Assembly (NCBI RefSeq): GCF_003955715.1
Contig: NZ_CP034463.1
Location: 10,168,001 to 10,232,000, forward strand
Origin: Streptomyces aquilus
GTDB lineage: Bacteria > Actinomycetota > Actinomycetes > Streptomycetales > Streptomycetaceae
Reading direction: 5' to 3'
Length of the DNA stretch: 64,000 nucleotides
Numbering within the stretch: position 1 is the first letter of the stretch; every line of letters starts with the position of its first letter. Both the position numbers and the translations under genes were made by a program. Of this stretch, positions 1 to 64,000 are shown piece by piece. The notes beneath the pieces were generated by a model. It saw nothing but the letters and a program-made list of their open reading frames with translations, was not told the DNA's origin and made no database searches.

Positions 1-404
1 AAGTGCGGACGGAGGCGAGCAGCTCTCCTTCCTGGGCGGCCGGGTAATCGGCGGGCCAGGTGTCCTCCCGCGCGCCTGATGGGCCGGTCGCCGACCAGTC
101 CCTCGCCGTGCGGTACCAGACCCGACGCGGTGCGCGTCGCAGGCACCGCTGTGCGCGTGGTGGCGGGGTTCGCGGTGGCAGACGGGCTGGCGGCAGGCGA
201 AACCGTCACCGCCGACGGACGCGCGGCCACAGCTGGCAGGCCGGCAGCGGATAGAGCTGTCCCGGTCCCGGATGCATCCGTGGCTGCGGGTGCGGGCGGC
301 ACTTCCATCGATGCGGGTGGAGACTCCGGCAACGACGGGAGCGGCTGCTGTGCGTCCGCCGCCAGCGGGGCAATGCCACCGGTGGCCAGGAGTGTGCTCG
401 ACAC
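1..404 (-). CDS. possible secreted/membrane protein, partial at left edge
   Basis: A minus-strand frame stays open from a GTG at 404 to the window edge (about 134 codons). It begins with a signal-like stretch (SSTLLATGGIAPLAADA) followed by an Ala/Pro/Ser/Thr-rich region. It would be the next gene in the conjugation operon, 244 bp beyond the end of the NlpC/P60 gene. No clear ribosome binding site is visible and GC at third positions is only moderate, so this may not be a real gene. The stretch 405-647 between the two shows nothing recognisable. Confidence 0.22.
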   Translation of the reverse strand, partial: MSSTLLATGGIAPLAADAQQPLPSLPESPPASMEVPPAPAATDASGTGTALSAAGLPAVAARPSAVTVSPAASPSATANPATTRTAVPATRTASGLVPHGEGLVGDRPIRRAGGHLARRLPGRPGRRAARLRPH

Positions 405-647
405 CAGCGATGCAGGCGGGGAACACGTTTCGGATGCGCGAGAAGGATTCGGCCGCTACCAGGCCCGGTCCGGGTGGCCGGCAGCGCGGTGAAGTGCGGA
501 GCGCCGTGACGAAAACCTGTGCCGCGCGAGGCGGCTTTGCCCGCCGGGCAGGCCACGGCAGCGCGTCCGGCCGGGGATTGACACCATCACGACCCATCAC
601 CTGGACACCTCTGTCTCTTTGTTGCGGAACTTCATGCGGGGTGGCGG

Positions 648-1799
648 TCACAGCAGGCGGGCACCTCCCGCGTAGCCAGACATGGCTGTGACTGAGTCGA
701 CGCGGACGACGGTGCCGGGCCGGGCAGCGTTGATCATCTGCCCGTGGCCCAAGTAGAGACCGACGTGATAGATCGTCGAATCGCGGCCCGGGGAATGGGC
801 GTAGAAGACGAGATCACCAGGCTGGAGGGCGCCGGTGCCGAGACCGGCGGGGATGCGCCGGCCGATTGCGGCCTGTGCGGCGGCGGTGCGCGGCAGGCGG
901 ATGCCCGCCCGAGCGTATGCGTACAGGGTCAGGCCTGAGCAGTCGAAGCCCTTGATGCTGGCACCGCTCTTGCCGCTGGGTGAGCAGCAGATCCCGTAGG
1001 AGGGGCCCTGGATGCTGCCGCCGCCCCAGGAGTAGGGCACGCCCCGCTGGGAGAGTGCAGCCTCGATGACGGTGTGGACGGTCCCCGAAACGCCGTCCAT
1101 GCCGGGGTTGTTGGCGGCCGCCGTGTATTGGTCGATCCACCTGAGCACGTCGGCGACGTATGCGGTGGACTGGTTGTACTGGTAGATCGCCGCCTTCAGT
1201 TGGGCGGGGTGGGTTAGGTTTCGGCCGTTGCCGCAGACGTAGATCGCAGCACCGAGTGCGGCGTCGTCGGCGTTGTGCGGATCAGCCACCTGGTCGCCGT
1301 TCGCGTCCGCGCCGACGGTGTTCCAGGTGGAGGGCAAGAACTGGAAGGGGCCCACCGCACGCTCCCCGAGGGCGGTGCCGTCCCAGCGGCCCCCGTCGGT
1401 GTCCGGGAAGGAGGTGGTGTTGCCGCCGGCTCCGGCCCCGTTGAGGAGGACCCCGTAAATGCGGGGGCGGATGTCGCCGCTCGCGGTGATGGTGTGGCCG
1501 GTGGCGTGGTTGGACTCGACCTTGGCGATTGCGGCGAGGATCGGCCACCGCATGCCCCGGCATTTCGGCACGTGCCGGCCGAGCTGCTGCATGGCCTTCT
1601 TGTACGCGGTGAGCATCCGGGGCGGGATGTCCGCCGTGCTGCCGCCGTCGGCAACGGTCTCCTGGCTATCGGCGCCGGCTTGCAGGGCGGTGGAGGCGCT
1701 GATCGCGCTGGAGATGGGTGCGGCGCAGCAGACGGCCGCGGACAGCAACAGCGCCACCAGGCATGCCCAGCGTCCTAAGCGGCGTCGGCGGGGCCTCAC
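648..1799 (-). CDS. bifunctional lytic transglycosylase / NlpC-P60 hydrolase of conjugation system
   Basis: This exported cell-wall hydrolase (383 aa) should open peptidoglycan locally for the transfer apparatus, a role analogous to VirB1. An Arg-rich N-terminus and hydrophobic segment (about residues 5-30) form a signal peptide or anchor. A soluble-transglycosylase-like domain follows (about 60-215), with the likely catalytic Glu in AKVESNH near residue 95. The C-terminal NlpC/P60 domain (about 245-383) carries the nucleophile Cys in FDCSGLT (about 285) and the His in YHVGLYLG. The GTG start overlaps the stop of the upstream VirB6-like gene by 4 bp (GTGA), which implies translational coupling. 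The domain order matches transglycosylase-NlpC proteins of Gram-positive conjugative elements. The function is known for the family; the role in transfer is inferred from context. Confidence 0.88.
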   Translation of the reverse strand: MRPRRRRLGRWACLVALLLSAAVCCAAPISSAISASTALQAGADSQETVADGGSTADIPPRMLTAYKKAMQQLGRHVPKCRGMRWPILAAIAKVESNHATGHTITASGDIRPRIYGVLLNGAGAGGNTTSFPDTDGGRWDGTALGERAVGPFQFLPSTWNTVGADANGDQVADPHNADDAALGAAIYVCGNGRNLTHPAQLKAAIYQYNQSTAYVADVLRWIDQYTAAANNPGMDGVSGTVHTVIEAALSQRGVPYSWGGGSIQGPSYGICCSPSGKSGASIKGFDCSGLTLYAYARAGIRLPRTAAAQAAIGRRIPAGLGTGALQPGDLVFYAHSPGRDSTIYHVGLYLGHGQMINAARPGTVVRVDSVTAMSGYAGGARLL

Positions 1800-4678
1800 T
1801 GCGGCTCACCGCCTTCCCCCTCGCGGCGGGCTCGTTCTTCGTTGCGCCGCATGATCCGCTGGATCATCTCCCGCGCCTGCTCTCGCGACGCGGGCCCCGT
1901 GGTATCGGGCTGCATCGAGGGACCGGAAGCGTGGCCGGGACGCGCCCGAGGCGGCGCAGGCGGCGGGGCTGCCGGGTCGGGTGACGGTGCCGGAGGGCTC
2001 GACGCGCCACCAGCAGGCGGCCAGCCGTCTCGGTGCCCACGCCCGGCCGCTGGCCGGACCGAGGGCTGGGGCGGCCCCGGCACGGGCCGTTCCGCAGGAG
2101 GCTGGCCGGCTGCCCCGGACGGCCCGAGGCCTTCGGCCCAGCGTCGGGCCTCTTCCCGAGTGAGCGGGACGGCTTCTGCCGTCACCGTGCTGCCGGAAGG
2201 CTGCGGGGGCGACGAGCGGGCCGTTCGAGTGCCAGCTGTGTCGGCTGTCGTGGGGGAGGGCAGGCGGCGGTTGTTGGGGAAGGGGCCCGTGCCGCCGCGG
2301 TCGTCGAGGTGCTCGCGCATGAGCTGCGCGGTGTGCCGGTCCCCATCGCCCCAGGCGCGCCCGTCCTCGCGGCCGGTGTTGCCCCACACCTGGAGTTGCT
2401 GACGGGCGTCCTGGGAGTAGCGCGAGCCGCTCTGCCCGGCGCGGCGGGCGTTGGCGGGCAGCCCGAGGGTGGCCCCGTACAGCATCCGGCCGCCGCGGTG
2501 CAGGATGCGGTAACCGCGGTAGCGCACGAGCCGGTTGTGGGCGCGGGTGGACAGCAGCGTGCGGTCACGGTGCTGGTCGTGCAGCACCTGCCCGGTGCGC
2601 CGGTCGACGACCTGTCCGTCGTCGTTGCGGTAGCGGTCTGGTGGCCCTCCCGGCCGCCGCGGCCCCCCACCACCGGCACCTGTACCGCCGCCGTACGGGC
2701 CGCCGCCGTGCGGGTCGCCGTCGGCGGTGGGTTTTTGCCACTTGGCGAGCTTGTCCCGGTCCGGGCGGCGGCCGATCAGCAGCCAGTACGCGCCCCGTGT
2801 CCCCAGCCGCGCCCCGCCCCAGCCGATCCGGGTGCCCAGTCCGCCTGCGGCGGCCGCCGCGGTGAGCGGGGCCAACCCGCGCCCGGCTTCAGCGGTGGCG
2901 TCGGCGAGGATGCGGCCGGTGTCCACGGGCATGCCCGTCCCATCGAACACAGAGGACAGCGCGCCCATCAGCCGCTGGCGGGTGCCCAGCATCCCGAACC
3001 TGCCCCCGCCGCCTGTGAACGCGCGCAGCCCGCCGCCGTAACCGCCCAGCGCAGCAGGGGAGTTCATAGCCAGGGCCGCACCCAATTCGGAGGTGTCGCC
3101 CGGCATATGGGTGCCGCCGATCTTGGCGTAGCGCATCCGCATGGCCATGCGCCGCCCGAACGAGCTGATCGAGGTGAGCAGGCGGCGGTGCCCGGCCGCC
3201 CCGGCGATGGCCAGGACATCGATGAGGAGAATGCGTTCGACCATCAGGTCAGGGCCGTTGGTGATGGTGGCGTCCACGGCGATACCGAAGAACGGCACGA
3301 AGGCACAGATGCCGACCATAGCGAGGATGGCGATGCCCCAGATTGACAGCCACTTCCACACCGACTGGCGGGGCGGGCCGGGCAGCATGGCCGCGATGAA
3401 CGTCATCGCGCCGCCGGCCGCGGCCGCGGCGCCAATGCCCTGGGTACCCAGCAGCACGATCGCGCTGGACAGCAGCATGCCGCAGATGAAGAACGCCGCA
3501 ACAAGCAGCAGGAACGCCCCTCCCACCCGCCACCAGGTGGGCTTTTCGGCGTAGGCGGCGCACGCCTTGCCCACCTCGCCGGAGTTCTTCAGATCGTTAA
3601 GGAAGGCGGCAAACTGCCGTGCCTCGTTGCTGAAGGCGGCAGAGTCGATGTCGGTCAGCGACTGGCCCGGCGCGAGCCCGACATCATCGGCACCCTCGGG
3701 GATGTCCTGCTCGGCGCCGGTGGCATCGCGTTCGCAGTACTGCTTGGCGGGCCCTTTGATCTTGCTGCAGTAGTCCTTGCGTTCCTCACTGACCGGGCCG
3801 CTGCCCGCTTTGTAGCCGCCGGTGATCCATTTCAGGTGGACGGCATAGGCCTTGCGGTCAGCAGGTTTGGCGGGGTCGAGGATGCGCCCGTACTCCAGCA
3901 GCATGTACGGCTTGACGATCAGCGCGTTGGTGATCGAGTCCTGCAGCGGTCGGGCCACCTCGGTGGCCGCGACAGGCGCCGCGGCCTCCTCCTGCAGGCA
4001 CTTGGCTTCCTGCTGGCCGGCCATCCGATCGCACGGGCTGAGGCTGGCGAGCTTTCCGCCCCAGTCGTAGGAGTTGACGCTCTCCTTGGCGACCTCGGCG
4101 GCCACCTGCTGCGTCTGTCCGAGCGGACCGTTTGGGGTGAGCAGGTAGTCGGGGCGGACGAAGGCGGATGCGGCGAGGGCGGCGATGGCCAGGGTGAGGA
4201 AGATTTCGCCCAGTCCGCGGCCGATGCGCCCCCGCACGATCATGAAGGCGGCGAAGATGAACGCCCACGCCAGCAGCAGCCCCTTCAGCCCGAGGCGCTC
4301 GACGACGACGGTGTTGTAGGCGTCGGCGACCCGCTGCGCAGGCTTGATGAGCAGGGCCAGCAGGGGGAAGCGGAAGGCGAGTTCGATCGCCCACCCGGCC
4401 AGGCCGACCAGCAGCCGGATCACGGTGAACAGCCCGGACAGGGCGAACGCCAGGGACTGCGACTGGAAACTGAAGATCGAGCCGCCCTGGGCGCCGAGTT
4501 CGTAGCCGTCGATCGGGATGCCCTCGCTGGAGGTGATGTTGAGCGGGGACAGCAGATCACCGGTGCCGCCGTCGCTGCCGGCCGCGTACACGACCTGGGT
4601 GTTGACGACGACGAAGACGCAGGCGAGGCCCACGACCGTGACGGCCGGGCGGAGCAGGGGATGGGCAAGGCGGGCCAT
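1796..4678 (-). CDS. VirB6/TrbL-like polytopic conjugal transfer membrane protein
   Basis: A 960-aa protein that would form the inner-membrane channel core of the conjugation machine. It has an N-terminal signal or membrane segment, a block of hydrophobic helices (about residues 75-175), a loop of about 200 residues with several Cys, then a second block of helices (about 385-500). The C-terminal 400 residues are Gly/Pro/Arg-rich and look disordered. This layout is typical of VirB6/TrbL-like proteins in actinobacterial and Firmicute elements. It lies between the small membrane protein gene (stop directly abutting its ATG) and the hydrolase gene (4-bp overlap). No signature motif fixes the family, so the assignment rests on topology, size and gene order. 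Confidence 0.7.
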   Translation of the reverse strand: MARLAHPLLRPAVTVVGLACVFVVVNTQVVYAAGSDGGTGDLLSPLNITSSEGIPIDGYELGAQGGSIFSFQSQSLAFALSGLFTVIRLLVGLAGWAIELAFRFPLLALLIKPAQRVADAYNTVVVERLGLKGLLLAWAFIFAAFMIVRGRIGRGLGEIFLTLAIAALAASAFVRPDYLLTPNGPLGQTQQVAAEVAKESVNSYDWGGKLASLSPCDRMAGQQEAKCLQEEAAAPVAATEVARPLQDSITNALIVKPYMLLEYGRILDPAKPADRKAYAVHLKWITGGYKAGSGPVSEERKDYCSKIKGPAKQYCERDATGAEQDIPEGADDVGLAPGQSLTDIDSAAFSNEARQFAAFLNDLKNSGEVGKACAAYAEKPTWWRVGGAFLLLVAAFFICGMLLSSAIVLLGTQGIGAAAAAGGAMTFIAAMLPGPPRQSVWKWLSIWGIAILAMVGICAFVPFFGIAVDATITNGPDLMVERILLIDVLAIAGAAGHRRLLTSISSFGRRMAMRMRYAKIGGTHMPGDTSELGAALAMNSPAALGGYGGGLRAFTGGGGRFGMLGTRQRLMGALSSVFDGTGMPVDTGRILADATAEAGRGLAPLTAAAAAGGLGTRIGWGGARLGTRGAYWLLIGRRPDRDKLAKWQKPTADGDPHGGGPYGGGTGAGGGGPRRPGGPPDRYRNDDGQVVDRRTGQVLHDQHRDRTLLSTRAHNRLVRYRGYRILHRGGRMLYGATLGLPANARRAGQSGSRYSQDARQQLQVWGNTGREDGRAWGDGDRHTAQLMREHLDDRGGTGPFPNNRRLPSPTTADTAGTRTARSSPPQPSGSTVTAEAVPLTREEARRWAEGLGPSGAAGQPPAERPVPGPPQPSVRPAAGRGHRDGWPPAGGASSPPAPSPDPAAPPPAPPRARPGHASGPSMQPDTTGPASREQAREMIQRIMRRNEERARREGEGGEPQ

Positions 4679-5089
4679 TCAGCAGTCACCTCGCGCATGC
4701 GCCCGGCACCGGCGCCAGATGATCAGCGCGGTCAGGGTTGAGCCGATCGGCACCAGCCGCCATATGGCCCGCGCCGCGTCGTGTCCGCTGGGTGTGAGCG
4801 GACGGGGCGAGAGGGGGGTGGTGTGGGTGTCGTGCTCGCAGTAGGTGCGGGCCGGGCCCGCGCTCAGATCACATTCCTCGCGCCGCGGCGCGGGAACGGG
4901 GGAAGCATGGGTGGGGGAGGTGAAGTTGTCCCGCGGCCACCAGGGCTCGGGCCGGCCCGCGGTGATGAGCAGGGTCAGGAGGACAGCCAGGACGGACAGC
5001 ACGCCGATGACGGCGGCCGCGGCGGCCAGGCGCCGGGCGCGGGAGACAAACGGCGAGCGCGGCGCAGACGGGAAAGGACGCATGCTCAT
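4679..5089 (-). CDS. small membrane protein of conjugation operon
   Basis: A 136-aa protein with a hydrophobic segment at about residues 20-46, a Pro/Arg-rich middle, and a second hydrophobic stretch near the C-terminus (about 105-125) followed by basic residues. Its ATG overlaps the stop of the VirB4-like gene by 4 bp (ATGA), and its stop abuts the start of the VirB6-like gene. It is therefore a regular member of the transfer operon. I do not recognise the family. A structural or scaffold role in the transfer apparatus is inferred from position only. Confidence 0.65.
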   Translation of the reverse strand: MSMRPFPSAPRSPFVSRARRLAAAAAVIGVLSVLAVLLTLLITAGRPEPWWPRDNFTSPTHASPVPAPRREECDLSAGPARTYCEHDTHTTPLSPRPLTPSGHDAARAIWRLVPIGSTLTALIIWRRCRAHARGDC

Positions 5090-7782
5090 GCCGTGTGCTC
5101 CTTGGACAAGGCCACGCCTATCGCGCCACCGGTGTCGGCGGTGGCCGGTGCGGGTGGGGGCGTGCGGGGGCCTGGTGTGGTGGTGATGGAGGAGGCGATC
5201 CGCGCGATGCGCGGGATGATCGCCTTGATGCGGCCGGTGTTCTGCCGCGGGCAGGTGAGGAGGAACTCGCCTGCCCGGCCCTTGTGGCCGACCGGGGACA
5301 GGCCGGTGGTCACCAGCCGCAGCAGTTCGGTGTCGTTGGGGTCGAGGCCGACGAATTCCAGGCCGCGGCGGGCGCGTTCACGGTCGGTGGTCCGCGCGAG
5401 GGCCCGGTAGGCCATCAGGCCGCGGTCGGGGCCGAGTTCGTCGGCGTCGTGGGAGCCGGCGATGAGTCCGGCGCCGTGTTTGCGGCCGTCGTGGAGGATC
5501 TCGTGCACGAGGGCGGTGCCCTCGGCCGAGGAGGTCAGCCAGTACAGCTCGTCCAGGACGACGGCGGTGAACCGGCCAGGATCTTCGAAGGCGTTCTGCC
5601 GGGCGAGCGCGGCGATCAGATACAGCACCGCGCGGCCGATCAGAGCTTCCAGGGGCTGCTGGTGGAGGATCTCGGGGTGGGCGAAGGCTGCCTTGGGTGG
5701 CAGCTTCAGCCCGGCCGTCGTGATCACGATCATGTCGCAGGCGCTGGAGGCATCTAGCCGCACCGGGGGCAGGGCGGCATCGAAGACCATCGCCGCGAGC
5801 GGGTTGTCGGCGACCACGTGCAGGAGCCCGGCGAGGGTGGCGGCCGCGTCCTGGCGCCGTCCCGGCTGCCCCTGGGCCATCTGCTCCAGGGCTTCCACCA
5901 CCCGCCGCATGGACGGTGTGTCACTGGTGGCGGCTTGTTCGACGGCGTGGTGGAGGACTTCGCCGTGGGTGCTCATGGGTCCGATGCCCAGCTGCAGGGT
6001 GAGGTAGGACAGGGCGTAGTGGCGGCCCTCGGGGCCGTCGAACATGCGCAGCGGGTCGATGGACACAGCGGCGCGGGCGGCATCGATGATCTGCACCCGG
6101 TTGCCGGCGGCGGCGCGGGCGAAGGTGGCCCATTCGCGCACTGGGGTGCGGTCGATGCAGATGGCGCAGCCGCCGCGCGCCCACACCGCCTCCGCGATTA
6201 GTTTCTGCAGCACGCTCTTGCCGGCGCCGAGATCGCCGACGATGCCCATCGAGGCGGAGGCGTCGACCTTCGGCGCGTCCGCCACGTTGATCATGACGGG
6301 GCGGGTGGTGCCGCAGTCCAGGTCGATGCCGAGGAACATGCCGTTGGGATCACCCACCTCCGCCGAGGTGAAGGCGCCGGACAGCGCCCAGTCCTCGGAA
6401 ACCTGGTGCTGGGTGAACTCCCGTACCGTGCCTGGGCGCACGGTGCCGGGCAGGCCCAACGTGAACAGGGTTTCCTGCAGGCCCGTCGGGCGCACGGCGC
6501 GGTAGTCGGCGCCGGCCAGCAGCGCGCCAAGAGCGCGGGCGCGGGCATCGCAGACGGCTGCGGTCGGCCCCCACACCGTCAGCACGGTCACCGACTGGAC
6601 CTCCACCTCCACCCCGGTGCGCGACAGCCGCGCATCCAGCTCGCCCAGATCACGGGCGGCTTCGGCCAACGAGGCGGGCATGCCGGTGGGGCGGGCGTCG
6701 TACTGGTCGGCCTGGTCGATGAGTTCGTTCTTCTTGCGCTGCACCTGCGCGCGCGCCTTCTCCGCGCCCACCAGGGTGAGGTCGATGGTGTAGTCGACGG
6801 GAAAATCCAGACTCTCCAGCTGTGCGAACAAATCCGCCGCGCTCTGGCTGACGGCAGGCGGACACTCGGCCAGCACCAGCTGCGCCTGGTAGGCGGTACC
6901 GGTGTCGGATTCCACCTGCAGCCAACGCCGCGCCAGCGGCGAGCCCGCCTGCCGCCACCACGCCGCGCGCCCCGACGGCGCGACCCGCTCGCTGCCTTGA
7001 CGGCCGTCGGCGGGGTCGATGCCGGCATCGATGCCGCCTTCCTGCAGGCGGACTTGGCCGAGGTTGGCGTAGCTGGGGGAACGCAGCACCCCGTGGTGGA
7101 GTGTGCTGTCGAACAGGTTGCTGCTCTCGGCCTCCGCCAGCAGGGGTTCGGGCAGGCCGCGGTGTAGGGCGTGCTGGATCATCCACACGATCTCCACCGG
7201 CCGGGCCGGGCGGAACGTGATGCCGCCGGTGAGCGCCGCCTGGACCTTGGCGGCCTGCTCGCGGTAGGCGTTCACCTCCCGCAGGGAAACGGGTGCCGCC
7301 CGCAGGCCGAGCAGCGGCGCGAACTCCGACCACACCGCACCCACCTGGGCGGACAGTTGATGGCCGCGGGACTCGGTCGTGAGCGGTACGGCCAGCCACA
7401 GCGTGCGCCGGTGCATCTCCTGCTCGTCCAGCAACTCCAGTGCGGCCTCGACGTTCTCCACCCACGGATGCGATGCGGTACCGGGTTCCTGTGCGGCGGG
7501 CTCGATGCCCTCGATCATCTTCAGGGCGATCTCACCGGGATCGACCTGCGCGCACAGCCCGAACAGGCGCGGTGCCCCGGACAGCGAGCGCACCAAGTGG
7601 GTGATTTTGGCGAGCTGTTCGTCGCGGACCGCGGCGGGCACATACGTGCCCTGCACTCTCTCCTCGACCTGCCCGCCGGTGTCGGGGCCGTCAGGGCCGG
7701 GATGCAGGCGGTAGATCGCCCACACGCTTCCCTGCACCGACCACAGCAGGTGCCCGGCGATGTGCCGGATCGGCACCCTCAT
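5086..7782 (-). CDS. VirB4-like conjugation ATPase
   Basis: The 898-aa motor ATPase of the type IV-like secretion system. It would energise assembly and DNA or protein export at the inner membrane. The N-terminal half carries the variable VirB4/TraC-like region. The C-terminal half has a Walker A motif (GDLGAGKS, about residue 515), a Walker B motif (VVLDELYW, about 740) and a conserved GSHD segment after it. The frame runs open further upstream to 8205, but that stretch is Arg/Pro-rich out-of-frame translation of the preceding gene. The ATG at 7782 overlaps the previous stop by one base (TGATG) and starts a normal protein (MRVPIRH). This is the most diagnostic gene of the transfer module. 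Confidence 0.87.
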   Translation of the reverse strand: MRVPIRHIAGHLLWSVQGSVWAIYRLHPGPDGPDTGGQVEERVQGTYVPAAVRDEQLAKITHLVRSLSGAPRLFGLCAQVDPGEIALKMIEGIEPAAQEPGTASHPWVENVEAALELLDEQEMHRRTLWLAVPLTTESRGHQLSAQVGAVWSEFAPLLGLRAAPVSLREVNAYREQAAKVQAALTGGITFRPARPVEIVWMIQHALHRGLPEPLLAEAESSNLFDSTLHHGVLRSPSYANLGQVRLQEGGIDAGIDPADGRQGSERVAPSGRAAWWRQAGSPLARRWLQVESDTGTAYQAQLVLAECPPAVSQSAADLFAQLESLDFPVDYTIDLTLVGAEKARAQVQRKKNELIDQADQYDARPTGMPASLAEAARDLGELDARLSRTGVEVEVQSVTVLTVWGPTAAVCDARARALGALLAGADYRAVRPTGLQETLFTLGLPGTVRPGTVREFTQHQVSEDWALSGAFTSAEVGDPNGMFLGIDLDCGTTRPVMINVADAPKVDASASMGIVGDLGAGKSVLQKLIAEAVWARGGCAICIDRTPVREWATFARAAAGNRVQIIDAARAAVSIDPLRMFDGPEGRHYALSYLTLQLGIGPMSTHGEVLHHAVEQAATSDTPSMRRVVEALEQMAQGQPGRRQDAAATLAGLLHVVADNPLAAMVFDAALPPVRLDASSACDMIVITTAGLKLPPKAAFAHPEILHQQPLEALIGRAVLYLIAALARQNAFEDPGRFTAVVLDELYWLTSSAEGTALVHEILHDGRKHGAGLIAGSHDADELGPDRGLMAYRALARTTDRERARRGLEFVGLDPNDTELLRLVTTGLSPVGHKGRAGEFLLTCPRQNTGRIKAIIPRIARIASSITTTPGPRTPPPAPATADTGGAIGVALSKEHTA

Positions 7783-8402
7783 CACGCACCCCCGACCGTC
7801 GCGTCGGTCGCGAGCAGGAGCTGTTGCACACTCGACGCCGGGCCCACCACCGGCCTGCCTCCAGCGGTGTGCCGGGGGTGGCGCGTGGAGGATCGGGCAG
7901 CACGGGCCGGGCCCGGCGCGGGCCTCGAGGCCGTAGTGGTGCGTCGCCGGGCGGTGCGGGACGGGGCCCGGTGCGAGGTAGGCCGCGGTCCGCGCGCGCC
8001 CTCGATGGTGAAGCCCGCGGTGAGGGTGCGGGGTTGGCGGTCGCGGGCGGCGCGCCCGCTGATGCGCCCGCCGCGGGGCTGGCAGCCCAGCAGCACGAGA
8101 CCGAGCGCGGCAGGCAGCGGGGCTCGGCCGCGGATTTTCTGACGGCGTACCGCCCAGACGGCCAGGAGCCAGGTCACCACCGGTAGCGGGCCCAGCCACG
8201 ACCACCAGTGGACGGTCTTGAACAGCACGAAGCCGCCGCCGACAGCGACCGCCAGCTGCGCCGGTGTGTAGGGGCCGAGGGGAATCTTCCAGTCGGCGAC
8301 CTTGCCCAGCACCCAGGGGTGACGCCGAGCCGCGGTGTAGTAGCGGCCCACCCGAGGCGCGCTCACCGCGCCCGCCGCGCTCACCGCGCCCGCCGCGCTC
8401 AC
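7782..8402 (-). CDS. PrgI/VirB3-like membrane protein
   Basis: A 206-aa protein with two closely spaced hydrophobic helices (about residues 46-85), a segment rich in Trp and Val, and a basic, Pro-rich tail. In Gram-positive conjugative elements a two-helix PrgI/VirB3-like protein is usually encoded directly upstream of VirB4, as here. The GTG start overlaps the previous stop by 4 bp (GTGA). Two further in-frame GTG codons lie 18 and 36 bp downstream inside a tandem repeat, so the true start could be 8402, 8384 or 8366. The long basic C-terminal tail is unusual for PrgI proteins. The assignment comes from topology and position. Confidence 0.6.
   Translation of the reverse strand: MSAAGAVSAAGAVSAPRVGRYYTAARRHPWVLGKVADWKIPLGPYTPAQLAVAVGGGFVLFKTVHWWSWLGPLPVVTWLLAVWAVRRQKIRGRAPLPAALGLVLLGCQPRGGRISGRAARDRQPRTLTAGFTIEGARGPRPTSHRAPSRTARRRTTTASRPAPGPARAARSSTRHPRHTAGGRPVVGPASSVQQLLLATDATVGGA
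8359..8402 (-). repeat. 18-bp tandem repeat over start codon
   Basis: Two exact 18-bp units (8359-8376 and 8377-8394) and a third partial unit (8395-8402) cover the start of the PrgI-like gene. Each contains GTGAGC in frame, giving three possible starts and the residue repeat VSAAGA. Slippage here would add or remove start codons without shifting the frame. Confidence 0.85.
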
Positions 8403-8734
8403 AGCATGCTCCCTTCCGAGGGCGTGTGCTCCCGTGCGGTGGGTGGCGGGGAGAGGATGCCGGGGATGGCGGGTGCGCCCTGGGCGGGGTTTTTCACCTC
8501 GTCCTCGAACATGTTCGCCAGGTCCTCGCGCGAGTTGTACAACCCCAGCGCCACGATCATCAGCAGCAGGGCGCCGATCCCGGCGCGCACGCTGACCTTC
8601 TGGACCATGGTGATGAAGACCAGGCAGGTCAGGCCCGCCTGCAGGCCGAGGTCGCCCCAGCGGTGGAACATGTTGATCCACGCTTCACCGACATCGTCCA
8701 GCTTTCCCGCCAGCACACTCGTGTCCGTGTTCAT
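8399..8734 (-). CDS. small two-helix membrane protein of conjugation operon
   Basis: A 111-aa protein with two hydrophobic segments (about residues 29-48 and 52-68), a short acidic stretch (REDLANMFEDE) and a Pro-rich C-terminus. Its ATG overlaps the stop of the TcpC-like gene (ATGA) and its own stop overlaps the start of the PrgI-like gene (GTGA). The size and two-helix layout are compatible with a VirB2-like pilin or another small component, but there is no diagnostic motif. Confidence 0.65.
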   Translation of the reverse strand: MNTDTSVLAGKLDDVGEAWINMFHRWGDLGLQAGLTCLVFITMVQKVSVRAGIGALLLMIVALGLYNSREDLANMFEDEVKNPAQGAPAIPGILSPPPTAREHTPSEGSML

Positions 8735-9669
8735 ATGCGGTCACCTCCGCCCTGACCCGTCGCGGAGGTGAGCGCGGCGACTTCCCACCGCCCGGAGCGA
8801 GCCGTGAGGGTGAGCTCGTAGACCAGCGGCCACCGCCCGCTGGTGTCCTGGGCCGTGGCTGTCGCCTGGATGCGCACCCGGGTGCCGTCACCCGGAACCG
8901 TATTTCCGGCCGCGGCCTCTTCGATCGCGGAGATCTGCCGCACCGTGACCGCCGAGAACGGGGCGGGCGAGACCGCGGTGAGATGCACACCGGGAGCCAG
9001 ATAGCGGTCGACCTCACCGGCACCCGTTAGATACGCGGCGAAGAACTCGCCCACGGTGCTGCTCAGTTCACCGTCGGGGACGGGGAGGGTGTACGGAGAT
9101 TCGGACGGCTCGGCCCGGCCGGGGCCGGCGACCACAGCCGGGGCGGCGGTCACCGCGAACGAGGTGCCCGCGGTGTTGGTGGTCACCGGCACGGCGAAGT
9201 AGCGCACGGTGCCCTCCGCGTACTGCGCAGCCACCGTCACCGACCAGGCGCCCGCGCCAGTGCGTGCACTGTGCACCGGGATGACGGAAGCCGGCGCCGA
9301 GTGCGCATCCGGTGCGGGGTCGGGCAGTTCGACGTCCGGTGCCATCGATTGCGCAAGCCGTGCCTGCGAACTCGCCGTGTCGTCGGCGCGGCTGCGCAGC
9401 CATGCGGTCATGAATACCTGCGCATAGCCGGACGGGTCGGCGGCCAGCGCCGTGACGGCCTGCGCAGTGCTTGCGCGGTCTTGCGGCGCGGCCACCGGTG
9501 CGGTCGGGGTGGAGGCGGTCACGAAGACCAGGGCGATGGGGCCGGCTGCGATGAGTGTCCACACTGCTGCCCGCGACAAGCGCACCCTGCGCCGCATCGC
9601 CTCCAAGCGGGCACCTGCCGCCATGACGGCAGCACCCTCTGTGGGCGAGGCATGCCTTCGGTGAGGCAT
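8731..9669 (-). CDS. TcpC/VirB8-like conjugal transfer protein
   Basis: A 312-aa protein with a short basic N-terminus, one membrane helix (about residues 32-50) and a long extracellular part with two repeated NTF2-like halves (about 75-190 and 205-310). This is the layout of TcpC, the VirB8-like scaffold of Gram-positive conjugation systems. A strong AGGAGG six bases before the ATG at 9669 fixes the start, although the frame is open further upstream. It is the first gene of the leftward transfer operon and begins about 50 bp from a large inverted repeat that may regulate it. At least six TGCGCA hexamers occur inside its 5' half, continuing the cluster seen in the upstream non-coding region. 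Confidence 0.75.
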   Translation of the reverse strand: MPHRRHASPTEGAAVMAAGARLEAMRRRVRLSRAAVWTLIAAGPIALVFVTASTPTAPVAAPQDRASTAQAVTALAADPSGYAQVFMTAWLRSRADDTASSQARLAQSMAPDVELPDPAPDAHSAPASVIPVHSARTGAGAWSVTVAAQYAEGTVRYFAVPVTTNTAGTSFAVTAAPAVVAGPGRAEPSESPYTLPVPDGELSSTVGEFFAAYLTGAGEVDRYLAPGVHLTAVSPAPFSAVTVRQISAIEEAAAGNTVPGDGTRVRIQATATAQDTSGRWPLVYELTLTARSGRWEVAALTSATGQGGGDRI

Positions 9670-9720
9670 GGTCAACCTCCTGGGTCTGAACGGATGTTGC
9701 TGGTGAGCACACCGGCAGAC

Positions 9721-9818
9721 CCTGACCAGACCATCGACCAGGTCAGGCCAACCACGGTCACGATGAGGACACAAACGGCGTGGTCAGGGCGCGGTCAGCC
9801 TGACCACGCCCTGACCAC
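9721..9818. repeat. left arm: 41-bp inverted copy plus 39-bp palindrome
   Basis: Segment A (9721-9761) is repeated in reverse orientation at 10170-10210 with one mismatch in 41 bp. Segment B (9780-9818) is itself a near-perfect palindrome that starts GTGGTCAGGGC and ends GCCCTGACCAC. Both are built from the half-site GGTCAGG/CCTGACC. The arm lies about 50 bp upstream of the leftward transfer operon, so it may act as an operator, a partition site or part of an origin. Confidence 0.9.
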
Positions 9819-9858
9819 GGGCAGTTGAGAGGCGGGTGAGCGGACACCGCCGCGTGTC

Positions 9859-10080
9859 TGCGCAACTCAGCATGCGCAGGCGCGGGAGGGCCGGCGTTGG
9901 TGTGCGCAGTGCAGGGTTCGGATCTGCGCAGGGGAGAGGTGCGCAACAGGCTGCGCAGTCATCATGCGCATTCAGCGCTAGCGAGGCCCGTCCGGCGCTG
10001 CGCAACGAAGCGATGACCACTGCGCACCCTTCTTGGTTGCGCGACTCGTGCTGCGCATTGGGTCTGCGCGATGCTGCGCA
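9859..10080. repeat. TGCGCA cluster, iteron-like; possible replication origin
   Basis: Eleven exact TGCGCA hexamers start at 9859, 9873, 9903, 9925, 9940, 9952, 9965, 9999, 10021, 10052 and 10075. Three TGCGCG variants start at 10038, 10065 and 10088. Spacing varies (12-34 bp), so these are not a simple tandem repeat. The cluster sits between the two symmetric GGTCAGG arms and next to a replication-protein-like gene. The repeats are seen directly; function as iterons or an origin is inferred. Confidence 0.85.
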
Positions 10081-10111
10081 GTCAACTTGCGCGACCGGGA
10101 CGGGGCGTGGC

Positions 10112-10210
10112 GTGGTCAGGGCATGGTCGGCCTGACCATGCCCTGACCACCGCGGATAGTGCGTGGATTGTGACCGTGGTCGGCCTGACCTGGTCGATGG
10201 TCTGGTCAGG
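10112..10210. repeat. right arm: 39-bp palindrome plus 41-bp inverted copy
   Basis: Segment B' (10112-10150) is a near-perfect palindrome closely related to B at 9780-9818. Segment A' (10170-10210) is the reverse complement of A at 9721-9761, with 40 of 41 bases matching. The order A-B-core-B'-A' makes the whole 490-bp region mirror-symmetric. The arm ends about 130 bp before the rightward winged-helix gene. Confidence 0.9.
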
Positions 10211-10339
10211 GCCGCTGATTGAGCTGGTGGACATGGACCTCGCCGGCGCGTACGCACGGAAAAGCCCTGACCGCATCCCCCTCCATCGCATGCAGCCCGA
10301 CCTGGCTGCGGGCGGCTCCACGACGTGTGGGGGAGCGCA

Positions 10340-11878
10340 GTGAGCCACGGGGCGGGGGTCCGCCGAGGCGTGATGGCGGCGGATCAGTTCACGCAGATCG
10401 CCAACGGCCTGCTGCGTGATCCTCAGCTGTCGTTCAAGGCGAAGGGAATCTTCGGCTACCTCAGTACCCACCGCTCGGGCTGGCAGGTGACCCTCGCCGA
10501 CCTCATGCGGGTCGGACCGGACGGGCGGGATGCCATCCGAGCGGGCTTGAGTGAACTACAGGCCCGCGGCTACCTCGTACGCACGCAGCTGCGGCGCAAC
10601 GACGGCACCCTCGGCGAGACCGTCCACTGCCTCACCGACACGGTCGCGGCCCGCGACACCAGACACGGTGCTGCGCCGGTATCTGCCCCCGTTCCGGCAG
10701 CGGGACCAGGCGCCCGGGTGGGGATCCGGCGGGGTCTGATAGCGGCGGATCAGTTTGCGCAGATCGCCAACCGTCTCTTCCGCGACTCCCGCCTGTCGTT
10801 CAAGGCGAAGGGGTTATTCGGGTTGATCAGTACGCATCGCGACGGCTGGCGCATCACCGTCGCCGACCTGGCACGCCACAGCCGCGACGGCGAGGTGGCC
10901 GTCAAGAGCGGCCTCACGGAGCTGGAACAGCACGGCTTCCTGGCGCGGGAGCGTACACGGAACGACGACGGCACTCTGGGCGGGGCCATGTATGTCATCA
11001 CCGACCAGCCGGATGCGCAGCCGTGCAGGTCGCAGCCGGAGCCGGGTTTTCCACCGGTGGATGAGCCGACGTCGGCTGACCGGCCTACTAAGAACACCAT
11101 CGTTCAGAAGACCAACCAGCAGAACACCAACCCCCTCCCTCCAAGCCCGCACCCCGGCGCACACACACCCCGCGGGATACGACCCTCGGACGGCAACCCG
11201 CCCGCACCGCCTCCCGACGAGCTGCATCCCGGCATCCGCTTGCTGCTCGACATCGCAACCAGCCGCCCCGAGTTCTTGCTGACCGGCAAGGCGCTGACCG
11301 ACCAGGGCCGGGTGGTGACCGTGATGCTGGAGAGCGGCTGGAGTCCCGAACTGCTGCGCCACGTCATCACCAGCAGGCCGCTCCCGCACCCGGTACGCAC
11401 CTCCGTCGCCGCCATCGTCGCGGCACGCCTGCACGCCGCCCAGGCCTACCCACCGCCCCACACCGTGACCCGTCACCACATCCCCAAGGACGCGGGGGAG
11501 GAGCTGCCGGTGCCGCAGGGGGCCGCGCGGGCCTGCACACCATCCGCCGCCCGCACCGTCACCGAGGCCTTGACCTACCGGGCCCTGGTCGAGTGCACCG
11601 GCTGCGGACGGCCGGGCACCGCTGACGGCGAGGACCTCTGCCCCACCTGCCTGGGCTGGCCGCCCTGCGCCACCTGCCCCGGCCCCACCCCCCCGCCGCG
11701 CCCACCCGGACAGCGACGGCCGCTGCACCACCTGCGCCTCCGCCACCACCCAACTCGAAGGAGCCAGCTGGTGACGGCACCACGCACCTGGCTCACGGCC
11801 AGGGCCGCGCAGCCCTCTGCCCGCCACCCGGGCCGGCCCGCAGCAACCGCTTCTCCGCACGGTCGGACACCCCGGTGA
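10340..11878 (+). CDS. replication-initiator-like protein with duplicated winged-helix domain
   Basis: A 512-aa protein with two tandem copies of a helix-turn-helix domain (about residues 8-95 and 126-216). Both share AADQFxQIAN, LSFKAKG and STHRxGW, followed by an L-x-EL recognition-helix-like region. The pattern resembles the N-terminal domain of plasmid and phage replisome organisers. The middle is Pro-rich. A further helical segment follows (about 290-370), and a Cys cluster (CTGC...CPTC...CATC) suggests a zinc-binding tail. I prefer the GTG at 10340, which has GGGGAG just upstream, over an earlier GTG at 10325. Its place beside the TGCGCA cluster supports a role in binding that region. 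The specific family is not certain; it could instead be a transcription factor. Confidence 0.65.
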   Translation: MSHGAGVRRGVMAADQFTQIANGLLRDPQLSFKAKGIFGYLSTHRSGWQVTLADLMRVGPDGRDAIRAGLSELQARGYLVRTQLRRNDGTLGETVHCLTDTVAARDTRHGAAPVSAPVPAAGPGARVGIRRGLIAADQFAQIANRLFRDSRLSFKAKGLFGLISTHRDGWRITVADLARHSRDGEVAVKSGLTELEQHGFLARERTRNDDGTLGGAMYVITDQPDAQPCRSQPEPGFPPVDEPTSADRPTKNTIVQKTNQQNTNPLPPSPHPGAHTPRGIRPSDGNPPAPPPDELHPGIRLLLDIATSRPEFLLTGKALTDQGRVVTVMLESGWSPELLRHVITSRPLPHPVRTSVAAIVAARLHAAQAYPPPHTVTRHHIPKDAGEELPVPQGAARACTPSAARTVTEALTYRALVECTGCGRPGTADGEDLCPTCLGWPPCATCPGPTPPPRPPGQRRPLHHLRLRHHPTRRSQLVTAPRTWLTARAAQPSARHPGRPAATASPHGRTPR

Positions 11879-11931
11879 ACGGCCAACAGCTCGCCCGACC
11901 CGGCACCACACCGCCTGAAGGGACACCACCG

Positions 11932-12480
11932 ATGACGCAGACTCACTCCGACGACCAGGGACGCGCCCCCACGGTGTATCTGCTCTTTGCGCACGAGCCC
12001 TACTACCCCGGCCCCGGCACCACGGAGATCAACACCACCGTCGTAGCGGCCGGCACACTGCTGCACCACTGTGTGCGGCAGCCCGATGGCGCCCGCATCC
12101 ACGACCTACTCATCCACGGACGTCGGCCCGGGGAGATCATCCCGTTGTCCACCCTCACGCACGAACTGGACGGCGGCGCCGGCTGGCCGCGCGTTGGCGA
12201 CTGGGAGCGCGTCACTACCGACCTGGTTCACCTCGTCCGCCAGGGGGACTGCGATGCCCTCAGCCTCGGCCTGCCCGACCTCGCCCGCGCCCTGCTCTGC
12301 GCCGGCCCGTACAGCCAGGTGCGCGCCATCGACGCCGCATCGGGCCAGACCATGGTCTACGGGGCCGCGGAGCGGGCCACCGTGTTGGCGGACGTGGACA
12401 AGTTCCTTGCCGCTCTCGTGGCCGAACGCGACCTGTGGCCTGGCGAAGGCCTGCTCGGTGATGCCGCACCGCCGCGGTAG
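11932..12480 (+). CDS. hypothetical protein
   Basis: A 182-aa soluble protein that I do not recognise. It has no membrane segment. It includes a stretch LLIHGRRPGEIIPLSTL and an alternating hydrophobic C-terminal helix region (VLADVDKFLAALVAER). The ATG at 11932 follows AAGGGA at a normal distance. An earlier in-frame GTG at 11875 overlaps the stop of the replication-like gene (GTGA), so coupling to that gene is an alternative. It probably belongs to the element's cargo or regulatory genes. Confidence 0.6.
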   Translation: MTQTHSDDQGRAPTVYLLFAHEPYYPGPGTTEINTTVVAAGTLLHHCVRQPDGARIHDLLIHGRRPGEIIPLSTLTHELDGGAGWPRVGDWERVTTDLVHLVRQGDCDALSLGLPDLARALLCAGPYSQVRAIDAASGQTMVYGAAERATVLADVDKFLAALVAERDLWPGEGLLGDAAPPR

Positions 12481-12517
12481 CGGTCTGAGTGGGTGTTCTG
12501 TGAGCTTTCGTGGGGTC

Positions 12518-12934
12518 TCAGTCCGGGGATGGCGTTGGTTGCGGTAGCCGGAAGAGGCCGGGCTCCGGCTCGGTGAGAATGCCGCGGCTGACCAGGCGTT
12601 TCAGTTTCGCGCGGACGCCTTCGACATGCCGGGGTTCGGTGCCGGTGTCCAGGGCGATGCAGACGTCCTTGGGGCGCAGTCCGTCTGCGGTGTCTTCGAA
12701 GAGGGCGAGGATCTGACGGTAGGCCGAGGGCAGCGGAGCGAGGCCGCCGGGAAGGTCTGGTGCGATCTCCAGAATCGTCTCCCGGGTGATCCTCAGTCTC
12801 TCCAACGCCTTTTCGGCGGCCGCGAGTTGGGTGGTGAGCTCGGCGATCTGAGTGCGGAGTCTGTCCGCGAGGTCACGGCCGGCCGCCTCGCGGATCTCGA
12901 GCTGTTCCAGGAACTCCTGCATGCTCACGCTCAC
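12518..12934 (-). CDS. IS-encoded coiled-coil/winged-helix protein
   Basis: A 138-aa protein with an N-terminal coiled coil (about residues 5-50, rich in E, A, L and R) and a C-terminal winged-helix-like part (about 70-130) that resembles a small DNA-binding domain (PKDVCIALDTG...VEGVRAKLKRLVSRGIL). It starts at a GTG four bases after the transposase stop and lies wholly inside the terminal repeats, so it moves with the IS. It may help regulate or target transposition. It is not the transposase and I know no proven function for it. Confidence 0.7.
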   Translation of the reverse strand: MSVSMQEFLEQLEIREAAGRDLADRLRTQIAELTTQLAAAEKALERLRITRETILEIAPDLPGGLAPLPSAYRQILALFEDTADGLRPKDVCIALDTGTEPRHVEGVRAKLKRLVSRGILTEPEPGLFRLPQPTPSPD

Positions 12935-12938
12935 TCGT

Positions 12939-13796
12939 TCATGCCGGTCCGGGGGAAGCGGGTCGGCGGCGGTCCCGCCAGGTGGGAGTGGTCGTGGCGG
13001 TGAGCCGGTGGGTCATGACGTCGGTCATCGACCAGCGGATCCAGGACGCGGAACTGGCGGGCAGGGTCTCGTAGTCGCGGGCCAGGCGGCGGTGCAGCAT
13101 GAGTGTGCCGAAGGTCTGCTCGACGATCCACCGCTTCGGTGACGGGGCGAACCCCTTCGCCTGCGGGTCACGCGATACCACCTCGACGTCGATGCCCAGC
13201 GACCTGCCGTGCTCGATGACGGCGTTCTTGAACCCGGCATCGACCCAGCTCTTCACCACGCCGGGGTTGTCGGCGGCCACCTTGTCCAGCAGCGTGATTC
13301 CGACGGCGTTGTCGTGCACGCTCGCGGCGACCACGATCACGGCGATGAGCAGACCGAGTACATCGGTGGCGATGCCCCGCTTGCGGCCCCGGCTCTTCTT
13401 GCCCGGGTCCAGCCCGGTCGTCTCCTTGGGGGCGTTGACCGAGGCGTGCACGGTCTGGGAGTCCATGACGACCGCGGACGGGTCCTCGCGCCGGCCCTTC
13501 GACTCGCGGACCTGCCAGCGCAGCAGATCGTGGATGGTCTGGTCGGTGCCGTCATCGCGCCACAGCCCGAAGTAGTAGTACACCGCGGTGTACGGCGGGA
13601 AGTCGTGCGGCAGGTAACGCCACTGGCAGCCGACCCGGGCCTGATACAGGATCGCGTTCACGATCTCCCGCATCTCGTATCGGCCCTGATGACCGCTGAC
13701 CGAGCGGTGCTGTCCCTTCCAGGCCGTGATGACCGGCCGGATCAACTCCCATGCCTCATCCGACAGATCACTCGGGTACGGCTGCCGCTCAGCCAC
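12939..13796 (-). CDS. IS5-family DDE transposase
   Basis: A 285-aa transposase that appears full length. The N-terminal domain (YPSDLSDEAWELIRPVI) is typical of the Streptomyces IS5 group. The DDE residues are in VVMDSQTVH (first Asp), WVDAGFKN (second Asp) and EQTFGTLMLHRRLARDYE (Glu, with the R and Y of the YREK-like signature). The C-terminal end is basic. No frameshift is visible, and intact terminal repeats with a target duplication suggest a recent, possibly active copy. Confidence 0.92.
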   Translation of the reverse strand: MAERQPYPSDLSDEAWELIRPVITAWKGQHRSVSGHQGRYEMREIVNAILYQARVGCQWRYLPHDFPPYTAVYYYFGLWRDDGTDQTIHDLLRWQVRESKGRREDPSAVVMDSQTVHASVNAPKETTGLDPGKKSRGRKRGIATDVLGLLIAVIVVAASVHDNAVGITLLDKVAADNPGVVKSWVDAGFKNAVIEHGRSLGIDVEVVSRDPQAKGFAPSPKRWIVEQTFGTLMLHRRLARDYETLPASSASWIRWSMTDVMTHRLTATTTPTWRDRRRPASPGPA

Positions 13797-13879
13797 GTCT
13801 CCAGCACACCGCAGAAGCCGTCAACCGCAACCCCTCAAACCGGACAACCAGACACGACGACTCGCAGAACACCCACTGA

Positions 13880-14301
13880 GAGGGCGGGTGATCCCGCAGC
13901 GCTGCGGTTGCGTCCGCCCCGCCGACACAGGCGAGAGGCGGGAAGGTCGACTCAGAGGCTGTCACGCCTCCGGCGGACGTCCTGCGCCACATGCCTTCCA
14001 CGGTCACCCTCCAGGAAGCCGCCCGCTTGGCGTGCACTGCGGGCCCTCGTCGCCCGGCCGCCCGGCCCACCGCCGGGCCCGCTGCCCCGCACCCGCCCCG
14101 CGCCGGACAATGTTCGGACAAGATCACGTCGTGTCGGACAGGGACAAGACCGCGGCGTCCGAGCTGCAAGTGATGCGTGGCTCGACAGCCTGCCTGTGGG
14201 ATGAGGCGCGCTTGTAAGGAAAGCCCTGGGGCGTCCCGTGCCGGGTCTCTGGCCGGCGCTCGTGTGAGCGGGGTCCCGTGACGGCGTCTGTCGCGCGGTG
14301 C
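13880..14301. other. gene-free stretch between IS and UvrA fragment
   Basis: I see no convincing gene. Open frames here are short, basic and in conflict with each other. The region belongs to the end of the integrated element and may contain old, decayed sequence. Confidence 0.5.
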
Positions 14302-14535
14302 CCGGCGGACACCGCGCCGCTGCTGCGCCAGCTGCACCGGCTCGTCGACGCCGACAACACGGTCATCCTCGTCGAGCACGACCTGGATACCGCCGCCACC
14401 GCCGACTGGGTCATCGCCCTCGGTCCGGGCGGCGACGTAGGCGGGCGGGTGGTCACGGCGGGGCCGACCAAGGTGGCGAGGGCTCGCCGCAGCGCTACGG
14501 CACCGTATCTAGCGGCCAGACTTGCGTGCCCCTGA
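14302..14535 (+). pseudogene. 3' fragment of a UvrA-like ABC ATPase gene
   Basis: The translation starting near PADTAPLLRQLHRLVDA and continuing VILVEHDLDTAATADWVIAL, then GPGG, matches the C-terminal ABC signature region of UvrA-like excinuclease paralogues (Walker B/H-loop VEHDLD, then DLGPGG...GGRVV). All upstream domains, including the zinc fingers and both Walker A motifs, are missing. It is therefore a remnant of about 78 codons. It sits 28 bp from a tRNA fragment, so it was probably cut during integration or recombination at the attachment site. Confidence 0.7.
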
Positions 14536-14562
14536 TCCGGATCCGCTCCGCGGAACACCGCC

Positions 14563-14613
14563 AGCAGCGGACTCATAATCCGTCGGCCGTGGGTTCGAGT
14601 CCCACCCGCCCCA
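14563..14613 (+). other. attachment site: 3' part of a tRNA(CAU) gene
   Basis: The segment has an anticodon arm GCGGA-CTCATAA-TCCGT (anticodon CAU), a variable loop, a T-arm GTGGG-TTCGAGT-CCCAC and the 3' acceptor strand CCGCCCC-A. The 5' acceptor strand, which should read GGGGCGG, and the D-arm are absent upstream, so this is not a complete tRNA. Such 3' copies are left when an element integrates into a tRNA gene. The intact Met/Ile-type gene would be expected at the other end, beyond the left edge. This marks the right boundary of the conjugative element. Confidence 0.75.
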
Positions 14614-14615
14614 CC

Positions 14616-15349
14616 TATGCAGGGCTCTGACCTGCGGAAACGTTCAATTTGTCCTGCCGGATCATCAACTTTGCCTGAACGGACTAAATCCGCTGCTCGC
14701 GAGTTTGGCGCCTGGGTGTTTCCGATTCGGCTGATGGCCTTCTGACCTGCATGGATGTGTGTCGATGTGCTCCCACTCGCACGTGTTCTGCTCGGCGCTG
14801 TTGTGGCAGGATCATGTGTTGAGGCCATCCTGAGGCCGGAGGCGCGGGGGAACGCCTCGGGGGCGTTGTTCGACGAATCGTGCAAATGTGGCGCAGGGCG
14901 ATTCACGTGGCGATCGTCTGGGGTTCTTAGCGTTGCGAGGTATGCGCCCCGCTAGGGTCCTAAGGAGCCAAGGAAACGGCCCCAACAGAAAACTGCCCTG
15001 GAGGGTGGTCGACCTTTCGTATGCCGCCATGACGCTGGTCCGGGACGTCATCGGACCTGCTCGTGGCGCGAGACCGCGGGGTAGCGAGGTCGAGCCAGAT
15101 CATCCGTGCTACAGGGATGCGACTCGGCCTGTATGGGTTTTCGTGCGGTGTCCGTACAAGATCGACCCAGGAGGCTGAGGGCGCTGCAGGCAACCACCAC
15201 GGTCGCAGGTGCCGTTGCTGATGCCGCAGCGAAGGACTACAGGCCATGCGCACGGACGTGCCACCGCGCTCTCCCGGCAGGGCGGGCGGGCGTCAGGTAC
15301 CTGGTCGGGGCAGATGGAGTATCGAGACGCGAGAACCTAGGGTCAGCAC
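14616..15349. other. non-coding stretch right of attachment site
   Basis: About 730 bp without a convincing gene. It is somewhat AT-richer than its surroundings near 14640-14760. The short frames lack protein-like composition. It probably holds the promoter of the response regulator at 15350, but I cannot point to a specific box. Confidence 0.5.
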
Positions 15350-15993
<644 letters not shown>

Positions 15994-16003
<10 letters not shown>

Positions 16004-17262
16004 CCGGATTCCGCAGAAGTGTCGTTGCGCTCACCGTCCTGATCGCCACCGCCGTGGTCGCCATCCTGGTCGTCGTCTCGCACGTGCTGCTGAGCAGGGT
16101 CACGGACGCCGACGCACATGACCTGGCCCGTACGCGCGCCGAGGCGGTGGCGTCGAACGTCACCGCCAAGGGCGGCCGTGTCGTGCTCACGGAGAACGGC
16201 AGTGAGGCGTTGGACGAGGTCGCCTGGGTGTATGCCGACGGCCGCCTCATCGACGGGAACGTACCGGCGAGCGTGGTCGGGCGCGTCGAGGAGCTGGTGG
16301 ACTCGGGGCGTTCGCAGACCTCGACCGTCGGTGACTCCCTCCTGTACGCGCGGACGGTTCCGGTCGACGGCCACCACGTCATGGTGGTCGTCCGGGTGGA
16401 ACTCACGCCTTACGAGACGTCCGAGCAGCGCAGTCTGACCTTGTCCTTGATCCTGGGTGGCCTCACGATCGTCCTCGCCGGCGGTGTCGCGCATGTCGTG
16501 GTGCGCCGCGCGCTGCGGGTCGTGCACGAGATGGCCGCCCTCGCCGACGACTGGGGCCACCATGAACCCGGGCGCCGCTTCAACCTCGGCGTCCCCCGGG
16601 ACGAGTTCGGGGAACTGGGACAGACGCTGGACCGCCTCCTGGAGCGCGTCGACAACGCGTTGGCGGACGAACGCCGGCTCACCGACGAGATCGCCCACGA
16701 GCTGCGAACTCCCCTCACGGTCCTGCGGGGCGAGGCACAGCTGGCGCAACTGTCCGGCGAGCCGGTGCCGCCGGAGGCGGTACTGAATGAGGTCGAGCGT
16801 CTCGACGCGGCGATCACGACGATTCTGCGCGCCGCGCGCGCCCGCACGGACGAGGGCACCCGGTGCGATTTGCGCGCCGCCGCGCGGCAGGCGATCGGTG
16901 GTCGCGCGGTCGAGGTCGCCGTTCCGGCGAAGACCGAGGTGGCCGTGGCGCCCGATGTCGCCGTGTCGCTGCTGTCGCCCCTGCTGGAGAACGGCCTGCG
17001 GCATGCAAGGACGCGGGTGTGGATCACCGCGCGCCACCAGGGTGCGGCCGTCGTGGTCGACGTCCTCGACGACGGCCCGGGGATCGATCCCGCGGACGTC
17101 GAGCGGGTCTTCGAGGCGGGTGTGACCGGCGGCGACGGATTCGGGCTGGGGCTGCCGGTGGTCCGGCGCATCGCCGCCTCGGCCGGCGTGGAGGTCCGCG
17201 CGATCGCGGACGGCCGCGGTCACGTCGAGGTGACGCTCCCGGCCGCCGGCGCGGTCACGTAG
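15994..17262 (+). CDS. sensor histidine kinase, partner of the 15350 regulator
   Basis: A 422-aa membrane kinase. Two transmembrane helices (about residues 8-32 and 150-172) enclose an extracytoplasmic sensor of about 115 residues. A HAMP-like linker, a HisKA domain with H235 in DEIAHELRTPL, and an ATPase domain with N (LLENGLRHA), DDGPGI and GFGLGLPVV follow. The frame is open far upstream, but that part is out-of-frame translation of the regulator. The ATG at 15994 precedes a normal signal-anchor and overlaps the regulator stop. The signal is not known. Confidence 0.92.
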
Positions 17263-17301
17263 TCAGGTTGCTTGCAGGTTCCCCGCGCGAACCTGGCCCG
17301 C

Positions 17302-18573
17302 ATGACAACGACAACGGAAGCGCGCACGCGCAGCGGGCGCCTCATGCTCAACAAGGTCCCCGAGGTCACCGTCTGGTTCTGGGTGATCAAGATCCTGTGC
17401 ACCACGGTGGGGGAGAGCTTCGCCGACTGGATCAACATGAAGCTGGGCGTCGGCCTGGTGAACACGGCCTGGATCTTCACCGGGGTGTTCGTGGTGGTCC
17501 TGGCCGTGCAGCTGCGGCTGAAGCGGTACGTCCCGTTCCCCTACTGGCTGACCGTGGTCGTTGTCAGCGTCACGGGGACCCTGTACACCGACATCCTCAC
17601 CGATCAGCTCAACGTGCCGCTGTGGATCAGCTCCGCGGTGTTCTCGGTGCTGCTCGCGGTGGTCTTCGGCGTGTGGTGGGCGCGTGAGCGCACGCTGTCG
17701 ATCCACTCGGTCACCACGCTGCCGCGCGAGTCGTTCTACTGGCTCGCCGTTCTCGTCACCTTCGCGCTCGGCACCGCGACCGGCGACTGGACCCTGGAGC
17801 TGACCGGCTGGAGCCCTGGTGCCTCGGTGCTGCTGCCGCTCGGTCTCATCGCCGCGATCACGCTGTTGTGGAAGTTCGGCGCGAACCCGGTGCTGTCCTT
17901 CTGGCTCGCCTACATCCTGACCCGCCCGCTGGGCGCGAACATCGGCGACTGGCTCGCCTCCCCGAAGGTGGCTCAGCCGGGCGAGCCGACCGGCCTCGCG
18001 TTGGGCACCTTCACCACCAGCCTGATCTTCCTCGGCCTGATCCTGGCGACGGTGGTCTACCTGACGGTGACACGCTCGGACGTGACCGAGACCTACGAGG
18101 CCGCCCACGCCGCCCACACCACCGGCGACCTGCGAAAGGAGCGCGTCGGTCTGGCCGGCTTCGCACTCCTCGCCGTCGCCACCACGGGCCTGCTGATCTG
18201 GGCCCACAATCAGCCGCACACCGGCCCGGCGCCGGAGGAGGACAACACTTCAGCCGTCCAGATGGCCCCCGGCGAGGCGGTGAAGAAGTTCCCGCCCGCC
18301 AAGGTCACCGCTCTGAAGACCCTCGCGTCCACCTCGCTCAAGGACGCCCGCTCCGGGAACGAGAAGGGTGCACACGCGGCCGCACAGTCGCTGCGTGACC
18401 TGTGGGACGCCGACCAGGCATCGTTGCAGCCGCTGGACCAGACCGGGTGGGACTCCATCGACGCCCAGATGGACAAGGTGCTGGGAACCTTCGGCATCGA
18501 TCACTCGAACCCTCCCATGCCGGCCGCGCAGCAGGAGAAGGAACTGAAGGCCCTCCTGACGGACATGGGCTGA
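17302..18573 (+). CDS. COG4705-type multi-helix membrane protein with extended C-terminus
   Basis: A 423-aa membrane protein. The first 270 residues hold about eight hydrophobic helices and conserved pieces also found in the paralogue at 19013 (NKVPEVTVWFWVIK, WWARERTLSIH, AYILTRPLGANIGDW). This family is annotated as a predicted membrane-anchored protein without firmly known activity. The last 130 residues are hydrophilic and helical, resembling an extracytoplasmic tail absent from the paralogue. It follows the two-component pair by 39 bp in the same direction and is probably its target or co-transcribed. A strong hairpin terminator follows. Confidence 0.75.
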   Translation: MTTTTEARTRSGRLMLNKVPEVTVWFWVIKILCTTVGESFADWINMKLGVGLVNTAWIFTGVFVVVLAVQLRLKRYVPFPYWLTVVVVSVTGTLYTDILTDQLNVPLWISSAVFSVLLAVVFGVWWARERTLSIHSVTTLPRESFYWLAVLVTFALGTATGDWTLELTGWSPGASVLLPLGLIAAITLLWKFGANPVLSFWLAYILTRPLGANIGDWLASPKVAQPGEPTGLALGTFTTSLIFLGLILATVVYLTVTRSDVTETYEAAHAAHTTGDLRKERVGLAGFALLAVATTGLLIWAHNQPHTGPAPEEDNTSAVQMAPGEAVKKFPPAKVTALKTLASTSLKDARSGNEKGAHAAAQSLRDLWDADQASLQPLDQTGWDSIDAQMDKVLGTFGIDHSNPPMPAAQQEKELKALLTDMG

Positions 18574-18605
18574 AAGGCGGCAACCCCACCTCCGCGAATT
18601 CCGTT

Positions 18606-18643
18606 GGGGCGGTCGAAGCCGGTGCTGACGGCTCGACCGCCCC
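18606..18643. terminator. intrinsic hairpin terminator
   Basis: An inverted repeat begins GGGGCGGTCGA and ends TCGACCGCCCC, with an inner AGCCG/CGGCT and a 7-nt loop. It lies 33 bp after the membrane protein stop and faces a convergent gene, so it may work in both directions. Confidence 0.8.
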
Positions 18644-19012
18644 GTGTCTCACAGCGAGCCATCACCATGGTCGGGAATCCTTCGCTGTGCTGGGGTGCGG
18701 CCGAACGACCTCTCATGGTCAGCCGCGCTTCGGAGGAGATCGCGATTCCGCCTGGATCTTCTTGAGGAGCAGGGAGCTGGCGGTGCGCACTGTTCCTTCC
18801 CCAGGTCGGCGGGGGCCCGCGGTGAGGGCCCGGTGTGCCGGATCCGGGCGTGAGCGACGATCAATGACCAGGTCCAGCGGTCCGCGGCTTCGGGAGTGCG
18901 GAGTTCCGGGGAGCCGGAGGAGTTACACGTCGTCCGGGGCGGCACCGGTGGTAGAGGGCCGGAGGGCGATCCGAGGACGGGCATGACAGTGAATGACGGG
19001 CGTCCGACCGCG
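18644..19012. other. gene-free stretch between convergent paralogues
   Basis: Only short frames with shadow-like composition occur in these roughly 370 bp between the terminator and the end of the 19013 gene. I see no RNA gene or regulatory site. Confidence 0.5.
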
Positions 19013-19801
19013 TCACTGGACCTGTCGAACCCTGTCGCGTTGTGACACGGCCAGGTAGGCGACGAATCCGATGATCGCCGCCGTCCAGGCGAGGGTGACC
19101 GGCGACAGGCCGAGGTCGAGGCCACCGCGGGTGTGGGGGAGGGCCATCCAGTCGGCGAGGGAGGCGCCGAGGGGGCGGGTGATGACGTACGCGGTCCAGA
19201 ACGCGGTCACCGCGCCCAGGGCGCCGAAGCGGTGGGCCACGGCCGGTACGCAGATGGCGGCCGCGAAGAGGGCGACCGAGCCCAGGTAGCCGAAGCCGAC
19301 GGTAGCGGTCAGGTCGCCCGCGGCGGTGCCGAGGGCGAAGGTCGCGAGGACGGCCGCCCAGTAGAACGCCTCGCGGCGGCGGGTCCGGACGGTGTGGATG
19401 GAAAGGGTGCGCTCGCTCGCGTACCAGAGGGCGAAGACCGCGGCCAGGGCGACGAGGAAGGCCGGGGCCGAGACGGCGTAGGGCACGCCGATGCCGACGT
19501 GTAGGACGTCGGCGGCCATGGTGCCGAACACGCTGACCATGACGACGGCCGTCCAGTACGCCCAGGCGACGTAGCGGCGGAGCGTGAACTGGACGGCGAG
19601 GGATGCCGTCAGGGCGAGGCCGCCGAGCGCGACCGCCGGAATCGGGCCGAGGGTCCGGGCCAGGAGGTCCGACGCCGTCTCGCCCATGCCGGTGGTCAGG
19701 AGCTTGATGATCCAGAAGTAGACAGTCACCTCCGGCACCTTGTTCGCCAACTGGCGTACGGGGGTGGCGGGGTGGTTGTCGAGGACGTGCTCTGCGGTCA
19801 T
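19013..19801 (-). CDS. COG4705-type membrane protein (paralogue of 17302)
   Basis: A 262-aa polytopic membrane protein with about eight helices. It shares NKVPEVTVYFWIIKLL, WYASERTLSIHTVRTRRREAFYWA, ALGTAAGDLT and AYVITRPLGASLADWMALP with the gene at 17302, but lacks the latter's hydrophilic C-terminal tail. I chose the ATG at 19801, just before MTAEHVLDNH, because upstream codons in the same frame look non-coding. The two copies converge on a 440-bp gap, suggesting old local duplication and inversion. Activity is not known. Confidence 0.75.
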   Translation of the reverse strand: MTAEHVLDNHPATPVRQLANKVPEVTVYFWIIKLLTTGMGETASDLLARTLGPIPAVALGGLALTASLAVQFTLRRYVAWAYWTAVVMVSVFGTMAADVLHVGIGVPYAVSAPAFLVALAAVFALWYASERTLSIHTVRTRRREAFYWAAVLATFALGTAAGDLTATVGFGYLGSVALFAAAICVPAVAHRFGALGAVTAFWTAYVITRPLGASLADWMALPHTRGGLDLGLSPVTLAWTAAIIGFVAYLAVSQRDRVRQVQ

Positions 19802-20001
19802 GATCCGCACGATCGCACTTCGAACATGAACGCAACCTGAATGCTGCGCCGGGCACGGTGGCACGTAGTACCGCGGTACGACCCGGCCGGTGTGGATCAG
19901 TCCCCGGTACCACCGAATCGGGGTGTTTCGGTCCTTAGCGTGGGTGGTGCGGCGTCAGGGGCGCCCGACGGACGCCGGTCTCCGAACAGGAAGTGACGCG
20001 C

Positions 20002-20946
20002 ATGATCGACGCACAGCAGCTGACCAAGAGATACGGCGAGAAAACCGCCGTAGACGGGCTGGACTTCGCCGTCCAGCCGGGCACGGTGACCGGATTCCTC
20101 GGGCCGAACGGGGCGGGCAAGTCCACAACCATGCGGATGATCGTCGGGCTCGACGCCCCGACGAGCGGCTCGGTCACGGTCAACGGCCGCCACTACGCCC
20201 AGCACCAGGCACCGCTCCAGGAGGTCGGCGCCCTGCTGGAGGCGAAGTCGATCCACCCGGGCCGCTCGGCCTACAACCACCTCAACGCGCTCGCGCTCAC
20301 GCACGGCATCCCCCGGCGTCGGGTCGACGAGGTCATCGACCTCGCGGGCCTGGGCAGCGTGGCCAGGAAGCGGGCCGGCGCCTTCTCCCTCGGCATGGGG
20401 CAACGCCTCGGCATCGCGGCGGCCCTGCTGGGTGACCCGCAGACGGTGATGCTGGACGAGCCGGTCAACGGGCTCGACCCCGAGGGCGTCCTGTGGATCC
20501 GCAACCTGCTGAAGGCCCTCGCCGACGAAGGCCGGACCGTGTTCGTGTCGTCCCACCTGATGAGCGAGATGGCCCTGGTGGCGGACCACCTCATCATCGT
20601 CGGCCGCGGGCGGCTGCTGGCCGACACCACCGTGCGCGATCTCGTCCGCGAGGCGGGCGGTGACACGGTCAAGGTGGCCGCGCAGGACCCGGCCCGGCTG
20701 CGAGAGGTCCTGGCCGGTCCCGGCGTCGACATCACCGGCCGCGCCGGTTCCGAGGAGCTTCAGGTGACCGGGCTGAGCGCCCGCGAGATCGGCCTGAAGG
20801 CGGCCGAGCACGGGATCGCGCTGTTCGAACTGACCGCACACGCGGTGTCGTTGGAGGAGGCGTTCATGAACCTGACCAGGGATGCCGTGGAGTACCACGG
20901 CACCACGGGCATCGGCACCGCCACGGCCGAGGGGAGGGCGGCATGA
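20002..20946 (+). CDS. ABC-2 type exporter ATPase
   Basis: A 314-aa ATP-binding subunit of a BcrA/DrrA-like export system. It has Walker A GPNGAGKST (about residue 37), a signature-like segment FSLGMGQRLGIAAALL, Walker B VMLDEPVNGLD and the H-loop His in VFVSSHLMSEM. AGGAAG eight bases before the ATG at 20002 supports this start over a GTG nine bases upstream. The signature is LGMGQ rather than LSGGQ, as is common in this subfamily. It overlaps the permease gene by 4 bp. A 12-bp palindrome GTACCGCGGTAC lies in the upstream region near 19868. Confidence 0.9.
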   Translation: MIDAQQLTKRYGEKTAVDGLDFAVQPGTVTGFLGPNGAGKSTTMRMIVGLDAPTSGSVTVNGRHYAQHQAPLQEVGALLEAKSIHPGRSAYNHLNALALTHGIPRRRVDEVIDLAGLGSVARKRAGAFSLGMGQRLGIAAALLGDPQTVMLDEPVNGLDPEGVLWIRNLLKALADEGRTVFVSSHLMSEMALVADHLIIVGRGRLLADTTVRDLVREAGGDTVKVAAQDPARLREVLAGPGVDITGRAGSEELQVTGLSAREIGLKAAEHGIALFELTAHAVSLEEAFMNLTRDAVEYHGTTGIGTATAEGRAA

Positions 20947-21782
20947 GCACCCTCACCGCAACCGTCGAGGCGCCCCCTGCCGACCCGGCCCGCCCCGCCT
21001 ACCGGGTGACCGGACGGCGCGTGCTGGCATCGGAGTGGGCCAAGTTGTGGTCGCTGCGCTCGACCTGGATCACCCTGGGCCTCGGCCTGGTCTTCCTCGT
21101 CGCCTTCGGCCTGATCGCCGCGAACCACTACAAGTCCGGGATCGGCTCCGGGCACCAGGACCGGGACTTCGCCACCGCGACGGCCGTGAGCCTGTCCCTC
21201 TTCGGCACCAACTTCGCCCAGCTCGCCCTCGGGGTGCTCGGCGTCCTGGTCACGGCGGGGGAGTACTCGACCGGCATGATCCGCTCGACGCTGGCGGCCG
21301 TACCACGCCGCCTGCCCGTGCTGTGGTCCAAAGCAGCCGTGTTCGGCCTGGTCGCCCTGGTCGTCGCCACGCTGGGCGCGTTCGTCGCCTTCGGCTTCGG
21401 CAGCGGCATCGTCTCCGGCACACCCGCCGCGATGAGCCTGACGCACGCGGGAGTCGTACGCAGCCTGCTGGGCGCCGGACTCTACCTCGGCCTGGTCGGG
21501 GTGATCGGCACGGCGCTCGGCGCGCTGCTGCGGTCGGTGGCCGGCGGTATCTCGGTGCTCGTCGCGGCCCTGATGCTGGTCCCCGGCCTGATCTCGCTGC
21601 TGCCCAGCTCCTGGCAGGACAACATCAGCCCCTACCTGCCCAGCAACGCGGGCGAGTCGATGTTCGCCCTGACCCACGACAGCACCACGCTCTCTCCCAC
21701 CGCCGGACTGCTGGTCTTCCTCGGCTGGACGGCGCTCGCGCTGGCGGGCGCGGCGTACCGGCTGGTGCGCAGCGACGTCTGA
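20943..21782 (+). CDS. ABC-2 type permease
   Basis: A 279-aa membrane subunit partnering the ATPase at 20002. It has about six hydrophobic helices (first near residue 38) and a short hydrophilic N-terminus. The ATG overlaps the ATPase stop (ATGA). The pair resembles transporters next to NarL-type two-component systems that respond to cell-envelope stress or antibiotics, but the substrate is not known. Confidence 0.87.
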   Translation: MSTLTATVEAPPADPARPAYRVTGRRVLASEWAKLWSLRSTWITLGLGLVFLVAFGLIAANHYKSGIGSGHQDRDFATATAVSLSLFGTNFAQLALGVLGVLVTAGEYSTGMIRSTLAAVPRRLPVLWSKAAVFGLVALVVATLGAFVAFGFGSGIVSGTPAAMSLTHAGVVRSLLGAGLYLGLVGVIGTALGALLRSVAGGISVLVAALMLVPGLISLLPSSWQDNISPYLPSNAGESMFALTHDSTTLSPTAGLLVFLGWTALALAGAAYRLVRSDV

Positions 21783-21801
21783 CCGCCTGCACCATGGGCA
21801 G

Positions 21802-23097
21802 GTGACCACCTTGACGACCACCGTCGAAGACGTCAGCGGGATGGGACCGCTGGTCGCCCGGATCTCCCGGTGCGGCCAGCGGTTACGGCAGGCCGACCGG
21901 GCCCGGCCGTGGGTGCTGGACACCGCGGTGGTGGTGCTGGTCTTCGCGATGTTCTGCCTGCCGGACCTCGTCCACGGGATCACGGGGGACGGCGACGGCC
22001 CTCGCCGCTTCCGGCTCGCCTTCACCCAGCTCTCCCCACCCGCGATGCTGGCCTTGCAGGCCGGTCTGGTGCTGCCGCTGCTGTGGCGACGGCGCAGGCC
22101 CATGGCGGCCTTCGTCGCCGTCGCGGCCGTCTTCGTTCTGCAGTGGTCCCTGGATGCCGTGCTGCGCGCGGACGTGGCCCTGTTCATCGCCCTCTACAGC
22201 CTGGCCCTGCACGGCCGGCCGCGGCAGCTGCCGTGGGCCTGCGGTGTCATGGCGGGCGCGATGGTGCTGGTGGCGGTGCGGGTGTCGGCGGCGATGTCCG
22301 TCTGGGACGCTCTGTTCTTCCTGCTGAGTACGGCGACCGCGGCCCTGGCGCTGGGCCTGATGATCCGCGTCCGCCGGGCCCAGCTCGCGGGGCTGCGGGA
22401 CCGGGCGGCCCGCCTGGAGGTCGAACGCGACCAGCGCAGCCGGCTCGCGGCCGCCACCGAACGCGCTCGAGTGGCCCGCGAGATGCACGACATCGTCGGC
22501 CACAACCTGTCGGTCATCATCACCCTCGCCGACGCCGGCGCGTACGCCACCGACCTCGCTCCCGAGCGCGGCAAGGAGGCCCTGCAGCTCATCGGCGACA
22601 CCGGCCGCACGGCCCTCGGCGAGCTGCGCCGCGTGCTCGGCGTCCTGAGGGAGGCGGCCGATGGCCCCGCCGCGGTCCCGGAACTCAGCCCGCAGCCCGG
22701 CCTCGCGGACATCCAGGCACTGTGCGAGGGCGTGCGGGCCGCCGGCCTTGAGATCGTCTACCGGACCGTCGGCGATGTGGACGACCTGGACCGCGGTGTG
22801 CAGCTGACGGTCTACCGCATCGTCCAAGAGGCCCTCACCAACGCACTCAAGCACGCCGGCGCCGGCACTCGGGTGCAGCTGTCGGTGCTCGTGGAGGACG
22901 AGCGGCTGGTCGTCCGGGTCCGGGACAACGGCACGACCGGTCGCTCAGGACCATGGAACGAGGAAGGACACGGACTGGTGGGTATGCGCGAACGAGCCGC
23001 ACTGTACGGAGGCGACGTCAGTGCCGGTCCCACGGCGGGCGGCGGCTGGACGGTGGAGGCCGTCCTCGACCTCGCACATCGGGCAGGCACCCGATGA
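21802..23097 (+). CDS. NarL-type sensor histidine kinase
   Basis: A 431-aa kinase. The N-terminal part has four to six membrane helices (about residues 35-170). A coiled-coil linker leads to the HisKA_3 box AREMHDIVGHNLSV (H about 228). The ATPase domain has EALTNALKHAGAG and GHGLVGMRERAALYGG. The GTG start is 20 bp after the permease gene, in the same transcription unit, and its stop overlaps the regulator ATG (ATGA). Transporter and two-component genes probably form one operon with self-control. Confidence 0.9.
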   Translation: MTTLTTTVEDVSGMGPLVARISRCGQRLRQADRARPWVLDTAVVVLVFAMFCLPDLVHGITGDGDGPRRFRLAFTQLSPPAMLALQAGLVLPLLWRRRRPMAAFVAVAAVFVLQWSLDAVLRADVALFIALYSLALHGRPRQLPWACGVMAGAMVLVAVRVSAAMSVWDALFFLLSTATAALALGLMIRVRRAQLAGLRDRAARLEVERDQRSRLAAATERARVAREMHDIVGHNLSVIITLADAGAYATDLAPERGKEALQLIGDTGRTALGELRRVLGVLREAADGPAAVPELSPQPGLADIQALCEGVRAAGLEIVYRTVGDVDDLDRGVQLTVYRIVQEALTNALKHAGAGTRVQLSVLVEDERLVVRVRDNGTTGRSGPWNEEGHGLVGMRERAALYGGDVSAGPTAGGGWTVEAVLDLAHRAGTR

Positions 23098-23762
23098 CCA
23101 CGGTCCTCGTCGTCGACGACCAGCCGCTGCAACGCTACGGCTTCCGGGTCCTGCTCGACTCCATCCCCGAGACCGAGGTGCTCGGCGAGGCCGCGAACGG
23201 CGCCGAGGCTGTCCGCAGGACCGCCGAACTGCGCCCTGACGTGGTCCTGATGGACGTCCGCATGCCGGGCATGGACGGCATCGAGGCAACCCGGCGGATC
23301 ACCGCCGCCGGGGGCCGGTCCCGCGTCCTGGTGCTGACCACCTTCGACATCGACGAGTACGTGCACGCCGCCCTGCGGGCCGGAGCCAGCGGCTTCCTCC
23401 TCAAGGACGCGCGCCCCGACGAACTCCTCGCCGGCATCCGGGCCGTCGCCTCGGGCGACGCGGTGATCGCCCCGGCGCTCACCCGCCGCATCCTGGACGA
23501 GTACGCCCAGCACGTACCCGTCGGCCGGGGAAACCCCAGTGACGACCCCCGGCTGGCGTCCCTCACCGATCGCGAGCGCGAGATCCTCGTGGCCATCGGC
23601 AAGGGCTGGACCAACGGCGAGATCGCCGCGCGCTTCGTCGTGGCCGAGTCCACCGTGAAGACGCACGTGGGCCGAGTCCTGGCGAAGATCGGCGCCCGCG
23701 ACCGCATCCAGGCCGTGATCTTCGCCTACGACCACGGACTCGCTCGTCCCGGTACGGGGTGA
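23094..23762 (+). CDS. NarL/LuxR-family response regulator
   Basis: A 222-aa regulator. The receiver (residues 1-118) has D8/D9, phospho-acceptor D54 in VVLMDVRMPGMDG and K in FLLKDARPDE. The C-terminal LuxR-type HTH (about 155-215) has LTDREREILVAIGKGWTNGEIAARFVV. The ATG at 23094 overlaps the kinase stop by 4 bp; the frame is open 141 bp further upstream but that is kinase coding sequence. Confidence 0.92.
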   Translation: MTTVLVVDDQPLQRYGFRVLLDSIPETEVLGEAANGAEAVRRTAELRPDVVLMDVRMPGMDGIEATRRITAAGGRSRVLVLTTFDIDEYVHAALRAGASGFLLKDARPDELLAGIRAVASGDAVIAPALTRRILDEYAQHVPVGRGNPSDDPRLASLTDREREILVAIGKGWTNGEIAARFVVAESTVKTHVGRVLAKIGARDRIQAVIFAYDHGLARPGTG

Positions 23763-23900
23763 GTGTGCTCACTCCAGTGCGTCCCCATTACGCCGTTCGG
23801 GCCTCTCACGTGGGCTGCTGCCTGTCCTGCCTTCACCGTCAGGAGTGAGGGAGGTGTCTTCTCACCTGCCTCTAACCGAGGCGCCGTACCGTGAAACCGA

Positions 23901-23921
23901 TCTCCTACGAGATGTAGGAGA
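23901..23921. promoter_or_regulatory. BlaI-type operator palindrome
   Basis: TCTCCTAC-GAGAT-GTAGGAGA has perfect 8-bp arms. It lies 39 bp before the GT-C gene at 23960. The arms contain CTCCTAC/GTAGGAG, identical to the operator at 63416-63434 beside the blaI-like gene. Confidence 0.72.
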
Positions 23922-23959
23922 GGGTGGTTCCGGGGCACTAGGCGACGGAGAGGTGATCG

Positions 23960-25447
23960 ATGGGCGACGGCTCGAACGCCACCATGACGAGCGCCTCACG
24001 CACGGGATCCCCACCGGTAACCACTCGGGCCCGCCGGCGCTGGGGTGAACCCTGGCTCGCCACCGTCGCGGGCGCTTTCACACTCGCTCAGCTGTGCCTC
24101 GTACGACCGGATCTCGGTCTCGGCTGGGACGAGACGGTCTACGTCAGCCAGGTCAGCGGCGATGTCCCCGCCGCCTTCTTCAGCGCGCCCCGTGCCCGCG
24201 GCATCTCCCTGCTGACCGCCCCGATCGCCTCGTGGTCCGACTCCACCGCCCTCCTGCGGGTCTACCTGGCGATCCTGTCGGGCCTGGCCCTCTACTTCGC
24301 CCTGCGCGTGTGGCGAGCCCACGTCATGCCGCACGTCCTGGCCCTGGCGGGTGCCCTGTTTGCCTCGCTGTGGGTGACGCTGTTCTACGGCCCCCAGGCC
24401 ATGCCCAACTACTGGGTGGCCGTCGGAGGTCTGGCCTGCGTCGGCTGCTTCCTGCGTGTCCGGGCGGACGCCGGGGACCGGGCGGCCTGGTGGGGCGTGT
24501 TCGCGGGCGCGGCGCTGATGGCGTGGATGCGCCCGATGGACGCCGTATACGTCGTACTGCCCTTGCTCGTCCTCGCCCTGCGCCGACCCCGCCTCCTTGC
24601 CGTGCTGGTCGCCGGACTGCTGGCAGTCGCCGGTGAGTGGGTGATCGAGGCATACGTGAGCTATGGCGGCCTCGCGCAACGTCTCTCCGACGCCTCCCGC
24701 ATCCAGGGCGGCCTCGGCTGGCACCTGGCGGTCGCCGACCAGTTGCGCAGTCTCGCCGGGCGGACGCTCTGTCGCCCCTGCACCGGGTCGGCCCCCAACC
24801 CGGTGGTGACCCTGTGGTGGTTCGCACTGCCGGTGCTCGCCGCTCTCGGCGCGGTGGCCGCCGTCCGCGCCCGGCGCGCCCTGCCGATCCTGCTCCCGCT
24901 GGCCTGCGCGGTGACGGCCGCCGTCCCGTACTTGTTCCTCATCGGCTACGCCGCCCCCCGCTTCCTGCTGCCCGCCTATGCCCTGCTCGCCGTCCCCGTC
25001 GCCAAGGGCCTCGCGCGCCTGGCCACCGCCCCGGCGCGCGGGACCGCGCGGGCCCTCGCCGTGAGCCTGGTGGCGGCCGGCCTGGCATGCCATCTGGCCG
25101 TGCAGTACGCCGTCCTGGAACACACCGTGCACGGTTCCGCCGCCAACCGTGAGGGCTGGTCCCGTACCGCGTCCGCCCTCCACGCGCTCGGCGTACGGCC
25201 GCCGTGCCTGATCAGCGGATACGAGGCCGTGCCTATCGCCTTCTACACCGGCTGCGGCTCGGCACAGACCGCGGGCCACGACACCAGCACCACCGCGGCC
25301 GCACTCACCCGGGCCGCCCACCGGACCCCCATCGCGGTTCTCGCCCTTCCGGGAGACCGGCCGCCCGCCTACGCGCGCACCTGGCCCGTGGAGCGGGCGG
25401 GCGCTCTGCACGCCTATGTCGCTCCCCGCGTCGCCCAGGGGCGGTGA
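23960..25447 (+). CDS. GT-C family membrane glycosyltransferase
   Basis: A 495-aa polytopic protein with about 10-11 hydrophobic helices. After the first helix, an extracytoplasmic loop carries GLGWDETVYVS, with D57-E58 matching the catalytic acidic motif of GT-C enzymes that use polyprenyl-phosphate sugars. The C-terminal 100 residues are a soluble extracytoplasmic part with three Cys. GGAGAGG lies before the ATG. The next gene overlaps by 4 bp (GTGA), and a BlaI-type palindrome overlaps the likely promoter. It probably adds a sugar to a lipid-linked envelope glycan; donor and acceptor are not known. Confidence 0.75.
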   Translation: MGDGSNATMTSASRTGSPPVTTRARRRWGEPWLATVAGAFTLAQLCLVRPDLGLGWDETVYVSQVSGDVPAAFFSAPRARGISLLTAPIASWSDSTALLRVYLAILSGLALYFALRVWRAHVMPHVLALAGALFASLWVTLFYGPQAMPNYWVAVGGLACVGCFLRVRADAGDRAAWWGVFAGAALMAWMRPMDAVYVVLPLLVLALRRPRLLAVLVAGLLAVAGEWVIEAYVSYGGLAQRLSDASRIQGGLGWHLAVADQLRSLAGRTLCRPCTGSAPNPVVTLWWFALPVLAALGAVAAVRARRALPILLPLACAVTAAVPYLFLIGYAAPRFLLPAYALLAVPVAKGLARLATAPARGTARALAVSLVAAGLACHLAVQYAVLEHTVHGSAANREGWSRTASALHALGVRPPCLISGYEAVPIAFYTGCGSAQTAGHDTSTTAAALTRAAHRTPIAVLALPGDRPPAYARTWPVERAGALHAYVAPRVAQGR

Positions 25448-26391
25448 CTGCGGTGGCTGTGTCGGACCGGGTGCCCGTGACCGGGGGCAGGCGCCTCTGC
25501 CTCAGGTGGGGGATCACTCTGGCGGTCCTGATCGCCGCAGGGGGTGTGCTCGCCTCCCACTGGGGCACGCTCGACAGCGGGACCGACCAACTGGCCGCCG
25601 CTGACGATGAATGGCTGCTGCTCGCCTGCTGCGCCACCGTCGCCACGTGGGTGTGCGCGGCTGTGGCACAGCAGGGCGCGGTCGTGGAGCGGCTGCCGCG
25701 GGGGCGGTTGGTGGCAGCGCAGTTCGCGGCCTGCGCCGCCAACCACATCCTGCCCGCGGGAGCCGGGGCGAGCCTGGTCAACCTGCGGTTCCTGACGCGG
25801 TGCGGCCTGTCCACCAGGCGCTCGGCGACCGCACTGGCGGTGAAGGCGGCTGTCGGCGGGATCGTCCGGTGCGTGCTCGGCGTCGCCCTGCTGGTGGCAT
25901 CGCCGGGCGCTGTACCCGTGTCGGCGCGGGTCCCGCACGCGCTGGTCCTGGTGCCGGTGGTGGCGGCAGCCGTCGGGTCGGCGGTGCTGGCCAGCGGTCG
26001 GCTCAGGCGGGCGGTGGGGCGGGCCGTGACCGACGTGCGGGAGGTGCATCGCTCCCGGGGGCGGGCTTGCGCGCTGTGGGGCGGCTCCGTCGCGTTCGCG
26101 TTGCTGCACGCGGGCGTGGTCGTGGCCGTGGTCCACGCGCTCGGCCTCACGTTGCCCACCAGCCATGTGGTCATGGCGTACGTCGTGGCCAGCGGGGCGG
26201 CGGCCCTGCTTCCCACGCCCGGCGGGCTGGGGTCGCTGGACGCCGCGCTCGCCTTCGCGCTCACGGCCGCCGGAGCACCGGGGCAGACGGCGATCTCGGC
26301 GGTCATCGGCTACCGCCTGCTCACCGGATGGCTGCCGATGGCACCGGGACTGCTGGTCCTGGGGTTGCTTGCCCGCCGTTCGGCACTCTGA
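25444..26391 (+). CDS. YbhN/UPF0104 family membrane protein (flippase-like)
   Basis: A 315-aa protein with seven to eight helices, in the lysylphosphatidylglycerol synthase transmembrane (UPF0104) family. Typical segments are AAQFAACAANHILPAGAGA near residue 95 and AALLPTPGGLGSLDAAL near residue 260. Members are linked to lipid or lipoglycan translocation. The GTG overlaps the GT-C gene stop by 4 bp, so the two form an operon, plausibly making and moving one lipid-linked product. The frame is open further upstream but that part lies over the GT-C gene. Confidence 0.82.
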   Translation: MTAVAVSDRVPVTGGRRLCLRWGITLAVLIAAGGVLASHWGTLDSGTDQLAAADDEWLLLACCATVATWVCAAVAQQGAVVERLPRGRLVAAQFAACAANHILPAGAGASLVNLRFLTRCGLSTRRSATALAVKAAVGGIVRCVLGVALLVASPGAVPVSARVPHALVLVPVVAAAVGSAVLASGRLRRAVGRAVTDVREVHRSRGRACALWGGSVAFALLHAGVVVAVVHALGLTLPTSHVVMAYVVASGAAALLPTPGGLGSLDAALAFALTAAGAPGQTAISAVIGYRLLTGWLPMAPGLLVLGLLARRSAL

Positions 26392-26464
26392 GCCGGTGTG
26401 GGTGTTCGCTGCCCATCTGCCTTGTCATGTGACCGGCACGATGGGTGACCATCGACCGGGGCCA

Positions 26465-26517
26465 CACGGAAGACTCCGAGACCGCCAGAGCGCCTCAACG
26501 GCCCGGAGTCTTCCGTG
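26465..26517. terminator. hairpin terminator
   Basis: CACGGAAGACTCCG pairs with CGGAGTCTTCCGTG across a 25-nt loop, 74 bp after the YbhN-like gene. The 14-bp arms are perfect. Confidence 0.7.
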
Positions 26518-26669
26518 CCGGCTCGCCCCGCCGGGCGAACCAGCGGTCCCGGACCGAACACAGGGCGCGGGCGGGACCGGTGACACGGGTCGCGCCGCGT
26601 CGCTCGTTCAACGCGCAGTCGCCGCGCAGGACACGAGATGCCACCTCAGCCCGCCGCCCGGCAGGCAGG

Positions 26670-26930
26670 TCATCCGGACGGCGCCGGGCCCTCTCCCATG
26701 AAGGGGACCAGCAGACGCCCCCGGCTATCGAGGTGAGCCCGCCCCGCTGGATGAATCCAGCGTTCCTGCCCGCCGGGAAAGTGCAGCCGCGCCCACCCGG
26801 CCGATCGCATCCCCGCTGCCACACGCAGCGGCACACCTCGCAGCACACCACCCCATTCCGAAGCCTCCGCAGGAGCGAACACTCCGAGATCCACATCGAT
26901 GGCCAGGCGCTCTCCCACCACCTCGAGCAC
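26670..26930 (-). CDS. hypothetical small protein
   Basis: An 86-aa frame with protein-like composition (GERLAIDVDLGVFAPAEASEW and RLHFPGGQERWIHPAGRA). It could be a small beta-rich domain. The frame is open further upstream, so the start is uncertain, and there is no clear ribosome binding site. It overlaps other open frames on both strands. I list it as possible only; the rest of 26518-27195 shows nothing else. Confidence 0.3.
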   Translation of the reverse strand: MLEVVGERLAIDVDLGVFAPAEASEWGGVLRGVPLRVAAGMRSAGWARLHFPGGQERWIHPAGRAHLDSRGRLLVPFMGEGPAPSG

Positions 26931-27198
26931 AACGACTGCGTCCGGTGGAAGGGGCGTACAGCCACTGTCTCCTCGGCGGAGGTCTGCCGCGACCGCACAT
27001 CAGGTGACATCGCTTTGCCAGGCTGCAGTGATGGGGCCACACACGACGGTCCTGTCTCACACGCCCCAGTGATCCGCTGATGGGATCCCCGCGACCCGGC
27101 CGTTCGCCCCCCGGACTCCACTCAGTGGGAAGAATGTTCACCATGACACCCTCCGACCGGTGACCGTCGGCCCGCCCGATAGCTAGGGCGGCCGGTTG

Positions 27199-27357
27199 GT
27201 GCATATCCACAAGGAGGCCGTCGGCCGCGCCTTCGGCCTCTGGGACGTGGTCGTCCTCCTTCAGCGTGCCGGGCTTGACACGGGAGAAGAGGACATGATT
27301 ACCGCCTCGGATCTCATCGAGTGGATCGGCGGAGGCCCGACCGTCTGGGAACCGTGA
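27199..27357 (+). CDS. small acidic hypothetical protein
   Basis: A 52-codon frame starting GTG CAT ATC CAC (an in-frame TTG lies just before). It encodes a well-formed helix region (HKEAVGRAFGLWDVVVLLQR) followed by SDLIEWIGGGPTVWEP at the C-terminus. Codon use is strongly GC-ending and an in-frame TAG at 27184 bounds it. It looks like a real small protein or the surviving C-terminus of a larger one. I cannot name the family. Confidence 0.45.
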   Translation: MHIHKEAVGRAFGLWDVVVLLQRAGLDTGEEDMITASDLIEWIGGGPTVWEP

Positions 27358-27577
27358 CGAGCGATCCTCTCACCCAAGCCGCGGCACACCACCTCTCACC
27401 GAAATTGATCATGAAAGAGTCGCCGGAGTGCCTCCGAAGTCGACTCGGAACGGCATCCACGGGAAGTGGCATAGCGTCAAGCCTTCTGGCGGAAGGACCG
27501 TCCGCCCTCACCGACACGCTGGACGTCCGTGCTCGACGCTCCGACCTGGAGCAAGTCCTGCAAGGTTGGCGAACGGC

Positions 27578-28432
27578 TCACAGGGTGTGGCTGCGTGGCA
27601 ACCCCTTCATCGGGCGCCTTGTCTTGCGTGGCGCTCCTGTCGGCGCGCCGGGTACCGGGCGGTGCAGGTGGTGGCGGGCGACGAGTTCGAGCGTCACCGC
27701 GACCGCGACGGACTGCACCGCCATGAGCGCGATCAGGACGAACAGCTGCACCGCCCCGGCCATCACGGGACTCGCCCCTGCCATCAGCATGCCGACGAAT
27801 GCACCGGGGAGGGTGACCAGCCCGACCGTACGGGTCTGGTCGAGGCCCGGCAGGAGTGCCTCCGATGCCGCGGGGCGGGCGATCTCCATCCGTGCGTCCC
27901 GGTCCAGGAAGCCCAGGGCCATCGCGGCTTCCACCTCCCCGTTGCGCTGGGCCAGTTCGTCCAGGGCTCGACGTCCGGCGAGGACGGTCACGGTGAGTGC
28001 GCCGCCGATGAAGATGCCCGTGATCGGGATCAGTGCGATGCCGCGCAGCGGGACGAGCCCCGTCAGCAGCAGTGCCGCGACGACCGGCACCACGCCGGCG
28101 GCGATCGGGGCGGCCGTAAGCCACCAGGTGCGGTCACTGGTGATTCTCCGCCCAGCCGTACGCACCGCCACCGAGAACATGACGACCAGGAACGCCAACA
28201 GCCCTGGCACGGACTTGACGGCCCACGCGATGACCACCGACACGACGGCCAGCTGGGCCGCGGCCCTCAGCCCGGCGACGAGGATCTCCCGGGCCCGGCT
28301 CCGGTACGGGTGCGGGTCGAGATGGAACCGCCCCGCGACCACCGCCGCCGCCAGGAGCAGAGCGGCGAGCAGGACGCCGAGGGTGATGTTGACCGGGACG
28401 AGGGATGCCGCACTCGACGTCACGTTCCCCAC
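27578..28432 (-). CDS. FetB/YbbM-like (UPF0014) ABC transporter permease
   Basis: A 284-aa membrane protein of the UPF0014 family; its E. coli member FetB exports iron together with the ATPase FetA. About seven hydrophobic helices are present. Diagnostic parts are RAAAQLAVVSVVIAW, the segment RRALDELAQRNGEVEAAMALG, and SEALLPGLDQTRTVGLVTLPGAFVGMLMAG. GTG starts at 28432 or 28423 are both possible; AAGGA lies just upstream. No FetA-like ATPase gene is adjacent. It reads in the same direction as the response regulator 32 bp upstream. Regions 27358-27577 and 28433-28464 are non-coding. Confidence 0.82.
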   Translation of the reverse strand: MGNVTSSAASLVPVNITLGVLLAALLLAAAVVAGRFHLDPHPYRSRAREILVAGLRAAAQLAVVSVVIAWAVKSVPGLLAFLVVMFSVAVRTAGRRITSDRTWWLTAAPIAAGVVPVVAALLLTGLVPLRGIALIPITGIFIGGALTVTVLAGRRALDELAQRNGEVEAAMALGFLDRDARMEIARPAASEALLPGLDQTRTVGLVTLPGAFVGMLMAGASPVMAGAVQLFVLIALMAVQSVAVAVTLELVARHHLHRPVPGAPTGAPRKTRRPMKGLPRSHTL

Positions 28433-28464
28433 CTGTCCTTGCTCACTGACACGTCGGCCGCATC

Positions 28465-29211
28465 TCAACCCATCGGATCCGGCGGCCGTTCCAGCCGGTA
28501 TCCGTGCCCTCGCAGCGTGGTGATCTCCGGCAGGCGGACAGGACTGTCCTCGGCCTGCGCCGCCTCGGTGAGTCTGCGGCGTAGGCCCGCCATCGTCACG
28601 TCGAGGGTCTTGGTCGGTCCGAACCAGTTCTCGTCCCATACCTCGGCCATCAACGTCTCCCGCGACACCGCCTCGCCGACCCGCTCGGCCAGCGCCGCGA
28701 GCAGGTCGAACTCCTTCGCCCGCAAGGGGATTTCGACATCGTGCAGAGCGCATCGTCGGGCGGAGACGTCGACGACCAGATCCCCCAGCCGCACCGGCTT
28801 GCGGACCGGGGCAGCCACTGTCTGCCGCCGTAGATGCGCTCGCAGCCGGGCGAGCAGCACGGTCATGCTGAACGGTTTGACGAGATAGTCGTCGGCCCCG
28901 GCATCCAGTCCGGCGATGACGTCGATGTCCTCGGTCCGCGCGGTCAGCACGACGATCAGCAGATCGGGGAGGCGGGCCCGCAGATCCCGGGCCACGTCCA
29001 GGCCGTCCATGTCGGGCAGTCCCAAGTCCAGCAGCAGCACGTCGTACGGTGTCCGCGCGGCCTCGGCCAGGGCGCCCGCCCCCGTACGGCACCAGGTCGG
29101 CGCGTAGTCGTGACCGCGCAGGCCGGCCTCCAGATGGCGGCCGATGGTGTCGTCGTCCTCGACGACCAGGACACGGTGGCGGTGGCGGTCCGGTGCGGCG
29201 GGCGTGCGCAT
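28465..29211 (-). CDS. OmpR-family response regulator
   Basis: A 248-aa regulator. The receiver has E18-D20, phospho-acceptor D62 in LLLDLGLPDMDG and K in YLVKPFS. The winged-helix domain includes LRAKEFDLLAALAERVGE and TKTLDVTMAGLRRRL. I chose the ATG at 29211. A TAGGCT hexamer seven bases before it could be a -10 box giving a leaderless mRNA. An alternative GTG at 29271 overlaps the stop of the permease gene (GTGA) and would add 20 residues. It probably pairs with the kinase at 34118 across the ABC genes. Confidence 0.88.
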   Translation of the reverse strand: MRTPAAPDRHRHRVLVVEDDDTIGRHLEAGLRGHDYAPTWCRTGAGALAEAARTPYDVLLLDLGLPDMDGLDVARDLRARLPDLLIVVLTARTEDIDVIAGLDAGADDYLVKPFSMTVLLARLRAHLRRQTVAAPVRKPVRLGDLVVDVSARRCALHDVEIPLRAKEFDLLAALAERVGEAVSRETLMAEVWDENWFGPTKTLDVTMAGLRRRLTEAAQAEDSPVRLPEITTLRGHGYRLERPPDPMG

Positions 29212-29267
29212 GGACCACAGCCTAGGAGCGGACAGGGCGGGGAGCCCGTCCTGCGCGCGGAGAGTGT

Positions 29268-31919
29268 TCACAGGTCGCGGAGCTCCTCCACGGCGGGGCG
29301 TCGGGTCTTGCGGATGCCGTTGAGGGCCGCGGCCACGATGGCGGCGACGGCGGCGGTGCCGGTAAGCGCGAGGTAGGCGCCGGGGACCGAGAGGTCGGCG
29401 GGTGGCGGATCGAAGACGCCGGTCAGCACCTTGACCAGCATCTGCGACAGGGCCCAGCCGATCAGGGCGCCCCCGGCGAGACCGCCGACGGCCAGCAGCA
29501 GGGCCTCGGTGAGGACCATGCCGCGCAGGTGCCGTGCCCGCGCGCCGAGGACCGTGGCGATCGCGAAGGTACGGCGGCGTTCGGCGAGCCCGAGGGCGAG
29601 GACGAGCCCACCGGCTCCCGCGGCCAGCAGCACCGCGAAGGCGAGTTCGATGCGTGTCAGGCCCGCCAGGTCAACCGACGTCAGGCTGGTGCCGACGGTG
29701 CCGCGGGTCTGGGTCAGGTCGGTGACGGTGGCACCGGTGCCGAGCTGCCCACGCAGCTGCGCGGCGATCTGCTTCTGGTGGCTGCCACCGGTGTCGAGGA
29801 GGAAGGCGCCCACCGCGTCGCTGCCGGTGGCCTTGGCGATGTAGGAGGCGTTGGCGACGAAGAAGCTGTCCTTGGGGGCGGTGGGGAACTCCTTGGCGAT
29901 GCCGGCGTAGTGGAAGGGGACCGTGTGCAGGGCTTTGGTGCGGGCGTCCTGGACGCGCAGGTTGACGGTGTCGCCGGGGGAGAGCTGGAAGTCGTTGACG
30001 GTCTCGACGCTGACCAGCAGGTTGTCCGGGTGCTGGGCAAGGCGCTGCATCAGCTGCCGAGCGGTGCCGCCGGCGAAGTAGGCGTCCTGGAGCGAGGTGG
30101 CCCCGGCGATGGTGTCCGGGCGGACGCCGTACAGGTCCTGCAGGTCGGAGCCGACATAGGCGAAGCGGTGCTGGAGGGGTTCGACGTGCCGTACACCGGA
30201 GATCTTCAGGGCCGCTCCGGAAGCGGGTGGGACCCGGGCCCCGGGCGGTTCGGTGACGGTGACGTCGGCGCCGTTGGTGAGCCGGGCGTCGACCTCGGCC
30301 TGCTGGTGGTACGTGGCGTTGAAGACGGCGGTGGACACGGCGAAGGAGACGGCCAGGGCGAGCAGCACCACCGAGCGGGCGAGCGGTCGCCGGCGCCGGG
30401 TCAGTACGGCCGCGGTGGTCCCGGCCAGGGTCGCGGTCAGCGGGCGGGCCAGCCGGGTCAGAACGGGACGGCCACGGGTGAGGACCAGCAGGGTCAGGCG
30501 CCACAGCAGCAGGGCCGCGCCGATCCACAGCAGGGCGGGGCCGAGGAAGGCCCAGTACGACACGGAGATGCTGGGAACGCCCTCAGGGGCGAGGACCAGC
30601 GCGTACTGGTTGCCGGAGGAGGCGCGGAAGACCAGCCACGAGCCGATCAGGAGCACGAGGTCCAGGCCGTACCGCAGCCACCAAGGGGACCGGGAGGGAC
30701 GTACGCCCTCCTGTTTGCGGGTGTCGGCGACGGTGACCGTGCGGAGGTCCCGCAGTGCGGGGACGAGAACGGCACCGGCGGCCACCGCGGCTCCGAGTAC
30801 GAAGGCGATCGCGTACCAGACGACCCACTGCCCCGCGCTCGCGCCGAACGAGGCCGCACCGAACGCGAGACGGCCGGTGAGCGCGGCGACACCCAGCCCC
30901 GCGAGGCCCCCGGCGAGGCCGATGAGGGCGGCTTCCAGGCCCGCGAGGCCGGTGATTTGGCGGGGCCGCAGCCCGCGCAGTCGCAGCAACCCTTGTTCCT
31001 GGCGCCGCCGTTCACCGCCGGCCGAGGCGACCGCCGCTGTGAGCGCGGCCGCCAGGACCGCGCCCGGCACGCCGAGGAAGAGGAAGAGGATCTGGGCGTA
31101 CAGGGCGTCCTGGCGGGCGGAGTCGAGGGCGGCGCCGATGTTGTTGCCGACCAGGGCGGTGCCTGCCGAGCGGGCCTCCAGGTTGTGGGCGGCACCGGTG
31201 ACCGAGGAGAACGCGGCGGCCGGGTCGGAGGTCAGCCCGGTGTTGGTGCGGGCGACGTGGATCTGGGTGGTGACGGCGGTGGCGCCGTGAGTGAGGGCGG
31301 CGAACCGGGCGGCGGGCAGCAGGACGACGTTGTCCGGGGGCGCGGTCGGCTGCGACTGGCTGGGGGCACCGACGGTCTGGAAGAGGGAGTCGGCCTGGGG
31401 CAGGTCGACGACGCCGTCCACCTTCACGCGGTGCGGGCCTGCACCGGGGATCTGGATGGCGATGGTGTCGCCTGGGGCGGCGTGCAGGTTGGAGGCGGTC
31501 TGCTGGGCCAGCAGGACGCCGGTGGAGGAGCCCGACAGCGTACGGACGGCGTCCGGAAAGCGGGCACGGTAGCCGTCGGGCAGTCCGAGGGCGACACCGG
31601 GGCCGGTGGTCTGGGTGCTGCCCTGCACATGGGCCGTGAAGGCGCTGGTGTGGGCGAAGCCGACGGGCAGCGCGGTGCGGGTGCCGGGGGTCTTCTGGAC
31701 GAGGGACAGGACGGCGTTCGGGTCGGCGCCGGGCTGCACCTGGACCTGCCAGTCCACGGCGACCGAGCGCAGGGCGCGTTGGGTCATGGTCGCCTTGGAC
31801 GCGGTGAGGAAGGAGCCGAGCGCGGCGACGAGGGCGACCGCGAGTGTGACGCCTGCCAGGGCGGCCAGCAGTCGGCCGGTGCGGTGGCGGGCCAGGCCTT
31901 GCGCCCATGCGGTGATCAT
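29268..31919 (-). CDS. FtsX/MacB-like ABC permease
   Basis: An 883-aa membrane protein with two FtsX-type domains. It has an N-terminal helix, a large extracytoplasmic part (about residues 40-270), three helices, a central linker with two more helices, a second extracytoplasmic part (about 520-730) and three C-terminal helices. This double layout is usual for actinobacterial MacB-like permeases that move hydrophobic compounds or lipoproteins. The ATG overlaps the ATPase stop by 4 bp. The substrate is not known; the surrounding two-component genes suggest induction by an envelope or antibiotic signal. Confidence 0.88.
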   Translation of the reverse strand: MITAWAQGLARHRTGRLLAALAGVTLAVALVAALGSFLTASKATMTQRALRSVAVDWQVQVQPGADPNAVLSLVQKTPGTRTALPVGFAHTSAFTAHVQGSTQTTGPGVALGLPDGYRARFPDAVRTLSGSSTGVLLAQQTASNLHAAPGDTIAIQIPGAGPHRVKVDGVVDLPQADSLFQTVGAPSQSQPTAPPDNVVLLPAARFAALTHGATAVTTQIHVARTNTGLTSDPAAAFSSVTGAAHNLEARSAGTALVGNNIGAALDSARQDALYAQILFLFLGVPGAVLAAALTAAVASAGGERRRQEQGLLRLRGLRPRQITGLAGLEAALIGLAGGLAGLGVAALTGRLAFGAASFGASAGQWVVWYAIAFVLGAAVAAGAVLVPALRDLRTVTVADTRKQEGVRPSRSPWWLRYGLDLVLLIGSWLVFRASSGNQYALVLAPEGVPSISVSYWAFLGPALLWIGAALLLWRLTLLVLTRGRPVLTRLARPLTATLAGTTAAVLTRRRRPLARSVVLLALAVSFAVSTAVFNATYHQQAEVDARLTNGADVTVTEPPGARVPPASGAALKISGVRHVEPLQHRFAYVGSDLQDLYGVRPDTIAGATSLQDAYFAGGTARQLMQRLAQHPDNLLVSVETVNDFQLSPGDTVNLRVQDARTKALHTVPFHYAGIAKEFPTAPKDSFFVANASYIAKATGSDAVGAFLLDTGGSHQKQIAAQLRGQLGTGATVTDLTQTRGTVGTSLTSVDLAGLTRIELAFAVLLAAGAGGLVLALGLAERRRTFAIATVLGARARHLRGMVLTEALLLAVGGLAGGALIGWALSQMLVKVLTGVFDPPPADLSVPGAYLALTGTAAVAAIVAAALNGIRKTRRPAVEELRDL

Positions 31920-32578
31920 GACACCTCCTCGGGTGTGAGCAGTCGTCCGTCGCGCATGCTGCGCCGGACGGTGAGCCGGGCGGCGACGGCCGGATCGTGG
32001 GTGGTGACGACGAGGGCCGCACCGGTGTGGTCGGCGGCCGTCAGCAGGGCGTCCAGGACACGGGAGCCGGTGGCGTGGTCGAGGCGGCCGGTGGGTTCGT
32101 CGGCGAGGATCAGGCGAGGTGCCTGGGCCAGCACCCGGGCGGCGGCCACCCGTTGGGCCTGCCCGCCGGAGATCTCCTCGGGCAGCCGTTCGGCGAGGTC
32201 GGCGGAGTCCACCCGGGCGAGCGCGGCGAGCGCGGCCCTCCTGGCCTCGTCCTCCGCGCGGTCGGTGAGGACCAGGGGCAGGGCGGTGTTCTCGGCCACG
32301 TTCAGGGCGGGGATCAGGCTGTCGCCCTGGAAGACGAGGCCGATGTCGTACGGCCCGAGGGAGGCGGCGCGGGTGACGGTGCCGTGGGTGGGCTGTTCGA
32401 GTCCGGCGAGCAGATGGAGCAGCGAGCTCTTGCCCGATCCCGAGGGGCCGACCACCGCGAGCCGGTCCCCGGCCCGGATCGTCAGGTCGGCGCCGTGCAC
32501 GGCCACCACCGCCTGGGCTCCCCGGCCGAAGGTCAGGGCCGCGTCCGTGCAGCTGACGAGCACGTCATCCGACGACAT
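31916..32578 (-). CDS. LolD/MacB-type ABC ATPase
   Basis: A 220-aa ATPase with Walker A GPSGSGKSS (about residue 37), Q-loop VFQGDSL, signature ISGGQAQR, Walker B LILADEPTG and H-loop VVTTHDP. The ATG at 32578 (MSSDDVLVSC) lies within the 3' end of the preceding ATPase gene, a 14-bp overlap. It couples to the permease gene by ATGA. Confidence 0.9.
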   Translation of the reverse strand: MSSDDVLVSCTDAALTFGRGAQAVVAVHGADLTIRAGDRLAVVGPSGSGKSSLLHLLAGLEQPTHGTVTRAASLGPYDIGLVFQGDSLIPALNVAENTALPLVLTDRAEDEARRAALAALARVDSADLAERLPEEISGGQAQRVAAARVLAQAPRLILADEPTGRLDHATGSRVLDALLTAADHTGAALVVTTHDPAVAARLTVRRSMRDGRLLTPEEVS

Positions 32579-33314
32579 CGTGTGCCTCCTCGCGGTTGTG
32601 CGGGGGCGGGGCACCGGTGGCCCTGCCGTCTGTCAGGGTGATCACCCGGTCCGCTACCCGGACCGCCTCCGCGCTGTGCGTGACGAGCAGCACCGCGCAG
32701 CCTTCCGTGGCCCGATCCCGAAGCAGTGAAAGCACCAACTGTTCGGTCTCGCCGTCGAGTTCGCCGGTCGGTTCGTCGGCGAGCAGGACGGCGGGCGCGT
32801 TGGCCAGCGCGACGGCGAGCCCTGCCCGCGCCAGCTCGCCGCCGGACAGCTCCCGGGGCAGGGCGCGTGTCCGCCCGGTCAGCCCGACCTGCGCCAGCAG
32901 GGTCTCGGCCGGGACAGGGGGCCTGCCGCCCTGCGCCCGTTGCGGCAGGCGGACGTTGTCGAGCACGTTCAGGTGGGGCAGCAGGTTGCGGGTCTGCAGC
33001 AGGACGCCGATGTGCCGGGCGCGCAGCCGGGCCCGCTCGGTCTCCGGCCGGTGGCTGATCCGTACGCCGCTCACGCGGACCTCGCCGCCGGAGGGTTCGT
33101 CGAGTCCGGCCAGGCACGCCAGCAGAGTCGACTTTCCGGCCCCGGACGGTCCCACGACCGCGACGGTCTCACCACGTCGCACCGTCAGCGACACCCCGCG
33201 CAGCGCGAGGGTCTCCTCCTCGCCGGCCCGGTAGAAGCGGTACAGCTCGCGGGCTGTCAGCACCTCGTGGGCCGAGCCGCGGGTGTCGTACGAGTCGACT
33301 GGCATCACGCTCAC
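32565..33314 (-). CDS. LolD/MacB-type ABC ATPase
   Basis: A 249-aa ATPase with Walker A GPSGAGKST, signature LSGGELARAGLA, Walker B VLLADEPTGELD and H-loop LLVTHSA. Its signature ends GGELAR instead of GGQxQR, an unusual variant. I chose the GTG at 33314 because it overlaps the lipoprotein stop (GTGA); a GTG two codons earlier and an ATG three codons later are possible. Two ATPase genes serve one double permease, so the complex may be a heterodimer. Confidence 0.88.
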   Translation of the reverse strand: MSVMPVDSYDTRGSAHEVLTARELYRFYRAGEEETLALRGVSLTVRRGETVAVVGPSGAGKSTLLACLAGLDEPSGGEVRVSGVRISHRPETERARLRARHIGVLLQTRNLLPHLNVLDNVRLPQRAQGGRPPVPAETLLAQVGLTGRTRALPRELSGGELARAGLAVALANAPAVLLADEPTGELDGETEQLVLSLLRDRATEGCAVLLVTHSAEAVRVADRVITLTDGRATGAPPPHNREEAHDVVG

Positions 33315-33961
33315 CGCCACGCGAAGGAGTCGCTGACGAAGCGCCAGGGATCGACGTTGTCCGCGTTGACCGGGCCGGACAGGGTCAGGTCGACCTCGTG
33401 TCCCGCGCGATAGAAGGCATACCGTTCGAACGCGTCCCGCACGACCTTGCCGGTCACCGGGTCCTTCGTCGAGTCGCCCTGGTAGGTCAGCAGGACCACA
33501 CGGCCCGAGTGCCGCGTCACCTCCGACTCCTTGGGAGCGGCGAACTTCGGCACCTGGGAGCGCAGTTGCGGTATGACGGTGTCGTTGACGGAACGGGTCG
33601 TCGGCGCGCCGGCGGCGGAGACCGCCGTGATCTTCACCGTGTTGAGCTTGTCCGTGAACACGGTGGTGCTGCCCTGGTCGGTGCGGGCCCAGCCCTCGGG
33701 CACCTTCACGGTAAAGCCGGTGAAGGAACCGCCGGTCGGCCGGTAGGCGACGAACGCCTGATTATCGGGGATGTCACCGGGAGGGTTGGACTCGGTGGGC
33801 GCCGCGTTGTTCTGCCCGCCGCCTGCACCCCCTGAGGAGGACCCGGCTGGGGACGCCGTCGAACCGGAGCCCGAGCCCGAACCCGTCCCGGCACAGCCCG
33901 CAGTCACCGCCGCCACCAAGGCCAGTCCGACGACCGCGTACGTCCGTGTGCGTGCTGCCAT
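33311..33961 (-). CDS. lipoprotein of the MacB-like export operon
   Basis: A 216-aa secreted lipoprotein. The signal peptide ends in AVTAGC with lipid-acceptor C23. A Gly/Ser linker (about 24-60) and one compact domain (about 70-216) follow. GGAGG lies nine bases before the ATG at 33961. It is the first gene of the five-gene leftward operon (lipoprotein, two ATPases, permease, regulator). It may act as an extracellular partner of the permease or as a sensor of its cargo. I do not recognise a named family. Confidence 0.8.
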   Translation of the reverse strand: MAARTRTYAVVGLALVAAVTAGCAGTGSGSGSGSTASPAGSSSGGAGGGQNNAAPTESNPPGDIPDNQAFVAYRPTGGSFTGFTVKVPEGWARTDQGSTTVFTDKLNTVKITAVSAAGAPTTRSVNDTVIPQLRSQVPKFAAPKESEVTRHSGRVVLLTYQGDSTKDPVTGKVVRDAFERYAFYRAGHEVDLTLSGPVNADNVDPWRFVSDSFAWR

Positions 33962-34117
33962 GACCACTGCCCTCCAGGGGGAGTCCGCGGACCGGACGAT
34001 CCACAGCACCGACGCTAGGGAGAGGCCGGTTAACGCCCTGCTCGCCGTGGGTTAGAGGACGGCAAAAGCGTGTGGCGGAGCACGTCCGCCCAGGTGAACG
34101 GCCCGCATGATGGGGTC
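33962..34117. promoter_or_regulatory. divergent promoter region with direct repeats
   Basis: The 156 bp between the lipoprotein gene and the divergent kinase gene contain GGTTAACG (34029-34036) and, one to two helical turns on, GGGTTAGAGG (34049-34058). Such GGTTA direct repeats are plausible OmpR-type regulator sites, which would let one regulator control both directions. Confidence 0.4.
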
Positions 34118-35434
34118 ATGAGACAGCGCGTGGTGCGAGTCGCCCTGACCGCCGCTCTGGTCGCAGTCGTCCTCCTCGCGGTCCCGCTGGCCCTGGCCAT
34201 CAGGTCGTCCCTGTACGCCGACCAGCGCGACACCCTGGAGCGATCCGCCCTGGCCGGGGCCGTACGCGTGAGCCCTGACTACGCGACCGGCGACCCGGCG
34301 GAACTGCCGAGCCCCCCGGCAGGCGGGCGCCTCGGCCTGTACGACCCGCAGTCACGGCTGCGGGCGGGCAGCGGCCCCCGCTCGGGCGACGCCCCGGTCC
34401 GTCGAGCCTTGAGCGGAGACGCCGTACGGGGCGACTCGGGCGGTGACCTGGTGGTGACGGTACCCGTCTCCCACGCCGAGAAGGTGATCGGCGTCGTGCG
34501 GGCTTCGTCCGCCGCAGCGTCCGTGCGCGACCGTGTCCTCGTTGCGTGGGCGGTGCTGCTGGGGGTGGCGGCTCTGGCGCTGGCCGTCGCAGTCGTCGTG
34601 GCCCGTCGTCAGGCGCGGGCCCTGGCGTCTCCGTTGGAGGATCTGTCCCGCCACTGCCGGGCCGTGACCGAGGGTGACCTGAACGCCCGCGCCGCCCCCA
34701 GCAGCATCGGCGAGATCGACCAGGTCGCCCGTACCCACAACGAGATGTTGCACAGCCTGTCCGAACTCCTCCGCCACGAAAGCGACTTCGCCGCCAACGC
34801 CTCCCACCAGCTGCGCACTCCGCTCACCGGTCTGCAACTTGCCCTGGAGGCGGGCCTGGCCCAGGACGACGACGCGCGTCTGCGCCCCGTCCTGACCGAG
34901 GCACTGGCCACCACCCACCGACTGCACCACACGGTGGAGGAGGTGTTGCGCCTGTCGGGTGCGAGCAAGGTGTCCCCCTCCGCCGCAGGGCAGATCGCGG
35001 TGGGTCAACTGCTGCGGGACGCCGAGGAGCGGTGGCACGGCTTGTTCGCCCGGGACGGCAGACGCCTGGAGTGCGCCGCACGAGGCACACCGAGCGATGT
35101 ACTGGTCCCAGGCGCGCCCGTGTCGGAGGTGCTCGGCATCCTGCTGGACAACGCCCGCGTGCATGGGCGCGGGACCGTCCGGGTCACCGTGCGGGACCTG
35201 GATGATGCCCTCGCCTTCGACGTGAGCGACGAGGGTGCCGTGGCGGGCGAGCCGGCCCGGCTGTTCGACCGGGGGCACACCGGGGGCGGACCGGGAGCGG
35301 GCATCGGCCTGGCTCTCGCCCGGGACCTGGCCGTCTCGCTCGGCGGCAGGATCTCCCTGGCCCGTGCTTGCCCCGCCACCTTCACCTTGCTCATTCCCGT
35401 TGACCGGGACGAGGCACAGGAGTCGTCCGGATGA
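34118..35434 (+). CDS. sensor histidine kinase
   Basis: A 438-aa kinase with two membrane helices (about residues 8-30 and 140-165) around an extracytoplasmic domain of about 105 residues, then HAMP, HisKA with H230 in NASHQLRTPLTGL, and an ATPase domain with LLDNARVHG and GAGIGLALARDLA. In the G1 region, DEGAVAGEPARLF lacks the usual DxGPG; this is a degenerate version that may still bind ATP. It is transcribed away from the ABC operon and probably signals to the regulator at 28465. Confidence 0.87.
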   Translation: MRQRVVRVALTAALVAVVLLAVPLALAIRSSLYADQRDTLERSALAGAVRVSPDYATGDPAELPSPPAGGRLGLYDPQSRLRAGSGPRSGDAPVRRALSGDAVRGDSGGDLVVTVPVSHAEKVIGVVRASSAAASVRDRVLVAWAVLLGVAALALAVAVVVARRQARALASPLEDLSRHCRAVTEGDLNARAAPSSIGEIDQVARTHNEMLHSLSELLRHESDFAANASHQLRTPLTGLQLALEAGLAQDDDARLRPVLTEALATTHRLHHTVEEVLRLSGASKVSPSAAGQIAVGQLLRDAEERWHGLFARDGRRLECAARGTPSDVLVPGAPVSEVLGILLDNARVHGRGTVRVTVRDLDDALAFDVSDEGAVAGEPARLFDRGHTGGGPGAGIGLALARDLAVSLGGRISLARACPATFTLLIPVDRDEAQESSG

Positions 35435-35649
35435 GAGGACCGCATTGCGCCGCCCTTCCAGTGGCGAACGGGCCGGGCTGCTCGACGGCTCAGTAGCCGT
35501 CGATCGGTCTTGAAGAAAAGCAGACCTGCTTGAAGAAGACCCGACCGCTTCTTCCGTGTGCGTTCACACATGCGCCGTTTCCGGTACGCAAGACGCGACT
35601 CTGATGGGCCCGCCTCGCAAAGCGCCCCAAAGAGCCGGGAGATGCACAC

Positions 35650-37299
35650 ATGTCCAGAAGTCATGCCAGACTCGCAGCCGTTCTCGCTGCCGCCGGAGCC
35701 CTGACCGGCGTGACCGCCGTCCAGCCCCCGGCGTTCGCCGCCTCCCACCATCGGGCGCCCGCCAAGCACGTCCTGCTGATCTCGATCGACGGACTGCACC
35801 AGTCGGACCTGGCCTGGTACGTCTCCCGGCACCCCAAGTCGGCACTGGCGCGGCTGGTCGGCGGCGGTGTGGAGTACACCCACGCCAAGACCACCACGCC
35901 GTCCGACTCCTTCCCCGGCATGGTCGCCCAGGCGACCGGCGGCGGCCCCGGCACCACCGGCATCTACTACGACGACACCTACAACGCGGCGCTCCTGCCC
36001 GCCGGAACCACCAACTGCAAGGCCGTCAAGCCCGGTGCCGAGGTGGACCTCACGGAGGACCTCGACAAGAACCAGGCCTCCCTCGACGCCGGTCAGGGAC
36101 TCACCGGCCTGCCGGACAGCATCCTGTCGATGACGGGCCACCCGGCAAGCCTGATCAATGCCTCCAAGCTGCCGGTCGACCCCAAGACCTGCAAACCGGT
36201 CTACCCGCACTCCTACGTCAAGGTGAACACCGTCTTCGAGGTGGCCCGCAGCGCGGGGCTGCGCACCGCCTGGTCGGACAAGCACGCGGCGTACGAAATC
36301 CTCAACGGGCCCTCGGGCACCGGAATCCAGGACCTGTTCACGCCCGAGATCAACAGCGACGCCCTCGGCTACCCGGCCGGCAACGACTGGACCAAGGACA
36401 ACCAGGCCACCGAACAGTACGACGGCTACAAGGTGCAGGCCGTCCTCAACGAGATCGACGGCTACGACCACAGCCGTACCCACAAGGTCGGCACCCCGGC
36501 GATCTTCGGCCTCAACTTCCAGTCGGTCTCCACCGCGCAGAAGCTGCCCGCCTCCGACGGCCTCAAGGGCGGCTACACCGCCAAGAGCGTGCCCGGACCG
36601 CTGCTGGCGAAGAACCTGGACTTCGTCAACGCGCAGATCGGCGCCCTGGCTTCTGAGATCACGAAGCGGCACCTGGCCGGCAGCACCACGGTCATCCTGT
36701 CCGCCAAGCACGGTCAGTCGCCCACCGACCCGACCGCGCTCACCCGGATCGACGACGGCCCGCTGCTGGACGGCCTCAACGCCGCCTGGAAGAAGCTCCA
36801 TCCCGCCGCCGGTGATCTGGTCGCACACTCCGTGGACGACGATGCGATGCTGCTCTGGCTGACCGACCGCTCGCAGGCCGCCACCGAGTTCGCCAAGAGG
36901 TACCTACTGGCGCAGAGCGGCAACGGCACCGACATCAACGCGGCACCCAAGGGCTTCACGCGCAGCGGGCTCAGCAAGGTCTACGCAGGGAAGGCCGCGG
37001 CCCGCTACTTCCACGTCGAAGCCGGTGAGGCCCGTGTCCCGGACCTCTTCGGCATCGCGCAGTACGGCGTCGTCTACACCGGCGGCACCCAGAAGATCGC
37101 CGAGCACGGCGGCGCCCACGCTGACGACCTCGATGTTCCGTTGGTGGTGTCGGGCGCCTCGGTTCCGGACGGCGTGCGCGACTCCGCGAGCGTGCAGACC
37201 AAGCAGATCGCACCAACGATCCTGAGCCTGCTCGGTCTGAACCCCCGTTCTCTGCAGGCCGTGCGCGAGGAGCACACCAGGGTGCTGCCGGTCCGCTGA
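35650..37299 (+). CDS. secreted type I phosphodiesterase / nucleotide pyrophosphatase family protein
   Basis: A 549-aa exported enzyme. The signal peptide ends about AFA-A (residue 30). The alkaline-phosphatase-type core starts with the metal ligand D47 in LLISIDGLH; the predicted nucleophile is in TTTPSDSFPG (S88, where NPP enzymes usually have Thr). Later metal motifs are SAKHGQSP, SVDDDAMLLW and EHGGAHADDLDVPLVVSG. GGGAG lies eight bases before the ATG. It would hydrolyse extracellular phosphodiesters. Neighbours give no hint to the substrate. A perfect hairpin terminator follows. Confidence 0.85.
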   Translation: MSRSHARLAAVLAAAGALTGVTAVQPPAFAASHHRAPAKHVLLISIDGLHQSDLAWYVSRHPKSALARLVGGGVEYTHAKTTTPSDSFPGMVAQATGGGPGTTGIYYDDTYNAALLPAGTTNCKAVKPGAEVDLTEDLDKNQASLDAGQGLTGLPDSILSMTGHPASLINASKLPVDPKTCKPVYPHSYVKVNTVFEVARSAGLRTAWSDKHAAYEILNGPSGTGIQDLFTPEINSDALGYPAGNDWTKDNQATEQYDGYKVQAVLNEIDGYDHSRTHKVGTPAIFGLNFQSVSTAQKLPASDGLKGGYTAKSVPGPLLAKNLDFVNAQIGALASEITKRHLAGSTTVILSAKHGQSPTDPTALTRIDDGPLLDGLNAAWKKLHPAAGDLVAHSVDDDAMLLWLTDRSQAATEFAKRYLLAQSGNGTDINAAPKGFTRSGLSKVYAGKAAARYFHVEAGEARVPDLFGIAQYGVVYTGGTQKIAEHGGAHADDLDVPLVVSGASVPDGVRDSASVQTKQIAPTILSLLGLNPRSLQAVREEHTRVLPVR

Positions 37300-37330
37300 G
37301 CGATCAGGTGAGTCCCGGCCCGACACGGGC

Positions 37331-37363
37331 GGGCCGCCCAGGTGGAGGCCACCTGGGCGGCCC
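37331..37363. terminator. bidirectional hairpin terminator
   Basis: GGGCCGCCCAGGTGG pairs perfectly with CCACCTGGGCGGCCC around a 3-nt loop. It lies between two convergent genes, 31 bp after one stop and 16 bp before the other. Confidence 0.88.
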
Positions 37364-37379
37364 CGTGCCGGGCGGGGGT

Positions 37380-38468
37380 TCAGCCAGTCGGTCCTGCCGG
37401 GGTCGTCGTGGTCTTGAAGCCCTCCGCCTTGTTGGCCTGGAGGGCGAAGTCGTTGGTGAACGTCTTGCTGAGATCCACCGACCCCTTCACATTGCCGACC
37501 AGTTTCTCCGTCGCCAGAGAGGTCTTCGGACCGCCGGCCGGCATGATGCCGTCCGGGAGGAACTGACCCTTGTCCTCGGTCAGGGCCGAGATGTAGTCGG
37601 CCTTGGTCACCAACTGGTTCGACACGTACGACGCGGGCAGCTTGTTCGCTATGTCGGCCGCGCTGTGGGTGTTGATCCAGTGCATGGTGGCGACGAGCGC
37701 GTCGACGACCTTCTGCACGGTGTCCTTGTGCGAGGTCACCCAGTCGGTGCGCGCGAGCACACTAGCCGCGGGATAGGCGCCGCCCAGCGCCACCGTGGCC
37801 CCCTGTGTGGTGGCCAGGTCGATGGCGGAGGTGCCGACGCCCTTCTTCTGGATCGCGGCGACCGTCGGCTGCGTCGTCATGACGCAGTCGACCTTGCCGT
37901 TCTGCAGCGCGGCGATGGCGGTGGAGCCCGCACCGACTCCGATCCGGTGGAACTCGCTGGTCTTGACGCCCTTCTTGGCGGCCAGGAACTGGGTGAGGGT
38001 GTCGGTGCCCGACCCCAGGTCGGTGACGCCGAGGGTCTTGCCCTTGAAGTCGGCGCCCGAGGTGACGCCCGACTTCTTGGTGCACATCTCCCGTTCGCCC
38101 GGCGCACCGGAGAGCTGGACGACGTCCTCGACCGCCTTGCCCTTGGCCTGGAACTCGATGGTGTGGTTGTACCAGGCGCCCGCCATGTCGACCTGACCCG
38201 AAGCCATGGCCTCCTCGGCGCCGACACCGCCGTCCTGCTCGGTGCTGAGCTCGACGTTGACGCCGTACTTCTTGTAGAAGCCCAGCTGTTGCGCGAGCTG
38301 GTACGGGAGGTAGATCTGCTTGTCGAGTCCGCCGGCCATGAGCTTCACGGTCGGTGTGGAGCCCGAAGTGCCGGTCGACGTCGAGGAGTTGCCGGAACAG
38401 GCGCTGACGGCGCCGAGGGCGAGAACGGTGAGGGCGGACGCGGCGACGGCGGCGGGTCGTCGGGACAT
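37380..38468 (-). CDS. NMT1/SsuA-type substrate-binding lipoprotein
   Basis: A 362-aa lipoprotein with signal and lipobox ending VSAC (C24). The mature part has two lobes typical of binding proteins for sulfonates, nitrate, taurine or thiamine precursors (VKLMAGGLDKQIYLPYQLAQ, then ELSTEQDGG and DFKGKTLGVTDLGSGTDTL). Binding to iLtpA-type or aromatic acids is also possible. It is the last gene of a leftward operon (ATPase, permease, binding protein) in which ATPase and permease overlap. The exact ligand is not readable from sequence. Confidence 0.87.
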   Translation of the reverse strand: MSRRPAAVAASALTVLALGAVSACSGNSSTSTGTSGSTPTVKLMAGGLDKQIYLPYQLAQQLGFYKKYGVNVELSTEQDGGVGAEEAMASGQVDMAGAWYNHTIEFQAKGKAVEDVVQLSGAPGEREMCTKKSGVTSGADFKGKTLGVTDLGSGTDTLTQFLAAKKGVKTSEFHRIGVGAGSTAIAALQNGKVDCVMTTQPTVAAIQKKGVGTSAIDLATTQGATVALGGAYPAASVLARTDWVTSHKDTVQKVVDALVATMHWINTHSAADIANKLPASYVSNQLVTKADYISALTEDKGQFLPDGIMPAGGPKTSLATEKLVGNVKGSVDLSKTFTNDFALQANKAEGFKTTTTPAGPTG

Positions 38469-38526
38469 GGCTGATCACATTCCTTTGCTGAGGGCGTGGG
38501 ACGAGGAAGGGGTAAGGGCGGGGATG

Positions 38527-39408
38527 TCAGATGGTGTTGGTGGCCTCGGACGGGGCCGGCGGGCGCCAGGACAGCAGCCGGTGCTCGAGCTTGCCGATCA
38601 GCCACTCGGCGCCGAGCACGATGACCGAGATGACGAGCATCGTGGCGAACACGCCGTTGGGGTCGAAGTTGTTCTGTGCGGTCTTGATGACGAGGCCGAG
38701 ACCGCTCTGTGCGCCGAGCACCTCGCCGACCAGTGCGCCGACGATGGCGAAACCGAAGGCGCTGTGCAGGCTGGCGATGATCCAGGTCAGCGCGGACGGC
38801 ACGATGACGTGCCGGATGATCTGCAGTTGCGAGGCGCCGAGCACGTTGGCGTTGGCCAGGATGTTGCGGTCGACCTCGCGCACGCCCTGGAAGGCGTTGA
38901 AGAAGACGATGAAGAACACCAGTACCGCGGCGAGCAGGATCTTGGGCAGCACGCCGATGCCGAACGCGACGATGAAGATCGAGCCGAGCACGATGCGCGG
39001 GATCGCGTTGACCATCTTGATGTAGGGGCCGAGTACGTCGGAGAGGTAGCGGCTCTGGCCGAGGGCGACGCCGAAGACGACTCCGGTGACGGCCCCGAGG
39101 GCGAAGCCGGCGAGCGCCTCCTGGATCGTCGTCCAGATGTTGGCGTAGAAGGACCCGAACTCGGTGCCGTTCTGGAAGAGGTCGACGAGCCGTTTGGCGA
39201 TGCCGGAGGGCTGCCCGAAGAAGAACGGGTCGACGATCCCCCAGGTGGTGAAGGCCTGCCAGCCGCCGATGACGAGGACCGCGAGGCCGATACGGCCCGC
39301 CCACACCAGGCCGATGCGGCGCCGCAGAGCGCGCTTGGCGGCTGACGCGCCCGAGCCTGGCGCGCCGACCTTGACGGAAGCGGGTGAAACAGCGGACGTC
39401 GTGCTCAT
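38527..39408 (-). CDS. SsuC/TauC-type ABC permease
   Basis: A 293-aa membrane subunit with about six helices. The cytoplasmic coupling loop is EVDRNILANANVLGASQLQIIRHVIVPSALTWI, the EAA-type motif of this family in a degenerate form. The ATG at 39408 overlaps the ATPase stop (ATGA); the frame is open further upstream but only as a shadow of the ATPase gene. Confidence 0.88.
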   Translation of the reverse strand: MSTTSAVSPASVKVGAPGSGASAAKRALRRRIGLVWAGRIGLAVLVIGGWQAFTTWGIVDPFFFGQPSGIAKRLVDLFQNGTEFGSFYANIWTTIQEALAGFALGAVTGVVFGVALGQSRYLSDVLGPYIKMVNAIPRIVLGSIFIVAFGIGVLPKILLAAVLVFFIVFFNAFQGVREVDRNILANANVLGASQLQIIRHVIVPSALTWIIASLHSAFGFAIVGALVGEVLGAQSGLGLVIKTAQNNFDPNGVFATMLVISVIVLGAEWLIGKLEHRLLSWRPPAPSEATNTI

Positions 39409-40265
39409 GCCGTACCTCCTGCGGTGCGTGCGTAGGCGCGCTCCACCTCCTCGCGCAGCGAGTCCCAGATCTGGTGCTGAAGTTCGATGAAGCGGGGCTG
39501 GAAGCGGATCTCCTGGACCGAGCCGCGCGGGCGGGGCAGGTCGATATCGAAGACCGCCTTGACCGAGCCGGGGCTGGACGTCATGACGACGACCCGGTCG
39601 GCGAGCGCCACCGCCTCGTCGAGGTCGTGGGTGATGAAGATGACCGACGGGCGGATCTGCTCCCACAGGCCGAGCAGTTCGGTCGACATGATCGCCTTGG
39701 TCTGCACGTCCAGGGCGCCGAACGGCTCGTCCATGATCAGGATCCGGGGTTCGTTGATCAGTGCCGCGGCCATCGCCACGCGCTTGCGCATGCCGCCGGA
39801 GAGCTGGTGCGGGTAGCGGTCCTCGAACCCCGTCAGGCCCACCCGGCGCAGCCAGTCACGTGCCGAGGCCTGGGCCTGCTGCTTGGGCACCCTGCGGAAG
39901 ACCGGGCCCATCAGCACGTTGCCAAGGACGGTCTTCCAGGGCAGCAGCGCGTCACTCTGGAACATGAAGCTGACGCCGTCGGTGACGCCGTTCACCTCAC
40001 GGCCGCCGACCTTGACCGAGCCCTCGCTGGGCCGGTCGAGCCCGGACACCATGCTCAGCGTCGTGGACTTGCCGCAACCGGTCGGGCCCACCACCGCGCA
40101 GAACTGGCCGGGCTCCACGGTGAACGACACGTCCTGCAGCGCCGTGAACACCTCACCGGCAGGAGTCAGAAACCGTTTGGTGAGTCCTGAGATCTCGACT
40201 CGCGCGCTGTCCCGGCCGGTCGTCCCGGCACCGGGGCTCGTCGCCACATCGTTTCGTGAAGCCAT
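39405..40265 (-). CDS. SsuB/TauB-type ABC ATPase
   Basis: A 286-aa ATPase with Walker A GPTGCGKST (about residue 58), signature LSGGMRKRVAMA, Walker B ILIMDEPFGALD and H-loop FITHDLDEA. The first 25 residues are a hydrophilic extension. It is the first gene of the importer operon and diverges from the CitA-type kinase, sharing a 235-bp control region. Confidence 0.9.
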   Translation of the reverse strand: MASRNDVATSPGAGTTGRDSARVEISGLTKRFLTPAGEVFTALQDVSFTVEPGQFCAVVGPTGCGKSTTLSMVSGLDRPSEGSVKVGGREVNGVTDGVSFMFQSDALLPWKTVLGNVLMGPVFRRVPKQQAQASARDWLRRVGLTGFEDRYPHQLSGGMRKRVAMAAALINEPRILIMDEPFGALDVQTKAIMSTELLGLWEQIRPSVIFITHDLDEAVALADRVVVMTSSPGSVKAVFDIDLPRPRGSVQEIRFQPRFIELQHQIWDSLREEVERAYARTAGGTA

Positions 40266-40500
40266 CTGAGGCTGTCTCCTTCCTGACCTCGGAGGTCGAG
40301 GAAGGCAGACGCTAGAGGCCGGCGTGTGTTACGTCGCTGTTTCAGCCGTATCTCGCGTTAGCCGTGTTAGCCATGCTTTTGCTCGTTCTGCTCAGCGGAC
40401 CGGGGGTGGGCAGAAGGCCGGTGACGGGGGCACAATCACGCCACCACGGGTAAGGCGCAGGGGCCGCGCCCGGGCCCCCGCACGACAGGCAGAGACACCC
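40266..40500. promoter_or_regulatory. divergent control region with GTTAGCC repeats
   Basis: Between the importer operon and the kinase gene, GTTAGCC occurs twice two bases apart (40358-40364 and 40367-40373), and GTTACGTC lies about 20 bp upstream. These direct repeats could be sites for the CitB-type regulator at 42180, linking it to the importer. Confidence 0.4.
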
Positions 40501-42183
40501 GTGACACGCATCCGTATCCCGATCGGCCGCGGTGGGAAGGGGCGGCTCTCCGCGCGGATTCTGGCCAACCAGCTGGCCATCCTGGCGCTGACCGGGCTGA
40601 TCGGTTTCGGGCTGTTCGCCTTCGCGCAGCGAGACGAGATCGACCGCCCTTACGAGAAGCGGGCCCTGGCCATCGCCGAGACCACGGCCGCCGAACCGCA
40701 GATCCGCCACGCCATGCAGTACGGGGGCGGCGGCGATGTGGTGCAGACGGTCGCCGAGCGGATCCGCAAGGCCTCTGGCGCATCGTACGTGGTCGTGCTC
40801 GACCTGCGCGGCATCCGCCACTCGCACCCCGATGCGGCGCTGGTCGGTGAACCGACGGGGGACCGGATCGTGGCGCTGGACGGCAGGACACACGTCGGCA
40901 CCGACCAGGGCGCGACGGGGCGCTCCGCCAACGGCAAGGCCCCGCTGTACGGGCCCACCGGCAAGCTGGTCGGCGAGGTGTCCGCAGGGATCCCCGAGCA
41001 CTATGTGCTGGGTGAGCTGTGGCGTGAGCTGCCCACCTTCGGCCTGTACAGCGCCATTGCCGTCGCGCTCGGCTCGGCGGCCGCATTCCTGCTGGCCGGA
41101 CGGCTCAAGCGGACGACGTTCGGGCTGGAGCTGGAGGAGATCGCCGGGCTGTTGCAGGACCGGGAGGCGATGCTGCACGGCATCCGTGAGGGAGTGGTCG
41201 CCTTCGACCCGGACGGCCGTATCACGCTGGTCAACGACGAGGCCCGCGACCTGCTGGGACTGGGCACGGCGCTCGGCAGCACGTTGGCGGAAGTCCTGCC
41301 CGACGGGCGGCTGCGCCGCGCCCTGGACGGCACCCTGGCGGGCGGCGACATCAGCGTGCTCACCGACGACCACTGCCTGGTCGTCAACCGGATGCCGGTC
41401 GCCTTGCACGGACGGGAACTGGGCGCCGTGGTCACCGTGCGCGACCGCACCGAGATGATCGGTCTGCTGCGCGAGCTGGACTCGGTGCGGGGGCTGACGG
41501 ACGCGCTGCGCGCCCAGCAGCACGAGTTCACCAACCGTATGCACACGGTGGCCGGGCTGCTGGACATCGGCGACCACGACGCCGCCTACGAGTTCGCCGT
41601 CGACACGGCCGGTGCCGAGCAGGCGCTGACCGAATCCGTACGGGAACGGATCGGCAACCCGCTGCTCGTGGGACTGATCGTCGCCAAGACCACGGTGGCC
41701 GCGGAACGCGGGGTGCGGATCGTGCTCAGCGAGGACTCCGCCCTCGGCGAGGACCCGCCGCATCTGCCCAGGCTACTGACCATCGTCGGCAACCTGCTGG
41801 ACAACGCGATCGACGCGTCCGCGACCGGACCGGCGCCCTCGGGCGGTGCCGAGGTCCGTCTGTCGCTGATCGAGGCCGTCGACGCGGTGCGGGTGGAGGT
41901 GGCCGACACCGGCCCCGGCATCCCGCCGGGCACCGCCGAGTCCATCTTCGAGGACGGCTGGTCGACCCGCCCGGACCGCGGCACCGCCCGGCGCGGCCTC
42001 GGCCTCGCGCTCGTCCACCGGCTGGCGCAGCGGCACGGCGGCACGGTCGCCGTCAGTGAAGGACCCGGCGCCGTCTTCACCGTGCTGCTGCCGGTGCCCG
42101 ACACCACGCCCGGCCCACGGGGCGCCCTGTTCACGACGGCCTCACCGGTACTGGACGGTGTGGCAGGAGGTGATCGCTGGTGA
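40501..42183 (+). CDS. CitA/DcuS-family sensor histidine kinase
   Basis: A 560-aa kinase with two membrane helices (about residues 20-42 and 182-202) around a PDC/PAS-type sensor domain that would bind a small carboxylate (ATGRSANGKAPLYGPTGKLVGEVSAGIP). A cytoplasmic PAS domain (about 225-320) leads to a Spo0B-like helix with H341 in AQQHEFTNRMHTVAGLL. The ATPase domain has NLLDNAIDAS, DTGPGIPPG and RGLGLALVHRLA. The GTG at 40501 precedes the first helix. It overlaps the regulator gene (GTGA). Confidence 0.9.
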   Translation: MTRIRIPIGRGGKGRLSARILANQLAILALTGLIGFGLFAFAQRDEIDRPYEKRALAIAETTAAEPQIRHAMQYGGGGDVVQTVAERIRKASGASYVVVLDLRGIRHSHPDAALVGEPTGDRIVALDGRTHVGTDQGATGRSANGKAPLYGPTGKLVGEVSAGIPEHYVLGELWRELPTFGLYSAIAVALGSAAAFLLAGRLKRTTFGLELEEIAGLLQDREAMLHGIREGVVAFDPDGRITLVNDEARDLLGLGTALGSTLAEVLPDGRLRRALDGTLAGGDISVLTDDHCLVVNRMPVALHGRELGAVVTVRDRTEMIGLLRELDSVRGLTDALRAQQHEFTNRMHTVAGLLDIGDHDAAYEFAVDTAGAEQALTESVRERIGNPLLVGLIVAKTTVAAERGVRIVLSEDSALGEDPPHLPRLLTIVGNLLDNAIDASATGPAPSGGAEVRLSLIEAVDAVRVEVADTGPGIPPGTAESIFEDGWSTRPDRGTARRGLGLALVHRLAQRHGGTVAVSEGPGAVFTVLLPVPDTTPGPRGALFTTASPVLDGVAGGDRW

Positions 42184-42869
42184 TCCGGACCCTGGTGGTG
42201 GAGGACGACTTCCGGGTGAGCCGCATCCACTGCGACTACGCGTCCCGCGTCCGGGGCTTCGAGGTGGTCGGCCAGGCGACGAGCGTGGCCGAGGCACTGA
42301 CCGCGGTGCGCGACCTGCACCCCGACCTGCTGCTGCTCGACATCTTCCTGCCGGACGGCAGCGGACTGGACGTGCTGCGCCGGCTCAGCGGCGACGAGGG
42401 CGGCGACCGCCCCGACGCCATCATGATCACCGCCGACCGGGACATCACCTCGGTACGGATCGCGATGAAGCTCGGCGCCGTCGGATACCTGGTCAAGCCC
42501 TTCGGCGCGCCCGACCTCGCCGAGCGGCTCACCGCCTACCGGGAGCTCCAGCACCGTATGGACGCCCTGGGCACGGCCCCCGAGACCGACCAGGCCGACG
42601 TGGACGCCCTGTTCAGCGCCGCCCGGCCGCCGGCCGTGCCCCGCGTCCCCGCGAAGGGGCACTCCGCGCCGACGCTCGCCCTGTTGCACCAGACGTTGCG
42701 CGGCGCGCACGACGCCCTGTCGGCTGCGGAGGCCGCCGAACGCACCGGAGTCTCCCGCGCCGCGGCTCAGCGATACCTCTCCTACCTGGTCAAGGAGGGC
42801 ATGGTCCGCCTCGAACTCCGCTACGGGGCCACCGGCCGCCCCGAGCACCTGTACCGCATCACGCACTGA
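42180..42869 (+). CDS. CitB/DcuR-family response regulator
   Basis: A 229-aa regulator. The receiver has E8/D9/D10, phospho-acceptor D54 in LLLLDIFLPDGSGLD and K in YLVKPFGAP. The C-terminal domain has an HTH of the CitB type (SAAEAAERTGVSRAAAQRYLSYLVKEGMV). It is coupled to the kinase gene by a 4-bp overlap. By family it should control uptake or use of a carboxylate. Candidate targets are the divergent importer and the BASS transporter that converges on it seven bases away. Confidence 0.9.
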   Translation: MIRTLVVEDDFRVSRIHCDYASRVRGFEVVGQATSVAEALTAVRDLHPDLLLLDIFLPDGSGLDVLRRLSGDEGGDRPDAIMITADRDITSVRIAMKLGAVGYLVKPFGAPDLAERLTAYRELQHRMDALGTAPETDQADVDALFSAARPPAVPRVPAKGHSAPTLALLHQTLRGAHDALSAAEAAERTGVSRAAAQRYLSYLVKEGMVRLELRYGATGRPEHLYRITH

Positions 42870-42876
42870 GCGGAGC

Positions 42877-43953
42877 TCACGGTGACGCAGGGCAGGGCGG
42901 GTGCCGACGAGCCGCTGTCCGCACCACCCGGCTCGCGGCCGTCTTCTGCAGCAGCCCGTAGGCGAGCACGGGCAGGAGCAGGTGCGGTTTGTCGGGCAGC
43001 GTGGTGGTGATCAGGACCGCGCTCGCGCTGCTGTTGTTCATCCCGCAAGCGAGGGTCAGCGAGGAGGATGCGGGGGCGTCCAGGCGCAGGAGCCGAGCGG
43101 CGGCCCGGCCCAGCACGAAGGACAGCAGGCAGACGAGCGCCGCCACGACCAGTGCCGCGCCGAACAGCAGCGGGCGCGGATGCGCGAGGAAGGAGCCCAG
43201 GGCGCCACTGGCGTTGACATAGGTCAGGACCAGGGACCCGAGCAGCGCGACGGGCACGATCACGCGCAGGGTCCGGCTGAGCCACGCCGTCGGCAGCGCG
43301 AGTCGGAACAGGATGCCGAACGCACAGGGGAGGACCACGGTGACGAGGGCGAAGCCGCCCTGGGCCGTATGGCCGGTCGTTGCCAGGGTGTGCGCGTAGC
43401 CGTCGTCGAGGAGCGGCACCAGGGTGGTGATGAGCAGCGGGATGGTGAGCGGGCTGAGGAGGGTGGAGGCGAGGACGAGTCCCACCATGGTGGGTTGGTC
43501 GCCGTCACCCTTGCCGGTCCAGACGGTGGCTCCGGCGGCCACCGGCATTGCCACGATCAGGATCATCGAGGTGATCAGTCCGCTGCCGCCGTCGCTGTCC
43601 GGGGTGCGGTGCAGTCCGAATGCGACGACGGGGATGACCAGGAGCGGGATCGCGAGGTGGAGGACCATCCCGGCCACCAGGGTGGTCGGCTTGCGGAGCA
43701 GGCGGCCCAGTTCACGGACGGGTACCTGGAGTCCGGCGGAGAAGAGCACCAGGGACAGCAGCAGCGGGGCGGTGCTCAGGGGCAGGCCGGTCACGGTGCC
43801 GATCGGCACGGTGTGGTCCCGGCGCAGCCACAGGCCGGGGTCGGGCAGGAGGAGGGCAGCGACGTAGGACAGCACGACCGCCCGGCCGAGCCGGCGGCGC
43901 AGCCAGGCCGTCACCGGGTCGGCAGGCGGTGGGGAGGCGATCGGACGGTTCAA
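42877..43953 (-). CDS. BASS-family (bile acid:sodium symporter-like) transporter
   Basis: A 358-aa membrane protein with nine to ten helices. Family features are LVLFSAGLQVPVRELG after the third helix, MPVAAGATVWTG, and the late crossover SSSLTLACGMNNSSASAVLITTTLP. The last carries the conserved Asn/Ser cluster. Members move organic acids with sodium. The start is a TTG at 43953 preceded by AAGAAGG. A palindrome GTGATCAC lies upstream (about 44013) and recurs at about 44163. Confidence 0.8.
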   Translation of the reverse strand: MNRPIASPPPADPVTAWLRRRLGRAVVLSYVAALLLPDPGLWLRRDHTVPIGTVTGLPLSTAPLLLSLVLFSAGLQVPVRELGRLLRKPTTLVAGMVLHLAIPLLVIPVVAFGLHRTPDSDGGSGLITSMILIVAMPVAAGATVWTGKGDGDQPTMVGLVLASTLLSPLTIPLLITTLVPLLDDGYAHTLATTGHTAQGGFALVTVVLPCAFGILFRLALPTAWLSRTLRVIVPVALLGSLVLTYVNASGALGSFLAHPRPLLFGAALVVAALVCLLSFVLGRAAARLLRLDAPASSSLTLACGMNNSSASAVLITTTLPDKPHLLLPVLAYGLLQKTAASRVVRTAARRHPPCPASP

Positions 43954-44171
43954 GGCGGCCTTCTTCCGTGGCGGCGGAGGGGACGGAGCGGAACGCCGCT
44001 ATGCAGGAGCCGTGATCACGGGTCGTCATGTCACTCATAGTGCTCGGGTGAGGCGGCGGGGGCATCCGATGACGCACGGCGGTCAGGATGCGTTCAGGTC
44101 TCCCGTGGCGCGCTGGCCCCCGTCCGGCTGATGAAGGTGCCGGTCGTGCCGAACGTGCTGCTGTGATCACG

Positions 44172-45548
44172 TCATCCAGCGGGCAGGTCGACCAGGAAAC
44201 GTGCTCCGGGTGTGTGCCCGGGGTCGTGGGAGACCTCGCCGCCGACGGCGCGGGCCAGGCGCCGCGCGAGCGGCAGTCCCAGGCCCGCCCCGTCGTGCCC
44301 GTCGCCGGAGTCCGCGCGCCGACCGGGCTGGAAGAGATCGTCGAGGAACTCTTCCGGCACGCCAGGACCGTCGTCGGTGACGTCGATGCGGACGCCACCG
44401 GCATGCCGCCGCGCGGACACGGTCACCGTGGAGTCGGCATAGCGAACGGCATTGGCCAGCAGCGGGCTGACGATGCGTTCGAGAAGGGCGGAAGCGACGC
44501 CTGCCTCAATCTGCTGGTCCGGCACATCGACGACGGTCTTCAGCCGGTTCCGTGCGTCGAGGTCCTCGACCAGCCGACGCAGCACGGGAGCGACAGCGGT
44601 GGCACCGACGGCCGTCGTGGTGTTCTGCGCGCCTTCGCGCGCGTCATTCAACAGCGTGTCGCAGATGGTGCGCATGGACTGGGCGGCCTCCGCGATCACC
44701 TCGTGGGTGGCGTCGGTCTCGGCCGCCGAGCGAGGGCGGGCCCGCCACCAGTCGAGCTCGACGACGATCCGGGTGAGCGGCGTGCGCAGTTCGTGGGACA
44801 GCTCCCCGGTCAGCTGCTGCTCGTGACGCAGTACGGTGCGGATGCGGTCCAGTAGTGCGTCCAACGATGTGCCTAGGCGGGCCAGTTCGGCCGGCTGGTC
44901 CGCGGCGCCGAAACGCTGGTCGGAGCCGACGGTGCTCCACAGGGTGGCTTGGTCGGTCATGGTGCGCACGGGGCGCAGCGCCCGTCCGACGGCCAGCCGC
45001 GTCAGCGCGTAGGTGCACGCGAGCATGACGGCGTCCAGGATCAGCGAGCCAGACAGCAGGGTGCCGGCGGAGTTCCGGTAGGGGGCGAGATCCGCAGCCG
45101 TGACGACGGTGGCGGTGTTGCGCGGGCCGGACACGGGTTGGGAGCAAAGGCGGACCAAACGGGGGTTGCCGGTCCGCACCGTCGCGCAGAGCGGGCTGCC
45201 CCGCGCGGCGAGCCGGTCGGCGGCCCGGGTCAGCGTGCTGCCGACCGTGGCGGACGGGGGTTTCTCCAGTAGCCGTGTCCCGCTGTAGATCCACACGTTC
45301 GTGTCGAGCAGGCTGTCGTTGACGGTCTCCAGGACCCGCACCCGGGGCCCGCTGGTGTCGACGGTGGTCGCGACGGCGGCGGCGCGGTTGCGTAGTTCGT
45401 CGTCCGCCTGGTGCTTGAGGTGCCGGTCCATGACGGTGTTGAACACGACGGTCAGCACGGTCATCAGAAGTGCGGCGGTGGTCAGAGCCACAAGCGAGAG
45501 CCGACCGCGCAGCGTGCGGGGCGTCAGACGGCGCGCGAGCCGGTTCAT
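44172..45548 (-). CDS. sensor histidine kinase of the DedA-PAP2 operon
   Basis: A 458-aa kinase with two membrane helices (about residues 20-42 and 165-187), an extracytoplasmic domain with two Cys that could form a disulfide (about 118 and 133), HAMP, HisKA with H252 in GELSHELRTPLTRI, and an ATPase domain with LLANAVRYA, DDGPGVPEEF and GAGLGLPLARRLA. The ATG overlaps the regulator stop (ATGA). It is the last gene of a five-gene operon with lipid-phosphate phosphatase genes. Confidence 0.9.
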   Translation of the reverse strand: MNRLARRLTPRTLRGRLSLVALTTAALLMTVLTVVFNTVMDRHLKHQADDELRNRAAAVATTVDTSGPRVRVLETVNDSLLDTNVWIYSGTRLLEKPPSATVGSTLTRAADRLAARGSPLCATVRTGNPRLVRLCSQPVSGPRNTATVVTAADLAPYRNSAGTLLSGSLILDAVMLACTYALTRLAVGRALRPVRTMTDQATLWSTVGSDQRFGAADQPAELARLGTSLDALLDRIRTVLRHEQQLTGELSHELRTPLTRIVVELDWWRARPRSAAETDATHEVIAEAAQSMRTICDTLLNDAREGAQNTTTAVGATAVAPVLRRLVEDLDARNRLKTVVDVPDQQIEAGVASALLERIVSPLLANAVRYADSTVTVSARRHAGGVRIDVTDDGPGVPEEFLDDLFQPGRRADSGDGHDGAGLGLPLARRLARAVGGEVSHDPGHTPGARFLVDLPAG

Positions 45549-46207
45549 GACAGCCGGTGCCCGATCCTGCGTGTCGTGGTGAGGCCGAGGCCGCTGCCCG
45601 CTTCGCGCAGCTTGCGGCGCAGTCGGCTCAGATACTGGTCGAGGGTGTTGTCGCTGACCTGGGCGCCGTCCGGCCAGGCGGCCCTGACCAGGTCGCGGCG
45701 GGACACGAGGGTTCCGTCCGCGGCCATGAGCGTGGCCAGCAGTCGGAACTCCGTGGGGGACAAGTCGATGTGGACGTCGCCGACGTGCGCGCTGTGCCGG
45801 GTCGCGTCCAGGACCAGGTCTCCGGCGGTGGCCACGGCCGCGGGTGCGGCCCGTTTGAGTGCGGCCCTCAACCGGGCGACGAGTTCGGCGAGATGGAACG
45901 GCTTGGGCAGGTAGTCGTCGGCTCCGGCAGAAAACCCGGACAGCCGGTCGGTGAGGTGATGGCGGGCCGTCAGGAAGATGATCGGGGCGGCGAACCCGCC
46001 CGCGCGCAGCGCCTGGCAGACGTCCCGGCCGTCCGCGTCGGGCAGTCCGACGTCCAGGACGACGGCGCCGATGTCGCCGGTGGCCAGCCGCAGGGCGGTG
46101 GCGCCGTCGGCGGCGGGCACGGGGTCGAAGTCCTCGTCGAGCAGGCCGCGGCGCAGCACGTCACGCAGGGCGTGATCGTCCTCGACGACCAGGATCTTGT
46201 GGCGCAT
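45545..46207 (-). CDS. OmpR-family response regulator of the DedA-PAP2 operon
   Basis: A 220-aa regulator. The receiver has E9/D10/D11, D52 in AVVLDVGLPDADGRD and K in YLPKPFH. The winged helix contains LSPTEFRLLATLMAADG and VSDNTLDQYLSRLRRKL, very like the regulator at 15350. Its start lies inside the 3' end of the preceding phosphatase gene (47-bp overlap), so its translation may depend on that gene. Confidence 0.92.
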   Translation of the reverse strand: MRHKILVVEDDHALRDVLRRGLLDEDFDPVPAADGATALRLATGDIGAVVLDVGLPDADGRDVCQALRAGGFAAPIIFLTARHHLTDRLSGFSAGADDYLPKPFHLAELVARLRAALKRAAPAAVATAGDLVLDATRHSAHVGDVHIDLSPTEFRLLATLMAADGTLVSRRDLVRAAWPDGAQVSDNTLDQYLSRLRRKLREAGSGLGLTTTRRIGHRLS

Positions 46208-46892
46208 GGCCCTCCGTTGGACTGTCCGGCGTACGGGGCGGGCCGGAGACGAACGATGCGGGCGGCCACCGGGTCATCGCGTACAGGCACACTCCGAGCC
46301 ATCCGGTGGCGAACAGCCAGCCGCCGATGACGTCGGTGAACCAGTGCACGCCGAGATAGACCCGGGACAGGCCCACCAGCACGCCCCAGGACCCGATGAC
46401 GACCCGGAGCGAGGTGGCGCCGCGCGGGGCGCGCAGCGAGACCGCGGTGATCAGCAGCCCGGCGGTGAGGGCCGCTGTCGTGGTGTGCCCGCTCGGGAAC
46501 GCCCAACCGCCCGCCGACGCCGCCCAGTCGGCAGGCGCCGGGCGCGGCCGCTGGACGAGCGTCATCACGCCGTAGCGCAGCGCCTGCCCGGCCCCCAGGC
46601 AGGCAAGGCTCAGCGCGGCGGCCCACATCCGTTGCCGAACGGTTCGCCCCACGATCGCGCCGGCCAACGCCGCGAGGGCGTAGGGGACGGCGCCGCTGCC
46701 GGTGTCGGTCACCCCTCGGGCCAGCACCTCGGTCACGTCGGGGCGGTGGCCGAGCGACCAGGTCAGGAAGCCGTCGTCCGGCCACAGCGGAGCGCCGTCG
46801 TGGCCGATCACCACCATGGCGAGGACGCCGAAGGCCACCCAGGCGCCGAGACCGACCGTCCCGGCCAGGTCGGCGGCGTCGCGCCGATTCAT
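46161..46892 (-). CDS. PAP2-family membrane phosphatase
   Basis: A 243-aa membrane protein with five to six helices and the three PAP2 motifs: VQRPRPAP, PSGHTTT and SRVYLGVHWFTDV. The first motif lacks the usual spaced Lys. The family removes phosphate from lipids such as undecaprenyl pyrophosphate or phosphatidate at the outer face. The ATG at 46892 overlaps the previous stop (ATGA). The C-terminal 30 residues are hydrophilic and overlap the regulator gene. Confidence 0.88.
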   Translation of the reverse strand: MNRRDAADLAGTVGLGAWVAFGVLAMVVIGHDGAPLWPDDGFLTWSLGHRPDVTEVLARGVTDTGSGAVPYALAALAGAIVGRTVRQRMWAAALSLACLGAGQALRYGVMTLVQRPRPAPADWAASAGGWAFPSGHTTTAALTAGLLITAVSLRAPRGATSLRVVIGSWGVLVGLSRVYLGVHWFTDVIGGWLFATGWLGVCLYAMTRWPPASFVSGPPRTPDSPTEGHAPQDPGRRGRSRPA

Positions 46893-47488
46893 GAGGCGCT
46901 CAGCAGCCGCCGCAGGCGACCGGAGCCGAGCCGCCGGGCCACCGATGGCGACCACCGTCGCAGCACGAGCATCGCCATTAGTGCGACGAGGCCACCGACC
47001 AGCACGCCTGCCACTACGTCGTGCGGATAGTGCGCGCCGACCCACACCCGCGAGACCGCCATCGCCAGGGCCGCCACCGCCGCGACCGCCCCCAGCCGAC
47101 GCGAGACGAAGAGCAGGGCCACGGCAGCGGCGGCCGCGATCGCCGCGTGGTTGCTGGGGAAGGACCAGTCGCCGGGCGCCGGACACGTCTCCAGGGTCGT
47201 CACTCGAAGGCTCTGGCACGGCCGGTCCTCGCGCACCGCCAGCTTCAGCAGGAAATCCACGCCGTACGCGACGACCACCACCACCGGAACCGCCAGCGCC
47301 CTCACCGCCGCCGCATCCCCACCCCGTCGAGCGAACCACCAGCCCACGATCGCGAGCACGGCGAACACCGCGAGCCCGTACGTCGACCAGAACGACACCA
47401 CTCCGTCCAGCCAGCCCGGCGCATGCCGGGCCAGGCGCACCACGTCCAGATATTCGGTGCCGTCGACAGACGACCCGTCGAAAGCCAT
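46889..47488 (-). CDS. PAP2-family membrane phosphatase
   Basis: A 199-aa membrane protein with five helices and PAP2 motifs LKLAVREDRP (motif 1 with the Lys), PSNHA (usual PSGH, here Asn for Gly) and SRVWVGAHYPHDV. The ATG at 47488 is two bases after the DedA stop; the frame is open further upstream but only as shadow. Two adjacent, diverged phosphatase genes in one operon suggest different lipid substrates. Confidence 0.88.
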   Translation of the reverse strand: MAFDGSSVDGTEYLDVVRLARHAPGWLDGVVSFWSTYGLAVFAVLAIVGWWFARRGGDAAAVRALAVPVVVVVAYGVDFLLKLAVREDRPCQSLRVTTLETCPAPGDWSFPSNHAAIAAAAAVALLFVSRRLGAVAAVAALAMAVSRVWVGAHYPHDVVAGVLVGGLVALMAMLVLRRWSPSVARRLGSGRLRRLLSAS

Positions 47489-47490
47489 GA

Positions 47491-48159
47491 TCACCTGTGT
47501 CCCCCCTCGGTCCGGCCGTCCCGCCGAGCCCTGTACACCTCGGCGGCCAGGGGAAGCAGCGACACCAAAACGATCAACGCCACCAGTGGGAGCAGGTAAC
47601 GGTCGACGTTCGGGATCGACGAGCCGAGCGCGTACCCCGCGAGGGTGAGCCCGAGGCTCCACACGAGGCCGCCGACGATCTGCCACAACGTGAACGTGCG
47701 CACCGGAACCCCCAGCGCGCCGGCCATCGGATTGAGCACGGTCCGCACCACCGGCACGAACCGGGCCAGCGTGATCGCCTTCGCATGGCCGTATCGCTCC
47801 AGCAGTTCCTCGGCGCGTTTCGCTCCCTGGTGCAGACGCGGCGAACGGCTACGGGCCAGCAGTGCCCCACCCGCCTTCCGGCCGAGCACATAGCCGCACT
47901 GCGCCCCGGCCAGGGCGCCTGCCGCCGCCGCGACCAGGAGCGGTCCCAGCGACAGGTGCACAGTCGACTCCGCCGAGCCCGTGCACAGCAGACCGGCCGT
48001 GAAGAGCAGCGAGTCGCCCGGCAGGAAGAAGCCGACCAGCAGCCCTGTCTCGGCGAACATCACCACCCCGACGCCCAGCACGCCGAACGCCGCCAGCAGC
48101 GAATGAGCGTCCAGCACGTTCACGGCCAGCTGTGATGCCGGATGGATCGGTGGGGTCAT
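47491..48159 (-). CDS. DedA-family membrane protein
   Basis: A 222-aa protein of the DedA/SNARE-associated family, now known to include polyprenyl-phosphate flippases. Typical parts are ETGLLVGFFLPGDSLLF (acidic E near residue 38), GYVLGRKAGG, and the arginine motif ARFVPVVRTVLNPMAGA. The ATG at 48159 follows GAAAGG. It leads the operon DedA, PAP2, PAP2, regulator, kinase. A BlaI-like palindrome sits in its upstream region. A role in recycling lipid carriers fits the operon. Confidence 0.88.
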   Translation of the reverse strand: MTPPIHPASQLAVNVLDAHSLLAAFGVLGVGVVMFAETGLLVGFFLPGDSLLFTAGLLCTGSAESTVHLSLGPLLVAAAAGALAGAQCGYVLGRKAGGALLARSRSPRLHQGAKRAEELLERYGHAKAITLARFVPVVRTVLNPMAGALGVPVRTFTLWQIVGGLVWSLGLTLAGYALGSSIPNVDRYLLPLVALIVLVSLLPLAAEVYRARRDGRTEGGHR

Positions 48160-48250
48160 GGCAAGGCGGCCTTTCCGGCAGGTGATTCGGTGTCTGCGAT
48201 TCGCCCAACCGCGTGGACGCGGCCATGAGGGGGAACCGCACTCGCCGAGC

Positions 48251-48270
48251 CTACATCTACAAGATGTAGT
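48251..48270. promoter_or_regulatory. BlaI-like operator in divergent promoter
   Basis: CTACATCT-ACA-AGATGTAG is a perfect 8-bp palindrome. Read another way, CTAC-AAGAT-GTAG has the same N5 spacing as the operators at 23901 and 63416. It lies between the DedA operon and the GT-C gene at 48340 and could control both. Confidence 0.62.
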
Positions 48271-48339
48271 AGATGTTCTATGGGTGGCCGGATGTAAACG
48301 GTCACCCAAACGAAACACGAGGCGGAGGAGACGGGCGCC

Positions 48340-50112
48340 ATGGCTGACCCCAGTCGCACAGGAACCGGCACCTGGACTCTGCGGCGTGCGGCCACGAACC
48401 CGACTGCGCCACCCCCGGCCACGGCCCGGCTCTTCCGTGTCCCGGGCGCCGGGCCCCAGCAGTGGCACCGGGGGATGACCCTCGTGGCAACGATCAGCCT
48501 GTTCATCGGGACACGGTCCGCCTGGACCACCGCGATGGCCTCACGCCCGGCCGTCGCCGGCGTCATCTCCGTCTGCTACGCCTCGATCCTCGTCTGCGCC
48601 GCTCTCAGCCTCCTCGTACGGAGCCGTCGCGCGCTGATCAGGGTCGACGCCGTCGTACTGATGACTGCCGTCGCGCTGGTGCTCTGCGGCTACCTGCTCG
48701 ATCACGCGGGCACCGACGAGGGAGTGTTGACCGCCCAGGCGGCGAACGAGATCCTGCACGGCCGTCCCGTCTACGGCCAGCCGTGGCCCTGGCTGTTCGG
48801 CACACCGCGCGTCGGGATCACCAAGACCATGTCCGGCGGTGCCGACTACACCTACGGCTACCCGCCGCTGACCGCGCTGCTCGCGGCCCCGGTGCACGCC
48901 GTCGTCCACTCCACGGCGGCCGCCACCCTGGTCACCACGGCCGCCCTGCTCGTCTCCTCGGTCCTGCTGTGGTTCCTGCTGCCGGCACCCTGGAGGCCGG
49001 CGGCCACCGCGGTCTGCCTCGGCTTCGGCCTCCTGCCCCACTACGCTTACGCCGGCTACCCGGCGATCACGGCTCTCGCCCTGCTCGTCCCCGTGGTGGT
49101 CCGCTGGCCCACAACCGGTGAGGGCGGCCGCCTGGGCTCAGGGGGAGTGCTGCGGGCTGCGTGTCTGGGTGCCGCCTGCGCGGCCCAGCAGCTCGCCTGG
49201 TTCCTGGTCCCGTTCCTGCTGATCGGCCTGTACGCCGTAAGGCGCGGGGAACTCGGTCCGCGGCGGGCTCTGGCGGTGGCCGCCCGCTACACGGCCACCG
49301 CTGCTCTCACCTTCGCGGCGGTCAACGCCTACTTCGCCGTCGAGGACTTCTCCTCCTGGCTGCAAGGCGTACTCCTGCCGCTCGAACAGAAGGCGATCCT
49401 GCACGGCCAGGGCCTGATGGGCATCTCCTACTACTTCACCGACGGCAGCAGCCGCCTTGACTACTACTCCTACGGCAGCCAGCTGCTCCTGCTCGGCTTG
49501 CTCGTCGCCACCCTGCTGTTCGTCCGGCGGCTAGGCCCCGCCCTGACCGTCCTGCCGTGGATCGCGTTCTACCTCGCCATCCGCTCCCAGGACGGCTACT
49601 TCCTGATGATGACGCCCCTGTGGCTGGCGGCCGCCGCCACCGTTCCGGCCGCCGCGTTCGCCACCGCCTGGCAGCCTCGGCTTCCCCACGTCACCGGCCG
49701 TGCGAAGGTCGTCCTGGCGAGTGGGTTGCTCGCTCCCGCCCTGGTGTGCGTCGCGATCGCCGCGGCGAGCCCGCCGCCCCTGCGCATGAGCCTCTCGCCG
49801 CGCTTCGCCACGCGCCACGCGCGCGTGGGTGTCACCGCCATCGATGTGCGGGCCGTCAACACCACCGGTACGGCGCTCACCCCGCACTTCGCGAGCCGTA
49901 CCGGCCAGGGCGCCTCCAACTGGTGGACCATCGCCTCCGGCCCCGCGGTGCTCGCCCCGCACGCCTCCGCCGAGTACCACGTGAAGCCCGCGGGAGGGTT
50001 CCGCGCCCTGCCCGGCGGCCGCGGTCCCGGGACCTACCTCATCGCCGTCACCGGCACCCCGATGACGATCACCACGGCCCACATCCCGTCGGCCCCGGAC
50101 ACCGTTCAATGA
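48340..50112 (+). CDS. GT-C-like membrane glycosyltransferase
   Basis: A 590-aa polytopic membrane protein with about 11-12 helices. After the third helix the loop HAGTDEGVLTAQAANEILHGRPVYG carries D126-E127, the position of the catalytic acid in GT-C/ArnT-like enzymes. The C-terminal 130 residues form an extracytoplasmic beta-rich domain. GGAGGAG lies nine bases before the ATG. It diverges from the DedA operon across a BlaI-like site. The sugar and acceptor are not known. Confidence 0.7.
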   Translation: MADPSRTGTGTWTLRRAATNPTAPPPATARLFRVPGAGPQQWHRGMTLVATISLFIGTRSAWTTAMASRPAVAGVISVCYASILVCAALSLLVRSRRALIRVDAVVLMTAVALVLCGYLLDHAGTDEGVLTAQAANEILHGRPVYGQPWPWLFGTPRVGITKTMSGGADYTYGYPPLTALLAAPVHAVVHSTAAATLVTTAALLVSSVLLWFLLPAPWRPAATAVCLGFGLLPHYAYAGYPAITALALLVPVVVRWPTTGEGGRLGSGGVLRAACLGAACAAQQLAWFLVPFLLIGLYAVRRGELGPRRALAVAARYTATAALTFAAVNAYFAVEDFSSWLQGVLLPLEQKAILHGQGLMGISYYFTDGSSRLDYYSYGSQLLLLGLLVATLLFVRRLGPALTVLPWIAFYLAIRSQDGYFLMMTPLWLAAAATVPAAAFATAWQPRLPHVTGRAKVVLASGLLAPALVCVAIAAASPPPLRMSLSPRFATRHARVGVTAIDVRAVNTTGTALTPHFASRTGQGASNWWTIASGPAVLAPHASAEYHVKPAGGFRALPGGRGPGTYLIAVTGTPMTITTAHIPSAPDTVQ

Positions 50113-50187
50113 GGTACGGGGCTGGGATGGCGCTGCCGGAAACCTGTCGGTCGGGTACCAGTTGGCCTCGGCCGACGGATGGGCGGG

Positions 50188-51591
50188 TCATGCGGGCGCG
50201 GGAGCGGCAGTGCTGTTCAGCCGACCGAGGCCCTGGGTGAAGCGCCGCAGCAGGAGTACGGCCGTGGTGGCGAGGCCGGTGAGGAGGCCCAGCCAGATTC
50301 CCAGGGTGTCCAGGTCGGCCACGAAGCCCAGGAGTGCGGCGGCGGGCAGACCGACGAGCCAGTAGCCGACGAGGGTGACCCGGAAGCCGCCCTTGGTGTC
50401 GTCGAGGCCGCGGAGCAGGCCGACTCCGATGTTCTGCGCGCAGTCGAAGAACTGCAGCAGGGCGGCGACGAGCAGGAGTTGGGCCGCGAGGTCGGTCGCC
50501 TTTCCCTGGCCGCCGTCGAAGAACGGCGCCAGGACCAGACCTGGGACGCTGACGTACACCACCGCCACGACCGCCATAACCGCGGCCGCGCAGGCCAGCG
50601 CGGTGGTCTTCAGGCGCTGAGCGGCGGCCGTGTTGCCGAGGGCGAGGTCCCGGCTGACACCAAGGGACGCCGCATGGGAGAGGCCGACGGCGATCTGGAA
50701 GACGATGTAGACGAGCTGGTTGACAGCGGTGTGCGCGGCCAGCGCGGCTGTGCCGAAGCTACCCACCAGCAGGGCGACCACGGAGAAGAAGCCGGCCTCG
50801 GAACCGTAGGTGGCCGCGATCGGCAAGCCCAGCGCGGTCATGCGGCGCAGGGTGGCCGGGCGGGTCTTCCAGATGGCCAGAGACAGCAGGGGCGCGAGGG
50901 CGGGGTCGCGGCGAGCCGAGACGTACAGGGCCAGGAAGGACAGGGCGTAGACGGAGGTCGTAGCGAGGCCGATACCGGGCAGCCCCAGCTTGGGCAGGCC
51001 CCAGGTGCCGTAGATGAAAACCCAGTTGAGGCCGGCGTTGACGGCGATCGACGCGAGCGTGATGCGCAGCAGGGCCTGCGGTCGGCGCATACCGACGGTG
51101 AACTGCCGTATCGCCTGGAACCACAGGCAGGGCACCAAGCCGGGAGCCATCGCGTACAGGATCGGCCGGGCCGCGTCGACGACGTCCCGGTCCTGCCCGA
51201 GCCACACCACCGCGTGCCCGATCAGCACCATCAGCACCGCTCCGACGAGGCCGGCGAGCGTGGACAGCAGCAGACTCGCCCGGACCAGGTCCTGGATCTC
51301 CTCACGCGCGACCGCGCCGCCCCCACTGCCCTCGTCGCTCTCCGCGCGCGCGTCGGCCGCGGCGACCTGGTTGCCGACCGCGGTGACCAGACCGACGCCC
51401 ATGGTGCGCAGCTGGTTGAAGATGACCATCGCCAGGCCGCCGGCGGCCAGGGCCTCGGTGCCTATCAGGCCCATCATGATGGTGTCGGTGGTGGTGAGCG
51501 CGACCTGGGCGAGCTGGGTGAGGGCCAGCGGGACGGCCAGGGTGGCGAGGGCGCGGCCGTCGGTGAACAGGCGGGCGGGGACGGGGGGCAT
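50188..51591 (-). CDS. MATE-family efflux transporter
   Basis: A 467-aa transporter with 12 helices in two homologous halves. The N-half starts LAVPLALTQLAQVALTTTDTIMMGLIG and the C-half has ALGLPIAATYGSEAGFFSVVALLVG. The start shares one base with the SbnA-like stop (TGATG). In an iron-boxed locus the likely role is export of the metallophore or its intermediate. It ends an apparent five-gene leftward operon. Confidence 0.9.
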   Translation of the reverse strand: MPPVPARLFTDGRALATLAVPLALTQLAQVALTTTDTIMMGLIGTEALAAGGLAMVIFNQLRTMGVGLVTAVGNQVAAADARAESDEGSGGGAVAREEIQDLVRASLLLSTLAGLVGAVLMVLIGHAVVWLGQDRDVVDAARPILYAMAPGLVPCLWFQAIRQFTVGMRRPQALLRITLASIAVNAGLNWVFIYGTWGLPKLGLPGIGLATTSVYALSFLALYVSARRDPALAPLLSLAIWKTRPATLRRMTALGLPIAATYGSEAGFFSVVALLVGSFGTAALAAHTAVNQLVYIVFQIAVGLSHAASLGVSRDLALGNTAAAQRLKTTALACAAAVMAVVAVVYVSVPGLVLAPFFDGGQGKATDLAAQLLLVAALLQFFDCAQNIGVGLLRGLDDTKGGFRVTLVGYWLVGLPAAALLGFVADLDTLGIWLGLLTGLATTAVLLLRRFTQGLGRLNSTAAPAPA

Positions 51592-52646
51592 CAGGTCCGT
51601 TCCTGGGGGGTGTCCGGTGCGGGTCGGCGGAGTTTGATCAGCAACTCCTCGACCTCACATTCCACTTGGGGGTCGCGTAGATCACGGGTCGCCATCCAGT
51701 CGTCGTCGAAGACGGTGTCCATGTACTTCTCCCCGCCGTCGTTGATCAACGCGACCATAGTCGTGCCGGGCGGCAGTGCGGACAGCCTGGCCAGGGCCTC
51801 GTACACGACCCCGCCCGCCGAGCCGCCGAGGAGCAGGCCGGTGCGCCGGGCGACGGCCCGCGCCGTGGCGAACGCCTCGACATCGCCGACCTTCGCGCCC
51901 TCGTCCAGGAGGTCGTAGTCGACCATGGCGCCGATGGTCGCGCCCTCGGGGGTGCCGGTGCCGGACTGGTAGTAGTCGTGGGCGGGCGGCCCGAAGGCGA
52001 TCGAGCCCTTCGGCTCCACCCCGATGATCCGCGCACCGGGAACACGCTCGCGCAGCACGCGCCCGGTGCCGAAGAGGCCGCCGCCGGTTCCGACGGCCCC
52101 GATGAGGATGTCGATACGGCCTTGGAGCGCGGCATGGAGCTCATGGGCCACCGGGTGGTAACCGACGCCGTTGGCGGGGTTGTTGTGCTGCTCGGTGAAG
52201 TAGGCGTTGTCGGACTCGGCGGCCATCTTCTCCGCGAGCTCCTCGCGGGCGGCGGTGGCCAGCTCCTCGTCGCCGTCGGCGGCCACGTAGACGAGTTCGG
52301 CGCCGAGTGCCTTCATCGCGCGCAGTTTGTCGACGGCCGCGTGGTGGTCGACGACGGCGGTGAAGGTGTAGCCGCGCTCCGCGGCGACGACGGCGAGTCC
52401 CAGGCCGGTGTTGCCGGACGTCGACTCGATGATCCGGCCGCCGGGGCGCAGCAGCCCGCGCTCCTCGGCGTCGATCACCATCTGCCGCGCCATCCGGATC
52501 TTCGCGGTGCCGGTGGGGTTGAACTGCTCCAGTTTCAGCAGCAACCGCGCGTCGCCGTCGGTGCGGCACAGCTCGAAAAGCGGGGTGGCACCGATGAGTT
52601 CGGAGACCTGGCGCACGATGGGCGGCCGGTACAGGGGGTCGTCCAT
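51591..52646 (-). CDS. sbnA-like: SbnA-like PLP-dependent synthase (2,3-diaminopropionate pathway)
   Basis: A 351-aa fold-type II PLP enzyme of the cysteine synthase group. In staphyloferrin B synthesis SbnA joins O-phospho-L-serine and L-glutamate to N-(1-amino-1-carboxy-2-ethyl)-glutamate (ACEGA). Here the PLP lysine is K49 in NPTGTAKIRMA, and the phosphate/substrate loop is STSGNTG (75-81). A C-terminal glycine-rich loop GAVGTGGGLFGTG binds the cofactor phosphate. AGGAGC precedes the ATG at 52646, eight bases after the previous stop. Together with the SbnB-like gene the function is strongly suggested, but a plain cysteine synthase activity cannot be fully excluded. Confidence 0.85.
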   Translation of the reverse strand: MDDPLYRPPIVRQVSELIGATPLFELCRTDGDARLLLKLEQFNPTGTAKIRMARQMVIDAEERGLLRPGGRIIESTSGNTGLGLAVVAAERGYTFTAVVDHHAAVDKLRAMKALGAELVYVAADGDEELATAAREELAEKMAAESDNAYFTEQHNNPANGVGYHPVAHELHAALQGRIDILIGAVGTGGGLFGTGRVLRERVPGARIIGVEPKGSIAFGPPAHDYYQSGTGTPEGATIGAMVDYDLLDEGAKVGDVEAFATARAVARRTGLLLGGSAGGVVYEALARLSALPPGTTMVALINDGGEKYMDTVFDDDWMATRDLRDPQVECEVEELLIKLRRPAPDTPQERT

Positions 52647-52654
52647 GAGAGCTC

Positions 52655-54004
52655 CTAGCGGTGACGGCGGTCCAGGCGCCATCGGAATCGGTCGGCGATG
52701 GGTTCGACGACGACCTTGGGCGGTAGCGGCAAGTCGTGGAAGGGCGACTCGTTGGAGTCCATCTGGTAGCCCGCCGTGTTGAGGTAGACCAGCAGGTCAC
52801 CTGTGGCCGGGCGCAGGGGGAAGGGGATCTTGCGCCAGGTCGGCATGTCCGACTCCAGGCAAGTGGCCGCCCCCACGCAGGCCGGATACGGCCCCGCGTC
52901 GGCGATGTCCGCTCGCTCATCCGGCACCAGCACCGGGTCGGGAAGGAACTCGCTGTCGAACCACTGCTCGGACAGGCTCAGGCTACTGCCGTCCACGGTG
53001 AGGATGGCGTACCCGTCGCGCTCCTTGACGCCCTGCACCCGGAACACCGTGAACCCGGCCTGGTCCAGCAGTGCCCTGCCCGGCTCGACGAGCAGCGTGA
53101 CACCGGCGCCGCGCACCAGCGCGGCCAGGTCGGCGTCCTCGCCGGCCGGGGTGGTCGACAGCAGCGCACGCAGCGCGTCGGCTCCGGCGACGGGTGAGTG
53201 GTACGGGTAGAAGCCGCCGAAGGTCTTCGCGGCGTGGAAGTGCTCGGGCCTACGGCTCTCCTCGAAGCGCCGCCAGTCCTCGCCGTCCACGTAGTTCACC
53301 GCGAAGCCGCCGCCGACGCTGATCCGGTCGGCGCGCAGGCCCAGCGCACGGGCGCGGCGGCACAGCCGTACCAACTCTGCGGCTAGATCGGCCCGTTGTT
53401 GGATGTCGTATCCAGACAGGTGGAAGCTGAAGCCCTCCAGCTCCACCGCATCGCCCACGCACCGGTCCAGCGCCGCCGCCATCTCGCCGCAGTCCAGGCC
53501 GAAGCGACTGTGCGGTTGGCCGGGCGGCAGCGCGCGCAGCAGGGCCCTGGCCGTACGGCCGAGTCCGCGTGCCACCTGCTGCAGCCGGTCGAGCTCGTCC
53601 AACGCGTCCACGGCGACCAGCGCGCCCTGCAGCGCGGCCACCCGCAGGAGCTCGTCGGACTTGGCGGGACCGGTCACCACCAGGTCCGCTCCCTGCACTC
53701 CGGTGGCCATCGCCTCGCGCAGCTCCCCGTGGCTCGCCACGTCCACGCCCAGCCCCGCCACGGCCGCTCGTTCGACGAAGACGGCGGCCTTGTTAGCCTT
53801 CTTGGCGTAGTAGACCCGGCCGTCGACCCCGGCCTCCGTGAACGCCTGTCTGAAGGCTGCCGCGTTGGCGTCGAACTGCTCGGGGAACAGCGCGTGGAAG
53901 GGGCCGCCGAGGCCGTGGGCCAGCTCGTGCAGCAGCCGTCCGTCGTCCAGGAGAGCGCGTACCTCGGGTGTGGTGTGGGAGGGGAGCGCCGTGGTCACTT
54001 CCAC
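52655..54004 (-). CDS. SbnH-like PLP-dependent amino acid decarboxylase
   Basis: A 449-aa fold-type III decarboxylase of the diaminopimelate/ornithine/SbnH group. The PLP lysine is K69 in VYYAKKANKA. Further sites are HLSGYD, SVGGGFAVNY, the phosphate-binding EPGRALLDQAG and the catalytic Cys in GAATCLESD. In staphyloferrin B, SbnH decarboxylates a citryl-diaminopropionate intermediate. Here it may act on diaminopropionate, on ACEGA or on a later conjugate. It overlaps the SbnB-like gene by 10 bp. Classical DapA-type diaminopimelate decarboxylation is unlikely given the context. Confidence 0.85.
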   Translation of the reverse strand: MEVTTALPSHTTPEVRALLDDGRLLHELAHGLGGPFHALFPEQFDANAAAFRQAFTEAGVDGRVYYAKKANKAAVFVERAAVAGLGVDVASHGELREAMATGVQGADLVVTGPAKSDELLRVAALQGALVAVDALDELDRLQQVARGLGRTARALLRALPPGQPHSRFGLDCGEMAAALDRCVGDAVELEGFSFHLSGYDIQQRADLAAELVRLCRRARALGLRADRISVGGGFAVNYVDGEDWRRFEESRRPEHFHAAKTFGGFYPYHSPVAGADALRALLSTTPAGEDADLAALVRGAGVTLLVEPGRALLDQAGFTVFRVQGVKERDGYAILTVDGSSLSLSEQWFDSEFLPDPVLVPDERADIADAGPYPACVGAATCLESDMPTWRKIPFPLRPATGDLLVYLNTAGYQMDSNESPFHDLPLPPKVVVEPIADRFRWRLDRRHR

Positions 54005-55008
54005 AGGGGCACCGCCGTACCCAGTCCCTGGGCGAGCGCGAGTTGGGCGAAACGGTGGCCCAGGGCGATGTCGGTGACGACGAGGCCGCTGTTGTAGGCG
54101 AAGATCCGCTGCCTGGCGTCGGTGCGCCCGTCGGTACGTCCGGCCAGTACCTCCGGGAACTCGGCGTCCACCTCCGGCAGTTCGCCGTCCGCGTCGGCCA
54201 TGTCGGTGCCGGTGACGCGCATCTGGGCGGCGCTGGTGGCGATGACGCGGTCCGCCTGGTGCAGGGTCGAGGGGGCGATGCCGTAGCCGACGAGGACGCA
54301 GAGCGCGGCGGGCCCGAGCCAGTCCGCCTCGACGGAGGCGGGGGTGTTGGGGCCGGCCGTGGCCAGCACGATGTCCGCGTCCCGCGCCGCCACCCGCAGG
54401 TCGGTGACGATCTCCAGCTCCCGCTCGGGGAAGTGCGCGTGCAACTGCTCGCGCACCGCCCGGATGCCGTCCGGGTGTGTCCCGAACAGCATCAGCCGCT
54501 CCAGGTCCGGGCGAGTGGTAAGCAGGAACGGCAGAGCGAGCCGGCCTTGGGTGCCGGTGCCGACGACGAGGGCGCTGCGGCTGTCCGGCGCGGCGAGTTC
54601 GCGGGCCAGCAGCGCGGAGACCGCCGGGGTGCGCAGCGCGCCGACCCGGCCGCAGTCCAGCATCGCCACCGGAAGTCCGGTGGCGTCGTCGTAGAGCGTC
54701 AACGTCGTGTAGTAGTGCTGCTTGTCGCGGTCCTCGTGCAGGCCGTACTTGTACGACGTCTTGACCGCGACCACGCCGCGCACGCCGTCGCGGCCCAGCA
54801 TCGCGTAGGCGACGGAGTGGCCGTCCTCTGGCTTGACGGTGAGCTTGCGCGGATTGTCCGACTGACCGTCGGCCAAGGTGCGGTACGCCTGCTCCACCAC
54901 GGCGACGACGTCGGGCAGCGAGATGTCGATGCCGGCGACATCGCTGGTGCTGAGCACGCGCAGGGTCCGGTCGTCCATCTCGCTCTCCGGGAGATCGTTG
55001 TCGGTCAT
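53995..55008 (-). CDS. sbnB-like: SbnB-like ACEGA dehydrogenase / ornithine cyclodeaminase family
   Basis: A 337-aa protein of the ornithine cyclodeaminase/mu-crystallin family. SbnB uses NAD to cleave ACEGA to L-2,3-diaminopropionate and 2-oxoglutarate. Visible features are the active-site Lys region VAVKTSYKYG (K83) and the Rossmann loop VVGTGTQG (148-155), with RTPAVSALLAREL just before it. The stop overlaps the decarboxylase start, and its ATG overlaps the oxygenase stop (ATGA). The pairing with an SbnA-like gene is diagnostic of diaminopropionate supply. Confidence 0.88.
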   Translation of the reverse strand: MTDNDLPESEMDDRTLRVLSTSDVAGIDISLPDVVAVVEQAYRTLADGQSDNPRKLTVKPEDGHSVAYAMLGRDGVRGVVAVKTSYKYGLHEDRDKQHYYTTLTLYDDATGLPVAMLDCGRVGALRTPAVSALLARELAAPDSRSALVVGTGTQGRLALPFLLTTRPDLERLMLFGTHPDGIRAVREQLHAHFPERELEIVTDLRVAARDADIVLATAGPNTPASVEADWLGPAALCVLVGYGIAPSTLHQADRVIATSAAQMRVTGTDMADADGELPEVDAEFPEVLAGRTDGRTDARQRIFAYNSGLVVTDIALGHRFAQLALAQGLGTAVPLWK

Positions 55009-55994
55009 CGGTACGCCTCCACGGCCTGCTGTCCGTAGCCGTGTTCGGACCGCTCGGCGGGCGGCCTCGTGCGGCGGTCCGGGACCCGTACGGAGGAACG
55101 TTTCAGCCAGCGGTCGGTGCCGTCGTAGCGGGCGGTGAAGGGGACCCGGCCGTGCACGACGAGGTCGTTGTCCACGACCAGGACGTCTCCGGGTTCGAGG
55201 CTGACGGCCACGGAGACCCGGGCGAGCTCGTCCTGGAGGCGGGCGTAGGCCGCGCGGTGCTCCTCGGACGCCTGGTCGAGCGGGGTGTAGGCGGGGTCGA
55301 AGCGCAGGGTCGGTCCGTCCGGTGACTCCCAGAGCGTGGGGACCGGCGGTGGGTCCCCGGCGTAGGACTGGGCCTCGGCGTAGGCGTCGTCGGGAAGGAT
55401 CGGCAGGACCGGCCGACTGAGCAACTCGACTTCCTCCTGGGCCAGTTGTACCTGCCGGACGCTCGCGGCCGTGGTGGCGACGGCGTCGTGGTTGCGCAGG
55501 CAGCCCAGGACCAGCAGATGGGCCCGGGCCGGATGGAAGGCGTCCTCGGTGTGCGGGCTGAGCAGCACGCTGCTGCTGGCGCCGGTCTGTTCGTCCTCGT
55601 GGCCGGGCGAGGGCACGATGTTGTGCACGAAGCGGCCGTCCTGCTGGCCCTCCCAGGCCAGGGGGGTGCCCATCACTGTGGAGAGCAGGAGCAGGACGAC
55701 ATCGTACACCGCCCCGGCGTCGCCGGCACTCGACCAGTGGGCCGGGGTGGGGCCGATGGCCGTGTCGTCCAGGGGCAGACCGCGCAGGACGAACAGCCCG
55801 TCCGGGGTATCGACGGGGCGGCAGGCCGTCCGGATCTCGTCACCTAACGAGGCCGCGACGGCGGGAACTCGGGCGAGCAGGTCCGGATGGGTGGCGGTGC
55901 CGTCATGGGCGGTGAGTAGGTCGTGGGCTGCGGTGATGAGTTCCGCTGCGGCATGGGAGTGAAGCGGACGTACAGGCGCAGCTGCCGTCGGCAT
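55005..55994 (-). CDS. Fe(II)/2-oxoglutarate amino-acid hydroxylase (clavaminate synthase/AsnO/VioC-like)
   Basis: A 329-aa TauD-fold dioxygenase. The metal triad is H148-x-E150 in SPHTEDAFHP and H281 in DLVVHGR. The 2-oxoglutarate-binding Arg is in DRWLKRSSVR (about 299). The HxE form, rather than HxD, marks the AsnO/VioC/clavaminate synthase group that hydroxylates free or simple amino acids, often at the beta carbon. I chose the ATG at 55994 (GGACGG upstream). It is the first gene of the leftward iron-boxed operon. A beta-hydroxylated amino acid would add a metal-binding hydroxyl to the product. Confidence 0.83.
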   Translation of the reverse strand: MPTAAAPVRPLHSHAAAELITAAHDLLTAHDGTATHPDLLARVPAVAASLGDEIRTACRPVDTPDGLFVLRGLPLDDTAIGPTPAHWSSAGDAGAVYDVVLLLLSTVMGTPLAWEGQQDGRFVHNIVPSPGHEDEQTGASSSVLLSPHTEDAFHPARAHLLVLGCLRNHDAVATTAASVRQVQLAQEEVELLSRPVLPILPDDAYAEAQSYAGDPPPVPTLWESPDGPTLRFDPAYTPLDQASEEHRAAYARLQDELARVSVAVSLEPGDVLVVDNDLVVHGRVPFTARYDGTDRWLKRSSVRVPDRRTRPPAERSEHGYGQQAVEAYR

Positions 55995-56091
55995 GGTGAA
56001 CCGTCCGTTCCGGTGCGGGTGGGGGCGGCGGGCGGAGGCACGTCCCACCGAGTGGCGGGCGGCCGACGGAAACATAGCCATTGCATAGAAG

Positions 56092-56110
56092 ATAGGCAAG
56101 GTTTACCTAA
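56092..56110. promoter_or_regulatory. iron box (DmdR/IdeR type), biosynthesis side
   Basis: ATAGGCAAGGTTTACCTAA matches 14 of 19 bases of the DmdR/IdeR consensus TTAGGTTAGGCTAACCTAA. It lies about 100 bp upstream of the oxygenase gene at 55994. Confidence 0.75.
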
Positions 56111-56157
56111 GTAGGATCTAGATCACGGGCTATGCCCTCTTGTGTGCGGGCAGTTAT

Positions 56158-56176
56158 TCAGGGTAGGCAAACCTAA
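56158..56176. promoter_or_regulatory. iron box (DmdR/IdeR type), uptake side
   Basis: TCAGGGTAGGCAAACCTAA matches 16 of 19 bases of the same consensus and lies 33 bp before the binding-protein gene at 56210. The pair implies that both divergent operons are switched on by iron shortage. Confidence 0.85.
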
Positions 56177-56209
56177 GCAATTGGCCCGCCCTGTGAAATC
56201 GAGGAACAA

Positions 56210-57763
56210 GTGGACCTGACGAGACGTCAACTGCTGTGGGCGGGTGGCGCCATCGGCGCGACCGCACTGCTGGCCGCCTGCGGAAACGGAGACGACGAGC
56301 CCGCCGCGTCCGCCACCGGCGGCTCCGCCAAACCCCGCAAGGGGGGCACTCTGCGTGTCGGCGCCCTCGGCCGGACCGGGGCCGTCACCCGCGACCCGCA
56401 CGGGACCCAGGCCAACGAGAGCGACTACCTCATCCTCAGCCTCGTATACGACACCCTGACCGTGCCCGGAGCCAAGCCGAACACCGAGCCGCGGCTGGCC
56501 GCGAGCTGGACGCCGTCAGTCGACCTCAAGACGTGGAAGTTCAAGCTGGCCGAGGGGGCGAAGTTCCACGACGGCAAGCCGGTGACCGCCCAGGACGTCG
56601 TCTTCTCCCTCAAGCGGCTGCGCGCGACGCCGTCCGGCGCCTCCCGGCTGCCCGGCATCCAGGCGAAGAACATCACCGCGGAGGGCACCGACACCGTCGT
56701 GCTCGTCTCCGACTACGCCAACGCCGAACTCCCCCTGCTCACCCGCCTGACCACCTTCGTCGTCCCCGACGGCACCACCGACAAGGACATCGCCAACGCG
56801 CCCGGCACCGGCCCGTTCAAGCTCGACTGGTTCCGCTCCGGCAACGCCCGCCTGGTCCGCAACGACGCCTGGTATGCCGGGGACGTGTACCTCGACGCCA
56901 TCGAGGTGAAGATCTTCGAGAGCCCCCAGGCGATGACCAACGCGCTGCTGGCCGGCCAGATCGACCTCGCCTCCAACGCCGGTGCCGTGGCGGCCCGCAC
57001 CGCCGCCTCCCGCAAGGACATCCAGACGGTCCGCCGGCCCAACGACATGGCGATGCCCATCGTCATGCGCACCGCCGACGGTCCGTTCGCCGATCCCAAG
57101 GTGCGCGAGGCGCTGCGCCTCGCGGTCGACCGCAAGGCCATGGTCGAACAGGTACTGTCCGGCTACGGCAGCGTCGCCAACGACATCCTGGGCACCGGCG
57201 ACCCGGCCTACGACAAGAGCATCCCGCAGCGCACCCGCGACCTGGTCAAGGCCAAGGCGCTGCTGAAGGACGCGGGGTTCGACACCTCCAAGACCTACGA
57301 ACTCCTCACCACCGAGGACATATCCGGGCTCGCCGAGTCCGCCACCCTGTTCGCCACCCAGGTCCGCGAGGCCGGTGTCAAGGTGAAGGTCGTCAAGCAG
57401 GATTCGGCGGTCTTCTGGGACAAGACCTGGCTCAAGGGCGACCTGTACACGACCTACTGGGGCACCAACGACTCGGTGGTCTTCTTCGCCAGCAAGACGA
57501 TGGTCTCCGACAGCGGCCAGAACGAGGCGGGCTGGGAGGACACCGCGTTTGACGCCGCCTACCAGAAGGCCACCGGCACAGCCGACGACGCCCGGCGCAC
57601 GCAGCTGCTCAAGCAGTTGCAGCAGATCGAGTACGACAGCTCCGGCTATCTGCTGTGGGGCATGGCGGACGGCATCGACCTCGCTGGGGCCACCGTCCGC
57701 GGGCTGCCGACGCTGCCCGGCTACGGCCGGGTCCAGCTCCAAACGGCATGGCTGGCCCGTTGA
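56210..57763 (+). CDS. family 5 (oligopeptide/nickel/opine-type) substrate-binding lipoprotein
   Basis: A 517-aa lipoprotein. The signal has a twin Arg (TRRQLL) and a lipobox ending LAAC (C24), so Tat export is possible. The mature protein has the family-5 fold (LAASWTPSVDLKTWKFKLAEGAKFHDGKPVTAQDVVFSLKR and later AVDRKAMVEQVLSGYGSVAND). Relatives bind peptides, nickel chelates or opine metallophores such as staphylopine (CntA). Siderophore receptors in Streptomyces usually belong to the FecB/FhuD class, so this class points to a small amino-acid-like chelator. The GTG follows GAGGAA. Confidence 0.88.
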   Translation: MDLTRRQLLWAGGAIGATALLAACGNGDDEPAASATGGSAKPRKGGTLRVGALGRTGAVTRDPHGTQANESDYLILSLVYDTLTVPGAKPNTEPRLAASWTPSVDLKTWKFKLAEGAKFHDGKPVTAQDVVFSLKRLRATPSGASRLPGIQAKNITAEGTDTVVLVSDYANAELPLLTRLTTFVVPDGTTDKDIANAPGTGPFKLDWFRSGNARLVRNDAWYAGDVYLDAIEVKIFESPQAMTNALLAGQIDLASNAGAVAARTAASRKDIQTVRRPNDMAMPIVMRTADGPFADPKVREALRLAVDRKAMVEQVLSGYGSVANDILGTGDPAYDKSIPQRTRDLVKAKALLKDAGFDTSKTYELLTTEDISGLAESATLFATQVREAGVKVKVVKQDSAVFWDKTWLKGDLYTTYWGTNDSVVFFASKTMVSDSGQNEAGWEDTAFDAAYQKATGTADDARRTQLLKQLQQIEYDSSGYLLWGMADGIDLAGATVRGLPTLPGYGRVQLQTAWLAR

Positions 57764-58761
57764 CCGACCAGATCACCCCACCGGCCGGTCCCCTGCGCAC
57801 GCTCGCGGGGGACCGGCCAGTCGTCCGTGTCCTCATCCGTGCCGGTCTCGTCCTGGTCAAGCGGACCGTCCTGCTGGCCGTTCTGCTCGCGCTGGTCTTC
57901 ACCGGCGTCGAACTGCTCCCGGGCGACGCCGCCCACGCCACCTCCGAGCGCGGCGAGACCGCCGTGGACCTCGCCCAGCGACGCCACACGCTCGGCCTGG
58001 ACCGGCCCGTCCTGGAACGCTTCTGGGACTGGATGTCCGGCCTGCCCACCGGCGACCTCGGCACCTCGGCGCACGGCGAGAGCGTCACCGACCTCGTCTC
58101 CACGGCCTTCCCCAACACCCTGGTTCTGGGCGCCACTGCACTCCTCCTCACCGCCGTGCTGTCGATCGCCCTGGGCTGCTGGGCTGCACTCCGACCGGGG
58201 GGCCGTCTCGACCAGGCCGTCACCGGCACCTCCACGGCTGTCTTCGCGATCCCCGAGTTCGTGGTGGCCGTCGGCCTGGTTCTGGTGTTCTCCCTGTGGA
58301 CCGGCTGGCTGCCCGCCGTCACACTCGCCGACGCCGACGGAACCCCCTCCTCCTGGACCATGCTGGTCCTGCCCACCCTCGCCCTGACCGTCCCGCAGGC
58401 CGGCTGGAACACCCGGATCGTGCGCGCCGCCCTCGACGACGAGGCCCGCGCTCCGCACGTCGAGACCGCTGTCCTGGACGGTGTCCCGCCGCTCCGCGTC
58501 CTCACCCACCACGTCCTGCCGGGCGCCCTGCCGACCATCGCGACGGGACTCGCCACCTCCTCCGGCATCCTGCTCGGCGGCGCGGTCGTGGTCGAGACCA
58601 TCTTCAACTACCCAGGAATCGGTGCGGTGTTGTCGTCGGCGGTGGCCGACCGGGACACCCCGGTGATCGCCGGGGTGACGGCTCTCGCGGGCGCAGTCAT
58701 CAGCTGCGTGCTGCTGCTGGCGGACCTGGTGCGTGACGTGGTGACGGGAGGCCGGAGATGA
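57748..58761 (+). CDS. DppB-type ABC permease
   Basis: A 337-aa permease with six helices. The segment ETAVLDGVPPLRVLTHHVLPGALP is the EAA-type coupling loop. The ATG at 57748 lies inside the end of the binding-protein gene (16-bp overlap); a TTG at 57760 is an alternative. The gene couples to the next permease by ATGA. Confidence 0.88.
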   Translation: MAGPLTDQITPPAGPLRTLAGDRPVVRVLIRAGLVLVKRTVLLAVLLALVFTGVELLPGDAAHATSERGETAVDLAQRRHTLGLDRPVLERFWDWMSGLPTGDLGTSAHGESVTDLVSTAFPNTLVLGATALLLTAVLSIALGCWAALRPGGRLDQAVTGTSTAVFAIPEFVVAVGLVLVFSLWTGWLPAVTLADADGTPSSWTMLVLPTLALTVPQAGWNTRIVRAALDDEARAPHVETAVLDGVPPLRVLTHHVLPGALPTIATGLATSSGILLGGAVVVETIFNYPGIGAVLSSAVADRDTPVIAGVTALAGAVISCVLLLADLVRDVVTGGRR

Positions 58762-59606
58762 CGATCGTGTCCGCGATGAAGGCGGCCAGGTCCCCTCGTA
58801 TCAAGAGCTCGCCGCTTCTTCGTGTGCTGCCCGCCCTCCTGCTCGTCGCGCTCGCGCTGATCGGCCCCTGGATCGCCCCGCACGCGGTGGACGAGCCCGT
58901 TGCCGTCCCGTTTGCCGGTCCCGGAGGTGAGGCACGCCTCGGCGGCGACCAGCTGGGCCGGGACGTGCTGAGCCGACTGCTCGCGGGCGGGCGTGAACTG
59001 GTGCTGTCCGCCCTGCTGATCGCCGTCGTGGTGACCGCTCTCGCCGCCGTCCTGGGCGTGATCGGCGCGCTGCGCCCGCTGGTCGGCCGGATCGTCGAGC
59101 GCGTCGCCGACGTACTGATCCTGCTGCCGGCGGTGCTCGGCATCATGCTCGTCTCGCTGTCCTGGCCCGGCGGCGGCCGACTCGCGATCATCGTCGCCGC
59201 GACCGCGCTGGGCCTGCCGTACGCGGTGCGGCTCGCGGCAGGCGCGGCGGCACCCGTGGCGGCCTCCGGATACGTGGAGGCGGCGGCTGCCGGCGGTGAA
59301 CGTCTCTGGGTGCTCGTCGTGCGCGAGGTGCTGCCCAACATGCGGGCCACACTCCTGGCCCTGTTCGGTCTGCGCTTCGTCGAGGCGGTCTACGTCGTCG
59401 CCACCGCCGGCTTCCTCCAGGTCGGCCCCCAACCCCCCGCCGCCGACTGGGCGTTGATGATCCGGGAGAACTCCTCGGGGCTGCTGCTCAACCCCTGGGC
59501 CGTGGTGGCCCCCAGCCTCGCGGTCGGCCTGCTCGCCCTGTGCGTCAACCTCGCGGCCTCCGCCCTCGCACCCCAGACCGGCCGGAAGGCGGTAACCGTC
59601 CTGTGA
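58758..59606 (+). CDS. DppC-type ABC permease
   Basis: A 282-aa permease with six helices. It has the DppC-like N-terminal loop (GGDQLGRDVLSRLLAGGR) and a coupling loop YVEAAAAGGERLWVLVVREVLPNM. The ATG overlaps the DppB-like stop and the stop overlaps the ATPase GTG, so the importer genes are tightly coupled. Confidence 0.9.
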   Translation: MTIVSAMKAARSPRIKSSPLLRVLPALLLVALALIGPWIAPHAVDEPVAVPFAGPGGEARLGGDQLGRDVLSRLLAGGRELVLSALLIAVVVTALAAVLGVIGALRPLVGRIVERVADVLILLPAVLGIMLVSLSWPGGGRLAIIVAATALGLPYAVRLAAGAAAPVAASGYVEAAAAGGERLWVLVVREVLPNMRATLLALFGLRFVEAVYVVATAGFLQVGPQPPAADWALMIRENSSGLLLNPWAVVAPSLAVGLLALCVNLAASALAPQTGRKAVTVL

Positions 59607-61174
59607 GCCACGCCCGCCAGCAGTACGTCCAGCCAGCGGCGGCGCCCGACGAGGCCCCCGCGGTCCGGATCACCGGCCTCGCCGTTGCCGCGCCTGACGG
59701 GCACCTGCTCGTGAACGACGCCTCGCTGACCCTCCGTCCGGGCCGCCTCACTGCCCTCACCGGCCCCTCGGGCTCCGGCAAGACCACCCTGCTGCGGGCC
59801 GTCACCGGCCTGCTCCCGCCCGGCACCACCCGCAGCGCCGGTCAGGTCGAGGTACTGGGCCAGGACGTCTTCACCCTTTCCGAACGGGAGCTCCGGGCCC
59901 TTCGCGCCACCCGCCTCGCCTACGTCGGCCAGGACCCCGGCTCCGCCCTCAACCCGCGGATGCGCGTGCGGTCCCTCATCCGCGAACTCGCAGCCGACCG
60001 CGGGCCGGACGCGGTTGCCGCGCTCCTCAACGAGGTACGCCTTCCCGACCCGGGCGTCCTCGCCGCCCGTCGGCCCGGCGCGCTCTCCGGCGGCCAGCAG
60101 CGCCGCGTCGCCCTCGCCCGAGCCCTGGCCCGACACCCGCGGATCCTCCTGCTGGACGAGCCCACGGCCGGCCTGGATCCAGCACTCCGTGACGAGATAG
60201 CCGAGCTGCTGCGCCACCTGGCCCGCGACCACCGGCTGGCCATCGCCTTCGCTTGCCACGACCCGGACGTCGTCGAGCGGTTCGCCGACGAGACGGTCGA
60301 CCTGGGCACGTCCCCGCTCCGGCCGCCCACACCTTCCCTCGCGCAGACAGTGGCGCGACCGGGCACAGAGGCGCGGAAGGCAGTCACAGCACGGCCGGAC
60401 ACACCGGGCGGCGCCGACGACACCCCCGTACTCGAGGCACACGGCCTCCACGTCTCCTTCCGGGGCACACCGGCACTCACCGGGGTCGAATTCACACTCC
60501 TGCCAGGTGGGTCTGCCGGTGTCGTCGGTGTCTCTGGCTCCGGCAAAACCACCCTGGTACGCACCGTGGCAGGACTTCAGCGCCCGGATTCCGGCACCAT
60601 CCACCTGACCGGAACGACCCTGAGCACCGGACTACGCGGCCGTAACCGCGAGCAGCGACGCGCACTCCAGCTCATCACCCAGAACCCGCTCGGCGCCCTG
60701 AACCCGAGCCGCACCGTCGGCGCCACGATCGGCCGGCCCCTGCGCCTGCACCGACGCTGCACCGCCGCAGAAGTACCCGAAAGGGTGGCGGGCCTGCTCG
60801 AACAGGTGGGTCTGCCGACCGCGTTCGCTACGCGCTACCCGCACGAGCTGTCCGGCGGACAGCGCCAGCGGGTCGCCATCGCGCGAGCCGTCGCCGCCGA
60901 TCCGCACGTCCTGATCTGCGACGAGATCACCTCCGCGCTCGACGCGGACACCGGCCGGGCCATCATGGACCTGTTGATCGGGCTGCGCGTGGAGCACGGC
61001 ATGGCCCTCGTCGTCATCAGCCACGATCTGTCCATCATCGCCGGCTACACAGAGACCGTCACCGTGCTGGAAGCCGGCCGCGTCGTGGAGTCGGGGCGGA
61101 CGGCCGAGGTGTTCGCCGCCCCCGCACATGAGGCGACCAGGGCACTGCTTGGCGCCTCCGCCATGGTCGGCTGA
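59603..61174 (+). CDS. fused DppD-DppF-type double ABC ATPase
   Basis: A 523-aa protein with two complete ATPase domains in one chain. Domain 1 has Walker A GPSGSGKTT (about residue 56), signature LSGGQQRR and Walker B ILLLDEPTAGLD. Domain 2 has Walker A GVSGSGKTT (about 315), signature LSGGQRQRVAIA and Walker B LICDEITSALD, where Pro of the usual DEP is Ile. A Pro/Thr-rich linker (about 240-290) joins them. Dpp/Nik importers usually have two separate ATPases, so this is a fusion. It ends the iron-boxed uptake operon. Confidence 0.9.
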   Translation: MSHARQQYVQPAAAPDEAPAVRITGLAVAAPDGHLLVNDASLTLRPGRLTALTGPSGSGKTTLLRAVTGLLPPGTTRSAGQVEVLGQDVFTLSERELRALRATRLAYVGQDPGSALNPRMRVRSLIRELAADRGPDAVAALLNEVRLPDPGVLAARRPGALSGGQQRRVALARALARHPRILLLDEPTAGLDPALRDEIAELLRHLARDHRLAIAFACHDPDVVERFADETVDLGTSPLRPPTPSLAQTVARPGTEARKAVTARPDTPGGADDTPVLEAHGLHVSFRGTPALTGVEFTLLPGGSAGVVGVSGSGKTTLVRTVAGLQRPDSGTIHLTGTTLSTGLRGRNREQRRALQLITQNPLGALNPSRTVGATIGRPLRLHRRCTAAEVPERVAGLLEQVGLPTAFATRYPHELSGGQRQRVAIARAVAADPHVLICDEITSALDADTGRAIMDLLIGLRVEHGMALVVISHDLSIIAGYTETVTVLEAGRVVESGRTAEVFAAPAHEATRALLGASAMVG

Positions 61175-61224
61175 CGAGCCCGGGCGGGGCACGGCCGGAT
61201 CGACGCGTCTGCCGGACAGGCTGG

Positions 61225-61956
61225 TCATGCGGTCCAGCCGTGGTCACGCAGAGGGCCGACGTCGTAACCCCGCGCCTGACAGGTGTCCAGAATCCGGGGG
61301 AGCGCCCCCAGCGCCGAGCGCCAGGCGCCGGGGGCGGAGGTGCAGTCGGAGTCGTGGAGCAGGATCGTGCCGCCGCCGTCCAGGTCGGCGGTGACGGTGC
61401 GGTGGACGGAGTTCGGGGTGGCGCGTGCCGTCCAGTCCTCTCCCCAACAGGTCCACAGCACCGGTGTCAGGTCGAGGCGGCGGGCCGCGAGGTGGGCCGC
61501 GGTGGACATGACGCCGTACGGGGGCCGGAAGAGCGTGGGCTGCCGTCCGGTGATCGCGGCGACGGTGTCGCGGGCCCGGCGGAAGTCGTCATAGGTGGCG
61601 CGCGGGCCGCGCAGCAGCAGGGGGCGGTGCAGCCAGCCGTGGACGGCGATCTCGTGTCCGGCCGCCGCGATCTCGCGGACCAGGCCGGGGGAGCGGTGTG
61701 CCTCGCCGCCGAGCAGGAAGAACGTGGCGTGCACTCCGCGCCCGGCGAGCAGCCGTAGAAAGTGCGGAGTGGAGCGGGGGTCGGGGCCGTCGTCGAAGGT
61801 CAGGGCGATGTGGTTCATGCGGCCGCGGCCCGAGAGGCGGGGCATGAGGCGGTTGCGCAGCGGTCCGAAGGTGGAGACGACGGGTGCGGCGTGGGCGGCG
61901 GCGAGGACGGGTACGGCGGCGAGGGCGGCCGTGCGCAGTGTCGGGGCGATGTTCAC
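61225..61956 (-). CDS. NodB-type polysaccharide deacetylase
   Basis: A 243-aa enzyme of carbohydrate esterase family 4. A hydrophobic N-terminal segment (about residues 8-28) anchors or exports it. Motifs are LTFDDGPDP (catalytic Asp and metal Asp), HGWLHRPLLL (usual HxxxH, here His-Gly-Trp-Leu-His) and RPPYG; a late LLHDSD is motif 5. The GTG overlaps the glycosyltransferase stop by 4 bp (GTGA), so both act in one pathway. The substrate may be a cell-wall or lipid-linked amino sugar. Confidence 0.87.
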   Translation of the reverse strand: MNIAPTLRTAALAAVPVLAAAHAAPVVSTFGPLRNRLMPRLSGRGRMNHIALTFDDGPDPRSTPHFLRLLAGRGVHATFFLLGGEAHRSPGLVREIAAAGHEIAVHGWLHRPLLLRGPRATYDDFRRARDTVAAITGRQPTLFRPPYGVMSTAAHLAARRLDLTPVLWTCWGEDWTARATPNSVHRTVTADLDGGGTILLHDSDCTSAPGAWRSALGALPRILDTCQARGYDVGPLRDHGWTA

Positions 61957-63338
61957 GAGTGGTCGTCCTGCGACGGGGAGGTGTGCGCTGGTGGGAGGCC
62001 GTCCGGGTCGAGGCGGTGGCTGATGGCGTGGATGATGTCGGGACCGTCGGTCGTCGCCACCCCGGTGGCGACGGCGCCGGCGCACACGACGGACGCGAGG
62101 ACGGCCGTGGCGGCGAGCCGCCGCGTCGTACGGTGCCGGTGTGCTACCGGACCAGAAACCCGGTCGGGGAGTCCGGACCGGTGCACGCGCGCGATCTCGG
62201 CCGTCGGGCAGCCGTCGGGGGACTGAGCGAACAGGGCGAATCCGGTTGCCCTTTGCCGACGTCCGAGCGGGCCGTCGATCAGCTCGCACAGCACTGCCTT
62301 GAGGTCGGCCGGGTCGCGTATCCAGACGGCTGCGCCGGCTTCGTCCAGGGCGGCGGCGTTGGTCAGCCCGTGCCCGGGTATGCAGCGGTAACTGGCCACG
62401 GGCAGGCCGCAGGCGAATGCCTCCAGCGAGGTGAGCCCGCCGGCGTTCTGGACGAGGACGTCGGCGGCGTGCATCAGAGAGGGCATGTCGTCGACCCAGC
62501 CGAAGGCATGGTCGATGCCGTCGGCGCGCAGCTGCTCGGCCAGGGCCTCGTTGCGGCCGCAGACGACGACCGGGACGGCGGCGCCGGAGTCACGCAGCTC
62601 CCGGGCCACCGTACGGACCGGGCCCACCCCCCAGGACCCGGCGACCAGCAGAGCCAGCGGGGTGTGGGACGGCAGCCCGAACCTCTCCCGGGCGCGGCCA
62701 CGCCCCCGTACGTCGCAGGGCCGGAAACGGGGGTCCGTGACCGGCCCGCGCACGCGCACGTCCCGGGCCCCGGCCGTGCGCGCCTGGGCGGCGGGCACGG
62801 CGTGAGCGGCGAGGTGGACGTCCACACCCGGCGCGACCCACAGCGGATGCACCGAGAAGTCGGTCAGATAGGTGAGGACCGGCACGGTCAGTCGACCGTC
62901 CAGGCGCAGGTTGCCCAGGACTCGGCTGGCCCCGGGGTAGGTGGAGACGACGGCGTCGGTGCCCGGCGGGAGGGCGCGCAGTACCCGGTCCTGTGCCGTG
63001 CGCAGCAGCGCCCGCGCAACCGGCCCGCCGCCCCCAGTGCGCTCGGTGCTGGAGTAGATCCGCTGGTAGGCCCAGGGGGCTCGCACCAGCATCCGGTGAT
63101 AGCCCTCCTGGACGGCGCGGCCCAGGTGGGCGGGGAGCAGGTCTAGCAGGTCGAGGCGGTCCACGGTGTAGCCCTGCGCGGCGAGACGGCGGGCGAGCTC
63201 GGCGGCGGCACCGTCGTGACCGGCTCCCACGCTCGCGGAGACGATCGCGAACCGTCCCGCGCCGGGCGTCGCGGCGGACTGCGGAGGAGGGGCGCCCGTG
63301 AGTGTGTGTCTGGGCGCCGTGCTCACGCGGTGGGGCAT
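61953..63338 (-). CDS. MGDG-synthase-like glycosyltransferase (GT28 type)
   Basis: A 461-aa protein. The first 370 residues resemble monogalactosyl/diacylglycerol glucosyltransferases: SASVGAGHDGAAAELARRL near residue 35, LTYLTDFSVHPLW, a donor site with LVAGSWGVGPVRTVARELR, and FGWVDDMPSLMHAADVLVQN followed by GGLTSLEAFACGLPV. Uniquely, a C-terminal extension carries a membrane helix (about 400-425) and a short extracytoplasmic tail. GGAGG lies six bases before the ATG. Two BlaI-type palindromes lie upstream. It probably glycosylates a membrane lipid. Confidence 0.82.
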   Translation of the reverse strand: MPHRVSTAPRHTLTGAPPPQSAATPGAGRFAIVSASVGAGHDGAAAELARRLAAQGYTVDRLDLLDLLPAHLGRAVQEGYHRMLVRAPWAYQRIYSSTERTGGGGPVARALLRTAQDRVLRALPPGTDAVVSTYPGASRVLGNLRLDGRLTVPVLTYLTDFSVHPLWVAPGVDVHLAAHAVPAAQARTAGARDVRVRGPVTDPRFRPCDVRGRGRARERFGLPSHTPLALLVAGSWGVGPVRTVARELRDSGAAVPVVVCGRNEALAEQLRADGIDHAFGWVDDMPSLMHAADVLVQNAGGLTSLEAFACGLPVASYRCIPGHGLTNAAALDEAGAAVWIRDPADLKAVLCELIDGPLGRRQRATGFALFAQSPDGCPTAEIARVHRSGLPDRVSGPVAHRHRTTRRLAATAVLASVVCAGAVATGVATTDGPDIIHAISHRLDPDGLPPAHTSPSQDDHS

Positions 63339-63373
63339 GGGTTTCCTCCGCAGGGGACGGGAGCGACGGAACT

Positions 63374-63386
63374 CTACGAGTTGTAG
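63374..63386. promoter_or_regulatory. BlaI-type half-perfect operator
   Basis: CTAC-GAGTT-GTAG followed by TAG. It lies 36 bp upstream of the glycosyltransferase ATG and has the same N5 spacing as the stronger site next to blaI. Confidence 0.6.
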
Positions 63387-63415
63387 TAGTTCGCGGTTCG
63401 AAGCCCGGAGCATAC

Positions 63416-63434
63416 CTCCTACAATTAGTAGGAG
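63416..63434. promoter_or_regulatory. BlaI-type operator beside the regulator gene
   Basis: CTCCTAC-AATTA-GTAGGAG has perfect 7-bp arms and lies 45 bp before the blaI-like GTG. It should be the autoregulatory site of the repressor and would also serve the divergent glycosyltransferase operon. Confidence 0.78.
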
Positions 63435-63479
63435 ATGGCCGGGTAGTCTGTGCGGACGGTCGGCGAACGGAGGCATCCG

Positions 63480-63905
63480 GTGGAGGAGCGAGAGGACGGC
63501 GGCGCCCGCGGGGCGTCCGGCAGGCGAGGCCGCGGCGAACTGGAGAGCGATGTCCTCGCCGCGCTCTGGGCCGCCGACGGCCCCCTGACCGCCGGCCAGG
63601 TCCGGGAGGCGCTGCCGGGCGACCTGGCCTACACGACCGTCCTGACCATCCTGTCCCGGCTGCACGACAAGGAGATGCTCGTCCGGCACCGCGAGGGCCG
63701 CGGCTACGCCTACGAGCCGGTGCGGGACGAGGCGTCGCACACCGCCCAGCGCATGCGGTCGCTGCTCGAGGGGGGTTCCGACCGCGAGGCGGTCCTGGCC
63801 CGCTTCGTCTCGGAACTGTCCGAGCAGGACGAGCACGTGTTGCAGCAGCTCCTGTCCGGGCACGACGACCGCAGCGGAGACGATCGTTCAGGAGGGAGGG
63901 CGTAA
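63480..63905 (+). CDS. blaI-like: BlaI/MecI/CopY-family transcriptional repressor
   Basis: A 141-aa repressor. The winged helix (about residues 15-85) has GELESDVLAALWAADGPLTAGQVREAL and LAYTTVLTILSRLHDKEMLVRHREGRGYAYEP, the family hallmark. The C-terminal helices form the dimer interface. GGAGG six bases before the GTG at 63480 supports this start. The family dimer binds TAC/GTA-type palindromes, such as those seen upstream. The adjacent M56 gene fits a BlaI-BlaR1-like pair in which a membrane protease relieves repression. Confidence 0.92.
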   Translation: MEEREDGGARGASGRRGRGELESDVLAALWAADGPLTAGQVREALPGDLAYTTVLTILSRLHDKEMLVRHREGRGYAYEPVRDEASHTAQRMRSLLEGGSDREAVLARFVSELSEQDEHVLQQLLSGHDDRSGDDRSGGRA

Positions 63906-63909
63906 AGCC

Positions 63910-64000
63910 GTGCTGATCAGCGTCTACGTCCCCTTCGCCGTCACGGCCGTGCTCGCCGTGCTCGCGCCCCGCCTGGCGCACGTGCTGCCCCCGCACCGCG
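63910..64000 (+). CDS. M56-family (BlaR1-like) membrane peptidase, partial
   Basis: The GTG at 63910 follows GGAGGGAGGG and starts a hydrophobic first helix (LISVYVPFAVTAVLAVLAPRLA). The gene runs off the window. Actinobacterial blaI-like genes are regularly followed by an M56 zinc protease gene, so this assignment rests on start, helix and context; the HExxH motif is outside the window. Confidence 0.68.
   Translation, partial: MLISVYVPFAVTAVLAVLAPRLAHVLPPHR

Follow-up and report, generated by a model that had tools for sequence, protein, structure and literature searches.

A nine-gene iron-boxed locus of Streptomyces aquilus, very probably a synthetase-free EDHA metallophore cluster

Gene content and iron boxes of the locus

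The locus at positions 50188–61174 of the window, the whole 64-kb stretch of Streptomyces aquilus DNA that was analysed, spans 10,987 bp and contains nine genes in two divergent arms separated by a 215-bp gap: an enzyme/exporter arm on the minus strand (50188–55994) and an importer arm on the plus strand (56210–61174). Families were assigned by a Pfam scan of ten locus proteins and by curated equivalog models with bit cut-offs; together with the gene positions, these matches agree with the families originally predicted for the nine genes. Orthology and collinearity were followed in a sample of 80 loci, 62 of which carry the identical nine genes in the same order and on the same strands. The window contains iron boxes upstream of both arms and no gene for an NRPS or NIS synthetase, as the original prediction had it: PF04183 (NIS) and PF00668 (NRPS condensation), with 6 and 24 matches in the genome, respectively, have none in the window.

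The enzyme arm begins at the gap with a VioC/GntD-type Fe(II)/2-oxoglutarate oxygenase assigned by profile models (55005–55994, minus strand; 329 aa from the ATG at 55994). Its best solved relative is the L-arginine beta-hydroxylase 4m23 (E 2.3e-52), its residues H148, E150 and H281 are kept in 76/76 orthologues, and it is a probable arginine beta-hydroxylase. It is followed on the same strand by an SbnB-like NAD(P)-dependent enzyme of the ornithine-cyclodeaminase fold (53995–55008; 337 aa; PF02423, E 1.3e-28), in whose orthologues G150 and G152 are kept in 78/78, K83 in 76/78 and K87 in 74/78, and by a PLP decarboxylase of the LysA/ornithine-decarboxylase fold (52655–54004; 449 aa; PF02784, E 2.8e-27), with K68/K69, EPGR, C382 and D386 kept in all 80 orthologues. 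The SbnA-like PLP enzyme (51591–52682, minus strand; 363 aa; PF00291, E 1.4e-62) has the cysteine-synthase fold and retains K61 and TSGNTG in 76/76 aligned orthologues. The arm ends with a MATE exporter (50188–51591, minus strand; 467 aa; PF01554, E 4.7e-32), which scores 185.6 bits on TIGR00797, over the cut-off of 147.4, and has an orthologue in 74 of the 80 loci.

The importer arm, entirely on the plus strand, starts with a family-5 solute-binding lipoprotein (SBP_bac_5; 56210–57763; 517 aa; PF00496, E 2.4e-76). Two BPD_transp_1 permeases come next, one of DppB/NikB type (57655–58761; PF00528, E 2.3e-34), with an uncertain start and an ORF overlapping the binding-protein gene, and one of DppC/NikC type (58758–59606; PF00528, E 1e-16). 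A double ABC ATPase of 544 aa closes the arm (59540–61174; PF00005 in two stretches, E 8.9e-61), its start also uncertain on account of overlapping ORFs.

The gap between the arms holds two IdeR/DmdR-type iron boxes, which are the only positions in the 64-kb window with at most five mismatches to the consensus scored, TTAGGTTAGGCTAACCTAA. The box on the importer-arm side (56158–56176) has three mismatches, against a chance expectation of 0.00 (100 shuffles, up to three mismatches). The one on the enzyme-arm side (56092–56110) has five and is weak when taken singly, although its position is conserved in orthologous gaps. Among the 72 orthologous gaps in which boxes were counted, at least one box at this threshold is present in 71 and two in 62, these loci being related and the events not independent; outside the gaps, these same loci have nine such positions in 1,419,988 bases. 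Both boxes had been predicted as good ones; their presence and recurrence stand, and the strength of the enzyme-side box on its own does not. From these recurrent boxes the locus is predicted to be controlled by an iron repressor.

Correspondence with the EDHA cluster

Sequence comparison indicates, with a probability of roughly 0.88, that the locus is the cluster for biosynthesis, export and re-uptake of EDHA (ethylenediaminesuccinic acid hydroxyarginine) of a Streptomyces-type actinomycete. The EDHA cluster (MIBiG entry BGC0002567) was reportedly described by Spohn et al. in 2018; the comparison here was made through the Streptomyces scabiei and Streptomyces sp. MA5143a loci. All nine genes are collinear with those of S. 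scabiei 87.22 (70–90% protein identity; scab_ tags were not seen at that locus) and of MA5143a (62–89%), and the binding protein is 85–86% identical to its two counterparts. The genes, their order and orientation and the iron boxes between the arms are the same, and the only difference found at the level of the genes is sequence divergence. In particular, SbnA-like, SbnB-like, decarboxylase and arginine-hydroxylase-like genes co-occur here as they do in the EDHA cluster. The available part of one published account gives a size of 11 kb for the EDHA cluster of S. scabiei, scab_5231–scab_5311 (PMC8914351), in agreement with the size and gene number in the window, and that of another names MA5143a as the EDHA reference strain and EDHA as iron responsive (PMC10702961). 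The arrangement had been put forward as unrecognised, which it is not, since it matches the EDHA loci as far as these accounts describe them: the finding is real and of a kind already described, a synthetase-free EDHA cluster. The earlier proposal of a small aminopolycarboxylate product, with EDDS as precedent, is plausible.

Some relatives depart from the pattern. L077 has the genes and a gap without a box at up to five mismatches, and in L123 the sole box at this threshold lies at 14982, beyond the end of the MATE match and not before the hydroxylase; both count against the EDHA reading. L121 is without the hydroxylase gene and also without an iron box at up to five mismatches, which would be expected if iron control accompanied the hydroxyarginine arm, this being a single case; it also has no match to the Zur-type motif at up to three mismatches.

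Proposed route and competing explanations

In the route that we propose for EDHA, the VioC-like oxygenase would hydroxylate arginine to give the hydroxyarginine arm. The SbnA-like enzyme, a probable C–N bond former on activated serine, would link C3 of that serine to the amine of one arm, either aspartate or hydroxyarginine; the decarboxylase would then probably remove the serine-derived carboxylate, leaving N-CH2-CH2-NH2 as the ethylenediamine bridge, and the SbnB-like enzyme would probably use reductive amination to couple the amine of this bridge with the other arm, supplied as its 2-oxo acid. Either arm could be attached first, and an ATP-dependent synthetase would not be needed. The MATE protein, the probable EDHA exporter, would carry the product out of the cell, and its iron complex would be retrieved by the family-5 binding protein and ABC importer. 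A condensing enzyme had been noted as missing; in the EDHA type of pathway the PALP and cyclodeaminase-fold proteins are the likely joining enzymes. Most likely, then, the SbnA- and SbnB-like enzymes would join the pieces themselves rather than supply free 2,3-diaminopropionate.

That this pair makes free 2,3-diaminopropionate via ACEGA, as originally predicted, and that the genes feed a synthetase elsewhere, is very improbable. The likeness to SbnA and SbnB is at the level of fold, but the equivalog cut-offs are missed widely (227.5 versus 349.95 bits for SbnA, 105.8 versus 326.9 for SbnB), which weakens the ACEGA proposal and led us to set aside a precursor supply of the staphyloferrin B kind. 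The SbnA-like enzyme scores 230.9 bits on the cystathionine beta-synthase model, likewise under the cut-off, and on the SbnA model it is outscored at three further sites of the genome. Iron-boxed synthetase systems, among which a partner had been suggested, do exist in the genome: condensation domains at 1.585–1.592 Mb, near boxes at 1.581, 1.598 and 1.602 Mb, and a match to the NIS family at 4.19 Mb, near boxes at 4.185 and 4.187 Mb. No link from them to the locus was found, however, and feeding of either was rejected; against such a role, the genes form a self-contained unit that brings its own exporter and importer, recurs in 62 of the 80 loci and matches the EDHA loci.

It is very improbable that the product is an EDHA-like metallophore whose second arm differs, being for instance some other basic amino acid in hydroxylated form. 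The oxygenase family acts on several substrates, and the protein in the window scores slightly higher on the GntD (enduracididine) model (263.9 bits) than on VioC (224.9), passing neither cut-off, a ranking that counts against the EDHA reading; in two Burkholderiales loci (L084 and L085) the oxygenase is only 31–32% identical to it. On the other side, it shares 82% identity with the MA5143a oxygenase and 80% with its S. scabiei counterpart, both of which rank the two models in the same way, so the substrate is likely to be the same. It is hardly credible that the locus serves the uptake and breakdown of an opine- or peptide-like nutrient instead of being a metallophore system: the binding protein and permeases generally resemble Dpp/Opp/Nik transporters, but the recurrent iron boxes, the dedicated exporter, the hydroxylase and the orthology with the EDHA loci argue against it.

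Related metallophore systems

Several known systems resemble the EDHA reading in part. Spohn et al. (2016) reportedly described the [S,S]-EDDS zincophore cluster of Amycolatopsis japonicum. As far as the available part of the published account goes, the EDDS route is unlike NRPS or NIS (PMC4993170) and is, like that of the locus, a synthetase-free aminopolycarboxylate route, the aes genes being compared by description only. The EDDS cluster is under Zur in that account, whereas the window locus has iron boxes, and the 64-kb window contains no match to the Zur-type motif TGAAAATNATTTTCA at up to three mismatches. Both arms of EDDS are succinyl, whereas a hydroxylase is present here. The SbnA/SbnB/SbnH module of staphyloferrin B shares the SbnA and SbnB folds with the window enzymes, but these fall under its cut-offs and there is no IucA/IucC-family match in the window. 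Opine metallophores of the staphylopine type also use a family-5 binding protein with a Dpp/Opp-type importer, but the binding protein reaches only 84.1 bits on the CntA model (cut-off 800). The Pfam scan of the ten locus proteins contained no nicotianamine-synthase-type or opine-dehydrogenase family, and an opine metallophore was discarded, the corresponding biosynthetic families being absent from the Pfam and profile scans of the locus proteins.

A second conserved locus with a Zur-like box, L129 (G000:C1:1021414-1034339), lies about 9.2 Mb from the window locus and carries genes for an ATP-grasp ligase, a DUF364 protein, an SbnA-like enzyme, an enolase-superfamily protein, an MFS protein, a methyltransferase and a family-5 importer. 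It is possible, if rather doubtful, that SbnA-like enzymes of this genome serve two pathways of metal scavenging, one iron-boxed for EDHA and one Zur-boxed, at L129, for a dipeptide-like zincophore.

Synthetase-free aminopolycarboxylate metallophores form a described class, according to the available parts of the published accounts, and the missing condensing enzyme is therefore expected. Within the family, L121, without a hydroxylase gene, and the two Burkholderiales loci, with a distant one, could show which enzyme attaches which arm.

The inter-arm iron boxes and the nine-gene locus

Nine genes occupy positions 50188–61174 of the window, arranged in two arms around a central gap. The minus-strand arm starts at the gap with a VioC/GntD-type oxygenase (ATG at 55994), followed by an SbnB-like protein with an ornithine-cyclodeaminase fold and an enzyme with a LysA/ornithine-decarboxylase fold; an SbnA-like PLP enzyme comes next, and a MATE exporter lies farthest from the gap. 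In the plus-strand arm, the gene for a family-5 binding protein is accompanied by those for two permeases and a double ATPase. Antisense ORFs are also listed within the interval. Pfam identifies PAP2 (46161–47339), VTT-domain (47491–48468) and polysaccharide deacetylase (61225–62289) proteins in the flanks, and its scan gave no match for the flanking ORFs at 48340–50112, 61884–63146 and 62590–63996, the first of which also had no match at E 1e-8 among the 86 loci searched.

The boxes were searched with an IdeR/DmdR consensus. Only two positions in the window lie within five mismatches of it, 56092 (5 mismatches) and 56158 (3), both inside the 215-bp gap. The whole genome, a single contig of 10,393,987 bases in which the window spans 10,168,001–10,232,000, contains 12 sites (17 strand-hits) at three mismatches or fewer, and the reversed control pattern none. 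The gap could be excised in 72 of 80 relative loci; with up to five mismatches allowed, at least one box is found in 71 and at least two in 62 of these 72, counts that come from related loci and are thus not independent events. The sole exception is the gap of L077, which has no such box, and the remainder of the 72 loci contains nine box positions in 1,419,988 bases. It is this recurrence in orthologous gaps that makes the weaker box at 56092 credible.

Probable assignment to the EDHA clusters, and distribution

The locus that was first noticed is real and complete, and its gene set is of a kind already described. PMC8914351 reports an 11-kb cluster for ethylenediaminesuccinic acid hydroxyarginine (EDHA), scab_5231 to scab_5311, in S. 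scabiei 87-22, crediting it to Spohn et al. 2018 and adding that the authors' antiSMASH analysis missed it. The scabiei locus fetched here (L007, strain 87.22) probably corresponds to that cluster, judged by strain, size and gene number. PMC10702961 gives Streptomyces sp. MA5143a, with genes AesA–AesD, as the EDHA reference, describes EDHA as iron responsive and zwitterionic, and credits further species to Spohn. Other papers list MIBiG entry BGC0002567 with 1,450 windows across 24 genera (PMC11888242), an aminopolycarboxylic acid metallophore rule in antiSMASH 7 (PMC10320115) and, for a different Streptomyces, an EDHA cluster whose similarity is given as 100% (PMC11705897). The window proteins are 70–90% identical to those of L007 and 62–89% to those of MA5143a (L013).

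Named genomes were scanned with the decarboxylase, and the best 80 of 296 relatives were kept. All nine genes are present in 62 of these 80, with identical order and strands in all 62. Ten incomplete loci (L015, L019, L020, L025, L027, L032, L041, L043, L061 and L065) lie at a contig end, to which their missing genes are assumed to be due. The binding protein and permeases are absent from L062, L072, L075, L084 and L085; L069 also lacks the permeases and retains only a 19% piece as its binding-protein match. Another importer may serve L062, L069, L072 and L075, whose fetched stretches contain the enzymes and MATE gene but no full family-5 importer. No MATE match was found in L081 and L086.

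Three genomes, Streptomyces sp. DSM 15324 (L008 and L030), Streptomyces sp. SAJ15 (L038 and L054) and S. cinnamoneus JCM 4633 (L033 and L071), carry two diverged nine-gene copies each. Trinickia dinghuensis (L084) and Paraburkholderia lacunae (L085) have the SbnA/SbnB/decarboxylase/MATE set with a distant hydroxylase (31–32%) and without the family-5 importer; when L084 was scanned, a TonB-dependent siderophore receptor was found directly upstream (351.7 bits, cut-off 223.5).

A search of 100 genomes gave any match in 26; among the 60 that belong to the same genus and are not the window's own, 11 hold a decarboxylase orthologue of at least 64% identity, in one case split into two pieces. SbnB-like matches with E <= 1e-25 occur in 12 genomes, own genome included, of 394 drawn from across the class, and these 12 span three of 137 genera. 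Four are from other genera. Of their loci, L122, L123 and L124 contain the four enzymes and MATE, with the binding protein and permeases in L124 only; at up to five mismatches, L122 has one box, L123 one, beyond the MATE gene, and L124 two. The fourth (L121:7739–12679, genome G155) has an SbnA-SbnB-decarboxylase-MATE set without the hydroxylase, its SbnA-like protein at just 35%. The set could be EDDS-like, but neither an iron box (up to five mismatches) nor a Zur motif (up to three) was found there.

Enzymes and the question of a partner synthetase

The product name implies that an ethylenediamine bridge would bear a succinyl arm and a hydroxyarginine arm, a structure that the four enzymes could explain without a synthetase. 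The best solved relatives of the oxygenase are L-arginine beta-hydroxylases; the GntD model scores above VioC, neither cut-off being reached. Residues with presumed roles, judged by their protein families, are largely conserved: H148, E150 and H281 of the oxygenase and K61 and TSGNTG of the SbnA-like enzyme (76/76 aligned orthologues each), K68/K69, EPGR, C382 and D386 of the decarboxylase (80/80; E384 is replaced by D in nine), and G150 and G152 of the SbnB-like protein (78/78). In the latter, arginine replaces both K83 and K87 in L067 and L070, and K87 only in L081 and L086. The related EDDS route is set apart from NRPS and NIS pathways in PMC4993170.

The SbnA/SbnB-like pair was alternatively proposed to supply 2,3-diaminopropionate to a synthetase encoded elsewhere. 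Both proteins fall well below the equivalog cut-offs, which are passed nowhere in the genome, and three other genome places outscore the window protein with the SbnA model, all of which argues against this role. Synthetases near boxes do exist: iron boxes at 1.581, 1.598 and 1.602 Mb flank condensation domains, and a NIS match has boxes nearby, at 4.185 and 4.187 Mb. Iron control may therefore extend to other synthetases. However, the window contains none of the six PF04183 matches (4.19, 7.60, 8.16 and 9.12 Mb) or the 24 PF00668 matches (1.59, 4.08, 5.02–5.06, 9.76 and 9.88 Mb), and no link between the boxed synthetases and the window locus was found.

A second locus in the same genome, with a Zur-like box

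When the binding protein was searched against its own genome, a paralogue (36%) turned up; an SbnA-like gene, at 1.025 Mb, is 3.3 kb away from it. The surrounding region (L129:6415–19340, G000:C1:1021414–1034339) appears to be a second metallophore-like locus, encoding an ATP-grasp/LAL ligase, a DUF364 protein, the SbnA-like enzyme, an MR_MLE (enolase-superfamily) protein, an MFS transporter, a methyltransferase and an importer made of a family-5 binding protein, permeases and a double ATPase. A Zur-like box, TGAAAATGATTATCG, precedes the ATP-grasp gene by about 110 bp, at L129 7999, and differs only in its last letter from the S. coelicolor Zur motif tGaNNatSatNNtCa, as given in PMC5472717.

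Of 295 same-genus genomes searched, 69, own included, have an ATP-grasp orthologue of at least 71% identity; that of genome G054 is in two pieces (75 and 67%). Among 20 of the 68 others, chosen across the identity range, 18 hold the complete ten-gene set, ATP-grasp through ATPase, in conserved order; the methyltransferase and importer are missing from L136 and L149. The box is present upstream at up to three mismatches in 19 of the 20 and with four in L149, and no background position out of 268,875 matched at up to four. The literature searched yielded no description of this locus, which does not prove that there is none. The window locus itself is of low interest, and the side locus at about 1.02 Mb merits separate study.
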